Part shown: one piece after another, positions 1-64,000 of the stretch
Position numbering within the stretch: position 1 is the stretch's first letter
How the letters are laid out: each line of letters starts with the position of its first letter
Program-made: the position numbers and the translations under genes
Origin: Promethearchaeum sp.
GTDB lineage: Archaea; Asgardarchaeota; Lokiarchaeia; Sigyniarchaeales; Promethearchaeaceae
DNA: 64,000 nucleotides
Direction of reading: 5' to 3'
NCBI GenBank assembly: GCA_030612265.1
Contig: JAUWOE010000001.1
Coordinates: 1 to 64,000, forward strand
The notes under the pieces: model-generated
What the model saw: only the letters and a program-made list of their open reading frames with translations
Told to the model about the DNA's origin: nothing
Database searches by the model: none

Positions 1-1084
1 TATCAGAAGATACATACAAAATGAACCTATCTAAGTCAAGATTTTCTTCTAAAGTAGATATTTCAACATCAATCGCGCCCGAATTCGTTTCAATGTAGAT
101 AATAGCTGAAGAATCCATAATTATTCCTTGATCCCATGAAAATTCAACATATCCAGAATCGCTCTTTATATCAAATATTCTATCTGAAGAAAATGAGACC
201 TCATTATACTCACAGTCCACTGAACCAGATGTACTTGAAATTGAAACATCACCGGTTAATATGATTTCTAGCATTTGTAATTCAATATATCCTGATGAAC
301 AGGTTAAATCAATATTTTGAATTGTGGAAATACCAAAATCTAATTCAATAGAACCGGATGAAGTTTGCATATTGATATCGGCAAAAACTGAATCATATGC
401 AATAAAACCTAGCACTCCAGAATCTCCTTCAAAATTGAATTCCGAAGTTAAATTGCTATCATAAATATAAAAATCAGTTGATCCAGATAATATGAAAATA
501 TTAACTGGCGATTCAATATAGACATCGTGAAAAACTGCATCTATACTGCCACTTTCACTATTCATACTAAAATTACCAAAATCAGTATTAGAAGCTTCAA
601 TATCAATCCTAGAAGAGGAAACATCAGAATTAAAATCAATTAAGTAGGAATTATCAATTATAATTTCAAAATCATAGAATAAACTCCAGTCAGAATCATA
701 AAAACCTTCGCCTGAGCTTGTAACATTGATTTCGAGAGTATTATTATCTAAGAAATTTTCTTGAAAATTAATCTCAATAGGATCATATTGAAAAGATGGA
801 GAAGTAACTTGTTTCCAGTTAGAATTAAGAAGAAATTGAATATCATCTTCAAATTTTATTTTAACTGAAGCAACATCAGCATTATAATTCAATTTAATAT
901 TGGTTATATTTAGATAAGAGGAATCATCTTTGATGATTTGATATTCTCCTGGTGAAAATTCGATAGGCGCATAAAATGCAAAAACCCAAAATATAGAGGT
1001 CAAGATTATCGTTAAAATCAATAGAATTTTATTCAAATTGGATGAGTGTTTTTTAATAGCTTCTAAATTAGTGTTTTTTGACAT
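1..1084 (-). CDS. Partial secreted/membrane-anchored protein, putative adhesin-like beta-repeat (DUF4097-like); runs off left edge
   Basis: Open minus frame from ATG at 1084 (MSKNTNLEAIKKHSSNLNKILLILTIILTSIFWVFAFYAPIEFSPGEYQI...) to the window edge; N-terminal TM/signal anchor then Ser/Asp/Ile-rich beta-repeat pattern. Absent from the ORF track because it is open-ended. Confidence 0.6.
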   Translation of the reverse strand, partial: MSKNTNLEAIKKHSSNLNKILLILTIILTSIFWVFAFYAPIEFSPGEYQIIKDDSSYLNITNIKLNYNADVASVKIKFEDDIQFLLNSNWKQVTSPSFQYDPIEINFQENFLDNNTLEINVTSSGEGFYDSDWSLFYDFEIIIDNSYLIDFNSDVSSSRIDIEASNTDFGNFSMNSESGSIDAVFHDVYIESPVNIFILSGSTDFYIYDSNLTSEFNFEGDSGVLGFIAYDSVFADINMQTSSGSIELDFGISTIQNIDLTCSSGYIELQMLEIILTGDVSISSTSGSVDCEYNEVSFSSDRIFDIKSDSGYVEFSWDQGIIMDSSAIIYIETNSGAIDVEISTLEENLDLDRFILYVSSD

Positions 1085-1110
1085 GCTTTAATCACTTATA
1101 TTCTAAATTA

Positions 1111-1944
1111 ATGACAACCGTTTTATTAAAAATGCGTAGTCCAATTTTTATCAACAATTTAAGTGATAAAAATCAATATGATATTATCATGGTCAATTAT
1201 GATCCTATCGAGTACATTTTACTAATTCCCAAGGTAATTGAAATTTTGATGTTTGTTTATCTGGCAATTAAAATATATAGGTCGAAAGACTACATATTGA
1301 ACAAAATCTATTGTTACGCTTTTCTAACTTGGACATTATATACACTTTCTGATATAGTAATGTGGAGTAATGGTGCAAATAGTGTAACTTGGCTTTTTGT
1401 TGCCAATAGATTTCGAGATTTACAAATGATTGCAGCAACTTTATTTGCTTTTCTCATGTATTTTTCAACTCGAATAATTATCGTGGGATATAAAGGAATA
1501 AATAAGAGAAAAATAATTTTAATCTTCTCAATATTTCTTGTAATTGCTATTCTGCTTGCAATTACAGACAATTTGGCAGTTTATGATGGTAATGGCAATC
1601 CACTACCCTCGAACGAATGGGAAACTGCAGACTCAGTTGTTGTTTCCCCAAATATCGGCCCCATAACTGCAATTCTGATGATGTTTCCGCTTTTATTGTA
1701 TATTATATCCGTTGTATCCCTTATAAAACTTGTAAAAACAAAAATGGAAGACCTAGATCTAAAAAAGCGAATGAATTATCTTATAGTTGGAATTTCTTTA
1801 ATCCCGATTGGAATCATTTATTTTGCAATTGTTTTGGGAGTTCCGAACATATATAATGCGTATACAGGTATTTTGGGGCGAACAATTTGGATAATTGCCC
1901 CAATTTTTATTTGGTTGAGCCAAAGACAAAAAAAAATTGAGTAA
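1111..1944 (+). CDS. Multi-pass (about 7 TM) membrane protein
   Basis: ORF 1078-1944; ATG at 1111 (MTTVLLKM) preferred because the TTG at 1078 overlaps the divergent gene. Hydrophobic segments throughout. Confidence 0.6.
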   Translation: MTTVLLKMRSPIFINNLSDKNQYDIIMVNYDPIEYILLIPKVIEILMFVYLAIKIYRSKDYILNKIYCYAFLTWTLYTLSDIVMWSNGANSVTWLFVANRFRDLQMIAATLFAFLMYFSTRIIIVGYKGINKRKIILIFSIFLVIAILLAITDNLAVYDGNGNPLPSNEWETADSVVVSPNIGPITAILMMFPLLLYIISVVSLIKLVKTKMEDLDLKKRMNYLIVGISLIPIGIIYFAIVLGVPNIYNAYTGILGRTIWIIAPIFIWLSQRQKKIE

Positions 1945-2007
1945 TTCCTTATTCTAAATTTTTTATTAAATCAATAATTATTTATTGACTTGGGTTGATA
2001 ACTAGAT

Positions 2008-2376
2008 ATGGAATGGGATTCAATAGAACAATTGAGAATCAACGATGAATTGGGAACGATTACTATTGAATTCATTACAATACTGGCAGCTTTATCAGTT
2101 ATTATTATAATTATATATTTAAAATTGAACTACCCCAAATTGACTCGAAAGGGTTTTAATGAAATGATTCTCGGTTTTGGGGTATTCACAGCTCATTTTG
2201 TTTTTGATTTATTAGATACTTGGGTAACAAAAAAAGATATCAATGATGAAACTACGCTTGCTTATACCATTTTTGATTATCTTGATGCAATATTTGCTTT
2301 TATCGGGTTGTTTATAATCGGGTATGCATTCTACCGAATCGCACTTTATGGTATTAAAATCTGGGAGGGTAAATAA
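2008..2376 (+). CDS. Small ~4-TM membrane protein
   Basis: 122-aa ORF with regular hydrophobic segments; resembles the following ORF. Confidence 0.55.
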   Translation: MEWDSIEQLRINDELGTITIEFITILAALSVIIIIIYLKLNYPKLTRKGFNEMILGFGVFTAHFVFDLLDTWVTKKDINDETTLAYTIFDYLDAIFAFIGLFIIGYAFYRIALYGIKIWEGK

Positions 2377-2377
2377 G

Positions 2378-2743
2378 ATGATTATGCAAATTTTTACCCC
2401 AATTGATGAAATAGATATCACTGATGCCATTTTAGAAGGATTTGCAGTAATTGCTTTTCTATTTGTTTTGTTCATGGTATTTTATGCAAAAAAAAATAAT
2501 AAAATATTTGCATCTAAAGGATTCTTGGTTTTAATTATAGGGATTATTCTTGGAACTCTTTCGGTAATCATGGATTTCTTAACTGAATTTTATTGGATAG
2601 AAAAGATTTATTATCAAATATATAAATCAATAGTGGCAATTTTTCAAATTGTTGGCTTATTGTTTTTTGCAATTTCCTTGATGATCCTTTTCAGCTTCAC
2701 AAAATTCTTATTGGGAGAAGATGTAAAAAACACAGATTCATAA
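2378..2743 (+). CDS. Small ~4-TM membrane protein, likely paralogue of preceding gene
   Basis: ATG at 2378 inside ORF 2324-2743, preceded by GGGAGGG; same TM layout as the 122-aa protein. Confidence 0.55.
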   Translation: MIMQIFTPIDEIDITDAILEGFAVIAFLFVLFMVFYAKKNNKIFASKGFLVLIIGIILGTLSVIMDFLTEFYWIEKIYYQIYKSIVAIFQIVGLLFFAISLMILFSFTKFLLGEDVKNTDS

Positions 2744-2818
2744 TTTTTTTATATTTTAAACTCATTTTTTAATATGCACAATTAAATTACAAATATATAA
2801 AGGAATATGTGAATGTAG

Positions 2819-3616
2819 ATGTTAAACGAGATTTTCATAATTCAAGAAGGGTCATCATTACTTCTATTAAGACATTCCTTTACAAAAAAAAAATATAAAA
2901 TAAACGGAAATTTATTTTCAGGTTTGATTTCGGCTCTCTCCATGTTTACATCAGAGCTGGAAATTGGAGATATTAAACATTTTCAAACTGGGGAATTAAG
3001 GGTGCTGATTACTACCTATAAAAATATTATATTTGTTGGATTGGTTGACGATGATCCACATAGTGGATTTATAGAGATTTCACTTAAAAGAATTAGAGAA
3101 GATTTCTTAAAAGAATATTCAGAAAAGATTACAAATTGGAGTGGTAAAATTTCAATATTTGAAGATTTTAGGGAAAAAATTGAAAAAATCGTCTATACAG
3201 AGTTTTCAAAGTATTTCATTGAAAAAGACTTTCCAAAAAATGTAATAAGTGTAGTAAGGAAATTTCAATCTAAATTTGAATCAAAATATCTTAAATTTAT
3301 TGGGAAAGAGACAGGAATTGCGCGAGCAGAAACCCAATCGTCATTTAAATCACTAAAGAAACAAATCCGAAAGGAACTTAGTTTATTTTCAATAAATAAT
3401 GTATCAAGTTCAAATGAACAAGAACTCCAAATAAACATTCCAATGTGCCCAATATGCCGTGGTATAAAAACTCCTGAATTTTCAAGTAAATTTCTCGAAG
3501 GATTTATTGAAGGGTATATCGAGAAAAGTTTCAATTTAGATTCAATTCAAGTAAGGGAAACGAAATGCATTGCTCATGGAGAAGAACATTGCAGATTTAT
3601 TGCTAATTTAAATTAA
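2819..3616 (+). CDS. Longin/roadblock-like N-terminus plus C-terminal V4R domain
   Basis: C-terminus CPICRGIKTPEFSSKFLEGFIEGYIEKSFNLDSIQVRETKCIAHGEEHCRF matches the V4R pattern; N-terminus MLNEIFIIQEGSSLLLLRHSF...LFSGLISALSMFTSEL resembles archaeal longin/roadblock-like domains. Confidence 0.6.
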   Translation: MLNEIFIIQEGSSLLLLRHSFTKKKYKINGNLFSGLISALSMFTSELEIGDIKHFQTGELRVLITTYKNIIFVGLVDDDPHSGFIEISLKRIREDFLKEYSEKITNWSGKISIFEDFREKIEKIVYTEFSKYFIEKDFPKNVISVVRKFQSKFESKYLKFIGKETGIARAETQSSFKSLKKQIRKELSLFSINNVSSSNEQELQINIPMCPICRGIKTPEFSSKFLEGFIEGYIEKSFNLDSIQVRETKCIAHGEEHCRFIANLN

Positions 3617-3670
3617 ATTGATGCAGCTGATATTAATATAACTTAAATTTTCGTAATACAAAATAATGTT

Positions 3671-4006
3671 ATGAATATTAGAGATTCTTTTTACATTACA
3701 GATTTAAAAATGAAAATTGAAAGAAAAATTGAATTTTATAATCCAAATTTAGTATCTCACTTATCCAAACAATTATATGATGAGTATTTAATAAAAGCAA
3801 AGATATATAATGAAATCTTGGAAGTTTTGGAAACTAATGATATAACCCGAGAAAAAATTGAAGGAATTTTAAGTAAAAAAATAAATCTAACAAATGAATT
3901 AATTAAAAACACAAAAAAAGAAGAAGATATAAAAAAATACAATTTAATAATAGAGGAATATGAGAATTTGATTAAATTAGCAGGGGGTCCTTCGGGTTAT
4001 AAGTAA
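3671..4006 (+). CDS. Small hypothetical, probably helical protein
   Basis: 111-aa ORF; 3' end overlaps the convergent peptidase gene. Confidence 0.4.
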   Translation: MNIRDSFYITDLKMKIERKIEFYNPNLVSHLSKQLYDEYLIKAKIYNEILEVLETNDITREKIEGILSKKINLTNELIKNTKKEEDIKKYNLIIEEYENLIKLAGGPSGYK

Positions 4007-5117
4007 CAACAATAGGACCATGACCATCCTTTCCAACAACTAAATCATCTTCCAAACGAATCCCCCATTTTTCTGGCCAATATAATCCCGGCTCATTTGA
4101 ATAAATCATGTTTTCTACAAAAGTATGTTTAGGATCCGTTTTCGAAGAGATACCTGGACCAACGTCATGAACTACAAATCCAATTGCATGGCCAAGCCCA
4201 TGAAAATATAATTTATCTGTATCATACCCTCGTTCTTGTAAAGCTTCTCGACATTTAATAGCAGACATGTTAACGGGTGCCCCAGCTTTAATATATTTAT
4301 ATGATACTTCTTTGGAATAATATAGTGCATCATATGCTTGAAGGAAATCTTCAGGAGGATTTCCCCCAACCCAATATGTCCAAGTAATATCTGAACATAT
4401 TCGACGAGTTTTTACTCCAGAATCAATTAATAAGACCCCTTTTTCCAATTTTTTATCAGAACAGTTGTGATGAGGGTCAGCCGAATTTTCATTATTTGCT
4501 ACAATTGCAGGGAACGAAAGTGAGCCAATCTTCAGATATTCATATTCGAGTTTAGCCTTGATCTCTTTTTCAGTCATTCCAATTTTTACCCAATTTGGGA
4601 TATCTTCCAGGATTTCAATTGTTGCTTTTGTGGCATGTTTTAAATCTTCAATATCTTGAGATGATTTCACACTCCGTAAATCATAAATTATAGGAGCAGC
4701 AGACACAAATTTTGTTGTGGGTGAATATTTTTGTAGGGCATTATAAATTCCGACCGGAAGGAATTCAGCATAACCTGTTCCATTAGGAGATAAAACATTT
4801 TCCCCAAAATCTAGAGCAATTTTCTTATCTTTTAATAGATTTGCTAAAATAGAACCAATGTCTTTGAATGATTTGTAGGATGAAACTTCTGCTTCAATTC
4901 CATGACGTTCCAAAGCTTTTCTAATCATTGGTTCTTCCATAACACATGAAACGACATGATCTTTTTCATTTCGAGATATAAATACGAAATGGAGTATATG
5001 CGCTTCAACATCTAATAAATATTGGGCATGAATATCGTTTCCTTCATTGCAAATTACTAGCCATCCATCAATATCATACTTTTCTAAAAATATTTTTGTT
5101 CTTTCAAATAGATTCAT
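3972..5117 (-). CDS. M24 family peptidase (Xaa-Pro aminopeptidase-like)
   Basis: ...GVLLIDSGVKTRRICSDITWTYWVG..., ...YFHGLGHAIGFVVHDVGPGIS..., ...NEPGLYWPEKWGIRLEDDLVV: M24 motifs. Confidence 0.9.
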   Translation of the reverse strand: MNLFERTKIFLEKYDIDGWLVICNEGNDIHAQYLLDVEAHILHFVFISRNEKDHVVSCVMEEPMIRKALERHGIEAEVSSYKSFKDIGSILANLLKDKKIALDFGENVLSPNGTGYAEFLPVGIYNALQKYSPTTKFVSAAPIIYDLRSVKSSQDIEDLKHATKATIEILEDIPNWVKIGMTEKEIKAKLEYEYLKIGSLSFPAIVANNENSADPHHNCSDKKLEKGVLLIDSGVKTRRICSDITWTYWVGGNPPEDFLQAYDALYYSKEVSYKYIKAGAPVNMSAIKCREALQERGYDTDKLYFHGLGHAIGFVVHDVGPGISSKTDPKHTFVENMIYSNEPGLYWPEKWGIRLEDDLVVGKDGHGPIVVTYNPKDPLLI

Positions 5118-5215
5118 AATTATTTTAAATTACAAATTCGTATAAGATTTTTTTCAATTACAAAGGAGGTTTAAAAAAAAAGAGAAAAAATTTAATTTTT
5201 TTGAATTGAATATTC

Positions 5216-6655
5216 TTAATTTTCTTCAATGGGTTTCTCTTCAAAGCCAGGTGCTTCTCCACCTTTCACACGAGATAGGAAGAACATTGCCAATAATTCA
5301 AAGAAAATTGCATAATAGAACAATATATCGTATTGTTTCCCTTCAGCACAACCTGAAATTATTTTATATAAATCAAAGATACCTCCTGCAAAAACTGGAC
5401 TCAAAGTATCTGATAATTGACTAGCCAGATAATATGCCCCAGTTAGAGCTCCGATCATGCCTTTAGGTGCTTTTTCCCATAAAATTACAATAGTATTAAT
5501 GTTAATCATTCCGTAGAAGATTCCTATTGTCCCAAAAAGAATCATAAGATAAATTTGACCTTTTAAAAAGGGCATAAACGCCAAACAAGCTGAGAGTCCA
5601 ATTAATCCAATAAAGATTGTTCGTTTTCTACCAAATTTTTGAGCAATTTTACCTGCAAAAACAGCAAAGAGGATCATAACCGCAGGTGAAAGCATTAATA
5701 TCATACTTGCATCCCCTTCTTCCATTCCTAGTGAATTGGTAGCAAAAAGACTGTAAAAAGTTCTCAGTGCATTAAAACCGAAAAACCATGAGAAGACCAC
5801 CAACAACATATATAAAGTGCTCTTATCTTTATCAGTAAAAATCTTCTTTATTCCAGCTAATAGTGGTTCCTTTTTCTCTACTTCTTGTTCTCCGATATAT
5901 TCAAGTGTTACAGGATCAATCGCTATGTTATATTTCGCAATTTCTAAGAATTTTTTACCAGTTGGGGTTTCCTTAACAGTCAATAAATATATTAATAAAA
6001 CTAATGCTGTAATAAAACTTACAATATAAAATCCGGCTGATCGACCCATATTATTATTGCCAGGAAACATCATAGAAGTAATTGGTCGAATACCTAAACC
6101 GATTATCATTGAAACTGCACCCATTAAATTAATTATTGCGTTTCCAGTTGGTCTAACTTCCGGATCTGTAAGATCTGGCATTAGAGATACAGCAGCAGAT
6201 CGATAAAAAGCCATTGAGATATTAAACCACATAATTACTGCAATTAAACCTACAAAAACTCCAACTCCGCGCGAACCTGAAATAAAACCTGCTACTGAAA
6301 AAGCGACAATCGCCGATGAAACTCCAATGATCAAAAAAGGTGAACGCTTTCCAAACTTTGATTTTGTTCGATCAGAAAGAGCTCCAAAGTATGGGAGCAT
6401 GAATATTGCAACAATATTATCTAAAACCATAACAAGTCCAATTAAAGTATCACTTGTTGAAATTCCCATATCAGTATAAAATTCTTTTAGTAGAAGAGGC
6501 ATCGTGAAATTATAATACTCCCAAAAGATAGAACATGTCACGAAGGCTAATCCAATTAAGAAAGTTCTTCCATATTTCAATTTTCCTGGAACATTAGGCT
6601 TCATTCGTGGTTGATATTGTCCGCGATTTTCATTATTAAAAGTTGGTTCTGACAT
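5216..6655 (-). CDS. MFS transporter, GPH-like sugar/cation symporter type
   Basis: ~12 TM; PYFGALSDRTKSKFGKRSPFLIIG motif; paralogue of next gene. Confidence 0.85.
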   Translation of the reverse strand: MSEPTFNNENRGQYQPRMKPNVPGKLKYGRTFLIGLAFVTCSIFWEYYNFTMPLLLKEFYTDMGISTSDTLIGLVMVLDNIVAIFMLPYFGALSDRTKSKFGKRSPFLIIGVSSAIVAFSVAGFISGSRGVGVFVGLIAVIMWFNISMAFYRSAAVSLMPDLTDPEVRPTGNAIINLMGAVSMIIGLGIRPITSMMFPGNNNMGRSAGFYIVSFITALVLLIYLLTVKETPTGKKFLEIAKYNIAIDPVTLEYIGEQEVEKKEPLLAGIKKIFTDKDKSTLYMLLVVFSWFFGFNALRTFYSLFATNSLGMEEGDASMILMLSPAVMILFAVFAGKIAQKFGRKRTIFIGLIGLSACLAFMPFLKGQIYLMILFGTIGIFYGMININTIVILWEKAPKGMIGALTGAYYLASQLSDTLSPVFAGGIFDLYKIISGCAEGKQYDILFYYAIFFELLAMFFLSRVKGGEAPGFEEKPIEEN

Positions 6656-6775
6656 CGTATAAAATTCATCAAAGAAGTATATAAAGATTTTTCAGTACAA
6701 TAACAAAATATTATTTATTTTTTAGTTGAAGATTTTGATCAATTTTAATAATATTATTAGATTCTATTTTAAAAA

Positions 6776-8257
6776 ATGCCCCCAACATTAAGAGTCAACA
6801 AGAAATTAAATTCTTCTTATAAGCCACGAATGTCACCTAACACTCCTGGAAAATTAAAATATGGAAGAACTTTTCTTATTGGCCTTGCTTTTATGACTTC
6901 TTCAATATTTTGGGCTTATTATAACTTTATGATGCCAATACTGCTAAAGGAATTCTTTATAGAGATAGATGTTGGACATTTTCTGGATTTATATGTCGGA
7001 ATTATAATGGTTCTTGATAATATAATTGCTGTACTTATGATTCCATATTTTGGGGCGATATCTGATCGTACTAAATCAAAACTAGGAAAAAGAACGCCAT
7101 TTATCATGATTGGATGTATAAGCGCATTAATTTCTTTTTCTTTAATAGGAATAATCTCTGGTTCACGTGGAATTGGACCTTTTGTGGGATTAATTTCCAT
7201 AATTATTTGGTTTAATTTTTCAATGGCATTTTTTCGTAGCGCAAGTATTTCGATTTTGCCAGATTTGACAGATCCTGAAGTAAGATCTACAGGTAATGCA
7301 ATTATTAATACTTTAGGGGCAATTTCAATGGTAATTGGTCTGGCATTCCCTATTATTACGGGACTATTTTATGATACACAAATACATTATCAAAGAGATT
7401 TATCCAGAACTTTAGGATTTTATCTTGTAAGTATTGTAACTGCAATTGCATTACTATTTTTTCTATTAACTGTAAAAGAAACTCCAACAGGAGAGAATTT
7501 TTTAAAAATTGGAAGACAGAGCATTGCAATTGATCCAATTACCTTGGAATATTTAGGGGAACAAGAGATTAATACCGAGAAAAAGGAAAAACCTTATGAA
7601 AGTTTAAAGATAATTTTTAAAGAAAGTGATAAAAGCACATTATTTATGCTTATTACTATATTTACATCATTTTTGAGTCAAAACGCATTAGAAACTTACT
7701 ATAGCTTATATGCAACGAGTTTTTTGGGTTTAAAAGAAGGGGAAGCAAGTTCTGTAATAATTATCGCACCTATTGTAATGATCATCACTGCAATTCCAGC
7801 AGGTAAAATTGCAGAAAAATTTGGTAGAAAACGTACAATATTTATTGGCTTATTAGGTCTTAGTTTTTGCTCTTCTATAATGTTGATCTTAAAAGATTTA
7901 ATATTAATAAGAATTTTAATGGGATTTATGGGAATTTTTTATGGATTTGTAATTATAAATTCTATTGTTATTATATGGCAAATGGCGCCAAAAGGTAAAA
8001 TTGGAGCATATACTGGAGTTTATTATCTATTTAGTCAGCTAAGTGCAACTTTAAGCCCGTTAATTGCTGGAAGTGTATTCAGTTTGTATAAACTTCTTAC
8101 TGGTTGTGAAGAAGGTGCCCAGTACGTAATGCTTTTCCCTTATATCATTGTATGGGAAATAGTTGCAATATTTTGTTTAAATCATGTTAAACGAGGGGAA
8201 TCTAAGAATTTTACGACAAAACAAATAGCCAAGCTTAGAAGTGAACATGAACATTAA
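6776..8257 (+). CDS. MFS transporter, paralogue of the divergent 5216-6655 gene
   Basis: Shares N-terminal PGKLKYGRTFLIGLAF and PYFGA(I/L)SDRTKSK(L/F)GKR; ~12 TM. Confidence 0.85.
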   Translation: MPPTLRVNKKLNSSYKPRMSPNTPGKLKYGRTFLIGLAFMTSSIFWAYYNFMMPILLKEFFIEIDVGHFLDLYVGIIMVLDNIIAVLMIPYFGAISDRTKSKLGKRTPFIMIGCISALISFSLIGIISGSRGIGPFVGLISIIIWFNFSMAFFRSASISILPDLTDPEVRSTGNAIINTLGAISMVIGLAFPIITGLFYDTQIHYQRDLSRTLGFYLVSIVTAIALLFFLLTVKETPTGENFLKIGRQSIAIDPITLEYLGEQEINTEKKEKPYESLKIIFKESDKSTLFMLITIFTSFLSQNALETYYSLYATSFLGLKEGEASSVIIIAPIVMIITAIPAGKIAEKFGRKRTIFIGLLGLSFCSSIMLILKDLILIRILMGFMGIFYGFVIINSIVIIWQMAPKGKIGAYTGVYYLFSQLSATLSPLIAGSVFSLYKLLTGCEEGAQYVMLFPYIIVWEIVAIFCLNHVKRGESKNFTTKQIAKLRSEHEH

Positions 8258-8263
8258 TTAATT

Positions 8264-10261
8264 TCATTTAATTTGCTTTGAAAACGATAAAATTGCCTTT
8301 TTCCGACTAGTTTTCTTTTTTCGACTAATTTTTTCGCTTTTTTGTTTAAAATGATCGAAAATTTTCTTTGCAAGTGATGATCCAGCAACGTCAGCTATTT
8401 GTTCTTCTGAAGCTTTTTTAATTTCCTTGACAGATCCAAAAAATGTAAGTAATTTCCTTTTTCTAGCGGGTCCAATTCCAGTAATATCATCAAGCTCGGA
8501 TTTTTTCTGACGCTTTTTGCGTAGTAATCGATGATAATTAATCGCAAACCTATGAGATTCATCTCTGAGTGCTTGCAAAATATGAAGGGATTCAGATTTT
8601 AACGGAAGTTCAATAAAACCTTGTTGCTCTGGAATTATTATTTTTGGGGGTTGATTTATTTCACTCCTTCCTTTAGGTTTACTCAAACCTATGTGCGGAA
8701 TTTCTTCAATTCCAAGATTCTTTAAAAGTTTATGCGCCATATTTAATTGCCCTTTCCCACCATCAACTACGATTAAATCTGGAAAATTATCATCTTTGAT
8801 TGCGCGTGTATATCTTCTGGTCATTACTTCTTTCATTGCTGCGATATCATCTGGTTTTTGAGTATTTTTAACTTTATATCTTCGATAATGGCTTTTGCTG
8901 GGTTTTCCTTCTACAAAACAGACCATCGATCCAACATAATCAGTTCCTTGAGTATGAGACATATCGAACGCCTCAATAATTAATGGAATTTCATCTAAAT
9001 TTAATATTTCTTTTAGATTTTTGAGACCTTTGATGATCCCTTTATGTACATCAAATTGATCCTTTTGGTTTACTAATAATTCGATATTTTTCCTGGCAAT
9101 CCTTTGAAGTCCAGCTGTTTTATCGTTTTCAGAGGGTTTACGAAAAACGACTACTTTTGAATTTTTTTTTTTAGAAAAATATGTAGATAAACCTTCAATT
9201 ACATCTTGTGGGATTTCATTTTTTGAAATTATTTCATTAGGTATTGGAATTTCTGGGCGCAAATAATGCTGCTTAAATAGTGATAAAAAATAATTTGACT
9301 TTGTTACTATTTTTTCACCAAGGTTTATTACATACGGGGTTTTTCCAATTAACCTCCCGTGTCTTACATGAAGAATGATAATTCCTGCTCTCTCTTTGGA
9401 ATAAAAACCTGCAACTATATCAAAATCTTTCCACACTGGTTTAGTAATATCTTTAATATCATGTCCTTTTTTCTCAATATAGTCAAGATCATAAGAAATT
9501 ATTGATTGCTCAACAGTAAAAATTTCTAATGCATTGAGTCGATCGCGCCAAACAGCTGCTTCTTCAAAATTTAATTTATTTGAAGCATCATCCATTTTAG
9601 TTTGTAGAGATTTTTGAATAGACTCAATATTTCCTATTAACATTTGTTCGATCCTATTAATATTCTCCATGTATTCTTTTTGATCAACTTTTTTACAACA
9701 CGGAGCGGGACATAAGTTAATTTGGTAATATATACAAGGGCGTGTTCTTTTATTACGAGTTGAATTATTTTTACAGGTACAATAAGGAAAAATTTTACGA
9801 ACAAATTTAATCAAGCGTTTAAGATCGCCTGTGTCAACAAATGGTCCAATGTATTTATGTTGCGTTCCGTGTCGTTCAGGATCGCGAATTATGGTAACTC
9901 TAGGGAATTTTTCATTAGTAATCCTAACCCAAGGATACGACTTATCATCTTTTGCTAAAGCATTGAAACGAGGTTGATGTTTTTTAATTAATTCATTCTC
10001 CAAAATTAGAGCTTCTGCTTCATTTTCTACTATAAACAGATCAATGTCATGTATTAAACTGACTAATTTTATTATTTTATTATTATAAATTGGATCTTCT
10101 TTCGGATTACGATCCTTCCAGTATGATACTACCCTTTTTTTAAGAGATTTTGCTTTCCCTATATATAAAATTTTTTCATTATCTTTAAAAAGATAAACTC
10201 CGGGCAGGTCTGGTATATTTTTTAATTTGAAATCTAGCTCTTCATTCATTGCTAATTTCAC
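8264..10261 (-). CDS. uvrC: Excinuclease ABC subunit C
   Basis: GIY-YIG (LPGVYLFKDNEKILYIGKAKSLKKRV), UVR segment, RNase H-like core (VVDGGKGQLNMA), C-terminal HhH (DDITGIGPARKRKLLTFFGSV). Confidence 0.95.
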   Translation of the reverse strand: MKLAMNEELDFKLKNIPDLPGVYLFKDNEKILYIGKAKSLKKRVVSYWKDRNPKEDPIYNNKIIKLVSLIHDIDLFIVENEAEALILENELIKKHQPRFNALAKDDKSYPWVRITNEKFPRVTIIRDPERHGTQHKYIGPFVDTGDLKRLIKFVRKIFPYCTCKNNSTRNKRTRPCIYYQINLCPAPCCKKVDQKEYMENINRIEQMLIGNIESIQKSLQTKMDDASNKLNFEEAAVWRDRLNALEIFTVEQSIISYDLDYIEKKGHDIKDITKPVWKDFDIVAGFYSKERAGIIILHVRHGRLIGKTPYVINLGEKIVTKSNYFLSLFKQHYLRPEIPIPNEIISKNEIPQDVIEGLSTYFSKKKNSKVVVFRKPSENDKTAGLQRIARKNIELLVNQKDQFDVHKGIIKGLKNLKEILNLDEIPLIIEAFDMSHTQGTDYVGSMVCFVEGKPSKSHYRRYKVKNTQKPDDIAAMKEVMTRRYTRAIKDDNFPDLIVVDGGKGQLNMAHKLLKNLGIEEIPHIGLSKPKGRSEINQPPKIIIPEQQGFIELPLKSESLHILQALRDESHRFAINYHRLLRKKRQKKSELDDITGIGPARKRKLLTFFGSVKEIKKASEEQIADVAGSSLAKKIFDHFKQKSEKISRKKKTSRKKAILSFSKQIK

Positions 10262-12951
10262 AATAACTCAAGATCATCATCATTTTTTGGAATTTTTAAA
10301 TTATATGAGCAAATACCTTCAGTAAATTCATTTTGTAAAATAGAATCTATAGTTTGATTTGGTAAATAAACTCCAGTTCCACCAAATTGACCCGTGTTTA
10401 CTAAAAATACAGGTTTACTAGTCTCATTTGCAAGATTTTGAATATCTTTTAGAGTTGAATCATGTAAATATCCATTATTTAGGAGTATTGCAAAATCCAA
10501 ACTTTTCTCACGGAATATAAATGGTAAATATTGTAAATATTCGACAATATCTTGCCCTATAAGAATGGAAAATTTCCCAAAGGGGGAATTGAATAATTTA
10601 AATATGGGAGGAATTGTAGGTTCAATGTTCTCTTTCCATTCTCCGATAAACTTCTCCGAAGGAGGAAGAATTGTTTGAGAATTTTTTTGTTGAAAGGTGA
10701 ATTTATCCAATAATGGCCCAATAAGATAAGCGCGATTAAAATATGACCCTTTTTCAGCCATAGATTCGATACCCGCAATTATAAAGAAATTAAATCGATC
10801 AGCAAATTGTTGCAATTTATCTAAATAAGAATATGGAACAGTATTTTCTGGAAAAATAACTAATTTTTGATTTTCATATATTGTATCATCAAGATATCCA
10901 ATAATTTTGGGTTTTGCACGCATTTGAATAGATTCGTTTGTAAATTGAAGTATCCTGGAATGTCTATATATATTGTAATCGTAATATCTCTTAATATATT
11001 TCTCCCATAAATCTCTTGGTTCTTCAATAAAACTTTCTCTTTTAATCCCTTTTTGCAATTGTATTAAGGCTATGGGAGCGGGCTCATTTTGATCTAATTT
11101 AATTTTGGTTCCAAAATCAACTTCTTCTAAATTAAAATTCCTTTCTTTCTTTGATGAAATCCTGATTGTAACAGAACTATCATTCATTGCAGGTTCAATG
11201 TCACTACTTATATCATCCACTGAGGAAATTAAACTTTCAATAACTTTAACTGATTTTTTTGTTTTTTCTTCCATACGTAATTCTAAAGGCTCTAATTGTA
11301 AGATTTTATTGGCAATCTCATTCACTTCTTCCTTTAATTTCTCCATTTCAGCAATGGATTGGTCTAGAGCTAACCCTCGTTTATCAATCATAGTAAATTT
11401 CTCATTTAATTTATCTTGGGACTCGTTTAATATTTCTCGACTCTCTTCAGGTAATTTTTTAGCTAATAGCAATAATTGTAATCCAAAATCCCTGTAATAT
11501 TGTATGAATTGCTCCTTTGTTTTGCTTAGAAAAATAGAATTAAAAACTTGCAGTAATTTCCAATAGTTATAAGAAAGAAATGTTTGATTTCCAATCATTT
11601 TTGCGGATAATTCTAAGTTCTCATAAATCGAATCAAATTCGGAAGTGTAATCTTTGTATTCGCCCTTTGAAATAGAATCAATTAAACCACAACCAATTGC
11701 GCATGCTTGATAAATACTTTGATGGTAGTCCCAAGTTAAAGTCTCTGTAGCTGCTTTTTCATAATAAGATTGCGCTTTTTTAAACGAACCCCCTGATATT
11801 GCAATCTTTGCTAATGATTCTGCCGAATTGGAACGAACCTTTAAATCTTTATCAGATAAAGCTTTTGATAATGGTCTAATTGCAGATGAGGCAATAAATT
11901 TCTTGGTTATTCCTCCATGAGTGGTCTGCCCTTCTATTTTTCCTAGTGCTAATGCTATAGTTGCACGAACTTTGGGATCTTTGTCTTTTTTAAGCTGACT
12001 TATTAGTGGTTTTGTTGCAGTTGAATCACCTAATAGACCTAAGGAATGAGCAGCTTGCTCCCGAACTTCTTCTTCATTATCTTTTAAAATTTCTATTAAA
12101 ACTTTAACTGCAGACTCATCTCCCAGACTCCCTAAAGCCTTACAAGCAGTTTGACGGATTTCCTTATTAGGATCCTTCAAACGAGTAATAAATGATATTA
12201 CAATATGTTGATCTCGCATTCCCATCAACGATGTTGCTGCAGCACGTTGGACCGATGGATCTTCATCATCAAGAAGTTTTATCGCAGGTTCTATTATTTC
12301 TGAACTTTTCAAAGATCCTAGGGATATTATAGTGTATTGCCTGATTTTTGGATTTGGGGAAGATAAGAGTTTTTTTAAAGGTGAAATAATCTTTTTATCC
12401 CCAAATTTTCCTAATGTTAAAATCGCCATTTGTTGTACTGGAAAACTATCTTTTAAACGTTCGATGATTGGGTCGATTGCACGTTGATCTCCAATTTGAC
12501 CTAATGCCATTATTGAATTTATCTTTACTTCTTCATCTCTATCTTCTAGTGCATCAATTAAGGGGAATAAGCTATTTTTATCTTCAATCAATCCTAGTGC
12601 GGTTACAGTTGCGACTCTAATATTATTATCAGCATCATTTAGCATTTTAATTAATGGTTTTGTTCCTCTGATTGAACGAAATTCTCCAAGAGTTTTTATT
12701 GCAGCCAATTGAACGTCTTTTACTTCATCACCCAAGCAATTAATAATTGGATCTATTATTGTATCGATTTCTCCCAAAGCACTTAAAGTTAAAATTGTGG
12801 CTTCTCGAATCTTACCGTTTTTATCTAAAAGATATTTCATAAGATGATCAACTAAATTGGGATCATACATCATTCCTAACCTTTTAATCGTTAGAAGTCG
12901 GGTGTCATCATCGCCATCTAGTTGTTTGAGTAATGCTTGAATTTCGGTCAC
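10258..12951 (-). CDS. HEAT/PBS-lyase repeat protein with C-terminal nitrilase-like domain (catalytic Cys apparently absent)
   Basis: Many ~31-aa HEAT repeats; C-terminus LVIFPENTVPYSYLDKLQQFADRFNFFIIAG...KFSILIGQDIVEYL...DFAILLNNGYL matches the nitrilase fold with Gly where Cys is expected. Confidence 0.85.
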   Translation of the reverse strand: MTEIQALLKQLDGDDDTRLLTIKRLGMMYDPNLVDHLMKYLLDKNGKIREATILTLSALGEIDTIIDPIINCLGDEVKDVQLAAIKTLGEFRSIRGTKPLIKMLNDADNNIRVATVTALGLIEDKNSLFPLIDALEDRDEEVKINSIMALGQIGDQRAIDPIIERLKDSFPVQQMAILTLGKFGDKKIISPLKKLLSSPNPKIRQYTIISLGSLKSSEIIEPAIKLLDDEDPSVQRAAATSLMGMRDQHIVISFITRLKDPNKEIRQTACKALGSLGDESAVKVLIEILKDNEEEVREQAAHSLGLLGDSTATKPLISQLKKDKDPKVRATIALALGKIEGQTTHGGITKKFIASSAIRPLSKALSDKDLKVRSNSAESLAKIAISGGSFKKAQSYYEKAATETLTWDYHQSIYQACAIGCGLIDSISKGEYKDYTSEFDSIYENLELSAKMIGNQTFLSYNYWKLLQVFNSIFLSKTKEQFIQYYRDFGLQLLLLAKKLPEESREILNESQDKLNEKFTMIDKRGLALDQSIAEMEKLKEEVNEIANKILQLEPLELRMEEKTKKSVKVIESLISSVDDISSDIEPAMNDSSVTIRISSKKERNFNLEEVDFGTKIKLDQNEPAPIALIQLQKGIKRESFIEEPRDLWEKYIKRYYDYNIYRHSRILQFTNESIQMRAKPKIIGYLDDTIYENQKLVIFPENTVPYSYLDKLQQFADRFNFFIIAGIESMAEKGSYFNRAYLIGPLLDKFTFQQKNSQTILPPSEKFIGEWKENIEPTIPPIFKLFNSPFGKFSILIGQDIVEYLQYLPFIFREKSLDFAILLNNGYLHDSTLKDIQNLANETSKPVFLVNTGQFGGTGVYLPNQTIDSILQNEFTEGICSYNLKIPKNDDDLELL

Positions 12952-13030
12952 ATTTAAAAAATTAAGTTTAAAAACTTAAATTCCTTTTGTAAGGAAATTT
13001 TTTTTATAAAGAAAGTTTATTGAATTTAGT

Positions 13031-13333
13031 ATGCCGTTTTGGAAGAAATTAAGAAAGAAAAAAACTTCATCAATAAAAATTTGCCCCAAATGCGAAAAAC
13101 CCTCATTATATAGAGCTCATAATATGGGGTGGACAATTACCGAAATGTATCAATGTCGTGAATGCGATTACCAAGGTGCATTTTATCTTGAAATTGAACC
13201 CGACGAAACTGGTGAAAATTTTGCTAATCTTGATAAATTAAAAAAAATGTACCCTGATGATATCGATAAAAGTACCGTTATTGATATTGATGAAAAAACC
13301 TTGAATGAACCTCATTCTTTGGACAAGGATTAA
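13031..13333 (+). CDS. Zinc-ribbon protein
   Basis: ICPKCEKPSLYRAHNMGWTITEMYQCRECDYQGAFYLE: two CxxC knuckles. Confidence 0.65.
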   Translation: MPFWKKLRKKKTSSIKICPKCEKPSLYRAHNMGWTITEMYQCRECDYQGAFYLEIEPDETGENFANLDKLKKMYPDDIDKSTVIDIDEKTLNEPHSLDKD

Positions 13334-13335
13334 TA

Positions 13336-14088
13336 TCAATGCTTAAGTTGGCATACACATTTTGGATTTTTTTTAATTGGAATAAGTGTAAAATCTCCCG
13401 AATCCAAGCTAATCATTAATAAATTATTTGTTATCCTTTTTCCTCGTTTAAGAAGACCTTTAAGAACCTCATTTGCTTCAAGAGAACCTACGACACCACA
13501 AGTAGGAGACATAATAGGAATTGGCTTTGATTTATCAGTATTAGGTATATCTCCAAAAATGCATCGATAACACGCTGTTTCATGAGGATCTACTGAGATT
13601 AATTGTCCATCAAATCCTTGAATCCCTGCGATCGTGAAGGGAATATTAAATTTTATCCCTAAATCGTTAATAAGAAATTTTGTTTCAAAATTATCAGAAG
13701 CATCAACAATATAATCAATTTGCGTGTTTTTAAGATAATTTTCTCCACTTTCTTCCGTAAAACGTTCTTTAATTAGAGTTATTTTTGTATTTGGATTTAA
13801 TTTATTAAGAACAGATTTAGCGAGAACAGCTTTTGATTGATTGACTTCTTCTGTTTTATAGAGAATTTGACGCCCTAAATTGGATAGGGAGAGAAAATCA
13901 TTTTCAAATAAAATTAATTCACCAATTCCAGATGATACAAGATAGAAAGATAGCGGGGATCCCAGCCCTCCTGCACCAACTTGCAGCACTTTTTTTTGTT
14001 TGAGTAATTCTTGGCCATTTTTTCCAATGATTAGGAGTTGACTTTGATACCTTTCCATTTCGTTGCTTGTGAGCATATTTATCATCAA
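13336..14088 (-). CDS. ThiF/MoeB/HesA-family E1-like adenylyltransferase
   Basis: KVLQVGAGGLGSPLSFYLVSSGIGELILFENDFLSLSNLGRQILY; Cys pairs CYRC and CVC. Confidence 0.92.
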   Translation of the reverse strand: MMINMLTSNEMERYQSQLLIIGKNGQELLKQKKVLQVGAGGLGSPLSFYLVSSGIGELILFENDFLSLSNLGRQILYKTEEVNQSKAVLAKSVLNKLNPNTKITLIKERFTEESGENYLKNTQIDYIVDASDNFETKFLINDLGIKFNIPFTIAGIQGFDGQLISVDPHETACYRCIFGDIPNTDKSKPIPIMSPTCGVVGSLEANEVLKGLLKRGKRITNNLLMISLDSGDFTLIPIKKNPKCVCQLKH

Positions 14089-14147
14089 TTATTTCTAACT
14101 TATATAACAATAGCAAAATTTTTCCAATATTTCTTATTTATATAATT

Positions 14148-15662
14148 GTGGAAAATAAATCCGATTCTGATGATATGGAAGAAGAAGAATTACCAATCAA
14201 TTTTAAAAATGTCTCTCCATCTATCTATCAAAAAACAATCGAAATTCTCAAATATTATTACTTATGCAATGAATGTCTCGGGCGTCAATTTTCGTATTTA
14301 GGGACAGCTACTTCAAATTTAGAGCGCGCCCATGCAATCTTATTGGGTATTACAATGGAATGTCATTTATTATTGGTAAAAACTACTTATCAAGAAAGGT
14401 TTACATTATATGACCAAAATCCGATTGAAATTTTAGACTTATTAGTTAGAAAAGCTGATTTTTTCCCTGCAAAAAAGATATTCGAGCAATTTAAAGAAAA
14501 GGAATTTTTATTCTCAACAATATCAAATTTTCCAGAACAAAATGAATTTAGATGCCAATTATGCGATAATTTCCTTTTACCTAATAAAATTAACGAAATA
14601 TGTAAATCAATTGATTTGAAGGCTAGAGATTATGAATTTCCTGACTTTTTAATAGGAACTCACCTGAACGCAGCCCAAGCAGATAAAGAAGACGAATTGC
14701 GAGCAAAATTTAATTTGAAAAATGGTGAATCGTTTAAAGCTAATTTAAATCGTCTGATTGGTAAAAAATTACAAGAATTATGGAAAAAACAACCAAAATT
14801 TGAACAACCTGGACTAATGATAACAATTAATTTAGAAAAAAAAGAAAAAATTGATATAAATCTTCGATCGTTACCATTATATTTTAGAGGACGGTATAAA
14901 AAATGGGTAAGGGATTTACCACAAACTCATTGGCATTGTTTTGAATGTCGTGGTAAAGGATTCAATAAATTCACTAAGAAAATTTGTACCGAATGTGGAG
15001 GAACTGGCGACAAATATCCAAGTTCAATTCATGATTTAATTGGAAACGAATTTATCAAGGCAACCAAAGGAGAATTAGCACTTTTTCATGGAGCGGGCAG
15101 AGAAGATATTGATGCTCGCTGTTTAGGATCGGGGCGTTCATTCATTATTGAAATTAGAAATCCAAAAATTAGAAATGTAGATCTAATAGAAGTTGCTCAA
15201 ATTTTAAATGAGAAAAATAAAACTAAAATCTTTGTAGACTCACTTTTACCAACAACAAAAAAAGATATTGTAGAAATAAAAAAAAATTCTGAATTTTTAA
15301 GGAAGAACTATAATGCACTAGTATATTTCGCACAGCCAATCTCTGAAATTGAATTTAAAGAAAAATTACAAAAAGCTAAAGAAATTCTAAATGAAACGAT
15401 AATTAATCAACGCACACCTCTTAGAGTTGTCCATAGACGTTCTGATAAAACTCGAAAGAAGAAAATTTATTCAATTACAGGCAAATATGTTGATTCAAGA
15501 CATGGCTTTTTCAAAATAAATTCTCAAGGTGGAACTTATATAAAAGAGTTGATCCATGGAGATAATGGGAGAACCATTCCTTCTCTTTCAAAAATATATG
15601 GTTATCCAATGCTATGTGTCGAACTTGATGTAATTCAAATAGAAGAAAACGAAAAAGATTAA
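14148..15662 (+). CDS. pus10: tRNA pseudouridine synthase Pus10
   Basis: CNECLGRQF...; CFECRGKGFNKFTKKICTECGGTG; GAGREDIDARCLGSGRSFIIEIRNPKIRNVDL catalytic region. Confidence 0.92.
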   Translation: MENKSDSDDMEEEELPINFKNVSPSIYQKTIEILKYYYLCNECLGRQFSYLGTATSNLERAHAILLGITMECHLLLVKTTYQERFTLYDQNPIEILDLLVRKADFFPAKKIFEQFKEKEFLFSTISNFPEQNEFRCQLCDNFLLPNKINEICKSIDLKARDYEFPDFLIGTHLNAAQADKEDELRAKFNLKNGESFKANLNRLIGKKLQELWKKQPKFEQPGLMITINLEKKEKIDINLRSLPLYFRGRYKKWVRDLPQTHWHCFECRGKGFNKFTKKICTECGGTGDKYPSSIHDLIGNEFIKATKGELALFHGAGREDIDARCLGSGRSFIIEIRNPKIRNVDLIEVAQILNEKNKTKIFVDSLLPTTKKDIVEIKKNSEFLRKNYNALVYFAQPISEIEFKEKLQKAKEILNETIINQRTPLRVVHRRSDKTRKKKIYSITGKYVDSRHGFFKINSQGGTYIKELIHGDNGRTIPSLSKIYGYPMLCVELDVIQIEENEKD

Positions 15663-15664
15663 AT

Positions 15665-16501
15665 TTATTTCGGTTTCCGTGCTTTAATTGAAATTATTAA
15701 TGGTATTTCTTGTTTCAGAGTTTGAAAACGCCAAAAACCATCATTGTCTTTCTTCATATCTGGATGTTTCGAAAAAAATCCATATGGAAATTCGTGTAGA
15801 TATTCGATTTGAAGCCCTGCACTTATTAAGGAATTTACAATTTCAGAAATGCTATGCGGCCACTCATAGCCAGTTTTATTTTCTAAAATTGTCCCTTCAC
15901 CTTCCACATCTGTATATGTTCCGTCTTCTTCATATTTTAACGGTTCTCCATCTTTTGATGTATAGGGATACTTTAAAACAAGATTATCCTTTATTTCATA
16001 ATCAATCATATCGGTAAATGGATGAGATTCAACAATATAGAAAACTCCACCAGGTTTTAAGCATAAATAGATGATTTCAGCCCATTTTTCTAAGTTGGGA
16101 AGCCAGCAAAGAACACCATATGATGTGAAAACAATATCAAATTGCTCGGATATTTTTTTTGGAATATCATATATATTAGTTTGAATAAAATTGGCGGGAA
16201 TATCAAGTTCTTTACTTAGTTCTTTGGCCTTTATTATTGCTTTTTCAGAAAAATCTATTCCAGTGACTTTAGCTCCTAAACGCGCCCAGGAAAGTGTATC
16301 AAGACCAAAATGGCATTGCAAATGTAAAAGTGATTTACCATTTACAGCCCCTAACTCTTCAACTTCGATAGGTAATAAAGATGTTTTCCCCGATTTAAAT
16401 CCTTTTAAGTCGTAAAATTTAGATTTGGCGTGAATTTTAACAACTTCGTCCCAGCGTTTTTTATTTGCTTCAAAAAATTTTTCATTCATATTTATTGTCA
16501 A
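15665..16501 (-). CDS. Class I SAM-dependent methyltransferase
   Basis: LLHLQCHFGLDTLSWARLGAKVTGIDFSEKAI motif I. Confidence 0.88.
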   Translation of the reverse strand: MTINMNEKFFEANKKRWDEVVKIHAKSKFYDLKGFKSGKTSLLPIEVEELGAVNGKSLLHLQCHFGLDTLSWARLGAKVTGIDFSEKAIIKAKELSKELDIPANFIQTNIYDIPKKISEQFDIVFTSYGVLCWLPNLEKWAEIIYLCLKPGGVFYIVESHPFTDMIDYEIKDNLVLKYPYTSKDGEPLKYEEDGTYTDVEGEGTILENKTGYEWPHSISEIVNSLISAGLQIEYLHEFPYGFFSKHPDMKKDNDGFWRFQTLKQEIPLIISIKARKPK

Positions 16502-16516
16502 AGAAAAAAAATTTCA

Positions 16517-17548
16517 ATGTTTAATAATTATTTTGAATATTGCATGAAAAATTGTAAATTCTGCTCGCAACCAGCAGTAATATTGATCCCATTAAATAAA
16601 ATGCCCCTCTGTAAGATCCATTTCATTAGTTATATTCATGATCGCGTAAAGAAAACTATTAAACAATATAATCTAATTACAGCTGATGATAAGGTTCTTG
16701 TGGCTTTGAGTGGTGGAAAAGATTCTCAAACACTTTTAACAATTCTTCATGAAATTTACAACAAAGATATCCAAATTGAAGCATTATATATCAACGTAGG
16801 AATTGATCCAAAAAACTATTCCCGTGATTCATATAAAGTTGCTAAAGATCTCTGTGGTAGATTAGAAATCCCCTTCAATAAGATAGATATTAGAAATGAA
16901 ATTGATTTTGATATCGACACGGTTCATAAACTAGGGTTACTACAAAGAGGGGGGAAACATAGAAAAAAAAGTGGAAGGTTTAGGGGAGAATGTTCCTATT
17001 GTGGCTTATTCAAGAGATATTTTATCAATAAATTTGCAGTGCTTGGCAATTTTACAAAAGTCGCAACGGGTCATAATTTAACTGATGAGGCTACTCAATT
17101 AATGGGAAATTTTTTCAATGTTGATATGGAATTAATGAGTAGAGCAGGCCCCACAACAATAACCGATGTTAAAGGGCTGGTTACTCGTATCAAGCCATTA
17201 TTTTTCATTTATGAGCAAGAAATTGTAATGTATGCATATTATGCAAATATCGCTCATTTATCAACTGAATGTGAGTATGCTACTGATTCTCCTTCACAAA
17301 ATATCAAACAATCCTTGCTTAAAATCGAAGAATTTCGGCGAGGAACAATGTTTTATATGGTTAAGAAATTCAAAGAAAAATTAAAACCTACTTTATTTGG
17401 AACAATTTCTGAAGAAAAAAAAGCCGAAAAAACATGCAGTGAATGTGGAATGGGAACTTACATGGAAATTTGTGCATTTTGTAGAACCAAAAAAAGATTA
17501 CAAGAGCAAATACAAAACAGTACTATGCTCAGATATGTTGATGAATGA
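16517..17548 (+). CDS. TtuA/Ncs6-type tRNA 2-thiolation enzyme
   Basis: N-terminal CKFCSQPAVILIP...LCKIHF zinc finger, PP-loop VLVALSGGKDSQTLL, C-terminal CSECGMGTYMEICAFCR; ATG at 16517 chosen to avoid overlap with the divergent gene. Confidence 0.88.
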   Translation: MFNNYFEYCMKNCKFCSQPAVILIPLNKMPLCKIHFISYIHDRVKKTIKQYNLITADDKVLVALSGGKDSQTLLTILHEIYNKDIQIEALYINVGIDPKNYSRDSYKVAKDLCGRLEIPFNKIDIRNEIDFDIDTVHKLGLLQRGGKHRKKSGRFRGECSYCGLFKRYFINKFAVLGNFTKVATGHNLTDEATQLMGNFFNVDMELMSRAGPTTITDVKGLVTRIKPLFFIYEQEIVMYAYYANIAHLSTECEYATDSPSQNIKQSLLKIEEFRRGTMFYMVKKFKEKLKPTLFGTISEEKKAEKTCSECGMGTYMEICAFCRTKKRLQEQIQNSTMLRYVDE

Positions 17549-18228
17549 AAATGCTTACAAAAAAATCTCAAATTGATAAAATTTTGGAATTATATCCAGA
17601 AACATTGATGATTGACTCAAATAATTTAAAAATACCTATCTTTCCTAAAGCTTCGTTATCAATTAATCTTAATAAGTATCCAAAAAAGCCAAAATTGACA
17701 CTCCCAAAAAAAATACAACGAATTTTGGTTGATTCTGAAACATATATACCTACTTTTCGACACTGGGACAAAACTAATCCTCCTTTAATATCAATAATCA
17801 TAACTGCTTTAAAATATAGTATTGAAATGGTTGCAGGAATAAAGGTCCATTTCTTGGATAAAATTGTTAAAGATATAAGTTATATGGCCAGAACTTCCTT
17901 TCCTAAAGAAACATTTTGCTTGCTTCGAATAATAAATGGTGTTTTAGCAGAATATGTCATCGCTCCAGGATCTGAATCCTCCGTAATCTCAGCAATTTTT
18001 TTCCCAACACGATTGGGGCACGATCACACTCTAATTGCATCTTGTCACTCACATCCGACCTCAAATAATAGACCAAGTAGGGCAGATTTACATACATTTC
18101 GGAAATTTCCTGTAAATATAATAATCGGAGCACCTTATAATTTCTCTACTTTGGGTGTATATAATCTTCAAGGAGAGCAAATTCCATTTGAAATTCATGC
18201 CTTTGATCTATTTGAGCAAAAAAATTGA
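17545..18228 (+). CDS. JAMM/MPN+ family metalloprotease-like protein
   Basis: SCHSHPTSNNRPSRADLHTF matches HxH-x7-S-x2-D; overlaps the TtuA-like gene by 4 nt (ATGA). Confidence 0.85.
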   Translation: MKMLTKKSQIDKILELYPETLMIDSNNLKIPIFPKASLSINLNKYPKKPKLTLPKKIQRILVDSETYIPTFRHWDKTNPPLISIIITALKYSIEMVAGIKVHFLDKIVKDISYMARTSFPKETFCLLRIINGVLAEYVIAPGSESSVISAIFFPTRLGHDHTLIASCHSHPTSNNRPSRADLHTFRKFPVNIIIGAPYNFSTLGVYNLQGEQIPFEIHAFDLFEQKN

Positions 18229-18259
18229 ATTAGATTAAAAAATATATGTGAAAAAAAAA

Positions 18260-19843
18260 TTAGATCACTTTACTGCTTTGAAAAAGACCCTTTCCCAACA
18301 TTTTTAAAATTGACATTCCAGGTTTGTATTTGTTTCCAGAGAGGTATAATTGTTCCACTTTCAATTGAAGGAGATTTTTGGGATCCATAGCTAGAGGATT
18401 TTGATTAAGAATTACCATATCTGCAATTTTTCCCGACTCTAAACTACCTCGTTCTTTTTCATCAAAGCTGGTATATGCAATTTCATATGTATTCATTTTA
18501 AGCGCTTCTTGTATAGTTGTTGATTGTTCCGGATCATAAGGATGATTACATGCACCATATATCGCATTTATTGGGTCTGGATGAGTAACTGGTCCATCTG
18601 AACCTCCACTAAGATGAATTCCCAAGTCAATTATTTTTCGTAGTGGAGAATTCCCTTTTACGCGTTGAGGTCCCAAAATTTCTTCCAAATACTCAATTGG
18701 TTCTAAGGGACTAACCAAAAATCCTGGTTGAAGAGTAATACCAATTCCAAGTTTTGCACATTTTTTTAAATCATCGTCAGAAATTAAGCAAGAATGTATA
18801 ATTGTATGTCGGTGATCTTCTCTTGGAAATTCTTTAAGAGCTTCTTCTAATGCAATAACTGCTTGATGCGTTGCTGCATCACCAATTACATGCATTTGTA
18901 TCTGTAAACCTGCCGTATTTGCTTCTTTCACAAATTTCTTAACAACTTCGTCAGTGTAGACTAAAATTCCATTATTAGCCGGATCATTTGAATATGGCTC
19001 ATTTAACGCTGCATCACATGCTCCAAAGCAGCCATCTAATGCAACGGAGAAACAACCTCCAATTCTTGGTAATTTTCGTTTTAAAACCTTTTTAATATCC
19101 ATTGTTTGGAAATAAAGCCTTGTTTGGAATTTATTTTCCTTATTTCTTGCTTTTGCAACTAAACTAACCAAAGTTACATCCATATCCATAGGAAATCCAA
19201 TACCTTCAACAGGATGAATAATGCCTATTCCATTATCGGCAAGTAGATCATAACCTTTAATAATACTTTTTACAAGGGTTAATGTTGGAACAAGTGAAGT
19301 TGCATAATCCACGCCCGTATAATATGCTTCATGGAATAATTGACCTGTATCTTCATTAAATCCATGCGATTTTCGAACATTTTCAGGAAAAGATGCTAAC
19401 AATTTACTATTTACAACACAAGAATGACCATCATAACAAATAATTACAAGAGGTCTATCCGAACAATATTTATCAAGTTCATTTTTCGTTATTAATCTTT
19501 TTTCTTCAAGACTATGCTTCGAAATTCCGAATGAGAGAACTAATTTTGATTTTGGATTATTTTTCAGATAATTTGTGATCATATCACCGATGTCTGAGAA
19601 ATTCTTGGCTGAACGAACATCAAAAAATGATGCTGCAAATAAAGCCCAATTTGAGAAATGAATATGGCCATCTCCAAAAGATGGGATTAAGGATCTTTCA
19701 TTTAATTCTACAAGATGATGATTTGAATATTGGGAAGGCAGTTCATCTCCAACATATTCTATAATACCCTTATTTTCTACTAAGTAACTGAATACATTAT
19801 TGTTTTTATCGCAAGTTATGATTTTACCATGAAATATTTGCAT
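18260..19843 (-). CDS. Amidohydrolase family protein (YtcJ-like)
   Basis: SFGDGHIHFSNWALFAASFFD..., HTIIHSCLISDDDLKKCAKLGIGITLQP, GSDGPVTHPDP. Confidence 0.88.
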   Translation of the reverse strand: MQIFHGKIITCDKNNNVFSYLVENKGIIEYVGDELPSQYSNHHLVELNERSLIPSFGDGHIHFSNWALFAASFFDVRSAKNFSDIGDMITNYLKNNPKSKLVLSFGISKHSLEEKRLITKNELDKYCSDRPLVIICYDGHSCVVNSKLLASFPENVRKSHGFNEDTGQLFHEAYYTGVDYATSLVPTLTLVKSIIKGYDLLADNGIGIIHPVEGIGFPMDMDVTLVSLVAKARNKENKFQTRLYFQTMDIKKVLKRKLPRIGGCFSVALDGCFGACDAALNEPYSNDPANNGILVYTDEVVKKFVKEANTAGLQIQMHVIGDAATHQAVIALEEALKEFPREDHRHTIIHSCLISDDDLKKCAKLGIGITLQPGFLVSPLEPIEYLEEILGPQRVKGNSPLRKIIDLGIHLSGGSDGPVTHPDPINAIYGACNHPYDPEQSTTIQEALKMNTYEIAYTSFDEKERGSLESGKIADMVILNQNPLAMDPKNLLQLKVEQLYLSGNKYKPGMSILKMLGKGLFQSSKVI

Positions 19844-19867
19844 ATTTTGAATTTGACTTTACAGAAT

Positions 19868-22800
19868 TTAAATTATTTGAAAATAGAGTACCATTAGAAT
19901 TGCTGTTACTATAAAATCAATAATTGCTCCTAATGAACTTATAAATCGCCAATAAATTGGAAGATTATAAAGTTCTTCGCTTCGTTTAACAACCCAAATT
20001 ACATATCCAAAGAATGCTAATAGAAATAATGTATAGATCCATGGGTCTGCTGGGATAAAGGCACTTCCTGCACCAACTAAACAAATCATGATTAAAGTTC
20101 GGTAAAGAATTTTTAATGCAAAATTTTTCGGTTTAGTATCTTCTTCCTTTTCTGGTGAAACTGGGTAGAACACAATCAAAAAGATTAATCCACTTAAAAA
20201 TGCATTTTCAAGAATATAAAAGCTTACAATTCCCAATATTAATCCCAATCCGCTAAATACAATTCTCTTATGTTTATAATAAAATGCAATAATTTTATTC
20301 CATATTAAAATAAAGAAATTCTTTATTTTGAGTAATAAACGCATTATCAATTTTCCTATTAATTTTATTAGAATAACTATTTTTTCAAGGAAAAATATGA
20401 GAGGAAACAAGAGAAGTCCAATAATGGTTGCTGGGATAAGTATTAATGGTTGATTGAAACCGATAATGCATATGAATATCTCAATGAATAAAACGAAATA
20501 TATAATTTGATTAATCTTTCGATTCTTGAATTTTATAAATAAAACTAAACCAATGATTAGAGATACGATTAATACTGGAATCATTATTTGCCCTAAAAAG
20601 ATATTAGGAGTTCCAGAGGAAGGGTCTATTGGTGTGGAAGATAAATCAATGTTTAAGACAATATAAAAAGCAATATCAACAGCACCTAAAACTATAGTAC
20701 TTAAGAAAAGTGATAAATCCAAAGGTTTTCTAACCTTATCAGGTATAAAATCAAGTTTTTTCTTATCAATAAGATTAAGAGTAAATGCAATTACTAAAAG
20801 TTCTGTTATTAATAATAACCTCATAAATATAATAGGTGTTGTTTCAGTAATTTCGATTGCAAGGTTGATTGGAATAAGTATTGCAGAGAGAAGTGATATT
20901 ATTTCAATATAACAAATTATTCCTAAGATATCCTGTATTTTGAAATATAATTTATTATCATTTTCTTTGAATAATAAATCATTCTCGTAAAACATCATTA
21001 CAGTTAAGATAATAATCCCAATAATTAAGCGAATGATTGTAAATTCCTCTAAATTATAAAATATAATTAAGGTGCTCAAACCTATTGAAAATAGGACCCA
21101 TGTAATTTTTCTAAGAATTTTTATAATCTTCTCAATTGGAGATAGAAATTTCAATCGATTTTCCAATTCAATAAAAATATGAAGAACCAGGATTGATATT
21201 ACAAGAGCAAACATCCATTCAAATATATTGAATAATAGTATATCAATCTGAACCATTATTGCTATAGAAATGATTAAATTAGAAATAAAAAGTAGTTTTC
21301 CAAGAATATCTTCTTTAACCAACTTCAAAATTTTAAATACATAAGGTAAGCTAACAAAAATTATAATTCCTATAGGATATAATTCTGTGTAATAACACCA
21401 TAAAGCACTAATATCCGCAATAAATAAAATTATTATCCCTAATGTTAAAGATGATGCAAGTTTCTCCTTCAAAATTTTTGTTTTCTTTAAATCAAACCAG
21501 TAAATGCAAACAAAAGCTAATATTGTAAAACTAAATATATCAAATAAGGCAATCTCTAAATAATTTCCACCAATGACAATGAAAATATAGTGTAAATAAC
21601 TTGTTAAAGTAATAGGTAGGGAAATATATAAGCATATTCCATTAATATTCCATGAAATATCAAGGATTCTCTTAAATTTCTTATTTTCAACCCATAAATT
21701 GTTTGATTTAATATATTGGAATATTTTTACTAAGCCGATTGTTATTAAAAGAATGATTGATTCCGCTTTAATTAAAATCTGAACAAAAATATTTATAAAT
21801 ATATAATTTTCTATAATTGCATTTTCAAATATATAAGCCCATCCATGGGTAATTGAAATGCTTAAAATTAAGATTTCAATAAATAACCAAATTGAGTATA
21901 TTTGTTTTGCTTGTATTTGATCACGATGCCCGAATAATAATAAAAATGCAGATTTTTTATCCTTAGAAATGGATTTATTATTTTGATCTTTGATAAAATC
22001 TATTGATCCGAATCCATCATCTGAATTTTCCATTATTCTTAGATAAGGATTATATTTATGAAAGATTTCTAATTTAACTAAACTTCTATTTGCTAGAAAA
22101 TAATATATTAAAGTATTAAATATCCCAAATAAGAAACTAAACCATATAATCGAGGTAATTGTAGATTCAATCCCTCCTACAAACCAGTAAGAAAAAGAGT
22201 ATAAGTATATTGTTAAACAGAAAGAAATTAATGTCCAATAGCTATAGACTAAAGATGTTAAATTAATTTTATTTGTATTTAAGATACATAAAATCGATAA
22301 AAATATAGCAACGCTCATCAATGGGCTGATATTTGAAAATACTCTTAAATATTCTTCAATCATTCCGGAGATAGAAAGGGATAGTGCAATTGAAATTAAA
22401 AATTGCCATTTTCTTGAAATTAAATTTTTCCTAATAAACAAATAAAGAATAAACAAATTAATTGAAAAATTAAGAAGAAGTGATCCAAATTCTGCTATTT
22501 GCAAGCTCGAATATATATTTAATACATACCATAGATGATAAAACAAAGATATATTGAAAAATATTACAGATAAGAGTTTAAATACAATTCCTAATTCTGG
22601 TTTTCCAATAATTAAATAATTTTTCTCTTTCCAAACTTCATTTTTTTGCAAATATTTATTTAAATGATAAAACATGAATGAAAAAACGATCGGTATAATA
22701 GAAATCCACAAGAAAAATCTTTCTACTCTTGTAAAATCAATATAAAATAGCAATAGATCTGTAAATATATAATTCCAAAATTGAGCGATAAAAATAGAGA

Positions 22801-25800
22801 CAATAAAGGTTTCAAATATCATCCAGATTGCAAAAATCTTGTGTGCGATAGCAGAAGAATTCCAGATAGGATTTATTATGGATGATTTTATATTATTTTC
22901 CTTTACATAATTTTGTGGTTGATTGGCAAATAGATAGAATATTAAAGACAATTGCAAACCGCAAATAAACAAAATAGTAATTATATAATTAATAGTCGAC
23001 ATATTGTATAGGAGTGGAATGAATTCCATCAAAAACGTAGAAATTGAGAAAACTAACAAAGTCCAATAAATATAAGTTATTTTTGCACGTTTTATATTGA
23101 AAGAGTTTAATATTGAAACAACAAAAAGGAATGCAGCAATATTAAGAATAAAATGTTTCATTAAATAGATCCTTGAGATTTCTTCACAGTAAAGTGCAAT
23201 TATAATAGTCATTATCAAGAAAATAACTTTGGTTGCCTTGATTTTGATTATTTTAAATTTCATAAAAAGATAGATTATTGCAATATTAATTGTGATATTT
23301 AGTAAGAGTAAATCAAACTCAAGATTAATAATAGAATCAGAAATATCAGACGTTTTCCAAATAAAACTGAATATGGCTGTATTTATTAACAATACATTGA
23401 TAATTTTGAGAACTTCAGGATATATCTTATTACCTGCTTTTTGATTGAGATATATTGTACCAAAGAATAAAATACACCAAATTAATAAGGAGACCTCCCA
23501 TAAGTTAAAGGGTGCACCTGACATTGATATTGATATAGATATAGATAAATAGATACCAATTGTTAAACAAACAGAAAAGGCTAAATAACTTATCCAATCA
23601 AATTGAGAACGAATTTTACTAGTTACTAATTTTACTAGTTTTCGATCAATTCCATAAAATTCAATAAATAGAATTGAAAACAGAATTGCTAATCTATAAA
23701 AAGTTATTATAGCACCAAATTGCTCGGAAGTTTCAATTAAATTATCAACTGGAATTTTAATAGCACAAAATATCGAAGTTGTAAGATATATTGTAAATAT
23801 AAGTATGAAGCGGAAAATTGGAATTATTTTTTGAATTATTGCATACTTGTTAAAGAGTTCATTACGTCTGATAAAGTGTGTTGTTAATAGATTTTGTAAA
23901 GCAAAAGTGTTTAAGAAAATTAATATATTGGAATATATTTCTTGTGGGAAATACATATTTATTAATAATATTAAAGTTGTAGAGAATAACGCAGATGAAA
24001 TTACCCAAATAATAGAAGAAATTTCAAAATTCTTAGTTTTATTTTTAATTAACCCAAATTTTGTTTTACTGCTAAAATAGATGTAAGCTAATTCCAAACT
24101 AAAAAGAACATCCAAAAACAATAGGGGTTGATTCGAAGATATAAATAGAGATGTTGGAATTAGTAACTCCATTAATATCATTGAGATACCACCAATAAGT
24201 AAAACAAAAACTGGACCTAAATAAGATCTAATTATTGGGAAGTAAATCAAAGTGGCCACTATTACTAAAACACCTGTAGAAGCCCATCCTCCTATATTAA
24301 AAATCGTTAACCCCAATTCAAATAATGATAAACCGAAGAAAATTGCCATCCCAAACCAGATTAATTCAAATAATATCTTAGGCAAATATTTCCTTGCCTG
24401 AAACGAAAGAGTTGTTCCAAAAGCAAACGCAATTGCAACAAATATTCCAAAAGTAGTAAAATCTATGTCCCCCTCTATTAAACTGAATGATCTTGCTAGT
24501 AAAATTGCTAGATTTATTATAACTATAAGAGCATGACCAACTTTTATTAAATAATCACGTAAATTAAAATATTTTCCAGTAAGTAAAACAAAAGAAATTA
24601 CAATGAAAGTAATATTAACAGAAATAGTGGGATCGATGAAAATTAGAATGACAAATGAATATAACAACGCGAATATACTTCCTAAAATGGTGAAATATCC
24701 TAAAACAATGATTAATGAATGAGCAATTTTAGATTTCTTTTTTATATTCGGGAAATAACCTAAAGCTAAAATATAAAATCCTCCGATTAAAGTCCCTATT
24801 GGTATCTCCCAATTAGGTTCAAAATCAAAGAAATTAATTACAAAAGTAATATTTGTTGCTGCAATTAATGGCCAAATAAGACTAAGATAGGCCCAATGCC
24901 TGTAATAATAAAATATAGGGACAAATAATATTAATCCTATTAAAAATACAAATGGGATTTGTAAAATAAGATTTTCAGGAAATAGGTTTGCTGCACCCCA
25001 AGTTGTAAATACTAGTAACTCTAACCAGAAAATGTAAATAATCTTATTTAGATTTTTCATCAATCTAGTTAAAATTACAGGCAAATACATCAATGTACAT
25101 ATAATAATAGAAAGAATGATCGATCCATTAACAGAAACATTCAGAACTGTTAGAGCTAATGAAACATGATCAATTCCTGATATTAGATGCGAAATCATTA
25201 TAAAATTAATAATTGGTGCAATAATCCAAGCATATACTCCCACGGACCAGATTTTTGTAAATGCGCGTTTGTAGATTCCGATACCAACATAAAACGTTAA
25301 GAGAGCTATATCAAATCCAATTGGTACGGCGATTTCCCAATAAGTTTCAGCAAAAATAACCGGTTCCATCAAAATAAGATATGTAAATACTCCAGCTAAT
25401 AGGGAAGCGCATGTAAAGAAAGCAAGAGATAATTCTTTTCTTATTTTCGCATCTAAAAATTCTAATATGAAAATAAATAAGAACCCGCATATCGCTCCAG
25501 CTAAAGATAGAGCCAAAAATTCAGAATAAAAGTAATTTTCGAATAAATAATAACGTCCAAGAGTGTAAAAGAAGAAAAATGTACCACCTAAAATTAAAAT
25601 ATTCAGAAAATTTTCTTTCTTAAAAATTATTAGTTTTTTCTTTAAAAATAGTAAAATTAGGACTACTATTGCCATAATTAGTGGTGAAATAAGCCCCATT
25701 ATTTCATTGCTTTTAATAAATAAATATGCGTAATTGAAAATCCATGAAATTATTACACTATAACCTAATATCGCCTTTATAATTGATTTTGACCATTTAG

Positions 25801-28800
25801 AATCTTTTAAAAACACAATCCATTGCCAGGTTAAACCGACTGCACAAGCCACAAAAATGGACAGTAATGCAAATTCTGTTTGAGATAAATAATTGTATAA
25901 TATATCATAGATAAAATAGGCAAATGCCCAAACTTTGAAAGAATTAAATGTCAGATTTTTATAAGATCGATGAGTAAAAACACTAAAAAGAATACTGCTA
26001 ATTAATAAAATCCAAGAGATAGGGATCTTATAGATTTCAACGAAGATATAAGAATATATTCCCAACATAAGGAGATTTTGAGAATATTTTATTAGGTTAT
26101 TAAGAGGAAAATGTCTTGTAGCCAATCTGTTTATTAAAATCGCAGCAGTTAAGCTGAGAATTATTTGAAACTCATTAATAATAAAGATTGAATCATAGAT
26201 TAAGTAATTTAATCCTAAAGTTATTAAAGTTTGAATGTAATAAATCAAAAACTTGTTAGAATGAGGTTGATATATTGTAATCACTGAAATAATCAAGGAG
26301 CAAATTAACAAAATTTGGAGAATGGAAAATCCTTCTGAAAAAAATATTAAGTTGATGCCAAGATATAAATTCAGACCTAATGTAGCAAAAATAAAACTTA
26401 TTTCAATAAAAATCCATTTATTAGAAATAAATTTTGCAAATCGGTTCATAATAATAGTTGGGGCATATTTTGGGATCATTTTGGTAGAGGAAATGTCTTC
26501 ATTTTTTACTGAAGGTTCATCTAACTCATGTGCATATTTTTTCTTTGTTTTTGATTTAGTTAAAGGTCTTCTATTAATCTCAATCGAATTTTGAGATGAT
26601 TGAATTCTTCTATTTGCCCAATCAACAAAATAAAATATTCCAAATAGAAATGGCAATTGAACAAGAATAAATAGGAAAATTTGATTATCAAAGGATTTTA
26701 ATAAAAATTCTGAAATGGATACTGTTATTCCTATTAAATTGTATAAAAATACGCTGAAAAATGATAAGATTACTGTTTTTTGATCTGTTAAAAGATTTAT
26801 TGTAAAATAATCTATAACCAATAAAGCGGTTATAAATAATGAAGAGATTAATAGAGAAATCCCCCCAAATAGAACAAATTCTTTAGAAATTAAATAGATT
26901 AAGATTGCAATATTAGTAAATAAAATTATTTCGTTCTTTTGATAAAGATTCCGAGCAAAGCCTTTAGAAAAAGTATTTTTACTAAAAAGGAAGATACTAA
27001 AAAACAATACAAGAATAGGAATTAGAAAAAGTCCAAAGTAGGCATATAATGGAGTTGTTCCTGAAGCAAATATAATTTGATTGATTGATATTGCTAAGAA
27101 AATTGAACTACAAAAGATAAAAATTGAAATTATTTCATAAAGAAATTTTTTGATTGTTCCAGTTTTATAATCTGGAACCAAATAAATCAATCCAGAAACA
27201 ATAAGAAACACAATAAAAATTGAAAAGTTTGGAATAAAACCAAAAATTTCATTACATGTAAAGTAAATCACAGATGAAATTGAAATTAGGTTAATGTAAA
27301 TCAATAGTTCCTTAAATACTTGTAAAATTTTATGTAGTTTCGGTAAAATTTCATTTACAATTTTAATGGCATAGAATAAAACAAAAGTATCAACAAAAAT
27401 ACTAATTGTAACAACTAACGGATTGAAATCTAAAAAGATATTAATTGATATAAGCAAACCTAGAGCAGAAATTACCCACAGGATTAGAATTTGAGCCTTT
27501 AAAATTAGTTTCAGATGTGAAACCTCAAAATAAAATTTTTTAATATCTATTATCTTAAGAATAAAGAATAATCCGAATAGTGGCCAAGATATAGTAAATA
27601 AAATATTATATATCCTAAAATAACCTGGAGTTATAACATATATTAGCATTGCAGATACAATTATTGCATACAAATCATAATATAATCCGGTATTAAAGAT
27701 GAAATGAATTTTTTTATGAGATTTATCTTTGAGATATTTTCCTTTTTTTAATTGATTGATAGTGAATAAAATTGAAGCAAGAATTGATAAAAGGCCGACA
27801 AGAATAGTAATTAAAGTATAATCTTGAATTAAGTTTATTTCCTTTGCTAAATATTCCATAAATATGGAGATATCAACTAAAATAGCAAAAATTGGCATAA
27901 ATATTGCATTAATGAAGTGTTTTATTCTAGTTGGGATATATTTTAAAAGTATTGGAATGATATAGAGAAATATCCAAAAAGTTATGAAGGATATTATTAT
28001 TGATTCTGTAATTATCAGTCCAATAAAATAGGAACTGATGGAATAGATTAAAGTTAATAATGAAAGTAAGTTTAAAATTAGGTTTATATCAGTACATATA
28101 TTTATTTTTCTACTATCTGGAAAAGCGTTTTGAAATTCTCTAAAGCTAAATATAAGAACAAATGTTATCAAAAAGAATGCTATTGAAAATCCTATTAATT
28201 CAAAATTGAAGAAAATTATCGGAGAGATTGAAATAATTATAACTCCTATAATTCTGGTAAAGTTTTTTTGAATTAAAAGTATAAAAGTAAACTTATGATG
28301 TTCTTCTAAATATTTTAATCTCAAAAAGATTTTATATATAAGAAAGAGCCCTAATATCATACCTCCAAGGATTAGATACATGATAGGAGTGGAAAGTTGA
28401 ATCCATTCTGTATTTAAATTATTTATGATCCATTCAAATTCAGAATACATAATGAAAGAAAAACCAACTAATATTTCCAATTGAATTATTCCAAAATTTA
28501 TATAATTCCAAGAGAGTCTATTTATAATTTTTCTCTGTTCTAAATAAAAAGCAATTAATAGCAATGTTGCCAGAGTAATTATAACGGTTCCAAGGGAGAA
28601 TAAGATAGAATAATCAACAATAAGTTCAATCCTCAAATAACTTTCAAATAAAGAATGAACTGAGATAATTCCAGAAGTAGATATTGCGAGTAATAATAAG
28701 ACATCAATTAAAACAATGATTTTATTAGGAAGGTATTTTTTTACAATTTTTGATACGTGAATAATAATTCCTGTAAAGATGGGTGTCAAAATTAAGGAGA

Positions 28801-31666
28801 GTGGGAAAAAAAAGGGTACAAAAGAAAATATATTGAAGAATGTATAAAAAACTCCGACCAAAATAACTAAATTGAATAAATGTATAAAATCTATTATTTT
28901 TTCAATTTTTTCTTGTTGTGCAGGATAAATGAAAATATATTGTTTAATATTCCTATATGTTATAATCCCTAAAACCAATAATCCTGAAAAGATAGAGAAA
29001 GCTAAAGTCTCATCAAATAAATCCTGAATTAAGAAAATTAAGAATGAAATCAAAATAGCAAATCCTAATTCCCATGTAATACTCATCATGTATTTCCATG
29101 TTAGATAGATTTCACGGTATTTGTTATTAAGATTTAAATTGCAATTGTATTTAAATATAAATGATAATATGATTAAGTTAATTGATATAATCAATAAGAA
29201 AACATATGATGGTATATAAGTGTTAAAAATTATTAATCCAGAAGCCATTAACCAAAAAATTAGTTGCATTACCATCTTTGAAAGTTCATAATTTCTTCCC
29301 TTAGCATAATTTCCTAAGGATAATTGTTTTAAGGATAAAATCGAGAAGAACGAAATTATAAAACCTGAAATTAAAATCCAATTTAGAATGCCAACTTCAA
29401 GATTTGGATCTAAATAATTTAACAACAAGAAATTAATCGATGATATTAAAAAAATCCCAATTAAAAATAAAATGGATACATTTAAGAGATTTAACACATT
29501 TTTCTCATGATAAGTGCGGTTTAATATTAATTTTATCGCAGGAACCAGATTAATATAAAGAAGAAGTATTAATAAAGCAATAGTAAACGATAATGTAAAA
29601 TTAATGCCTAAGAATTCTATTCCTATGAAGAAAAATAATGCTAAAGATACGATAGCGTTTACAATGAAAAGGATTCTTTTTACTTGTAATTTTGATTTTT
29701 TTAGAGGGTTTTGGATCTCTTCCCTAAATTCATAGATAGAATCATAAATGTAAACACTGAAATAAGTAGCGAACATTAAGGTTAAAAAAAATCCAGAAAT
29801 TGATTGAAAAATAATCAAAATGCTCATACAACCTAATAAACCAATCAAACTGCGATTGAAAATTTTATTAAATTTTAAAACATAAGATGAAAGAACTTTA
29901 AAATTCTCATGCAATTTAATTATTATATTATAACCTACTAAGGATATAAGACCTGAAACTCCAATGTTCCATATACTCGCTATTCCGTTTGTGGACTTAA
30001 TAATAAATGTTGAATTTAAGGCGGTTTCTCCAATTTTCTGATATATACCTAAAATGAATCCTGAAGAACTTGAAAGTAAACCAGTTGGGGAAAATAATGA
30101 AATTAGTAAATTACTATTAACAAAAGATTCAATATAATAAACCGAAGTTCCAATTAACCCACCTGCAATTAATTGAAAAATTCCAAAGAAACTAATAAAT
30201 AGAAAAACTATAACACATTGTGAAAAAACTTTAGTTTCGGAACCCTTAAAGTTTATAGAATAAAGACGATAAAGCGAACTAAGAGAACTAAGAGAAATAA
30301 AGAAAATATAATTAAAAATCTTGGAATCAGTAATGAGCAAATTATTTACGGTTGTACTCGCTGCAAAGTAAATCCCAATTTCAAAGAAAATAATAATATA
30401 TAGCATATTTTGAATAAATATTTGATATTTCTTTGATATGGCTTTAATTTCATACAAAATAATCGGGATAGTAATTGTTAAAACTGAGAAGAGAAGTATT
30501 TGGAAATAAATTGAGAGAGAAACTATTAGAAAAGATAAAACTGCATACAATGCTAATAGCTGAATAGTTATATAAATCCTAGAAATTAATTGGAATGAGA
30601 GATGATAGTGTCTTTCTATAAGATTTTCTACCAGAAAAGCCATACCTATCACCAAAAACGTGAAAGGAGAAAAACCTTCTACTAGGATATAGATGATTGC
30701 TGAAATATTTATAGCAATGGTTATAATGTCATTAATAATAAATCCAATAAACCATTTTACGCGAATCTGAAAATCCCTAAATAGATGCTTACTGGATTGT
30801 TGAAATATGATAAAAAATATTTTAATTGTTAATAAAGCCGTAATTACAATATAAAGCGCCAAATTTAAGTTAGATTGAAATGAGCATATCCAAAATTGAA
30901 CTAGACTTTGAATAATTAATATGTATCCAATGATTTTTAGATTTAGAATTAATTTAAATTCAGATAAGCGAGATCTTAATATACTTAACTTAAAAATTAG
31001 TTCTTTAATTACAAAATACAAGATGGCTCCGAAAACATTAGTTATAATTAAGATAATTACTGAATTGGATAAAATTAAGCAGATAATATCAAAAATTACT
31101 TTAATTACTAAAGGTTTAAAAATTATTTTTTGAAGAGTTTGATTATTGTGTTTTATTACAACTTCAGGAACTTTTCCGGGATTTTCTTCAGATTTGCTTA
31201 TTGGAAACACTACTTTGAAAAATCTACAGAAAAACAATGATTCTAAAGGCATTATTACTAAGATAAAATACTGGAATGCGAATGCGAAACTAGAATAATC
31301 CATCACCAAGGAAAAAAGATAAAAAATCAAGGATGTTAGAATTGTCGGCCCATATATTATTAAACTACCTATTCCAAGTTCTTTTTTATAACTCATTGGG
31401 ATGATTTCATACCAAAACTTTTTTTTCCGTGTTTTTAAGAAGAGTAAATAAAAAATTGGAAGTGTAAAAGTGATCCCAGCTAAAAAAGTCCCAAGAGTAA
31501 ATTCACCCATCAAAAACGTTTCTTCCACAAATAATAGAGTAATCCCTGCCAAAACTACTCCAACAATACCGGGAAGGGCAATCATGAAAATTAAAATAAA
31601 AGCAAAATCTGTAAGCTGATTGGTGATTTTCAGAAATTTTTGATCTTCTTGAGTAGTATTATTCAT
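19868..31666 (-). CDS. Giant polytopic membrane protein (3932 aa) with internal repeats
   Basis: Uninterrupted 11.8 kb ORF from ATG; nearly all of the sequence is hydrophobic segments separated by short K/R/E/N loops; internal repeats readable by eye. Confidence 0.85.
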   Translation of the reverse strand: MNNTTQEDQKFLKITNQLTDFAFILIFMIALPGIVGVVLAGITLLFVEETFLMGEFTLGTFLAGITFTLPIFYLLFLKTRKKKFWYEIIPMSYKKELGIGSLIIYGPTILTSLIFYLFSLVMDYSSFAFAFQYFILVIMPLESLFFCRFFKVVFPISKSEENPGKVPEVVIKHNNQTLQKIIFKPLVIKVIFDIICLILSNSVIILIITNVFGAILYFVIKELIFKLSILRSRLSEFKLILNLKIIGYILIIQSLVQFWICSFQSNLNLALYIVITALLTIKIFFIIFQQSSKHLFRDFQIRVKWFIGFIINDIITIAINISAIIYILVEGFSPFTFLVIGMAFLVENLIERHYHLSFQLISRIYITIQLLALYAVLSFLIVSLSIYFQILLFSVLTITIPIILYEIKAISKKYQIFIQNMLYIIIFFEIGIYFAASTTVNNLLITDSKIFNYIFFISLSSLSSLYRLYSINFKGSETKVFSQCVIVFLFISFFGIFQLIAGGLIGTSVYYIESFVNSNLLISLFSPTGLLSSSSGFILGIYQKIGETALNSTFIIKSTNGIASIWNIGVSGLISLVGYNIIIKLHENFKVLSSYVLKFNKIFNRSLIGLLGCMSILIIFQSISGFFLTLMFATYFSVYIYDSIYEFREEIQNPLKKSKLQVKRILFIVNAIVSLALFFFIGIEFLGINFTLSFTIALLILLLYINLVPAIKLILNRTYHEKNVLNLLNVSILFLIGIFLISSINFLLLNYLDPNLEVGILNWILISGFIISFFSILSLKQLSLGNYAKGRNYELSKMVMQLIFWLMASGLIIFNTYIPSYVFLLIISINLIILSFIFKYNCNLNLNNKYREIYLTWKYMMSITWELGFAILISFLIFLIQDLFDETLAFSIFSGLLVLGIITYRNIKQYIFIYPAQQEKIEKIIDFIHLFNLVILVGVFYTFFNIFSFVPFFFPLSLILTPIFTGIIIHVSKIVKKYLPNKIIVLIDVLLLLAISTSGIISVHSLFESYLRIELIVDYSILFSLGTVIITLATLLLIAFYLEQRKIINRLSWNYINFGIIQLEILVGFSFIMYSEFEWIINNLNTEWIQLSTPIMYLILGGMILGLFLIYKIFLRLKYLEEHHKFTFILLIQKNFTRIIGVIIISISPIIFFNFELIGFSIAFFLITFVLIFSFREFQNAFPDSRKINICTDINLILNLLSLLTLIYSISSYFIGLIITESIIISFITFWIFLYIIPILLKYIPTRIKHFINAIFMPIFAILVDISIFMEYLAKEINLIQDYTLITILVGLLSILASILFTINQLKKGKYLKDKSHKKIHFIFNTGLYYDLYAIIVSAMLIYVITPGYFRIYNILFTISWPLFGLFFILKIIDIKKFYFEVSHLKLILKAQILILWVISALGLLISINIFLDFNPLVVTISIFVDTFVLFYAIKIVNEILPKLHKILQVFKELLIYINLISISSVIYFTCNEIFGFIPNFSIFIVFLIVSGLIYLVPDYKTGTIKKFLYEIISIFIFCSSIFLAISINQIIFASGTTPLYAYFGLFLIPILVLFFSIFLFSKNTFSKGFARNLYQKNEIILFTNIAILIYLISKEFVLFGGISLLISSLFITALLVIDYFTINLLTDQKTVILSFFSVFLYNLIGITVSISEFLLKSFDNQIFLFILVQLPFLFGIFYFVDWANRRIQSSQNSIEINRRPLTKSKTKKKYAHELDEPSVKNEDISSTKMIPKYAPTIIMNRFAKFISNKWIFIEISFIFATLGLNLYLGINLIFFSEGFSILQILLICSLIISVITIYQPHSNKFLIYYIQTLITLGLNYLIYDSIFIINEFQIILSLTAAILINRLATRHFPLNNLIKYSQNLLMLGIYSYIFVEIYKIPISWILLISSILFSVFTHRSYKNLTFNSFKVWAFAYFIYDILYNYLSQTEFALLSIFVACAVGLTWQWIVFLKDSKWSKSIIKAILGYSVIISWIFNYAYLFIKSNEIMGLISPLIMAIVVLILLFLKKKLIIFKKENFLNILILGGTFFFFYTLGRYYLFENYFYSEFLALSLAGAICGFLFIFILEFLDAKIRKELSLAFFTCASLLAGVFTYLILMEPVIFAETYWEIAVPIGFDIALLTFYVGIGIYKRAFTKIWSVGVYAWIIAPIINFIMISHLISGIDHVSLALTVLNVSVNGSIILSIIICTLMYLPVILTRLMKNLNKIIYIFWLELLVFTTWGAANLFPENLILQIPFVFLIGLILFVPIFYYYRHWAYLSLIWPLIAATNITFVINFFDFEPNWEIPIGTLIGGFYILALGYFPNIKKKSKIAHSLIIVLGYFTILGSIFALLYSFVILIFIDPTISVNITFIVISFVLLTGKYFNLRDYLIKVGHALIVIINLAILLARSFSLIEGDIDFTTFGIFVAIAFAFGTTLSFQARKYLPKILFELIWFGMAIFFGLSLFELGLTIFNIGGWASTGVLVIVATLIYFPIIRSYLGPVFVLLIGGISMILMELLIPTSLFISSNQPLLFLDVLFSLELAYIYFSSKTKFGLIKNKTKNFEISSIIWVISSALFSTTLILLINMYFPQEIYSNILIFLNTFALQNLLTTHFIRRNELFNKYAIIQKIIPIFRFILIFTIYLTTSIFCAIKIPVDNLIETSEQFGAIITFYRLAILFSILFIEFYGIDRKLVKLVTSKIRSQFDWISYLAFSVCLTIGIYLSISISISMSGAPFNLWEVSLLIWCILFFGTIYLNQKAGNKIYPEVLKIINVLLINTAIFSFIWKTSDISDSIINLEFDLLLLNITINIAIIYLFMKFKIIKIKATKVIFLIMTIIIALYCEEISRIYLMKHFILNIAAFLFVVSILNSFNIKRAKITYIYWTLLVFSISTFLMEFIPLLYNMSTINYIITILFICGLQLSLIFYLFANQPQNYVKENNIKSSIINPIWNSSAIAHKIFAIWMIFETFIVSIFIAQFWNYIFTDLLLFYIDFTRVERFFLWISIIPIVFSFMFYHLNKYLQKNEVWKEKNYLIIGKPELGIVFKLLSVIFFNISLFYHLWYVLNIYSSLQIAEFGSLLLNFSINLFILYLFIRKNLISRKWQFLISIALSLSISGMIEEYLRVFSNISPLMSVAIFLSILCILNTNKINLTSLVYSYWTLISFCLTIYLYSFSYWFVGGIESTITSIIWFSFLFGIFNTLIYYFLANRSLVKLEIFHKYNPYLRIMENSDDGFGSIDFIKDQNNKSISKDKKSAFLLLFGHRDQIQAKQIYSIWLFIEILILSISITHGWAYIFENAIIENYIFINIFVQILIKAESIILLITIGLVKIFQYIKSNNLWVENKKFKRILDISWNINGICLYISLPITLTSYLHYIFIVIGGNYLEIALFDIFSFTILAFVCIYWFDLKKTKILKEKLASSLTLGIIILFIADISALWCYYTELYPIGIIIFVSLPYVFKILKLVKEDILGKLLFISNLIISIAIMVQIDILLFNIFEWMFALVISILVLHIFIELENRLKFLSPIEKIIKILRKITWVLFSIGLSTLIIFYNLEEFTIIRLIIGIIILTVMMFYENDLLFKENDNKLYFKIQDILGIICYIEIISLLSAILIPINLAIEITETTPIIFMRLLLITELLVIAFTLNLIDKKKLDFIPDKVRKPLDLSLFLSTIVLGAVDIAFYIVLNIDLSSTPIDPSSGTPNIFLGQIMIPVLIVSLIIGLVLFIKFKNRKINQIIYFVLFIEIFICIIGFNQPLILIPATIIGLLLFPLIFFLEKIVILIKLIGKLIMRLLLKIKNFFILIWNKIIAFYYKHKRIVFSGLGLILGIVSFYILENAFLSGLIFLIVFYPVSPEKEEDTKPKNFALKILYRTLIMICLVGAGSAFIPADPWIYTLFLLAFFGYVIWVVKRSEELYNLPIYWRFISSLGAIIDFIVTAILMVLYFQII
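21691..22610 (-). repeat. Protein-level internal repeat copy B of the giant membrane protein (~307 aa, approximate bounds)
   Basis: LLLNFSINLFILYLFIRKNLI...EEYLRVFSNISPLMSVAIFLSILCILNTNKINLTSLVYSYWTLISFCLTIYL...IYSIWLFIEILILSISITHGWAYIF; aligns to copy A. Confidence 0.65.
22611..23440 (-). repeat. Protein-level internal repeat copy A of the giant membrane protein (~277 aa, approximate bounds)
   Basis: LLLNITINIAIIYLFMKFKII...EEISRIYLMKHFILNIAAFLFVVSILNSFNIKRAKITYIYWTLLVFSISTFL...IFAIWMIFETFIVSIFIAQFWNYIF. Confidence 0.65.
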
Positions 31667-31801
31667 TAATCTCTTTATTAATTATTCAATAATATATTAA
31701 TAAATGTTTTTGTCGAAAGTGTTAAACATTGTAAAAACTATAAGAAATTTCTAAAATATATGAAAAAATTAAGAATATTATTTATTAAACATCCTAAATT
31801 T

Positions 31802-31963
31802 TTAATTTCGTTGAAAAAAATATCCATCTATAACTTGGTCCGAATTTGAAATAACAGATATCAATTCCCATCCTTGATTTCTAAAAGTTTCATGCATTTT
31901 TGATATCTGATCTTCGGAAGTCCTTGTTTTAATGTAATGACACATTACCCTTGGATTTTCCAT
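31802..31963 (-). CDS. 53-aa protein, DUF4177-like
   Basis: MENPRVMCHYIKTRTSEDQISKMHETFRNQGWELISVISNSDQVIDGYFFQRN*; ATG at 31963 lies 1 nt past the SPFH gene stop (31965-31967). Too short for the ORF track. Confidence 0.6.
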   Translation of the reverse strand: MENPRVMCHYIKTRTSEDQISKMHETFRNQGWELISVISNSDQVIDGYFFQRN

Positions 31964-31964
31964 C

Positions 31965-33188
31965 TTATTTCTTTACCTTAATTCCTTTCATTTTAATCAT
32001 TTTAATGGGGGACTCTATCATTACATCTTGAAGGTTCTCGATTTCAGAATCTTCAAAATCTCCTTTTCCTTCCATTTCTTCATTGAATTTTTCTTTGGAT
32101 TTTTTAGTCAAATCTTTAATTTGAGAATTAAATTCAGGAAGAACTTGCATTAGAGGAAGGATACTTCCCAGAATGCTGTTGAAACTCTTATTTCCTTCAC
32201 CCATTACAATCATTTTATCAGGTGAAATGTTCTTATATATCTCTGGCATTTTCTCGATTAATTTCAAGGAAATGAAGTTTTGATCACAAGAATTAATCGC
32301 ATCTACTTGTTTCTGGAATCCCTCTGCTTCGGCAGTCATTTTTAAGCGAATTCCAGTAGCTTCAGCTTCTTTTCCTGCAAGTGTTTTCATTTTAATCGCT
32401 TTTGCATCAGCTTCTGCTCTGATGAGTGTTGCTTTCTTGTAGGCTTCAGCTTCAATTTCTACCCGGATTAACTCTTTCTGTTGAATTTGAATCGCCATTT
32501 CTTTCTGGGCTAATTCTGCTTGCCGACTGACATCAATTTCTCTTAATCTGTAAAGTTCTTTCGCATCAGCATTTGCTAATCGAGCGCGTTGTTGTTCTTG
32601 AATTTTTTTAACTGCTTCCATGTTATCTTTTAGATCCTTGTCTAAAACCTGAACTTCAATAATTTCCAGAGACTCTATTACTATCCCCCAATCTTTTGTT
32701 AAGTTTAACAACTGGTCTGATATCGTTTTGATTATCTCAGTTCGATCGCAAATAATGGTTTCAACCGTTAAACTGGCACATGTGGTACGAATTATTGCCT
32801 CAGTTGCTGTGCTGAGCACTTTTTCGACATAATCAGGTGATCTTGCATCCCACACGACAGCATTAAACGATATTTCTGGCTCTGAAACACGCCAATAGAG
32901 AATAGCGCTTATTTTTACATCTTGGAATTCCCGGGAGAGAATTTTATCTGAAGAATTCAGCAAAGTTTTCCTCGTGGTTGTAGGTATTACAATTATCTCA
33001 TCGATCAAGGGTAATTTGATTACATGACCACCTCGACCCGCCGATTTGACTTTTCCTCCTCTTAAAAAAATTACATATTCATTCGTTTTAAACTTTCGAT
33101 ATCGATTCGCAAAGAATAATGCTATTAAAACAATAGTCACTACAATTATGATGACTATTCCTACGATTCCTAAACTAAATTCTGCCAT
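31965..33188 (-). CDS. SPFH/Band 7 domain protein (stomatin/flotillin-like)
   Basis: N-terminal TM, EYVIFLRGGKVKSAGRGGHVIKLPLIDEIIVIP, ILYWRVSEPEISFNAVV, coiled-coil Ala/Glu-rich region. Confidence 0.9.
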   Translation of the reverse strand: MAEFSLGIVGIVIIIVVTIVLIALFFANRYRKFKTNEYVIFLRGGKVKSAGRGGHVIKLPLIDEIIVIPTTTRKTLLNSSDKILSREFQDVKISAILYWRVSEPEISFNAVVWDARSPDYVEKVLSTATEAIIRTTCASLTVETIICDRTEIIKTISDQLLNLTKDWGIVIESLEIIEVQVLDKDLKDNMEAVKKIQEQQRARLANADAKELYRLREIDVSRQAELAQKEMAIQIQQKELIRVEIEAEAYKKATLIRAEADAKAIKMKTLAGKEAEATGIRLKMTAEAEGFQKQVDAINSCDQNFISLKLIEKMPEIYKNISPDKMIVMGEGNKSFNSILGSILPLMQVLPEFNSQIKDLTKKSKEKFNEEMEGKGDFEDSEIENLQDVMIESPIKMIKMKGIKVKK

Positions 33189-33229
33189 TTTTTGATTTTC
33201 TCTTTGTTTTTTTATTTTATTTTAATTTT

Positions 33230-34123
33230 TTATGTTAATATTTTTTTATTTTTTAATGTAGAAATTTTTATTTTTTTATTTTGTAGCTTTAGATGAAGCA
33301 ATTTTACGCTTGCTGGATTGTCATCAACGAAATACATTCCATCTTTATATTCACAAATGTAAACTGTTGTTTGAGAGTGAAACCAGGATAACGGATGAAG
33401 TGATTTCACACCAATTTGTTGAACAGCACCAGCAGATTTGACAGATACCACCCCTCCATCAACAGAAACGGCTATTTTGACAACCGCTTCCCGTCCGAGT
33501 AAATTTTTACCCGTTCTAACACGATACGTACTATTCTTTGATATTTTTCTCCAAAATTTACTAATTAATTTAACTAGTGCTATTGAAACTAGTAAGACTA
33601 TTATTAACCATAGCCATTTCCACTGTAAAGAAAAAAAATCGTATGTAGAAGTGCCAATTGCGCCAAACCATAGAAGATATAATGAAAAGATCAAAGATAA
33701 TGGAGTTTGATTTTCAAAACTTATAAAATCACTATCACCTGTAGAAAGAGCACTTTCAATAGAAGTCCCAATATCAAAATCTTCTTCAACTTCAATGTTA
33801 GAATCAATGTCAGTTTCAGCATCGATCTCTGTATCTGCTTCAAATTCCATATCTGAATCAAGATCTATATCAATTTCCGCATCAACATCAATATCAATTT
33901 CCGCATCAACATTAATATCAATATCCGCATCAACATCAATATCAATTTCTCCACTATCTATATCTGAATCGATATCTCCGTCAAAATCTTCAGAAATATC
34001 ATTATCTCCAGTCTCTTGATTTGAAAAGTTTGAAGCGGCCATTATGGAAAGTATTAATGTTAGAATAAATCCTGAAATCAAAGCACCTACACATAATGAA
34101 AATATAATTTCATGCCAGATCAT
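33230..34123 (-). CDS. NfeD-like membrane protein with long Asp-rich low-complexity insert
   Basis: N-terminal TM, D/I/V/E repeat, two further TMs, OB-like C-terminus (KNLLGREAVVKIAVSVDGGVVSVKSAGAVQQIGVKS); next to SPFH gene. Confidence 0.7.
   Translation of the reverse strand: MIWHEIIFSLCVGALISGFILTLILSIMAASNFSNQETGDNDISEDFDGDIDSDIDSGEIDIDVDADIDINVDAEIDIDVDAEIDIDLDSDMEFEADTEIDAETDIDSNIEVEEDFDIGTSIESALSTGDSDFISFENQTPLSLIFSLYLLWFGAIGTSTYDFFSLQWKWLWLIIVLLVSIALVKLISKFWRKISKNSTYRVRTGKNLLGREAVVKIAVSVDGGVVSVKSAGAVQQIGVKSLHPLSWFHSQTTVYICEYKDGMYFVDDNPASVKLLHLKLQNKKIKISTLKNKKILT
33868..33939. repeat. Three tandem 24-bp units (tatcaatttccgcatcaacatcaa)
   Basis: Units 33868-33891, 33892-33915, 33916-33939, two substitutions seen; encodes IDVDAEID-like octapeptides on minus strand. 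Confidence 0.85.
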
Positions 34124-34313
34124 TTTTGTATCTCCGTTGGGTGTTAAGATCTCAAATCCTAAAGTCCACTGTAGATTATGATCAGGTGATCTTATTACCC
34201 TAATTAGTATTAGTAACTATAAGGAAATAAAAAAATTCCAATAAGATCATATGGATCAATATGTGTCCATGTGTTTTTCTATTAGGAGAATTTATCAAGC
34301 ACTATAAGATGAC

Positions 34314-35193
34314 TTATTTTTCTTCCTTAAAATTCTCTGGTGTATATATATAATTCCTATATTTACAACATTCTTTAAAATCAATGTTAGAATACACATT
34401 AAATCCTAATTTTGATGCCTGTAATATACTGATTTCATAACCCTTCTTTTGGCTTGAAGTAGTGATGCCATTGTTATTGCTTTACCGATTCCTCTATTTC
34501 GGTATTCAGGACTAACACCAACACAATAAATTCCAGCAACTCCCGAGCTTAATAAAGACATAGAAACACCTACAGATTTTCCATCGATAGAAGCTAAATA
34601 TACATCATAAAATTTAAACCATCCACGACAAATACGGCCAAAATCTTCTTTAAATTCATCTATTCCAAATGAATTGAACACGCATCTATCCATTGTTCTT
34701 CTTCCTTAGGATTCGAAACACGCTCTATTTTAATTTTAGATTGATCTAAAGCTTCTTGATATTTTGTCCCATCTATTTCTCTTAAATTCAGATACATACA
34801 AGGTGATTCATATTTGATCATCCCAGTTTTTTCGAGATATTCGCTTAAAATATGGGGTTTAGAATATGCTCCAACTCACCACATAAAAGAAATGTTTTTT
34901 CTTTTAGCCTGACTTACTAGAGTAATTACTTTCTCTTTTACTTCTTATTCATTAAAATTTGCACCCCAAAACGAATTCCACATAGTGATTTTCATTCCTG
35001 TAAAAATTTTTGACACGTCATTTTTCACAGAAAATTCTGAGTTGGGATTTTTCTTTAAAAAATAATCCTTATCAAGATAATCTAAGGTTGTACCCAAAAA
35101 ATCCAATATATTTTTATCAATAACATTTTTTATCTCATTTTCCGAAGGATTTTTTAATATATTAGAGATTTCCATAGTTTTATCCTTTGACAA
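34314..35193 (-). pseudogene. GNAT N-acetyltransferase pseudogene
   Basis: One frame crosses TAA (34945-34947) and TGA (34876-34878): ...FWGANFNE*EVKEKVITLVSQAKRKNISFMW*VGAYSKPHILSEYLEKTGMIKYESPCMYLNL...; a shift near 34690 leads to VFNSFGIDEF...VGVSPEYRNRGIGKAI; another near 34430 leads to GYEISILQASKLGFNVYSNIDFKECCKYRNYIYTPENFKEEK*. Confidence 0.85.
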
Positions 35194-35305
35194 AGTTGTA
35201 TAAAAATATTTGTTTATGGAACCTTATCTTCAACCTTCATATGGCTTCAGTTAGGAGATTTTTGAATTTAAAAAAATCCAAATAATAAAAAAATCTTAGT
35301 CAACC

Positions 35306-36406
35306 ATGTCTGAAAAAATTGAGAAAATTGAAAAAAAACCTAGGATTATTAATGAAGAATTTTTAGAAAAATTGGTTAACGCTCCAAGTCCAACTGGTTT
35401 TGAACAACCAGCCCAATCTATTTACCGAGAATACTTGAATAAAATAGCAGATAAAATTGAAACAGATGTTATGGGAAATGTTGATGCAATTTTAAATCCA
35501 GACGGCAATCCTCGAATTATACTAATGGGGCATGTAGATGAAGTAGGTCTTCAGGTGAAATTTATAGACGAAAAAGGATTTATTCGTTTGCATATGCTTG
35601 GAGGAATAGATGCTCACTTAACACCTGGTAATCGCGTAAAAATTTTAACATCAAAAGGAGAAATTCTTGGTGTTATCGGTAAAAAAGCGATTCATCTTCA
35701 AAAACCTGAAGAACGTAAAAAAATCGTTAAACTCGATGAACAATTTATTGACATTGGGGCAAGTTCCCGGGATGAAGTCAAAGAAATTGGAATTGAAATC
35801 GGAGATCCTATAATATTTGAGCATTATTATGCTACACTAGGAAAAGGAGATTTAGTTGTTTCTCGATGTTTTGATGATAAAATTGGATCATTTATAATAG
35901 CAGAAGTCATAAAATCTTTGAAAGGAACAAAGTTTGAAGGTGCAATTCATGCAGTGTCCACAACTCAAGAAGAAATAGGAACACGTGGAGCAATTACATC
36001 ATCATATTCTGTGGATCCACAAGTTGGAATTGCTTATGATGTGACTTTTGCATCAGATTCGCCAGATATGAAGGAAAGTGATATAGGGACGATCAAATTG
36101 GGTGGTGGTCCTGTAATTGTAAGAGGACCCAATATTAATCCAATTCTATTCAATATTTTTGTTGAAACTGCAAAAGAGTTGAAAATGCCATATCAATTAC
36201 TCGCAGCACCGAGAGCAACAGGTACTGATGCTCGCTCTATTCAAGTAACGCGATCAGGAGTCGCAACCGCACTTATTGCCATTCCAAACCGTTATATGCA
36301 TTCAATGAGTGAGGTAGTAAATCTAAATGATGTCAATATGATAGTAGAATTGAGTGTTGCTGTCATTCAAAAAATTTCAAAAGAAATGTCTTTCATTCCT
36401 AAATAA
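35306..36406 (+). CDS. M42 family metallopeptidase
   Basis: GHVDEVGLQVKFIDEKGFI, TTQEEIGTRGA, FDDKIGSF, TGTDARSIQVTRSGVATALIAIPNRYMHS. Confidence 0.92.
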   Translation: MSEKIEKIEKKPRIINEEFLEKLVNAPSPTGFEQPAQSIYREYLNKIADKIETDVMGNVDAILNPDGNPRIILMGHVDEVGLQVKFIDEKGFIRLHMLGGIDAHLTPGNRVKILTSKGEILGVIGKKAIHLQKPEERKKIVKLDEQFIDIGASSRDEVKEIGIEIGDPIIFEHYYATLGKGDLVVSRCFDDKIGSFIIAEVIKSLKGTKFEGAIHAVSTTQEEIGTRGAITSSYSVDPQVGIAYDVTFASDSPDMKESDIGTIKLGGGPVIVRGPNINPILFNIFVETAKELKMPYQLLAAPRATGTDARSIQVTRSGVATALIAIPNRYMHSMSEVVNLNDVNMIVELSVAVIQKISKEMSFIPK

Positions 36407-36488
36407 AAACGACTAAAATAATAATAAAATTTTTCTCTATATCTCCATTTTTGTTCGATTTCTGGTTTAAAGAAGAATTTTCATATTT

Positions 36489-36600
36489 CTTCTACCTTTG
36501 ATGCCGATACTGAATCGGTTGTTAATTTGGTATAGGACATTTCTTATTGATCTTTATATCACCGCACTGCTTCTCTCGCTTGTGGGTGTATCGGTGGTTA
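36489..36600 (+). ncRNA. Candidate structured RNA: hairpin with internal loop followed by ACA, then a second hairpin
   Basis: CTTCTACC (36489-36496) pairs with GGTATAGG (36529-36536), 7 of 8 positions; inner CCGAT/ATCGG; ACA at 36537-36539; second stem ATCACCG (36558-36564)/CGGTGGT (36592-36598). GC-richer than flanking DNA. Manual fold only. Confidence 0.25.
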
Positions 36601-36846
36601 TGATAAAAAAATTTAAAAAATAATCTGGTCTAAATTCGTGGAATGATACACTGATATTTTTCTGGTAAGAATGTATTTTTTGGATTTTAGAGTTCGAATC
36701 TCTGAATAAATAATCGCGATATTGACAAAAATCATAAAATTTTTTTTAAATCATTCTTTACTTTTCTTATAAATTATGAAACTTATTACTAATTATTTAA
36801 TTTGATAGTAATTTGATTATAGTTGTAAAATATAGGTGAATAAGCA

Positions 36847-37170
36847 TTGACAAGACATCATGGATATCGTAGCAAGACAAGAAGAATTTTTCGCAAAAAT
36901 GTAAGAAAACGAGGGCTACCGGGTCTTTCCAAATTTATGATTGATTACAAAGTTGACGATAAAGTAGATATTATAGGGGACCCATCATTTCAGAAGAGAG
37001 GATTCCCACACAGACGATTTCACGGCAAAACGGGTGTTGTATTTGAAGAACGGGGGCGTTGTTATGGGGTCCATGTTAAAGATGGAAATAAAATGAAAAC
37101 CATGTTTCTCGGCCGGGAACATCTCCGATTAAACAAGGGCCATCAACTAGAAAAAGAGAAGAAGAAATAA
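36847..37170 (+). CDS. rpl21e: Large-subunit ribosomal protein L21e (TTG start)
   Basis: TRHHGYRSKTRRIFRKNVRKRGLPGLSKFM...YKVDDKVDIIGDPSFQKRGFPHRRFHGKTGVV. Confidence 0.93.
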   Translation: MTRHHGYRSKTRRIFRKNVRKRGLPGLSKFMIDYKVDDKVDIIGDPSFQKRGFPHRRFHGKTGVVFEERGRCYGVHVKDGNKMKTMFLGREHLRLNKGHQLEKEKKK

Positions 37171-37204
37171 GATATTTCTAATTTTAATTTATGAGAAAAA
37201 GGAT

Positions 37205-37573
37205 TTGGTGAATATGGTAAAAAAAATTATAAAAGAGGAAATGGTTTCAATTCCCGAAGTTAAAGAAATTATGGAAGAATTGTTCGAAAAAATGGATAAA
37301 ATAGAATCAATCCAACCCGATCCGTTTCAAGAAGCGACTTATGAATATGTTCACAATTTTAGTAAAATGAACGCTGATGTTGCAAGAAATGTAATAAAAA
37401 TGCTTGTAAAAGATTACTCCATGGATATTGAATACGCAATTCAAATAGTCAATATCGACCCAAATTATCATCAAGAGTTGCGAGTTATCTTAGAAAAAGA
37501 CGTAACTCTTAGGGATTTATCTGATGATGATTTAAAAATCATGATACAAAAAATTCGGGACTTACAACAATAA
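37205..37573 (+). CDS. rpoF: RNA polymerase subunit RpoF (Rpb4-like); start could be 37208 or 37214
   Basis: Rpb4-like sequence and conserved position after rpl21e. Confidence 0.85.
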   Translation: MVNMVKKIIKEEMVSIPEVKEIMEELFEKMDKIESIQPDPFQEATYEYVHNFSKMNADVARNVIKMLVKDYSMDIEYAIQIVNIDPNYHQELRVILEKDVTLRDLSDDDLKIMIQKIRDLQQ

Positions 37574-37860
37574 TAAATTTTTTATAACTCACAATTTTTG
37601 AATAGTTTTATATTTGCATAATTTTTCAATTAATAATAGTAGTTAATGACATAATTCTTCAAGTGATTGAAAATGAATCTAGACCCACCTCTAATAATTC
37701 TAAAAGCAGTAAAGGATAAGCCACTGTAATTTTAATTCGATGGTTAAGAGGGGAAAAAAATTAAAGATTCAGGGACAAATAAACCACTCTAAATAAGAAA
37801 TATAATGTAAGATATAGAAAATATAAAAAAAAATAAAAGCATATTTGGGAGGATTGGGAA

Positions 37861-38565
37861 ATGAGCGATCGAAGAAACCAAAGATATAACGGAGAAAGAA
37901 GAAGAAAAGATAGTAGATCTCAAGAAAATTATAGAGGAAGCTCTCAAAGGAGTGGCTTTAGGAAAAATAGAGGTTCAAATCAATTTCGCTCAACTTTAAG
38001 ATTACAAACTGGAAGTGTGATTTATATTTTAGATATCCTTCAACATGGCGGTGTTGATAAAGCAGGTCATCAATGGAATCCAATTGCTCAAATAGTAGAA
38101 GGATTTAAATTTCAATTATATGAAATTATTTTGAATAAATCAAAAATTACGGATAGAAAATTGCAAGAAAAAATTATTGTAAGTGAAAATCAGAATGCTT
38201 TTGATAGAATTCAAAGAAAGATTAAATATACTGAATTAACTCCTACTTCAAGTTCAACACTAGATTTAGTAATCGGACAATATGTAAATGAAAATGAGCC
38301 CAGATTTATAGATTTTATAAACAAATCTGGGCCTATAACAATCAAAAGGCATTCTTTAGAAGTTTTACCTGGAATTGGGAAAAAATTGATGTGGGAAATA
38401 ATCAATAATCGAGAAAAGCCCCCTTTTGAGAGTTTTGAAGATTTACACTCAAGAGTTCCTGGATTTAAGCCGGTTGAAACATTTGTTAAAAGAATTATAG
38501 AGGAAATTCAAGATGACGAGTTGAGACATTATTTATTTGTTAAGCGATTTCGCAAGCGGCGTTAG
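37861..38565 (+). CDS. DUF655 family protein
   Basis: Basic N-terminus, TGSVIYILDILQHG, HhH-like LEVLPGIGKKLMWEIINNREKPPFESFEDLHSRV; between rpoF and ksgA. Confidence 0.85.
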   Translation: MSDRRNQRYNGERRRKDSRSQENYRGSSQRSGFRKNRGSNQFRSTLRLQTGSVIYILDILQHGGVDKAGHQWNPIAQIVEGFKFQLYEIILNKSKITDRKLQEKIIVSENQNAFDRIQRKIKYTELTPTSSSTLDLVIGQYVNENEPRFIDFINKSGPITIKRHSLEVLPGIGKKLMWEIINNREKPPFESFEDLHSRVPGFKPVETFVKRIIEEIQDDELRHYLFVKRFRKRR

Positions 38566-38613
38566 TTAGATTTTCGAATATTTTTTAATTTCACAATTTT
38601 GGAGAACAATCCC

Positions 38614-39570
38614 GTGCCATTTTATTCCAAGCGACAACTTTTACCAAAACTAAAAGAATTAAATATACGTTTAGATAAAAAAAGAGGTCAATGTTATCTG
38701 GTTGATGAAAATATTGCAAAATTTATTGTTAAAGAAGTGGAAATAGATGAGAATAATGATATTATATTGGAAATTGGTTCTGGTTTAGGGACTCTCTCTG
38801 ATTCACTGGTTAGAAGTGGAAAGAGAATTTATTTATTAGAAAATGACGAAAAAATTACAAAATTCTTATATTCCCATCTAAAGTTAAATTATAAAGTAAA
38901 ATTAATTGATTTATCATCAGATGCGATTGATTTTGAGCAATTCTTGGATGTGAAAGTTATTATTATTAAGGGAGATGCCATTAAAGCCCCATTTCCGGTA
39001 GTTACCAAAATCGTTGGAAATATCCCGTATCAAATCTCAGCGCCTTTAATTTTTAAAATTATTGATTCATGGAATATAAATGAATTAAAAAAATGTATTT
39101 TGATGGTTCAAGAGGATTTTGCAAATAGGCTAATCGCAAAGGTAAATTCTAAAAATTATTCTCGAATTAGTGCAGCTGTGGGGCTCTACCTTAATATTAA
39201 AAAAATTAAACTCGTGCCCTCTTCTTGTTTTTTCCCGAAACCTCACATTACTTCTGTAATTATTGAATTGACGGCAAAATATTCTTTACTAGTAGATTCT
39301 CAAGAAAATATATACCGAAAAGATTACTTGTCATTTTTAAGGGGAATTTTCCCATTTAAGAACAAATCATTACGAAATGCTATTTCATTTTTCTTAAAAA
39401 ACAATGAAAATGCTACAAACCAATTTAAATATTTTAAAAAAATCATAAAAAACCCAGAATTATTTCCTTTTATTAACAAAAAACTTAGAAGATTTAGCCC
39501 CCAGCAACTGTTTAATCTTATGCTCTATGGAACTACAGGAAAAATTGAAATTCTACAGGAGTTTGAATAG
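38614..39570 (+). CDS. rsmA: 16S rRNA dimethyladenosine transferase; GTG at 38614 likely (ORF opens at TTG 38599)
   Basis: GQCYLVDENIAKFIV, ILEIGSGLGTLSDSL, IVGNIPYQISAPLIF; GGAG 9 nt before the GTG. Confidence 0.92.
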   Translation: MPFYSKRQLLPKLKELNIRLDKKRGQCYLVDENIAKFIVKEVEIDENNDIILEIGSGLGTLSDSLVRSGKRIYLLENDEKITKFLYSHLKLNYKVKLIDLSSDAIDFEQFLDVKVIIIKGDAIKAPFPVVTKIVGNIPYQISAPLIFKIIDSWNINELKKCILMVQEDFANRLIAKVNSKNYSRISAAVGLYLNIKKIKLVPSSCFFPKPHITSVIIELTAKYSLLVDSQENIYRKDYLSFLRGIFPFKNKSLRNAISFFLKNNENATNQFKYFKKIIKNPELFPFINKKLRRFSPQQLFNLMLYGTTGKIEILQEFE

Positions 39571-39571
39571 G

Positions 39572-40270
39572 ATGGGTCATGATTTTTCTAAATATGAGAT
39601 TATTGAATATTATGGAATAAATATGGCAATACCTGAACAAGTTTATTCTCCACACGATGATACTGATTTAATTTCTGAGTTTATTCTTGAATGGATTAAA
39701 AAATTTGAAACCACTAAAGAAAATTTAAACTTGAAATCAATTCGGGTACTAGAAATTGGTTATGGCCCTGGAACAATATCTCTTCTAATTGTTTCTTATT
39801 TCTTAAAAAAAAAAGTTAATTTCTTTCATGCTGGAACTGAGATTAGCTCATTAGCAGTGGAGACTGCAAATTATAATGCAAAATTAAACAAGCTCGAAAA
39901 TTTTGTTAATTTTTTGGAGGGAAATCTTTTTGAGCCTCTAAATACCGATGAGTTGAACGAACCTTATGATCTAATTCTTTTCAATCCTCCATACCTTCAA
40001 AGTGAACCAGATATAATTAATGAATCAAATCGACAATTGATAGACTTTGCATGGGATGGAGGACCCAGCGGAAATGAGGTGTTATTAGAGTTTTTAAATC
40101 ACATTTCTCAATATCTTAAAAAAAATGGAGAAATATTTTTCATAACATCCAGTTTAGTTGATCAAAAAGCCATACAACATGCTTTAGAAATTCAAAATGT
40201 TAAAAATTTAGAACAAAAAACCAAGCATATATTCTTTGAAGATATAATATTGTATCATTGCAAAAAGTAA
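39572..40270 (+). CDS. HemK/PrmC-like methyltransferase
   Basis: VLEIGYGPGTISLL and NPPYLQSEPD; follows ksgA. Confidence 0.88.
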   Translation: MGHDFSKYEIIEYYGINMAIPEQVYSPHDDTDLISEFILEWIKKFETTKENLNLKSIRVLEIGYGPGTISLLIVSYFLKKKVNFFHAGTEISSLAVETANYNAKLNKLENFVNFLEGNLFEPLNTDELNEPYDLILFNPPYLQSEPDIINESNRQLIDFAWDGGPSGNEVLLEFLNHISQYLKKNGEIFFITSSLVDQKAIQHALEIQNVKNLEQKTKHIFFEDIILYHCKK

Positions 40271-40313
40271 ATGTTTTTATTTTTTAAGATTTAGATAAAA
40301 ATGTGAAAATAGT

Positions 40314-40655
40314 ATGACAAAATTACCTAAACATTTATATTGTTCAAATTGTGGAACCTTGCTTCCCAAAAATTTAATGAATTCATTGGTTTTAGGGGAA
40401 ATTGCTTATTGTGAAGATTGTGGTCAAAAATTTCAATTTAAAATTACGGGTGTCGAATCTGAAGCTAAGAGGAAACCCTTAATTGATTGGGAAAAAACTG
40501 GTGTAGATTTACAGCAAAATATGGAAAAACTCGGAAAAAATATTCAAAAGGTAACAAAAGTAGTTGTGCGTAAAAGTATTAAAACTGCGCATAAAGTAGG
40601 AGAAGAAGTCAAAAAATTCGGAAAAGAGGTTAAAAAATTTATAGAAGAAGATTAA
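40314..40655 (+). CDS. Small zinc-ribbon protein with helical Lys-rich C-terminus
   Basis: YCSNCGTLLPKNLMNSLVLGEIAYCEDCGQKFQF. Confidence 0.6.
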   Translation: MTKLPKHLYCSNCGTLLPKNLMNSLVLGEIAYCEDCGQKFQFKITGVESEAKRKPLIDWEKTGVDLQQNMEKLGKNIQKVTKVVVRKSIKTAHKVGEEVKKFGKEVKKFIEED

Positions 40656-40682
40656 TAGTTACTAAATAAAAATCAAATGATT

Positions 40683-41906
40683 TCAACCCATTTCAGATTT
40701 TGATACAATATCAATTATTTTTCTTGTCTCTTCCGCTAAACTGGGAGGTAGAGGGCTTGTATCAGCATCTAAGAACCCACTTACAATTAAATTTATGGCT
40801 TCATCTTCTGTTAGACCTCTGCTCATTAAATATTCAATATTTTCTTCACTGATTTTACCTACTGATGCTTCATGAGTTAATGTTACTTCAGGATTTTGGG
40901 CGTTTATTGCAGGAATAGAATCAACCCTGGCAGTCGATGAGAGCAATAATGCAGAACAATCTATATGACCGGTGACATCCTTTCCATCCCCAATAATTTT
41001 TCCTCGCGCAATAACATGAGAATTATCCACAGCAACTACTCGCGAAATAATTTCGGCTTTGCTACCTTCTCCAATTAGATGAGCAGTAGCACCTGTATCA
41101 TAGTAACTCCCCCCTTTTGCATATATTAAAGTCTGACCAAAATATGAAGCATTTTTTCCGATTAGTTTAATAACGGGATTTGTTTGGAGATTTTTAACTT
41201 CGGACATAACTACATAGAAATTAAAGAATTTTGCATTATCTTCAAGAATAATTCCAGTCCGTGGTCGAACTTTTGTTGTTTCAGTCCAATTATGTACCAT
41301 TGTAAATGATACTTTCGCATCTTTTTTAACATAAAATTCAGATACACCTAAATGAATTGCCCTTTTTGCGCCAGTATGAGCAGTACATCCAGTTATTATA
41401 TCTAATTGAGAGCCAGGTTCTGCTATTATTATATTGTGTACTACTTGTTTTAACCCAGGAAAAGGAGGAATAAAAAGACAAGATTGCAATGGAAAAATTG
41501 TTTTTTGACCAGCAAGAGCGTGAATAAAATACCCATCGGTAATTTCATTAATCGCTACTTCAGTAGTAAATTTATCCTTATCGGAAGCAACCGCTTTCCA
41601 GAAATAATTTTGTAGATTTAATTTTCCATCCGAACCGTCGTATTTTTTTAACGCTTCTTTAAGGGGCATCAACTCTATACCTTGAACATTACTAACACAT
41701 AAATCTAGTTTATTTCCAGATTGGAGAAAGATACCACTTTTATCTGAATCAACTTCAATTCCAACTTTCTTCATATAATCTTTTAAGTCATTTGGGATTT
41801 CTTGTTCTGAATTGTAAGTTTTACTGGTTTTCAAATCTTCGATTTTATATTCGTTAAGATCTATATCTTCGTCAATATCATCTACAATCTTATCTTTATT
41901 AATCAT
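40683..41906 (-). CDS. SufB/SufD-family Fe-S assembly scaffold
   Basis: HNIIIAEPGSQLDIITGCTAHTGAKRAIHLGVSEFYVKKDAKVSFTMVHNWTETTKVRPRTG; follows SufC-like gene. Confidence 0.9.
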   Translation of the reverse strand: MINKDKIVDDIDEDIDLNEYKIEDLKTSKTYNSEQEIPNDLKDYMKKVGIEVDSDKSGIFLQSGNKLDLCVSNVQGIELMPLKEALKKYDGSDGKLNLQNYFWKAVASDKDKFTTEVAINEITDGYFIHALAGQKTIFPLQSCLFIPPFPGLKQVVHNIIIAEPGSQLDIITGCTAHTGAKRAIHLGVSEFYVKKDAKVSFTMVHNWTETTKVRPRTGIILEDNAKFFNFYVVMSEVKNLQTNPVIKLIGKNASYFGQTLIYAKGGSYYDTGATAHLIGEGSKAEIISRVVAVDNSHVIARGKIIGDGKDVTGHIDCSALLLSSTARVDSIPAINAQNPEVTLTHEASVGKISEENIEYLMSRGLTEDEAINLIVSGFLDADTSPLPPSLAEETRKIIDIVSKSEMG

Positions 41907-42742
41907 AATGTAAAATCGACCTCATTAAATTTTTCAGTTGGATCGATACAGGAAATGCACTCCTTACATTTTTCAAAGCCATTTTTCATTACGCCATTAA
42001 TAATCTGTTTTGGATTGCCAGAACATAGAATTTTTCCATTCATGACTATATGTGCACGTGTTATATGACCTAAAAATTTTAAAATATAACCTAAATGAGT
42101 TATAATTAATCCCGATTTCTCCTGTTTTGAAGGAACTTTGTCTCTATCTAATAATTCACGCATTACACTTGCAATTAATTCAACATTTTCAACATCAACA
42201 CCACTATCAGGCTCATCAAAGAGAAGTAATTCAGGTTGCATCACCATCATCTGTAAAATTTCTGAGCGTTTGACTTCACCACCACTAAAACCCGTATTTA
42301 CATCACGTTCCAAATAGTGTTCAGAAAATTTCAATCTTTGAGCTAAACCATTCATATAATCATCCAAATCTGAATCACAAGCATTTTCAGATGCTTCCTT
42401 TGCAAATTCACTACGTTTCTGATCACAGACTGAAAGCAGTTTTGAAAGTTTTACTCCATTTATTTCTGGAGGTCGTTGAAAAAGTACACCAATTCCTTTT
42501 GAAACTCGTTCAGAAATCGATAAGTTAGTAATGTCCTCTCCCTTAAAATATATTTTTCCACTTTCAACTTTATATTTCTTAAATCCCATAATGGTTTTAA
42601 TTAATGTAGTTTTTCCAGCCCCATTTGGGCCTAAAAGGACGTGAACTTCTCCTTTATTGATATTAAGCGAAAAATCTTTGAGGATTTGGAGGTTATCTAC
42701 TCGAACAGTTAAATTTTCAATACGTAGCATGTTTTCATTCAT
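41903..42742 (-). CDS. sufC: SufC-like ABC ATPase
   Basis: LGPNGAGKTTLIKTIMGF, GFSGGEVKRSEILQMMVMQPELLLFDEPDSGVDVENVEL; 4-nt overlap with the SufB-like gene. Confidence 0.92.
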   Translation of the reverse strand: MNENMLRIENLTVRVDNLQILKDFSLNINKGEVHVLLGPNGAGKTTLIKTIMGFKKYKVESGKIYFKGEDITNLSISERVSKGIGVLFQRPPEINGVKLSKLLSVCDQKRSEFAKEASENACDSDLDDYMNGLAQRLKFSEHYLERDVNTGFSGGEVKRSEILQMMVMQPELLLFDEPDSGVDVENVELIASVMRELLDRDKVPSKQEKSGLIITHLGYILKFLGHITRAHIVMNGKILCSGNPKQIINGVMKNGFEKCKECISCIDPTEKFNEVDFTL

Positions 42743-42946
42743 TAAAAATCATATTTTTCGATTTATGAATATTAAATTATAAAAATCATCTGATCAAAAA
42801 TAAGTTATTGAAATGCAATTTAAAGCAATTAATTATAAAATTTTTGTCGGTGTTCTTTCTTATAAACAGAATTTATATTATTACCTTAGTTATTTTTCGT
42901 AAAAAAATTAAAATATACAACTCGCTTAGTTTAAATACGTAAAAAG

Positions 42947-42983
42947 ATTCCGAACTTGTTCCATTTTAGGACAATATTCGGAT
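42947..42983 (+). promoter_or_regulatory. Imperfect inverted repeat in the leader of the ribonucleotide reductase gene
   Basis: attccgaacttgttcc-atttta-ggacaatattcggat; arms match apart from a few single-base bulges; ends ~20 nt before the ATG. Confidence 0.4.
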
Positions 42984-43003
42984 AAAAACAAAACTAAACA
43001 AAG

Positions 43004-46000
43004 ATGAATGAAATGGTTCAATCGATACTACCCAATAAGGATGATAAAAAAATTTCAGTTCTAGATATTTTCCCCAGACATATTAAAAACTCTCGAGGAG
43101 ATCTCAAACCCTTTGATCCAGACAAATTAGTAGTAAATTTGAATAAAGAAACAGGCTTAGATTGGAATGAATGTATTAAGGTTGTTAAAGATTCATTAAA
43201 AAAAATTACAATTTTAGGCTTAAAAACAATTCAAACTTCAATGATCAGAGAGATCATGTGTTTAGAATTGATGGCAAGGGGATATATTAAAGAAAGAAAT
43301 ATATATGCCAAATTAATTCTCTCAAGCGTTCTTAAATTTAAATTAGGCGAATCTTTCATAGAAATTTATGAAGGAAAACAACCAGAATGGGGGCCTCTTG
43401 GATATATTACATATAAACGAACCTATGCTCGTTTGATTGAGGATGAAGAACGCACTGAAGAATTTTATGAAACAATTCGTAGAGTGGTTGAAGGCGTGTA
43501 TTCTATTCAAAAAGAACATTGCTTTAAACTAAGTTTACCTTGGGAACCAGAAAAAGCTCAGAAATCCGCTCAGACAATGTTTGAAAAAATATGGAATTTC
43601 AAATTTATACCTCCTGGGCGGGGACTTTGGATGATGGGCACAGAATTTATAGATAAACACGGCAGTATGGCTCTAAATAATTGCGGTTTCTGCTCTACTG
43701 AAGATATTTTGATAAAGAAGACCAAACCCTTTGAATGGCTCATGGACGCCTTGATGTTGGGAGTTGGTGTAGGATTCGATACTAAGGGAGCAGGAAAGCA
43801 AATAATTAAAAAACCAAAAGATGAAATATTCGTTTTTGAACTTCCTGATTCAAGAGAAGGTTGGGTTCAAGCACTTCGATACTTATTACTGGCATATTTC
43901 GATGGAGATCCAATGCCAGCTTATGATTTTTCAAAAATTCGTCCTGCTGGTGCATTAATTCGAGGATTTGGAGGTGTTGCATCAGGTCCAGGACCTTTAC
44001 AGGAAATGTTGGATAATCAGAAGGAATTACTTGATAAAAGGATTGGTTCAACATTAACTTCAGTGGATATAGTCGATATGATGAATCTTATTGGAAAATG
44101 CGTTGTAGCTGGAAATGTCCGCAGGAGTGCTCAAATTGCATTAGGTTCCGCAGATGATGAGGAATATATTAACTGCAAACAAGATAAACAGGCACTATAT
44201 CATCACAGATGGGCGAGTAATAATAGTATTATTGGGAAAAGGGGCATGGATTATTCTAAAATTGTGGATAATATTGCAAAAAATGGAGAACCTGGAATTA
44301 TTTATCTTGAAAACGCAAGAAATTATAGCAGAATGGGATTTGAACCAGACTATAAAGATAAAAAGGCAGTTGGGGTAAATCCATGCGTTACGGGAAATAC
44401 TCTTATTGCAGTTGCTGATGGAAGAAATGCGGTTTCAATTGAACAATTAGCAAAAGAAGGTAAGGATGTCCCAGTTTATTGTAAAGATGAGAAAGGAACT
44501 ACCAAAATAAAAATGATGAGAAATCCGAGAATAACTGGGTATGATGAAAAAATTTATGAAATCAAATTAGATGATGGAAGCAAGATTAAATGCACAGGGA
44601 ATCATGAATTTCTTCTAAGGGATTTGACTCAAAAAAAAGCAATCGATTTAAAACCAAATGATTCTCTAATGATAATGGCAAAATGGGAAACAAATTGGGA
44701 TGAAATAATGAATGTTAAGGCCAGTAATAAAAAAACATCATATTGGATGATAAATGCTGGTAATAAAAACCACTTCGAGCATTCATTTATATTTGAAAAT
44801 CTAAATGGTATAAAAATCCATTCTGGATATGTTATTCATCATAAAGATCATAATGGACTCAATAATAACTTAAAAAATTTGGAAGTAATGAACAAAAAAG
44901 ACCATCAACAGCTTCATGATATTTCCGGAGATAAGAATCCTATGAGAAAATGGTATCCAAATGCTTCTAATGAAGAAAAACTAAGATATCATGAAAAAAT
45001 GTCAAAATCTACTTCAGGAGAGAAAAATCCACGATACTCAGGAATTACTAATGATGAAATTTATTTAGAAATGGTAAAATATATAAAAAACAAAAATCTG
45101 CCATTAACAGTCCCTACATGGAAGAAATATGCAATTAAAAAAAATTTAATCTATAATTTTAACTTCTTTAGGGGTAAACTAGTTAATTTAATTAAAAAGG
45201 CAAATATCGAATGTGGCTTTGAACATCTTGATAATCCCGCTCAAATGAGGGAATATAAAAGATATATAAAACTTCTTTCCGAAAGTGATCTTGAAATCAA
45301 TTTTGATAAAGGAATTTGGGTAATACGACATTGTGAAGTTTGTAAAAAGGAATTCCGTGTGAAATATCAATATAGGGAGCAAGCTTATTGCTCAAAGAAA
45401 TGTTCCAATAAAATTGCAGCTAAAATTGCAGGAAAAGCTACTAAAGAACAAGCAAAGCAAAGGCATAAAGAGGTTTACAAAAAGATTACTAATTTGTTTA
45501 TTAAATATATATCTGATTTTCAACTTGTGCCTTCTAAAATTCAATTTTTAAAATTTCTGAATAAAAATGATATAAATGATTTAAGATCAGCAGGATTATC
45601 CAGCAGTTATCAAAAATTTTTGGATGATTTCACTAAGAAAATCAAGGTCCAACAAATTGAATTAAAAAAATTAAATAACTTGGCTTATCAAAAAGCAATG
45701 GCATCAACTTTACAAGATCATGGAATTGTTTATAATCATAAAATTGTTTCTGTTAAAGAAATTGGAAAATCTATTGTTTATAATGGAACTGTTGATGATT
45801 ATCATAATTTTGGTATCATCTTAAATGAAAAAAAAACTTATTCAGGAAAATTAAAACTTGATATGATATTCACAGCGAATTGCGGAGAACAATCTCTAGA
45901 AAGCTTTGAGTTATGTTGTCTTGTAGAGACTTTCCCTTCTAAGCACGATTCCTATGATGAATTTGAAGAAACGCTCAAATACGCCTATCTCTATGCAAAA

Positions 46001-46792
46001 AGTGTTACATTAGTGAACACACATTGGAACGAAACAAATGCAGTAATGGGTAAAAATAGAAGGATTGGCACATCGCAAACAGGAATAATCGATGCATTTG
46101 CGAAACATGGAAGAAGAACTATTTTAGATTGGAGTGATAAGGGTTATAATTATTTACGTAAATTAGATGAGAATTATTCTGATTTTTTCTGCGTTCCCCA
46201 ATCGATTAAAATAACAACTGTGAAACCAAGTGGAACAGTTAGCCTTTTAGCAGGAGTATCTCCAGGAATTCATTATCCTCATGCAGAATATTATATTAGG
46301 CGTATCAGAATCTCGAATAAATCTAGTTTAGTTGATTTACTTAGAGAAGCCAATTATCCTATCGAAAAGGATTCTTATTCTGATAATTCAATGGTCGTTG
46401 AATTCCCCATTCACGAGGATAATTTCCTACGAGCAAAAAAAGATGCAACTATGTGGGAGCAGTTAGCAAATGCTATAGATTATCAGCACTATTGGAGTGA
46501 TAATCAAGTTTCAATAACTGTAACCTTCCAAGAACACGAAATTTCTAGTATTCCATATGCTTTAAGTTTCGTTGAAGATAAAATAAAGGGTTTAAGTATG
46601 TTACCATTAACCGAATCCGGATATAAACAAATGCCGTATGAAACAATTTCACAAGATGACTATGAAAAGAGGGTCTCTCAATTAAAACCAATCAAAATGT
46701 GGAAAACTACTGAAAAAAGTGCTGGGACAGTTTATTGTGATGGGGATAGCTGTCAAGTAATTCCTGAAAAGGATCTCATTAAAGAAGATTAG
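43004..46792 (+). CDS. nrdJ: Class II (B12-dependent) ribonucleotide reductase precursor with intein
   Basis: Exteins: ALNNCGFCSTEDI, GVGVGFDTKGAG, GNVRRSAQIALG, VGVNP/CGEQSLESFELCCLVE, KPSGTVSLLAGVSPGIHYPH; N-terminal ATP-cone-like segment. Confidence 0.92.
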   Translation: MNEMVQSILPNKDDKKISVLDIFPRHIKNSRGDLKPFDPDKLVVNLNKETGLDWNECIKVVKDSLKKITILGLKTIQTSMIREIMCLELMARGYIKERNIYAKLILSSVLKFKLGESFIEIYEGKQPEWGPLGYITYKRTYARLIEDEERTEEFYETIRRVVEGVYSIQKEHCFKLSLPWEPEKAQKSAQTMFEKIWNFKFIPPGRGLWMMGTEFIDKHGSMALNNCGFCSTEDILIKKTKPFEWLMDALMLGVGVGFDTKGAGKQIIKKPKDEIFVFELPDSREGWVQALRYLLLAYFDGDPMPAYDFSKIRPAGALIRGFGGVASGPGPLQEMLDNQKELLDKRIGSTLTSVDIVDMMNLIGKCVVAGNVRRSAQIALGSADDEEYINCKQDKQALYHHRWASNNSIIGKRGMDYSKIVDNIAKNGEPGIIYLENARNYSRMGFEPDYKDKKAVGVNPCVTGNTLIAVADGRNAVSIEQLAKEGKDVPVYCKDEKGTTKIKMMRNPRITGYDEKIYEIKLDDGSKIKCTGNHEFLLRDLTQKKAIDLKPNDSLMIMAKWETNWDEIMNVKASNKKTSYWMINAGNKNHFEHSFIFENLNGIKIHSGYVIHHKDHNGLNNNLKNLEVMNKKDHQQLHDISGDKNPMRKWYPNASNEEKLRYHEKMSKSTSGEKNPRYSGITNDEIYLEMVKYIKNKNLPLTVPTWKKYAIKKNLIYNFNFFRGKLVNLIKKANIECGFEHLDNPAQMREYKRYIKLLSESDLEINFDKGIWVIRHCEVCKKEFRVKYQYREQAYCSKKCSNKIAAKIAGKATKEQAKQRHKEVYKKITNLFIKYISDFQLVPSKIQFLKFLNKNDINDLRSAGLSSSYQKFLDDFTKKIKVQQIELKKLNNLAYQKAMASTLQDHGIVYNHKIVSVKEIGKSIVYNGTVDDYHNFGIILNEKKTYSGKLKLDMIFTANCGEQSLESFELCCLVETFPSKHDSYDEFEETLKYAYLYAKSVTLVNTHWNETNAVMGKNRRIGTSQTGIIDAFAKHGRRTILDWSDKGYNYLRKLDENYSDFFCVPQSIKITTVKPSGTVSLLAGVSPGIHYPHAEYYIRRIRISNKSSLVDLLREANYPIEKDSYSDNSMVVEFPIHEDNFLRAKKDATMWEQLANAIDYQHYWSDNQVSITVTFQEHEISSIPYALSFVEDKIKGLSMLPLTESGYKQMPYETISQDDYEKRVSQLKPIKMWKTTEKSAGTVYCDGDSCQVIPEKDLIKED
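44384..45880 (+). mobile_element. Intein (499 aa) with HNH-type homing endonuclease region
   Basis: Starts CVTGNTLIAVADGRNAVSIEQL; GNHEFLLRD block; HNH motif GYVIHHKDHNGLNNNLKNLEVMNKKDHQQLH; C-terminal VYNGTVDDYHNFGI...MIFTAN then Cys+1. Removal restores GVNPCGEQSLESFELC. Confidence 0.93.
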
Positions 46793-46860
46793 AACATTAC
46801 AAATTAAAAATTGATAAAATGAAAAACGTTTTTTGATTTTTTTTCTTATTATATACCATA

Positions 46861-47202
46861 ATGACTAATATCTCATATGAAGATTTTAATGCGTTAGATA
46901 TACGGGTTGGAACAGTTTTAGAGGTGGAAGAGGTTCCTAAATCGCGCAATTTATTAAAAATGCAAGTGGATATTGGTGAGGAAAAGCCTCGTCAAATAGT
47001 TTCCGGAATCAAAAATTGGTATAGTGTTAAAGATCTTAAAGGGTCCAAAATTATAGTATTAGTTAACTTAAAACCCAGAAAAATAATGGGGATCGAAAGT
47101 AAAGGAATGCTTCTTGCAGCAGATGTTGATGATACAGCAGTTCTCCTTAAAATTGATGAAAAATTTGTAGAAAAAGTTAAATCGGGTTCAAAGGTTGGTT
47201 AA
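46861..47202 (+). CDS. tRNA-binding domain protein (MetRS beta/EMAP-like OB fold)
   Basis: FNALDIRVGTVLEVEEVPKSRNLLKMQVDIGEEKPRQIVSGI. Confidence 0.88.
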   Translation: MTNISYEDFNALDIRVGTVLEVEEVPKSRNLLKMQVDIGEEKPRQIVSGIKNWYSVKDLKGSKIIVLVNLKPRKIMGIESKGMLLAADVDDTAVLLKIDEKFVEKVKSGSKVG

Positions 47203-47204
47203 AT

Positions 47205-48143
47205 ATGAGTGAAATTAAGTCAAATGTTCTTTGGTTATATATTATGAATGGTGAACCCCATCCCCTGGGATTAAATTCAATTAGTAAATATAAAGATATA
47301 TTATCTCCTATTATTGAGACAAAATTCACAACTTATTCAACTAAAACGTGGAATATATCAAATAAAACTAAAGATGAAGTTCAAAAATCTGTAATGGATT
47401 ATTATAAAAATTTAATTGTTGAAAAAAATTATTATCCAAGTCAATACGGTGATTGGATAAAATGTTCTGAATTCAAAATTAAAAAAGAAAAATTTCTTAA
47501 TCTTGATGTTATTGGCCAATCTTCATGGTTAAAAGCAACATTGGCTGCAGATTTAGGAATTTTTGTTACAAATGATGAAAAAATATTTTTTATTGGTATT
47601 GTTCGGAAAAATAAACCGGGCAAAGGAAAACCTGCTTTAATTGGAGGAATTATGAATGCAGGTTCTGTTTTAGACTCAGCAGCATATACCATGCTTAAAG
47701 AAACTAAAGAAGAAGCTAATTTCACAATGCGCTATCTAGGAAATCTAAAGAAACTCCGTGAAAATTATACAATTTCAAGAATTTCAGTTCAGATCAAGGG
47801 TTTTGATGTTTTAGATTCCGAATTAGGAGATATTAAAACTTATATGCACTACATAACAACAATTCCCACTACGAAACAAGAAAATCTTGATGATGGGACA
47901 AAAAGGGTTTACACCGCAACTGCATTTGCAGTCTTAATAGATATAGGTGGGACATCACTTGATAAAAAGCAACTTCAAAAGGTTTTTGAAGCTGGGGACG
48001 ATGCTGCTAAAATGTATTATCTTGACGTTACTGATTTTATTAGAGGAAAAAATAAGAAAAATTATCCGAATTTTGGATTAAAGCATCATATAGGGTTATT
48101 TAAAAAAATGGTTGTGTTACTGAAAAAGAAATATAGTCTCTAA
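47205..48143 (+). CDS. NUDIX-like hydrolase
   Basis: ALIGGIMNAGSVLDSAAYTMLKETKEEANFTM, partly degenerate Nudix box (first Glu replaced by Ser, EE retained). Confidence 0.55.
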   Translation: MSEIKSNVLWLYIMNGEPHPLGLNSISKYKDILSPIIETKFTTYSTKTWNISNKTKDEVQKSVMDYYKNLIVEKNYYPSQYGDWIKCSEFKIKKEKFLNLDVIGQSSWLKATLAADLGIFVTNDEKIFFIGIVRKNKPGKGKPALIGGIMNAGSVLDSAAYTMLKETKEEANFTMRYLGNLKKLRENYTISRISVQIKGFDVLDSELGDIKTYMHYITTIPTTKQENLDDGTKRVYTATAFAVLIDIGGTSLDKKQLQKVFEAGDDAAKMYYLDVTDFIRGKNKKNYPNFGLKHHIGLFKKMVVLLKKKYSL

Positions 48144-48188
48144 TGAAAAATCCCAAATTTTTTTAATTTAAATGGCAAATTTCATATT

Positions 48189-48830
48189 ATGAGTCAACTA
48201 ATTAAGAAATTTCTTCCCCTAGATGTTGAACTAGAACAAATTACATATGATAAAAAACTAGAAAATTCGGTACAAAAATTGGTTGGATCGGAAGAAAATA
48301 TCGAAAAGAGTTTTAAGAATGTTTCTCAAAACATGGAAAAGGCTAATAAGGAGCTCAAGAAATATTTAAACATTCAAAAAGAAACACTGAGAAGCTACGT
48401 TCAATTTATAAACCAAAGATCCGATTTAATTACTCCTCAAAATCTTGCAAAACAAAAAGATCATGTGGCCCATGTTGAATGATCTATCGATGTTCAGGAT
48501 GAAATGGCTAATGATATAAAGGAAATTTCGCAGGGCTATAAAGAATATTCCAAATCACTGAAAGATTTTGGAAAAAAATTATCAAAATTATATAAATCCG
48601 AGACAGATTGGAAAAATACTGCTGCAGAATTAACAAAAGCACGTTCAGACCAAATGGTGACCGGAGCTAAACTTGAGAAACTTGAAAATCGATTGAGAAA
48701 AGAAAAAAGTGAAGTACAAAAACAATATCACAACAAGGATCATAGCAATTCATTCGTAATTACTGCAGTTCTACAGTTAAACCAATCCTGGCAAAGATTC
48801 AAATCTAATATTAAAAATATATCTTGGTAA
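48189..48830 (+). pseudogene. Coiled-coil protein split by one in-frame TGA (48480-48482)
   Basis: ORFs 48189-48482 and 48504-48830 share one frame: ...KQKDHVAHVE*SIDVQDEMANDIKEISQGYKEYSKSL...; both halves are similar helical sequence. Confidence 0.6.
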
Positions 48831-48906
48831 AAGGTAGTATAGTCGCCAAAAAGAAAGTAATTGAAACGATAAAAGAAAAAGGAAGAAAAATATTTAGGGA
48901 AACCCC

Positions 48907-51687
48907 TTAAGGTTCAATCTCTTTCAATCTTTGGTTAACTTTTCTCTTTATTTTTTTTATTACTTGGACTCTATTGTTGTACCAATCCGGTGCCCATATG
49001 TGATAAATTTCCCAGCCTAATCCATCTAATACTTCATTTCTAATTCGATCGCGATCGCGAGTATTTTGTGCTGCTTTGTATGATCCTCCATCACATTCTA
49101 ATCCGAGAATGAATCTTGAAGGTTTCTTTGGATCAATAATTGCAAGATCTATACGAAAATTTGAATGTCCTATCAAAGTTTTAACTGTGAAACCTTCTTT
49201 TTCTAAAGAAGATTTAACACTGGATTCAAATGAATCAAATTCAAAATTTTTCTTCTTTGAAGCCGTTTTTACCTTGGTCAATTTATTGCTTCTTGCATAT
49301 CTCATGTAACCAATTAAATCACTCAATCCTCGCGCTTTAACTTTCTCTAAATTAATTTCACTTGGTAAAAATGAAGCAAATAGTTTGATGTGGAATCGAG
49401 CACGTGTAATCGCTACATTCAAACGTCTATATCCACCAGATCGGTTTAAAGGCCCAAAATTTAAAGACAACTTACCTTTAGGATCCTTAGCATAACCTAC
49501 ACTAAAGAATATAAAATCTCGTTCGTCTCCTTGCACACTCTCCAAATTTTTAATAAATAATCCTTCTTCTTCATCTTTATTCATGATGGATTCTATTGAA
49601 GGCTCTTTTCTTATCAATTTCTCTAAAGCTGACCTAATTGTTTCTTGTTGAGCAACACTAAAAGCCACAATGCCCAAAGAATAGTTTGTTCCATATTTTT
49701 GATTGCTTTTATAATGATTTATTATAGCATGTGCTACATAATCTGCTTCAATGGCATTTTTCGCTTTAACTTTTACACCCTCTTTAACATATCTAAAATC
49801 AATCGCAGTCAAATCATCAATATTAGAATAATTTTCTAATTTTTCCTCATCAGATGTCAGTGTCTCGATACTGCTTGTTTGATCTCCCTTGTCTTCATTA
49901 GAAATATCAGGAAATGTAAATAATCTACCATTATAATACTGCTGGTTACTATAGGCAATTAAACCTTCCTTTCGGCTTCTGTAATGGAATTTTAACATCT
50001 TTTCTCGAAATCCAATTCCCGTACATTCATCTAACAAACTTTCCATTGTCTGTAGGTTGCTATCAAGATCATCGAGATCATCAAAATCAGAATCACCGTT
50101 AATACTACTTGCCGTAAAGAAATTTGTGGGAGGCAATTGTTGTGAGTCTCCTACAACTATCAAGCTTTTTCCTCGTAAAATTGCTCCAATAGCATCTTCA
50201 GGGGTAACTTGAGATGCCTCATCAAAAATTACGACATCGAAAAAGTTGTTATATTCCTCAATCGGTAGAAAATTTGCAATTGCTAAAGGTGACATCATAA
50301 AACATGGTTTTAACTGAGAAATGAATTCTTTGGCTTCTTTAAAACTATATCTAAGAGGTTTTACATTCCTTTTCTTTTTTAATTCACGCTTTATAAATCC
50401 AGATTGAGCTAGTAGAGAATCAGAAATATCTAAATCAATCTTAGGTCTCAAATCATACAATTTTTTAATAACTCTCAATCGATTTAATACGAGAATTTCT
50501 TTATCAATTTTCCTAAATTTCTCAATTGTGTTCATGTGATATTTTATGTCAAAGTTATTGATTATAGGCAATGTGCTTATAACATCTTCATACATTTTGT
50601 GATAAAATGCTTTCTCAAATAGCTTCTCAAGTGGAATTTCAATAGCTTCAGGATTAGAACTATCCTTTATTTCAAATCTTTGATTCTTAATTTTATCCAA
50701 AATACTACTAAAGCCATGTTTTTCAAGTTTATTCTCAATTTTGATTATTTCAAACCATTCATTCAAATGGGGTAGATCCTTTAACCACCTTTTAGCAAAA
50801 TTTTCATATTTCTCCCAAAGATCTTGTCTTGGATTTAAAGGTAGGGGTTCAATAACTAAAGCAGGCTTAAGAAAATTTTCAAGGGGATGTGTTTCCTTCC
50901 ATTCATCTGAAAGAAAATGGAAATCCTCAATGATAATTTTTATGGTATCTAAAGATATCCCATCAGGTTTACCTGCAAAAACCTTAAAATGTTTGATTTT
51001 ACTCAAATATCCTAAAACAGATTGCTTCTTTGCGATTTTTCGGACACAGTTTAAAATTTGCAATTTATCCGCATTGTATTCAGGTCCGTGTTTTTTTAAA
51101 ACTCCTGAATAATCCGTGGTAAATCGAGCAAGTAATAAATCAACATCCAAAGTTAGAGCATTTTCATTGAATATACTAAAAAAATCATCAAATTGCTGAA
51201 AGTCCATATCATTTAAAATTGGTTTTAAACCGGATTTCAAATTGAAAACGACTAGCCTATTGTTCAATTTATTTACTTTCTCAATAAATTGATTTAATTT
51301 TGTAATAAGAAAACTTGTAATTGAAAGCGAAGGGGATGATTCCGTTTCATATGCTAAGTTAATTTGCTCAAAACTTTTAAAAAATTCAGAAAATTCATTG
51401 AAATTTATTATGGAATCCAATTCAAAGTAATTATTAAGGTCAGAATAGTCAATCTCCCAAGTTTGCCATAGTTTAAATGATTCCAAAGCAGAAATCCAAT
51501 ATTTAGCCCTAATAATATTTTTTTCCCATTGAGTTCTATTTTCTGGAATTGCTCCTTTTTCTTCAACTCCATTTGGAAATTTATCATGAAGAATTTTCAA
51601 TTCAGAGCCCAATTGTTCATTAACATATTGAAATGAATATAATATTTTATTCAAAGCAAGCTGCAATTCCTTTGCGATTTGTAACAT
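48907..51687 (-). CDS. C-terminal part of SF1 helicase (COG1112-like) with C-terminal MTES_1575-type nuclease domain
   Basis: VIFDEASQVTPEDAIGAILRGKSLIVVGDSQQLPPTNFF; RRLNVAITRARFHIKLF; RIDLAIIDPKKPSRFILGLECDGGSYKAAQNTRDRDRIRNEVLDGLGWEIYHIWAPDW. Same frame as the upstream ORF. Confidence 0.88.
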   Translation of the reverse strand: MLQIAKELQLALNKILYSFQYVNEQLGSELKILHDKFPNGVEEKGAIPENRTQWEKNIIRAKYWISALESFKLWQTWEIDYSDLNNYFELDSIINFNEFSEFFKSFEQINLAYETESSPSLSITSFLITKLNQFIEKVNKLNNRLVVFNLKSGLKPILNDMDFQQFDDFFSIFNENALTLDVDLLLARFTTDYSGVLKKHGPEYNADKLQILNCVRKIAKKQSVLGYLSKIKHFKVFAGKPDGISLDTIKIIIEDFHFLSDEWKETHPLENFLKPALVIEPLPLNPRQDLWEKYENFAKRWLKDLPHLNEWFEIIKIENKLEKHGFSSILDKIKNQRFEIKDSSNPEAIEIPLEKLFEKAFYHKMYEDVISTLPIINNFDIKYHMNTIEKFRKIDKEILVLNRLRVIKKLYDLRPKIDLDISDSLLAQSGFIKRELKKKRNVKPLRYSFKEAKEFISQLKPCFMMSPLAIANFLPIEEYNNFFDVVIFDEASQVTPEDAIGAILRGKSLIVVGDSQQLPPTNFFTASSINGDSDFDDLDDLDSNLQTMESLLDECTGIGFREKMLKFHYRSRKEGLIAYSNQQYYNGRLFTFPDISNEDKGDQTSSIETLTSDEEKLENYSNIDDLTAIDFRYVKEGVKVKAKNAIEADYVAHAIINHYKSNQKYGTNYSLGIVAFSVAQQETIRSALEKLIRKEPSIESIMNKDEEEGLFIKNLESVQGDERDFIFFSVGYAKDPKGKLSLNFGPLNRSGGYRRLNVAITRARFHIKLFASFLPSEINLEKVKARGLSDLIGYMRYARSNKLTKVKTASKKKNFEFDSFESSVKSSLEKEGFTVKTLIGHSNFRIDLAIIDPKKPSRFILGLECDGGSYKAAQNTRDRDRIRNEVLDGLGWEIYHIWAPDWYNNRVQVIKKIKRKVNQRLKEIEP

Positions 51688-51798
51688 TAATTTAATTTTA
51701 GCCTTTGCTAAACTCCAAGGATTTTCGTCATAATGCTCTAGTGTATCCCTAAATAACTCTAATTGCCCAAAGAGATCTTTAATTTCTATAAAATCTTC

Positions 51799-53205
51799 TT
51801 AGGAAACATTTTTCGGGTCTTTAAATTCAGATATTATCAAAGGAATATCATCCAAGGCTAAAACCCTGCCTACTATATCATAAAAGCTTAATTTCATTAA
51901 ACCATTGGGAGATTGAGTTGAAGTAATATATTCATTCAATCTTTCTTTTAATATACCAAGTTCTTGAAATTTACCCTTTTTAATTTTGATACCTTCAGTG
52001 TCTAGATTCATACTTGTTTCAATCTGCTTAAGAATCGCGATTTTATTAGCATTCTGTGAATGAACTTGTAAACAAAATGGACCAATTCCGCAATTATCTA
52101 ATCTTTTTTTAACTACATCAAGAGCGGCGCGCTTTTGGGCTACAAAAAGAACTTTTTTACCAACAGCCAGGCATTCTGCAATGATATTTGAAATACATTG
52201 ACTCTTTCCGGTTCCTGGAGGCCCTTGAATTACTAAGGAACTACCAGATTTTGCATAAATTACAGCTTCCATTTGACTAGAATCACAATCCAAAATGGAA
52301 TAACTTGTTGTGGGATCTAAACTATCGCTAAGCTCTTCAATTTCAGGTAAGTTCTCTTTTTGCTCCGCAAATCCTTTTTCTTCTGCAATTGCGCGAACAA
52401 TAGGATGTCGAAGTAACAAATTTTCATGATCATCGAGATCTTCAAATAAGGCTGCTTTAGTAAAAGCAAAAGTTCCAATAAATGCCCGTTTTTCTAATGT
52501 CCAATTTGGTTCTCGTTCAATTAATTCTGAAACTTCATTTAGATAACGATCAAAACTAATTGAATCGAATTCTTCTGGAAAAAGGGGTAATTTTTTATTT
52601 TCTCCTTTTAATTTTTCTTTTAAAGCGGGATTGACCATTACTTCATCATCGAGAATCTCGATTTCAAGTGGTTTTAAAGATATTCTTACAGGAACAAACA
52701 GCAAAGGGCTTTTTAAAGGTACATTATCCCCAACTTCAACCCAGTTAAGTAATCCGAATGTAATATATAATACATTTACACCTCGTTCTTCTTCCATTTC
52801 CTTTGCTTTTTGAAGAAATTTCTTAATTCTAGTTCTTAAAGTTGAATCAGTTAATTCTGTTATAAATTCAGTTAATCTAGCTTTTTGTTTTATTTTTTCA
52901 ATAGCTAACCGATGTGTTTCCTTTGATGAATCGGATAATTCCGGTTCAGACTTAGCTTTAAACGGTGTTTTTTGTTGATCTGACCTTGATTTTTTACGTT
53001 TTCTTGAAGGAGGTTTATAGATCGGGGGAAAAGTGCAAACTTGATTCATGATTACAAGTATTCTAAAAATCGTTGAACAACTAGGTGAGATTACCTCAAC
53101 ATATCTTTTTGGAGAAAAATTAAGTTGAGGATTACGGTTGGATAAATCCAAAAAATTTTGCTTCCATAGACGAATTTTAGCTTTAGCTTTCGACATAATA
53201 TCCAA
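51799..53205 (-). CDS. N-terminal part of DUF4011/SF1 helicase; ends at in-frame TAA
   Basis: IRLWKQNFLDLSNRNPQLNF (DUF4011) and Walker A SLVIQGPPGTGKSQCISNIIAE. Confidence 0.88.
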   Translation of the reverse strand: MDIMSKAKAKIRLWKQNFLDLSNRNPQLNFSPKRYVEVISPSCSTIFRILVIMNQVCTFPPIYKPPSRKRKKSRSDQQKTPFKAKSEPELSDSSKETHRLAIEKIKQKARLTEFITELTDSTLRTRIKKFLQKAKEMEEERGVNVLYITFGLLNWVEVGDNVPLKSPLLFVPVRISLKPLEIEILDDEVMVNPALKEKLKGENKKLPLFPEEFDSISFDRYLNEVSELIEREPNWTLEKRAFIGTFAFTKAALFEDLDDHENLLLRHPIVRAIAEEKGFAEQKENLPEIEELSDSLDPTTSYSILDCDSSQMEAVIYAKSGSSLVIQGPPGTGKSQCISNIIAECLAVGKKVLFVAQKRAALDVVKKRLDNCGIGPFCLQVHSQNANKIAILKQIETSMNLDTEGIKIKKGKFQELGILKERLNEYITSTQSPNGLMKLSFYDIVGRVLALDDIPLIISEFKDPKNVS

Positions 53206-53296
53206 GTAAAAAAGTCAAGGAACATCTATATATGTTTTTAGGGATGTAATTGGGAAAATAAAATTAGCAAAAAAAAAGTATAGAATTATCAATTTT

Positions 53297-53731
53297 TTAC
53301 ATAGATTTCATTCGAACCTTGAAAGGATCCTTTTTTTTCTTGAATTTCTCGGTTTTGAAAAAGAATTTCTTTCCATCAGAGATAATCCCACCATAGTCTT
53401 TATCTAATTTTGAAATTATTTGTTTTGTAATTGGTTGTTTTATTCGGTTCGGATTTGTTAAAACGTCCAGAATTTGTTCCTTATTCTTAATATCTTTATA
53501 GTTTAACCGAAGATTGGGCAAAGCTAATAGATAACCGTGAGTGTACCATTTTGGAAAGTGTTCATTCGTACTATGAACTCGTAATTCAAGAAGACCTTCT
53601 GTAAGATCTTTCATCTTCAAATCAGCTACATCTTTAGCTTCACGGATTTTTATAAAAATGCAAACAGGATTTGATTTCTTGCTGGTGCGAGCTTTAATTA
53701 TTTTTTTTAATTCATCTTCTGCATCTGTCAT
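53297..53731 (-). CDS. Hypothetical basic protein downstream of the ThiS/MoaD-like gene
   Basis: 144-aa ORF, 6 nt after the upstream gene; no family recognised. Confidence 0.5.
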   Translation of the reverse strand: MTDAEDELKKIIKARTSKKSNPVCIFIKIREAKDVADLKMKDLTEGLLELRVHSTNEHFPKWYTHGYLLALPNLRLNYKDIKNKEQILDVLTNPNRIKQPITKQIISKLDKDYGGIISDGKKFFFKTEKFKKKKDPFKVRMKSM

Positions 53732-53737
53732 GTGTTT

Positions 53738-54055
53738 TTAACCTCCCCCTGCTGCTTTGAAAAACGTAATTCTATCATTTGGGGAAATAATAGTATCTAA
53801 ACCCACCCCTCCACGTATATCTTCACCATTAATAATTATCGAGGTATTATCAGCAATATTATCTTCTTCGAAGAAATATTCATCTAACTTGGGGAAATCT
53901 TCAATAATTTCTTTGATTAATTGATGGATGGTATGAGAATTTCCCTCAAGGCTATAATGGATTACTTTTTTATTTGTAATTGCCCAAAAAGGGCCGAAGA
54001 ACAAAGCTTTGTATATATTATTTAATTCTTCGTCATCACTTTGAGTGCTCATCAA
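53738..54055 (-). CDS. ThiS/MoaD-like (beta-grasp) protein with C-terminal GGG
   Basis: ...SIIINGEDIRGGVGLDTIISPNDRITFFKAAGGG*. Confidence 0.8.
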   Translation of the reverse strand: MMSTQSDDEELNNIYKALFFGPFWAITNKKVIHYSLEGNSHTIHQLIKEIIEDFPKLDEYFFEEDNIADNTSIIINGEDIRGGVGLDTIISPNDRITFFKAAGGG

Positions 54056-54099
54056 TATTCAAAGTTGTCGAAAAAAAATAAAATTTTCGATTATATTTC

Positions 54100-54522
54100 T
54101 TAGTCTGGGAAATATTTACGTTTATCACAGAAATGAAGATGTAAATCATTATGAGAAATGCTTAATTTTTTGCAGATTTCTTCAATTAATTCACAACTAA
54201 ATGTTCCTGCAAGATGTAAAGCTTCTTCATGAGCAAAATCATCAGAACAATTTAGGGATTCTTTTAGAAATCTTTCGATTATAAAATGATGATTAGAAAC
54301 ATGCTTAGCGGATTCTTTTCCTTTTTCAGTGAGTTCAATTTCCTTGTATTTCTCCCAGACTAGTAATTTTTGCCCTTCCAACCGTTTTAATATAGAATTT
54401 AGTGTTGAATGCTTAAATTTTAATCTAGAGCAAAGATCTCCTGCTCTAATTGGACGATTCCAAAAATAGAGAAAATCTAATACTAAATTTTCCTTTTCTT
54501 TAATTAGACTAGTATTTATCAT
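54100..54522 (-). CDS. DtxR/MntR-like metal-dependent regulator
   Basis: wHTH region, HHFIIERFLKESLNCSDDFAHEEALHLAGTFSCELIEEICKKL; overlaps the metal-binding protein gene by 4 nt. Confidence 0.82.
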   Translation of the reverse strand: MINTSLIKEKENLVLDFLYFWNRPIRAGDLCSRLKFKHSTLNSILKRLEGQKLLVWEKYKEIELTEKGKESAKHVSNHHFIIERFLKESLNCSDDFAHEEALHLAGTFSCELIEEICKKLSISHNDLHLHFCDKRKYFPD

Positions 54523-55622
54523 TTAATCAACCTAATTAATTTGAGATTTTTAGAAAATAGAACCATCTTTCTTCTTGATGAAAGAAATAATGCAATTGAA
54601 CTTAACCCTATAAGAGCAATAATGTTCCAATAAACAGATCCACTAATAAAATTATCGGGTTCAACATCTACCGGATTTCTTAAAGCATCCATACAATATT
54701 CAATCATAGATATATAATCTATTACTTGAAAGTTTTCAAAAATACCAGGAATCGCGCTCATTTCAGCAATTTTTGCCCCAGCTGATCGTGCAATTTCAAG
54801 AGCATCTTCATCCGAGTGCTGAGGGGACGTAATAATTATCGTACAATTATCTTCCTTCATTAAATTAATAATTTCAATAATTGTTGATTGCCCAGGTTCC
54901 CCACCCGAATGGTCTTCTATTGCTGCAAGCCGTTCAATTCCTAAAAGATCGAATAAATAATAAAATGCAGGATGACTTACTACTACTTTTAATCCATTGA
55001 AATAGGCAGTTTTATTTGATTCAATATTAATTAATAGGTTTGTTAATTTTTCTTGATATGTGATATTATTTGCTGAAAATTCCGCGGTACGAATAGGATC
55101 TAGTTCAATCAATGCTGTAGTTGCCTCATTAACCATTTTTTTAACAACATTTGGATTCATCCAGATATGAGGATTAAAAGTATTATCTAAAAGAGGATCT
55201 TCATATCCATCCTCATTTAGATTACCCAAAGGAATAATTTTTTCTTCCAAACTTGGATAATCTTGCACGATATTTTCTAACCATGGTTCAGCTCCAGATA
55301 CGCCCATTGAAAATATAACATTTGAATCTAACATATTCTGGATTTGTTGGATAGTAGGACCTTCAAAAGAGTGAACATCTGTGGAACTGTCTACAATGGA
55401 TTCAACATTGGCATGTTCGCCTGTAATAGATCGAATTATATCATAAGGAACTGCAATAGTTGTTATAATATTTAGCATTGGTTCTTCATCTATAGAACCA
55501 ATGGGATTATTTGGAATTGCTAAAGATGGATTAAGAATACTTGAAATTATAATGAGTATGAATATCGGATAACTAATAACTCTTAAATGATGAAATTTTT
55601 GAACAAACTTCTTTTTTGGCAT
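54519..55622 (-). CDS. Zn/Mn ABC transporter substrate-binding protein (ZnuA/TroA family)
   Basis: GVSGAEPWLENIV, NPHIWMNPNVVKKMVNEATTALIELDP, VVVSHPAFYYLFDLLGIERLAAIEDHSGGEPGQ; C-terminal TM anchor. Confidence 0.9.
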   Translation of the reverse strand: MPKKKFVQKFHHLRVISYPIFILIIISSILNPSLAIPNNPIGSIDEEPMLNIITTIAVPYDIIRSITGEHANVESIVDSSTDVHSFEGPTIQQIQNMLDSNVIFSMGVSGAEPWLENIVQDYPSLEEKIIPLGNLNEDGYEDPLLDNTFNPHIWMNPNVVKKMVNEATTALIELDPIRTAEFSANNITYQEKLTNLLINIESNKTAYFNGLKVVVSHPAFYYLFDLLGIERLAAIEDHSGGEPGQSTIIEIINLMKEDNCTIIITSPQHSDEDALEIARSAGAKIAEMSAIPGIFENFQVIDYISMIEYCMDALRNPVDVEPDNFISGSVYWNIIALIGLSSIALFLSSRRKMVLFSKNLKLIRLIK

Positions 55623-55651
55623 ATTTTAAAAAAATAAGGATTATTTAATAG

Positions 55652-55671
55652 TTTTACGATATATCGTAAAA
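55652..55671. promoter_or_regulatory. Perfect 20-bp palindrome TTTTACGATATATCGTAAAA, candidate metal-regulator operator
   Basis: Self-complementary sequence between the divergent substrate-binding and permease genes. Confidence 0.6.
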
Positions 55672-55702
55672 TTATTTATATCATCATAAATTATCAAAAT
55701 TA

Positions 55703-56626
55703 ATGACAAGTTTTTTAGATTTTTTAAGTGCCCTTCAATATCCCGTTGTTTGGCGTCCATTTATTACAGCAATTATAATAGGAATTGTTTGCGCGATTGT
55801 TGGAGTCTTCATGGTTCTTCGCAAGTTGATATTTTTTGGAAATGGAATTGCTCATTCAGCATTTGCTGGTGGTGCTTTAGGTTATTTATTAGGATGGAAC
55901 CCGATTTTTCCCATTGCAGGTTTTGCTATTTTAACAGCATTTGGGATTGGGTATATCAACAAGCGAAATAAAATATCTAATGAAATTGCTATTGGAATTT
56001 TTTTCTCATTTAGCATGGCTTTGGGCGTTCTTTTTATCTCTTTGTATAAATCTTATAGTACCGATATTGCTTCCATGCTTTTTGGGAGCTTATCATCTAT
56101 AGGGGCTTCAGAATTTATTATTATATTGATACTCGGAATTATCATTTTATTTTTAATTTTTGCAGTAAAAAAGGAGTTATATTTCATAACATTTGATGAA
56201 GAGCTTGCTAAAGCAAATGGAATGCCGGTAAATTTCCTATCATTTTATTTTCTCTTTACAGTGGCTTTGACTATTGTCATGTGCATTTCAACTGTTGGTA
56301 TAATTCTTGTTATGGCATTTATCGTAGTTCCTGCTGCAAGTGCTTATCAATTCACTTATAAATTGAATCGTATGCTCATATATTCTACCTTGTTTGCAAT
56401 ATTTGGATCAATAATTGGTTTCGCAGTAGCATTTATTCGTGATATATCAGGTGGAGCAACAATAGTGATTATTTTAACACTCATATTTGTAATTTCTATG
56501 ATTATTTCTCCCAAACGTCGTAGTAAACTTCCACAAGCAGGAGAAATGTGTCCACAATGCGTTAAAATGGTTCAGGAAACTCAATGTTCATATTGCGAAA
56601 TGGAAGACGAAATGGAAGTGAAATGA
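55703..56626 (+). CDS. Zn/Mn ABC transporter permease (ABC-3 family) with C-terminal CxxC...CxxC tail
   Basis: FGNGIAHSAFAGGALGYLLG, MAFIVVPAASAYQFT; tail MCPQCVKMVQETQCSYCEMEDEMEVK. Confidence 0.92.
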   Translation: MTSFLDFLSALQYPVVWRPFITAIIIGIVCAIVGVFMVLRKLIFFGNGIAHSAFAGGALGYLLGWNPIFPIAGFAILTAFGIGYINKRNKISNEIAIGIFFSFSMALGVLFISLYKSYSTDIASMLFGSLSSIGASEFIIILILGIIILFLIFAVKKELYFITFDEELAKANGMPVNFLSFYFLFTVALTIVMCISTVGIILVMAFIVVPAASAYQFTYKLNRMLIYSTLFAIFGSIIGFAVAFIRDISGGATIVIILTLIFVISMIISPKRRSKLPQAGEMCPQCVKMVQETQCSYCEMEDEMEVK

Positions 56627-57438
56627 AAATAATGAACAATCATTATCATATTCACGAACATCATAATCACGAGCATCACGTTGAAAAGCGCGAAGTTCAA
56701 CCAACATTAATTAACACCAATAACAAATCACCCATTATCGAATTAGAAGATGTTTCTGTTAATTATGGGAAGAATATTATACTGAATAAAATTAATTTGA
56801 AGATTTTTAGAGGAGAATATATTGGGTTGATTGGTAAAAATGGTTCTGGAAAGAGTACTTTGATGAAATCAATTTTAGGACTTATTCCTCCAGAATCTGG
56901 AACAATTAAAGTGTTTGGAAAACCAATTCAATCAGAAATGTATGATAAAATTGGTTATACGCCTCAAATGCACCCTATTCAGCGAGAATTTCCCGCGACT
57001 GTTGGTGATATCGTTGGAATGGGCTTGTATAAAAAAAATCTTTTCAAACCATTCAAAAAGGATGATATTGATAAAATAAAATTAGCCCTTCATAAAGTAA
57101 ATATGGGTTCCTTTTTTGATAGACCTATTGGACATTTATCTGGAGGGGAACAGCAAAAAGTTCTAGTTGCACAAGCTTTAGTTAGAGATCCAGAAATTTT
57201 ACTTTTAGATGAACCAACATCCGCCTTAGATTTTACAATGGTAGAAGATTTCTTAAGGCTTTTACAAGATCTGAATAATAATTATGGACTGACTTTAATT
57301 GTTATCCAACATAATCTCGAAATTCTGAGACCATACTGCTCCAGACTATTAATATTAAAGGGATCTATAATGTATGATGGTTTACCGAATATTCCTAGGG
57401 CAGATGAGTTAATTAAAAGAGTTTTTTTAATCCAATAA
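56623..57438 (+). CDS. Zn/Mn ABC transporter ATPase with His-rich N-terminus
   Basis: MKIMNNHYHIHEHHNHEHHVEKREV...; LIGKNGSGKSTLMKSILGL, HLSGGEQQKVLVAQALVRDPEILLLDEPTSALD; ATGA overlap with permease. Confidence 0.92.
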   Translation: MKIMNNHYHIHEHHNHEHHVEKREVQPTLINTNNKSPIIELEDVSVNYGKNIILNKINLKIFRGEYIGLIGKNGSGKSTLMKSILGLIPPESGTIKVFGKPIQSEMYDKIGYTPQMHPIQREFPATVGDIVGMGLYKKNLFKPFKKDDIDKIKLALHKVNMGSFFDRPIGHLSGGEQQKVLVAQALVRDPEILLLDEPTSALDFTMVEDFLRLLQDLNNNYGLTLIVIQHNLEILRPYCSRLLILKGSIMYDGLPNIPRADELIKRVFLIQ

Positions 57439-57466
57439 TTTATTTATTTCTTATTTATTTATCTTT

Positions 57467-57811
57467 TTATTTTGTTTGTTTAGGGACCATACAGATAAAA
57501 GCTGCAGTTTCATTTCCTTCGTTTATATATCCATGAGGTTCATTTGGGGGAATAAAAACGAATTCCCCACTGGAAACTTTCTCCCTATCTCCATTTTCAT
57601 TAATTAATACAACTTCGCCATTAAGAATGAAAATTTCGTGTTCCCAATCGTGGGAATGTAAGCCAATTTGCCCGAGTGGTTTAATTTCAAAGCGTCGCAT
57701 AATAAAATTTGGTGCTTCATCTTCACTTATGAAAACTCGGATTGTTGTCCCTGTTGAACCAAAAGCATCTACTTTATTTTCATCAATTTTTGTATAATGA
57801 AAATGCTTCAT
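57467..57811 (-). CDS. Cupin domain protein
   Basis: GQIGLHSHDWEHEIFILNGEVVLINENGDREKVSSGEFVFIPPNEPHGYIN; ATG at 57811 preferred over 57940. Confidence 0.85.
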   Translation of the reverse strand: MKHFHYTKIDENKVDAFGSTGTTIRVFISEDEAPNFIMRRFEIKPLGQIGLHSHDWEHEIFILNGEVVLINENGDREKVSSGEFVFIPPNEPHGYINEGNETAAFICMVPKQTK

Positions 57812-57843
57812 AATGATATGAAATAAGCTTAAAAAATTATTAA

Positions 57844-61050
<3,207 letters not shown>

Positions 61051-61084
61051 AAAAAAGTTTATTTTTTGATAATGATTGCTTTTT

Positions 61085-61888
61085 TTAGTAATACCTTTTT
61101 ATTGTTTGTTTTTTAATGAATTTCCTTGGAGCATGTGTAATTAAAAAATTCTTAATTAATCCATTCTTTCCAATCGGATAGAAAAATTTCGGGTTTTTCG
61201 ATTTAAGAATTTTCAATACCAATTTTCCGACAATACTAGGATCAGGAGCATTTGCTAGATTTTTATCACGAATGTTCTTTGCCTTCATTGTAATATCGTA
61301 ATAGGGGGAGTTTTCTTTAAGAAAAATTTCCTGTGGAATAGTAGTGTTAATTTCAAATGGAGCAATAACAACAGTTTTTATTCCAAATCTTTCTACCTCA
61401 TTTTGAAGCCCTTTTGAAAAAGCTTCAACACCCGCTTTGGTTACTCCATAAAAAGTAGAGAAGGGAACTGGGCTTCGACTTGCCATTGAAGTTATATTAA
61501 TGATTAATCCATCTTTTTTAGTTCTCATTTGAGGCAGTAATCCTTGAGTCAAATGGATCAAGCCAAATAAATTCGATTCAAACATTTCTCTAATTTTTTC
61601 CATTGGAACTTCTTCAATCGGCCCAACTTGACTAATACCGGCATTATTAATCAAAATATCAATATTTCCAACGTCTCGGATTAATTTATCTATACTCTCA
61701 TTAATTGTTAGATCCAAGGGTAAATATCGCACTCCTAAGATTTTATCATCTTTAGGAATTGCCTCAATATTACGCGATGTTCCAATTACATTATAGTCTG
61801 AAGAATTTAATGCTTCAGCAATTGCCTTTCCGATTCCTCGTGAAGCTCCAGTAATTAATACGGTTTTTTTTTCATTTTCGTTTTGCAT
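61085..61888 (-). CDS. SDR family oxidoreductase
   Basis: VLITGASRGIGKAIAEAL, INNAGISQVGPIEEV, STFYGVTKAGVEAFSKGL. Confidence 0.93.
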   Translation of the reverse strand: MQNENEKKTVLITGASRGIGKAIAEALNSSDYNVIGTSRNIEAIPKDDKILGVRYLPLDLTINESIDKLIRDVGNIDILINNAGISQVGPIEEVPMEKIREMFESNLFGLIHLTQGLLPQMRTKKDGLIINITSMASRSPVPFSTFYGVTKAGVEAFSKGLQNEVERFGIKTVVIAPFEINTTIPQEIFLKENSPYYDITMKAKNIRDKNLANAPDPSIVGKLVLKILKSKNPKFFYPIGKNGLIKNFLITHAPRKFIKKQTIKRYY

Positions 61889-61920
61889 TTTTATTCATCT
61901 CTAAAACTGGCAAATTATAC

Positions 61921-63168
61921 TCAATTACTTAAAAAATTAAATAGATAGAAAGCACCATAAGCAATAATCCCGTAGACACCTATCTTAAAAATGAATTTAA
62001 GACATTTAAATACTAATTTTAACAATTTTGATTCCTTTCGAGGCATTCTTTTCTTTCGAGACGGAAAATCTGGAAGCTTTTTGTGAGGTTCTAGTTGATA
62101 CCAATAAGCAGTTGAGTCCCATCTATCCCCTCTATGATTATTGTGACCATGTTCGATTGATACATGGATTTGTTTTTCAAATGGTATCGGATCCTGAATG
62201 TGATAACGATAATAGGTTATTTTTCCTAACCAATTAAAACCTCCTCCTTTTATAACACCATGGTACGGTGCACTATATTTTTCTGTAGGGCAAAATGCGG
62301 TATTGAAATAATCTTCTGTTCCTGTTCCATAAATTGTGGGTTCTTTTCCGATATCATCATCAATAAATATCATATCATCTCCTTCACCTGGCCAATTATA
62401 ATTCAGACGAAATTTATTATCTATATTAATATTACACCCCACATATTGTCCCTTGCCAGTAGCTTCTAAAATAATATGATTTCTATCATAACCCCCATTA
62501 ACGCGCGTATTTTTTCCTGCTGTTGCTTGCCATTCCATTTTTTTATATTTTTTTCCGGTATCGGGATCCCTTTTCATATCGGTTTTGTAATCAACAGTTC
62601 TGAAACAACAATGAAAATAGCCAATTGGAATTGTATTATCTTCTTGTGGCCATTTTTCATAAATTTCATAATCTATGTAATAGTAAAATATTAATCCAGG
62701 GGATTTTAATCCTTCAGATCCTGGAGCAAAACAATTTGGATTATCATTTTCAATCTCGATTCGAGCATTTTTCCTAAATGGCATTGGCCACCAACAATTA
62801 AATCCTTTACCTTTTTGGGGACTCATTTGAAGGGGTTCACTAACGAAATTAATTCGCTCACCATGACCAAGCCCGAAAAAATCTCCAAGAGGGCATTCTG
62901 CACTCGGAGTCTCCTCGTCATCCCAAAATATCCTTATGATAAGATGTCTTAAAAAGTAAGGCTCTCCAAAACACATTTGGGTTGTCCATATGTGATTAAT
63001 GCACCCCGGTCCATTTTTTTGAAAAATTGTAACTTTTTCTCCAGGTTTTATCCTAATATTATCCATATTTCCCCCAGTTTTATCAAAAGAAGATTTCCTT
63101 CTACGTTTAAAGGATCGCAATTTCATAATATCGCGAAGGGATGTGGATCCAAATATATTATCGGTCAT
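61921..63168 (-). CDS. DUF2961 (GH172-type) protein with C-terminal TM segment
   Basis: GCINHIWTTQMCFGEPYFLRHLIIRIFWDDEETPSAECPLGDFFGLGHG, TIYGTGTEDYFNTAFCP; C-terminal KIGVYGIIAYGAFYLFNFLSN. Confidence 0.88.
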   Translation of the reverse strand: MTDNIFGSTSLRDIMKLRSFKRRRKSSFDKTGGNMDNIRIKPGEKVTIFQKNGPGCINHIWTTQMCFGEPYFLRHLIIRIFWDDEETPSAECPLGDFFGLGHGERINFVSEPLQMSPQKGKGFNCWWPMPFRKNARIEIENDNPNCFAPGSEGLKSPGLIFYYYIDYEIYEKWPQEDNTIPIGYFHCCFRTVDYKTDMKRDPDTGKKYKKMEWQATAGKNTRVNGGYDRNHIILEATGKGQYVGCNINIDNKFRLNYNWPGEGDDMIFIDDDIGKEPTIYGTGTEDYFNTAFCPTEKYSAPYHGVIKGGGFNWLGKITYYRYHIQDPIPFEKQIHVSIEHGHNNHRGDRWDSTAYWYQLEPHKKLPDFPSRKKRMPRKESKLLKLVFKCLKFIFKIGVYGIIAYGAFYLFNFLSN

Positions 63169-63333
63169 TTTAATCAGATTCTATGAATTAATTTATATTA
63201 TTTTAATTTGAGTGGTTTGCCTTTAAAATTGTTTTAATTTTCACTTCAGTCAAAAAGTTTTTGGAGTCTAAATAATTAAATAAACATAATTTCGCTCAAA
63301 ATACAATGAATTCTGACATTTTGGTTGCTAAAA

Positions 63334-64000
63334 ATGGATTTAAAAATAAACTTGAAATCAAAAAATGTTAACAATATTGGGTTTTCCGTCGGCACTTTGG
63401 GTTTTATGTTACCAATAACATTCGTTAACGCTTATACTTTCCAATTTTATGTATATACCATTGGATTAGATGCATTATTAGTGTCAATTGGAATGTTTAT
63501 TGGTCTAGTTGTTTTCTCCTTTGGCGCTATTTTATTTGGAGTTGTTTCTGATAATAAAAAACCAGGAAAAATGGGCAAACGCCGTCCTTTTCTCTTATTA
63601 AGTATACCCGGAATGATAGTTTTCATGATTTTAATTTGGCTGCCTCCGAAATGCCCTGAAGGTCAAACGATGTATTGGCCCACAGCTATATACTTATGGG
63701 GTATAGGAATATTATTTTCGACATCTGTGGCAATGGGTTTTGCCCCGTACTACTCAATGTTACCCGAACAAGCACCTACTGAAAAAGAAAGAGTAAAAGT
63801 TGCTTCAATACAAGGCTTATTTAATATAATCGCGGTTGTGGCAGGGATGGCAATAGTCATGGTTTTGCAAAGCCAATTATCTGACCCTCTTAAGAGCAAA
63901 TGGTGGCAAACTTCGGGAGAGCATATTATATCAATAGTCCCTTGGATTAGTGGATTAATTACAGCAATTTCTGCAATTACAATAATTATTACCTTTTACA
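63334..64000 (+). CDS. Partial MFS transporter, GPH-like; runs off right edge
   Basis: ATG at 63334: MDLKINLKSKNVNNIGFSVGTLGFMLPITFVNAYTFQFYVYTIGLDALL...GVVSDNKKPGKMGKRRPFLLL; open to window end. Confidence 0.8.
   Translation, partial: MDLKINLKSKNVNNIGFSVGTLGFMLPITFVNAYTFQFYVYTIGLDALLVSIGMFIGLVVFSFGAILFGVVSDNKKPGKMGKRRPFLLLSIPGMIVFMILIWLPPKCPEGQTMYWPTAIYLWGIGILFSTSVAMGFAPYYSMLPEQAPTEKERVKVASIQGLFNIIAVVAGMAIVMVLQSQLSDPLKSKWWQTSGEHIISIVPWISGLITAISAITIIITFY

What the first reader, a model, noticed from the sequence alone, without database searches (positions are those of the whole stretch)
19868..31666. A single 3932-aa, almost wholly hydrophobic membrane ORF
One unbroken 11.8 kb frame encodes hydrophobic segments about every 30-40 residues, suggesting on the order of 100 TM helices (rough eye estimate). 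I recognise no soluble enzymatic domain. That size and topology is exceptional for an archaeon. It sits directly downstream of an NfeD-like/SPFH membrane operon on the same strand, so a role in membrane organisation or transport is possible but speculative.
Basis: partly seen in the sequence, partly recalled or inferred. Interest (0 to 1): 0.9.

Follow-up and report, generated by a model that had tools for sequence, protein, structure and literature searches.

The report
Giant ~116-helix Asgard membrane protein family
One archaeal gene encodes a single protein predicted to cross the membrane about 116 times; it is real, conserved in the cultured Asgard archaeon MK-D1 and most of its order, resembles nothing of known structure or family, and its job is still unknown.

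Summary
ORF 19868-31666 lies on the minus strand and encodes 3932 aa (GRAVY 1.01) with 104-121 predicted transmembrane helices and no Pfam, NCBIfam or PDB match. It is not an assembly artefact. Intact frames of 3940 aa (MK-D1, complete genome), 3938 aa, 4296 aa and 4908 aa exist in relatives, and dN/dS is about 0.22 along the whole length (0.12-0.15 in the core).

Profile searches find the family in 66 of 82 genomes of the window's order. Orthologues there are 2500-4900 aa, usually one copy. No confident core hit was found in 150 other Asgard genomes.

Anatomy: an N-terminal 8-TM module (a separate ORF in some genera), a conserved core of about 25 TM with an invariant Trp/Pro/Asn/Gly-Ser signature, tandem ~300-aa 8-TM repeats varying in copy number (2 here, 5 in a probable Lokiarchaeum ossiferum), and a conserved E...WRF C-terminus.

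AlphaFold models of core and N-terminus (pLDDT 83 and 85) match no known fold. Giant (2.0-2.3 kaa) proteins in another Asgard family are possible remote relatives. The SPFH/NfeD-like neighbours are conserved only in the window's genus. Best guess: a modular in-membrane helical scaffold; function unproven.

The parts
19868..31666 (-). Giant polytopic membrane protein, 3932 aa, about 116 predicted TM helices
   Evidence: orthologues
30767..31666 (-). N-terminal module, residues 1 to about 300, 8 TM with a beta-hairpin between TM4 and TM5 (in the model of a relative); a separate ORF of about 312 aa in many relatives
   Evidence: Gene splits; AF2 of relative L077 shows 8 helices then a low-confidence linker at 311-319; module search
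23405..25678 (-). Conserved core, residues 1997-2754, 24-25 TM, lowest dN/dS
   Evidence: A1/A2 alignments; AF2 pLDDT 82.6; dN/dS
24737..25339 (-). Most conserved stretch, residues 2110-2310: W2140 W2147 P2151 N2154 (D2166) G2181 S2182 P2196 W2214 W2223 F2229 P2250 W2258 W2265 F2275 P2306
   Evidence: Invariant in 16 of 16 (D2166 included) and 52 of 52 (D2166 not)
22703..23437 (-). Repeat module copy 1, residues about 2744-2988 (overlaps the end of the core)
   Evidence: Repeat HMM
21815..22660 (-). Repeat module copy 2, residues about 3003-3284; 5 copies in G007, 3 in G009, 2 in the window's genus
19871..20869 (-). Conserved C-terminal module, residues 3600-3932, with E3897 and R3907 invariant and W3906 nearly so (E...WRF)
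31802..31963 (-). Small 53-aa ORF between the SPFH gene and the giant; a similar ORF found in one congener (G001) only
31965..33188 (-). SPFH/Band_7 protein, 407 aa, upstream neighbour (genus-level synteny only)
   Evidence: Pfam Band_7 5.9e-25
33230..34123 (-). NfeD-like membrane protein, 297 aa (name by eye; no Pfam match)
18260..19843 (-). Amidohydrolase, 527 aa, 24 nt downstream of the giant, conserved position in the genus
   Evidence: Amidohydro_3 8.9e-57

Best explanation
The gene makes one giant polytopic protein that works as a modular, membrane-embedded helical scaffold. SHOWN: an 8-TM N-terminal module, a conserved core of about 25 TM, a block of tandem ~300-aa 8-TM repeats whose copy number differs between species, and a conserved C-terminal module; clear positive-inside alternation in the core; purifying selection along the whole chain. 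INFERRED: the conserved core is the functional unit (its invariant Trp/Pro/Asn/Gly-Ser residues cluster on a few consecutive helices and on loops predicted to be extracellular), while the repeats build an in-membrane arm of lineage-dependent length. My preferred mechanism is that the arm senses or imposes membrane shape or tension and/or corrals lipids and proteins around the core, as Piezo blades do mechanically, without being related to Piezo. The cellular process it serves is not known.
For: Modular anatomy with repeat amplification (5 units in G007, two of them 52% identical; profile self-comparison above a reversed-profile null). Separability of the N-terminal module (split ORFs; linker at the split site in the AF2 model of a relative). 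Core conservation. K/R counts in alternate loops of the core region of 19:1 and 20:0, and 22:5 just after it. No soluble domain. No similarity to any solved transporter, channel or enzyme fold by sequence or structure. Length changes by whole modules are tolerated, which fits an arm better than a compact transporter.
Against: No functional data. Foldseek's best PDB hits for the core are mostly soluble alpha-solenoids but none is significant (E >= 0.14). The invariant Asn/Ser and aromatics could equally be a binding or translocation site. Conserved neighbours in other families (GH4 glycosidase, class I/II aminotransferase, Liv-type ABC importer) hint at nutrient uptake rather than shape sensing.
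Confidence: 0.3

Rival explanations
1. A giant permease or flippase: the conserved core of about 25 TM is a translocation unit for a sugar, peptide or lipid-linked glycan, and the remaining helices are accessory.
For: Invariant Trp/Asn/Ser near the predicted outer face of the core. In families outside the window's, the gene is often preceded by a GH4 glycosidase and an aminotransferase, and followed by a Liv-type ABC importer in 14 genomes.
Against: No similarity to any transporter in Pfam, NCBIfam, PDB sequence or Foldseek. Neighbours differ between families, and in the window's genus they are SPFH and amidohydrolase. No charged residue is invariant across all 52 core sequences.
Confidence: 0.25
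2. A component of SPFH/NfeD-type membrane microdomains: the giant is a client or floor of a flotillin-like cage.
For: Same-strand SPFH and NfeD-like genes directly upstream in all four sampled genomes of the genus.
Against: The linkage is confined to the genus; the SPFH orthologue is unlinked in G007 and G009 and undetected in several genomes that have the giant. A gap of 298 nt containing a small ORF separates the SPFH gene from the giant.
Confidence: 0.12
3. A mechanosensitive or other ion channel of a new kind, functionally like Piezo (blade plus core).
For: Repeat-built arm plus conserved core; helix number comparable to a Piezo trimer (PMC9256749).
Against: No sequence or fold match to Piezo or any channel; no recognisable pore signature; oligomeric state unknown.
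Confidence: 0.13
4. Assembly artefact, pseudogene-like drift or non-expressed ORF.
For: The window contig is from a fragmented MAG (317 contigs, 80% complete). No transcript or peptide data were available.
Against: Same frame in the complete MK-D1 chromosome and other one-contig genomes; dN/dS 0.22 overall; 62 genomes with the core.
Confidence: 0.02

Closest known systems
Piezo mechanosensitive channels
   Same: Very many TM helices in one chain arranged partly as repeated multi-TM units; extension of a core by an in-membrane arm (idea only)
   Different: Piezo has 38 TM per chain (9 x 4-TM units plus pore), a pore module, cap and beam; no sequence or fold match here, 8-TM repeat units, about 116-140 TM per chain in the window's family
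SPFH/flotillin plus NfeD operons
   Same: Gene neighbourhood in the window's genus (Promethearchaeum/Prometheoarchaeum)
   Different: The giant is neither an SPFH nor an NfeD protein, and the linkage is not conserved outside the genus
Giant membrane proteins of Asgard family f8 (L117, L118, L131-L137; 2033-2295 aa)
   Same: Giant size, 50-67 TM by Kyte-Doolittle, weakly similar N- and C-termini in profile comparison
   Different: Core signature not detected; similarity only modestly above a reversed-profile null, so homology is suggested, not proven

Membership tests
Piezo | Detectable sequence similarity to Pfam or PDB Piezo entries | tested here: not met
   No Pfam or PDB match for P0001 or for the core profile A2
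Piezo | Fold similarity of the TM units | tested here: inconclusive
   No Piezo among the listed Foldseek PDB matches of the core or N-terminal model; best E 0.14 and 1.8. The repeat block itself was not modelled.
Piezo | Force-gated cation conductance | not testable with these tools
   Needs electrophysiology
Known secondary or primary transporter families | Family HMM match (Pfam, NCBIfam) | tested here: not met
   None for the window protein or several homologues
Known secondary or primary transporter families | Transporter fold in the predicted structure | tested here: not met
   Isolated transporter entries (e.g. LacY) appear only at E of 2 or more with low TM-scores; only the core and the N-terminus were modelled
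SPFH/flotillin microdomain system | Operon linkage across the family | tested here: not met
   Linked only in the genus
Order-wide giant family defined here | Core signature plus N-terminal module plus E...WRF C-terminus in one frame or two adjacent frames | tested here: met
Same superfamily as the f8 giants | Significant colinear profile similarity | tested here: inconclusive
   N-end score 42-43 and C-end score about 34, against 18-25 (two-sequence profile) or up to 33 (nine-sequence profile) in reversed controls

The most novel reading that the evidence does not exclude
A previously undescribed family of single-chain giant membrane proteins (about 80-140 TM helices, extended by tandem duplication of an 8-TM module), present in most of the order that contains the cultured Asgard archaeon MK-D1 and probably with distant giant counterparts in other Asgards, forming a new kind of intramembrane scaffold in the archaea closest to eukaryotes.
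Probability: 0.4. Interest if true: 0.9.

Novelty: categorically new. Interest (0 to 1): 0.76.

Why it matters
A single polypeptide with over 100 predicted membrane spans exceeds Piezo, which has 38 per chain and was called the record holder in 2022. It raises direct questions about insertion, folding and quality control at the Asgard ribosome-translocon. It is kept under selection in MK-D1 and is apparently present in L. ossiferum, the cultured Asgard archaea known for elaborate membrane protrusions, so localisation and pull-down are feasible. If it shapes or organises membrane, it would be a candidate archaeal membrane-architecture protein absent from current family libraries.

Tried and rejected
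Assembly or frameshift artefact: rejected. AT-rich composition as the cause of hydrophobicity: rejected, orthologues at 50-56% G+C are equally hydrophobic. Known family: Pfam, NCBIfam, PDB sequence, Foldseek PDB and Foldseek viral all empty at significance. BLAST self-comparison found no internal repeats, whereas profile methods did. Alignment-based search of GTDB contigs failed for lack of conserved short blocks; a single-protein scan gave MK-D1 and one MAG. Zinc-ribbon genes next to the giant (two order lineages and the f8 giants): in the order not clearly above a background of about 4% of ORFs, so not used. Literature searches for a prior description of such a protein found none, but only open-access text was searched.

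Full report
WHAT IS THERE. The ORF at 19868-31666 reads on the minus strand from ATG to one stop, 3932 aa. I, L and F make up 44% of residues and GRAVY is 1.01; 104 Kyte-Doolittle segments and 104-121 Viterbi segments are predicted. The method was checked on window neighbours: 12 helices at penalties 3-5 for two MFS carriers, 0-1 for soluble enzymes at penalty 5. In the conserved core it gives 25, against 24 long helices in the AlphaFold2 model. The longest loops (53-69 aa) leave no room for a catalytic domain. Pfam, NCBIfam and PDB sequence searches are empty.

IT IS REAL. The complete MK-D1 chromosome (NZ_CP042905.1; named) carries a 3940-aa orthologue at 73% identity; two further congeners have a 3938-aa copy and a contig-split copy; G009 (one contig) has 4296 aa; G007 (one contig of 6,035,313 bp) has 4908 aa plus a 3146-aa paralogue. 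G007 is probably Ca. Lokiarchaeum ossiferum, an inference from the genome size given in PMC9834061. dN/dS against congeners is 0.22 overall and 0.15 and 0.125 for residues 2001-2600, so the whole chain is under purifying selection. Orthologues at 50-56% G+C are just as hydrophobic.

DISTRIBUTION. A profile of the core finds 62 of 82 genomes in the window's order; the other 150 genomes of the phylum have no convincing hit (the best outside E value was 0.003 on a 351-aa frame). Adding N-terminal and C-terminal profiles raises this to 66 of 82. It is usually single-copy. Genus g13 lacks it (0 of 5, including a 99%-complete genome), so it is not universal. NCBI taxonomy places MK-D1 in Promethearchaeota, Promethearchaeales.

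ANATOMY. (a) N-terminal module, residues 1 to about 300: in many genera it is a separate ORF of about 312 aa whose end overlaps, or nearly abuts, the start of the long ORF. AlphaFold2 of an orthologue (L077) shows 8 helices with a beta-hairpin between TM4 and TM5, and a low-confidence linker at 311-319, the natural split site (mean pLDDT 85.3). (b) Core, residues 1997-2754: 15 columns invariant in 52 sequences, mostly W, P and F, plus N2154, G2181 and S2182; D2166 is invariant in the 16-sequence set only. Loops of the core alternate sharply in K+R (19:1, 20:0), and by that rule the GID...GS and NLFP loops face outward (inference). (c) Repeats: a ~300-aa, 8-TM module occurs 5 times in G007 (copies 3 and 4 are 52% identical), 3 times in G009, twice in the window protein and once in the G007 paralogue; this accounts for much of the length difference between these proteins. 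Weaker ~240-aa repeats occur around residues 755-1337. Profile self-comparison scores (53 in G000, 62 in the relative G025) exceed a reversed-profile null (38 and 48). (d) C-terminus: E3897 and R3907 invariant in 51 sequences, W3906 in 96%.

NEIGHBOURHOOD. In the window's genus: NfeD-like, SPFH (Pfam Band_7 5.9e-25), a 53-aa ORF (window and one congener), the giant, then an amidohydrolase 24 nt downstream. Elsewhere the SPFH orthologue is unlinked or undetected. In other families of the order the giant follows a GH4 glycosidase and a class I/II aminotransferase and, in 14 genomes, precedes a Liv-type ABC importer. In G007 it follows histidine-biosynthesis genes (ORFs of L028 listed; identified by eye). 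These contexts are lineage-bound and do not fix a function.

FOLD. Core (pLDDT 82.6, pTM 0.61) and N-terminus (85.3, 0.66) are all-helical apart from short hairpins. Foldseek against PDB (core, N-terminus) and viral models (core) gives no significant hit (best E 0.14, 1.8 and 0.50). The top PDB hits of the core are soluble alpha-solenoids, which may reflect a repetitive hairpin order but is not evidence of homology.

POSSIBLE REMOTE RELATIVES. The N-terminal profile weakly hit two frames of 2033 and 2295 aa in another Asgard family, f8. A profile of these found related sequences in 16 genomes, with 9 full-length members of 2033-2295 aa and 50-67 Kyte-Doolittle TM. Profile comparison with the window family matches the N-terminal end (score 42-43) and the C-terminal end (about 34); reversed controls reach 18-25 with the two-sequence profile and 33 with the nine-sequence one. 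Homology is suggested but unproven.

MECHANISM AND NOVELTY. I favour a modular in-membrane scaffold: conserved core plus repeat-built arm, perhaps sensing or setting membrane curvature or tension (confidence 0.3). Giant permease, SPFH-associated microdomain protein and new channel remain open. Piezo, 38 TM per chain and 114 per trimer, was described as having the most transmembrane passes (PMC9256749); this family exceeds that per chain by prediction. No earlier description was found in the open-access text searched, but closed literature, asCOGs and AFDB were not searchable here. 'Categorically new' therefore refers to the absence of any match in the libraries tested.

Noticed in passing
window 43004-46792 (+): The 1262-aa ribonucleotide reductase-like ORF seems to contain an inserted intein with an endonuclease-like segment (blocks ...VNPC/VTGNTLIAVADG... 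to ...FTANCGEQ).
   Followed up: no
L117 5952-12050 (+), L118 3392-10276 (-), L131-L137: A second set of giant (2033-2295 aa, 50-67 TM) membrane proteins in another Asgard family, next to a divergently oriented zinc-ribbon gene in at least 7 of 9 loci.
   Followed up: partly
L079, L082, L084, L091, L094, L096, L101, L102, L107, L108, L109, L112: Natural split of the giant into a ~312-aa multi-TM ORF and a 2000-2750-aa ORF, overlapping or nearly abutting (possible translational coupling).
   Followed up: partly
L042 126-3248 (-) and L029 6327-15764 (+): Paralogues of the giant: a 1041-aa frame in G001 that begins with the N-terminal module but is much shorter, and a 3146-aa second copy in G007.
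   Followed up: no
window 31802-31963 (-): 53-aa ORF (MENPRVMCHYIKTRTSEDQISKMHETFRNQGWELISV...) between the SPFH gene and the giant, reminiscent by eye of short DUF4177-type proteins; found intact only in G000 and G001 of the four congeners checked.
   Followed up: partly
window 48907-53205 (-): Two adjacent ORFs (926 and 468 aa) look like parts of one superfamily-1 helicase/nuclease gene interrupted by a stop or frameshift.
   Followed up: no
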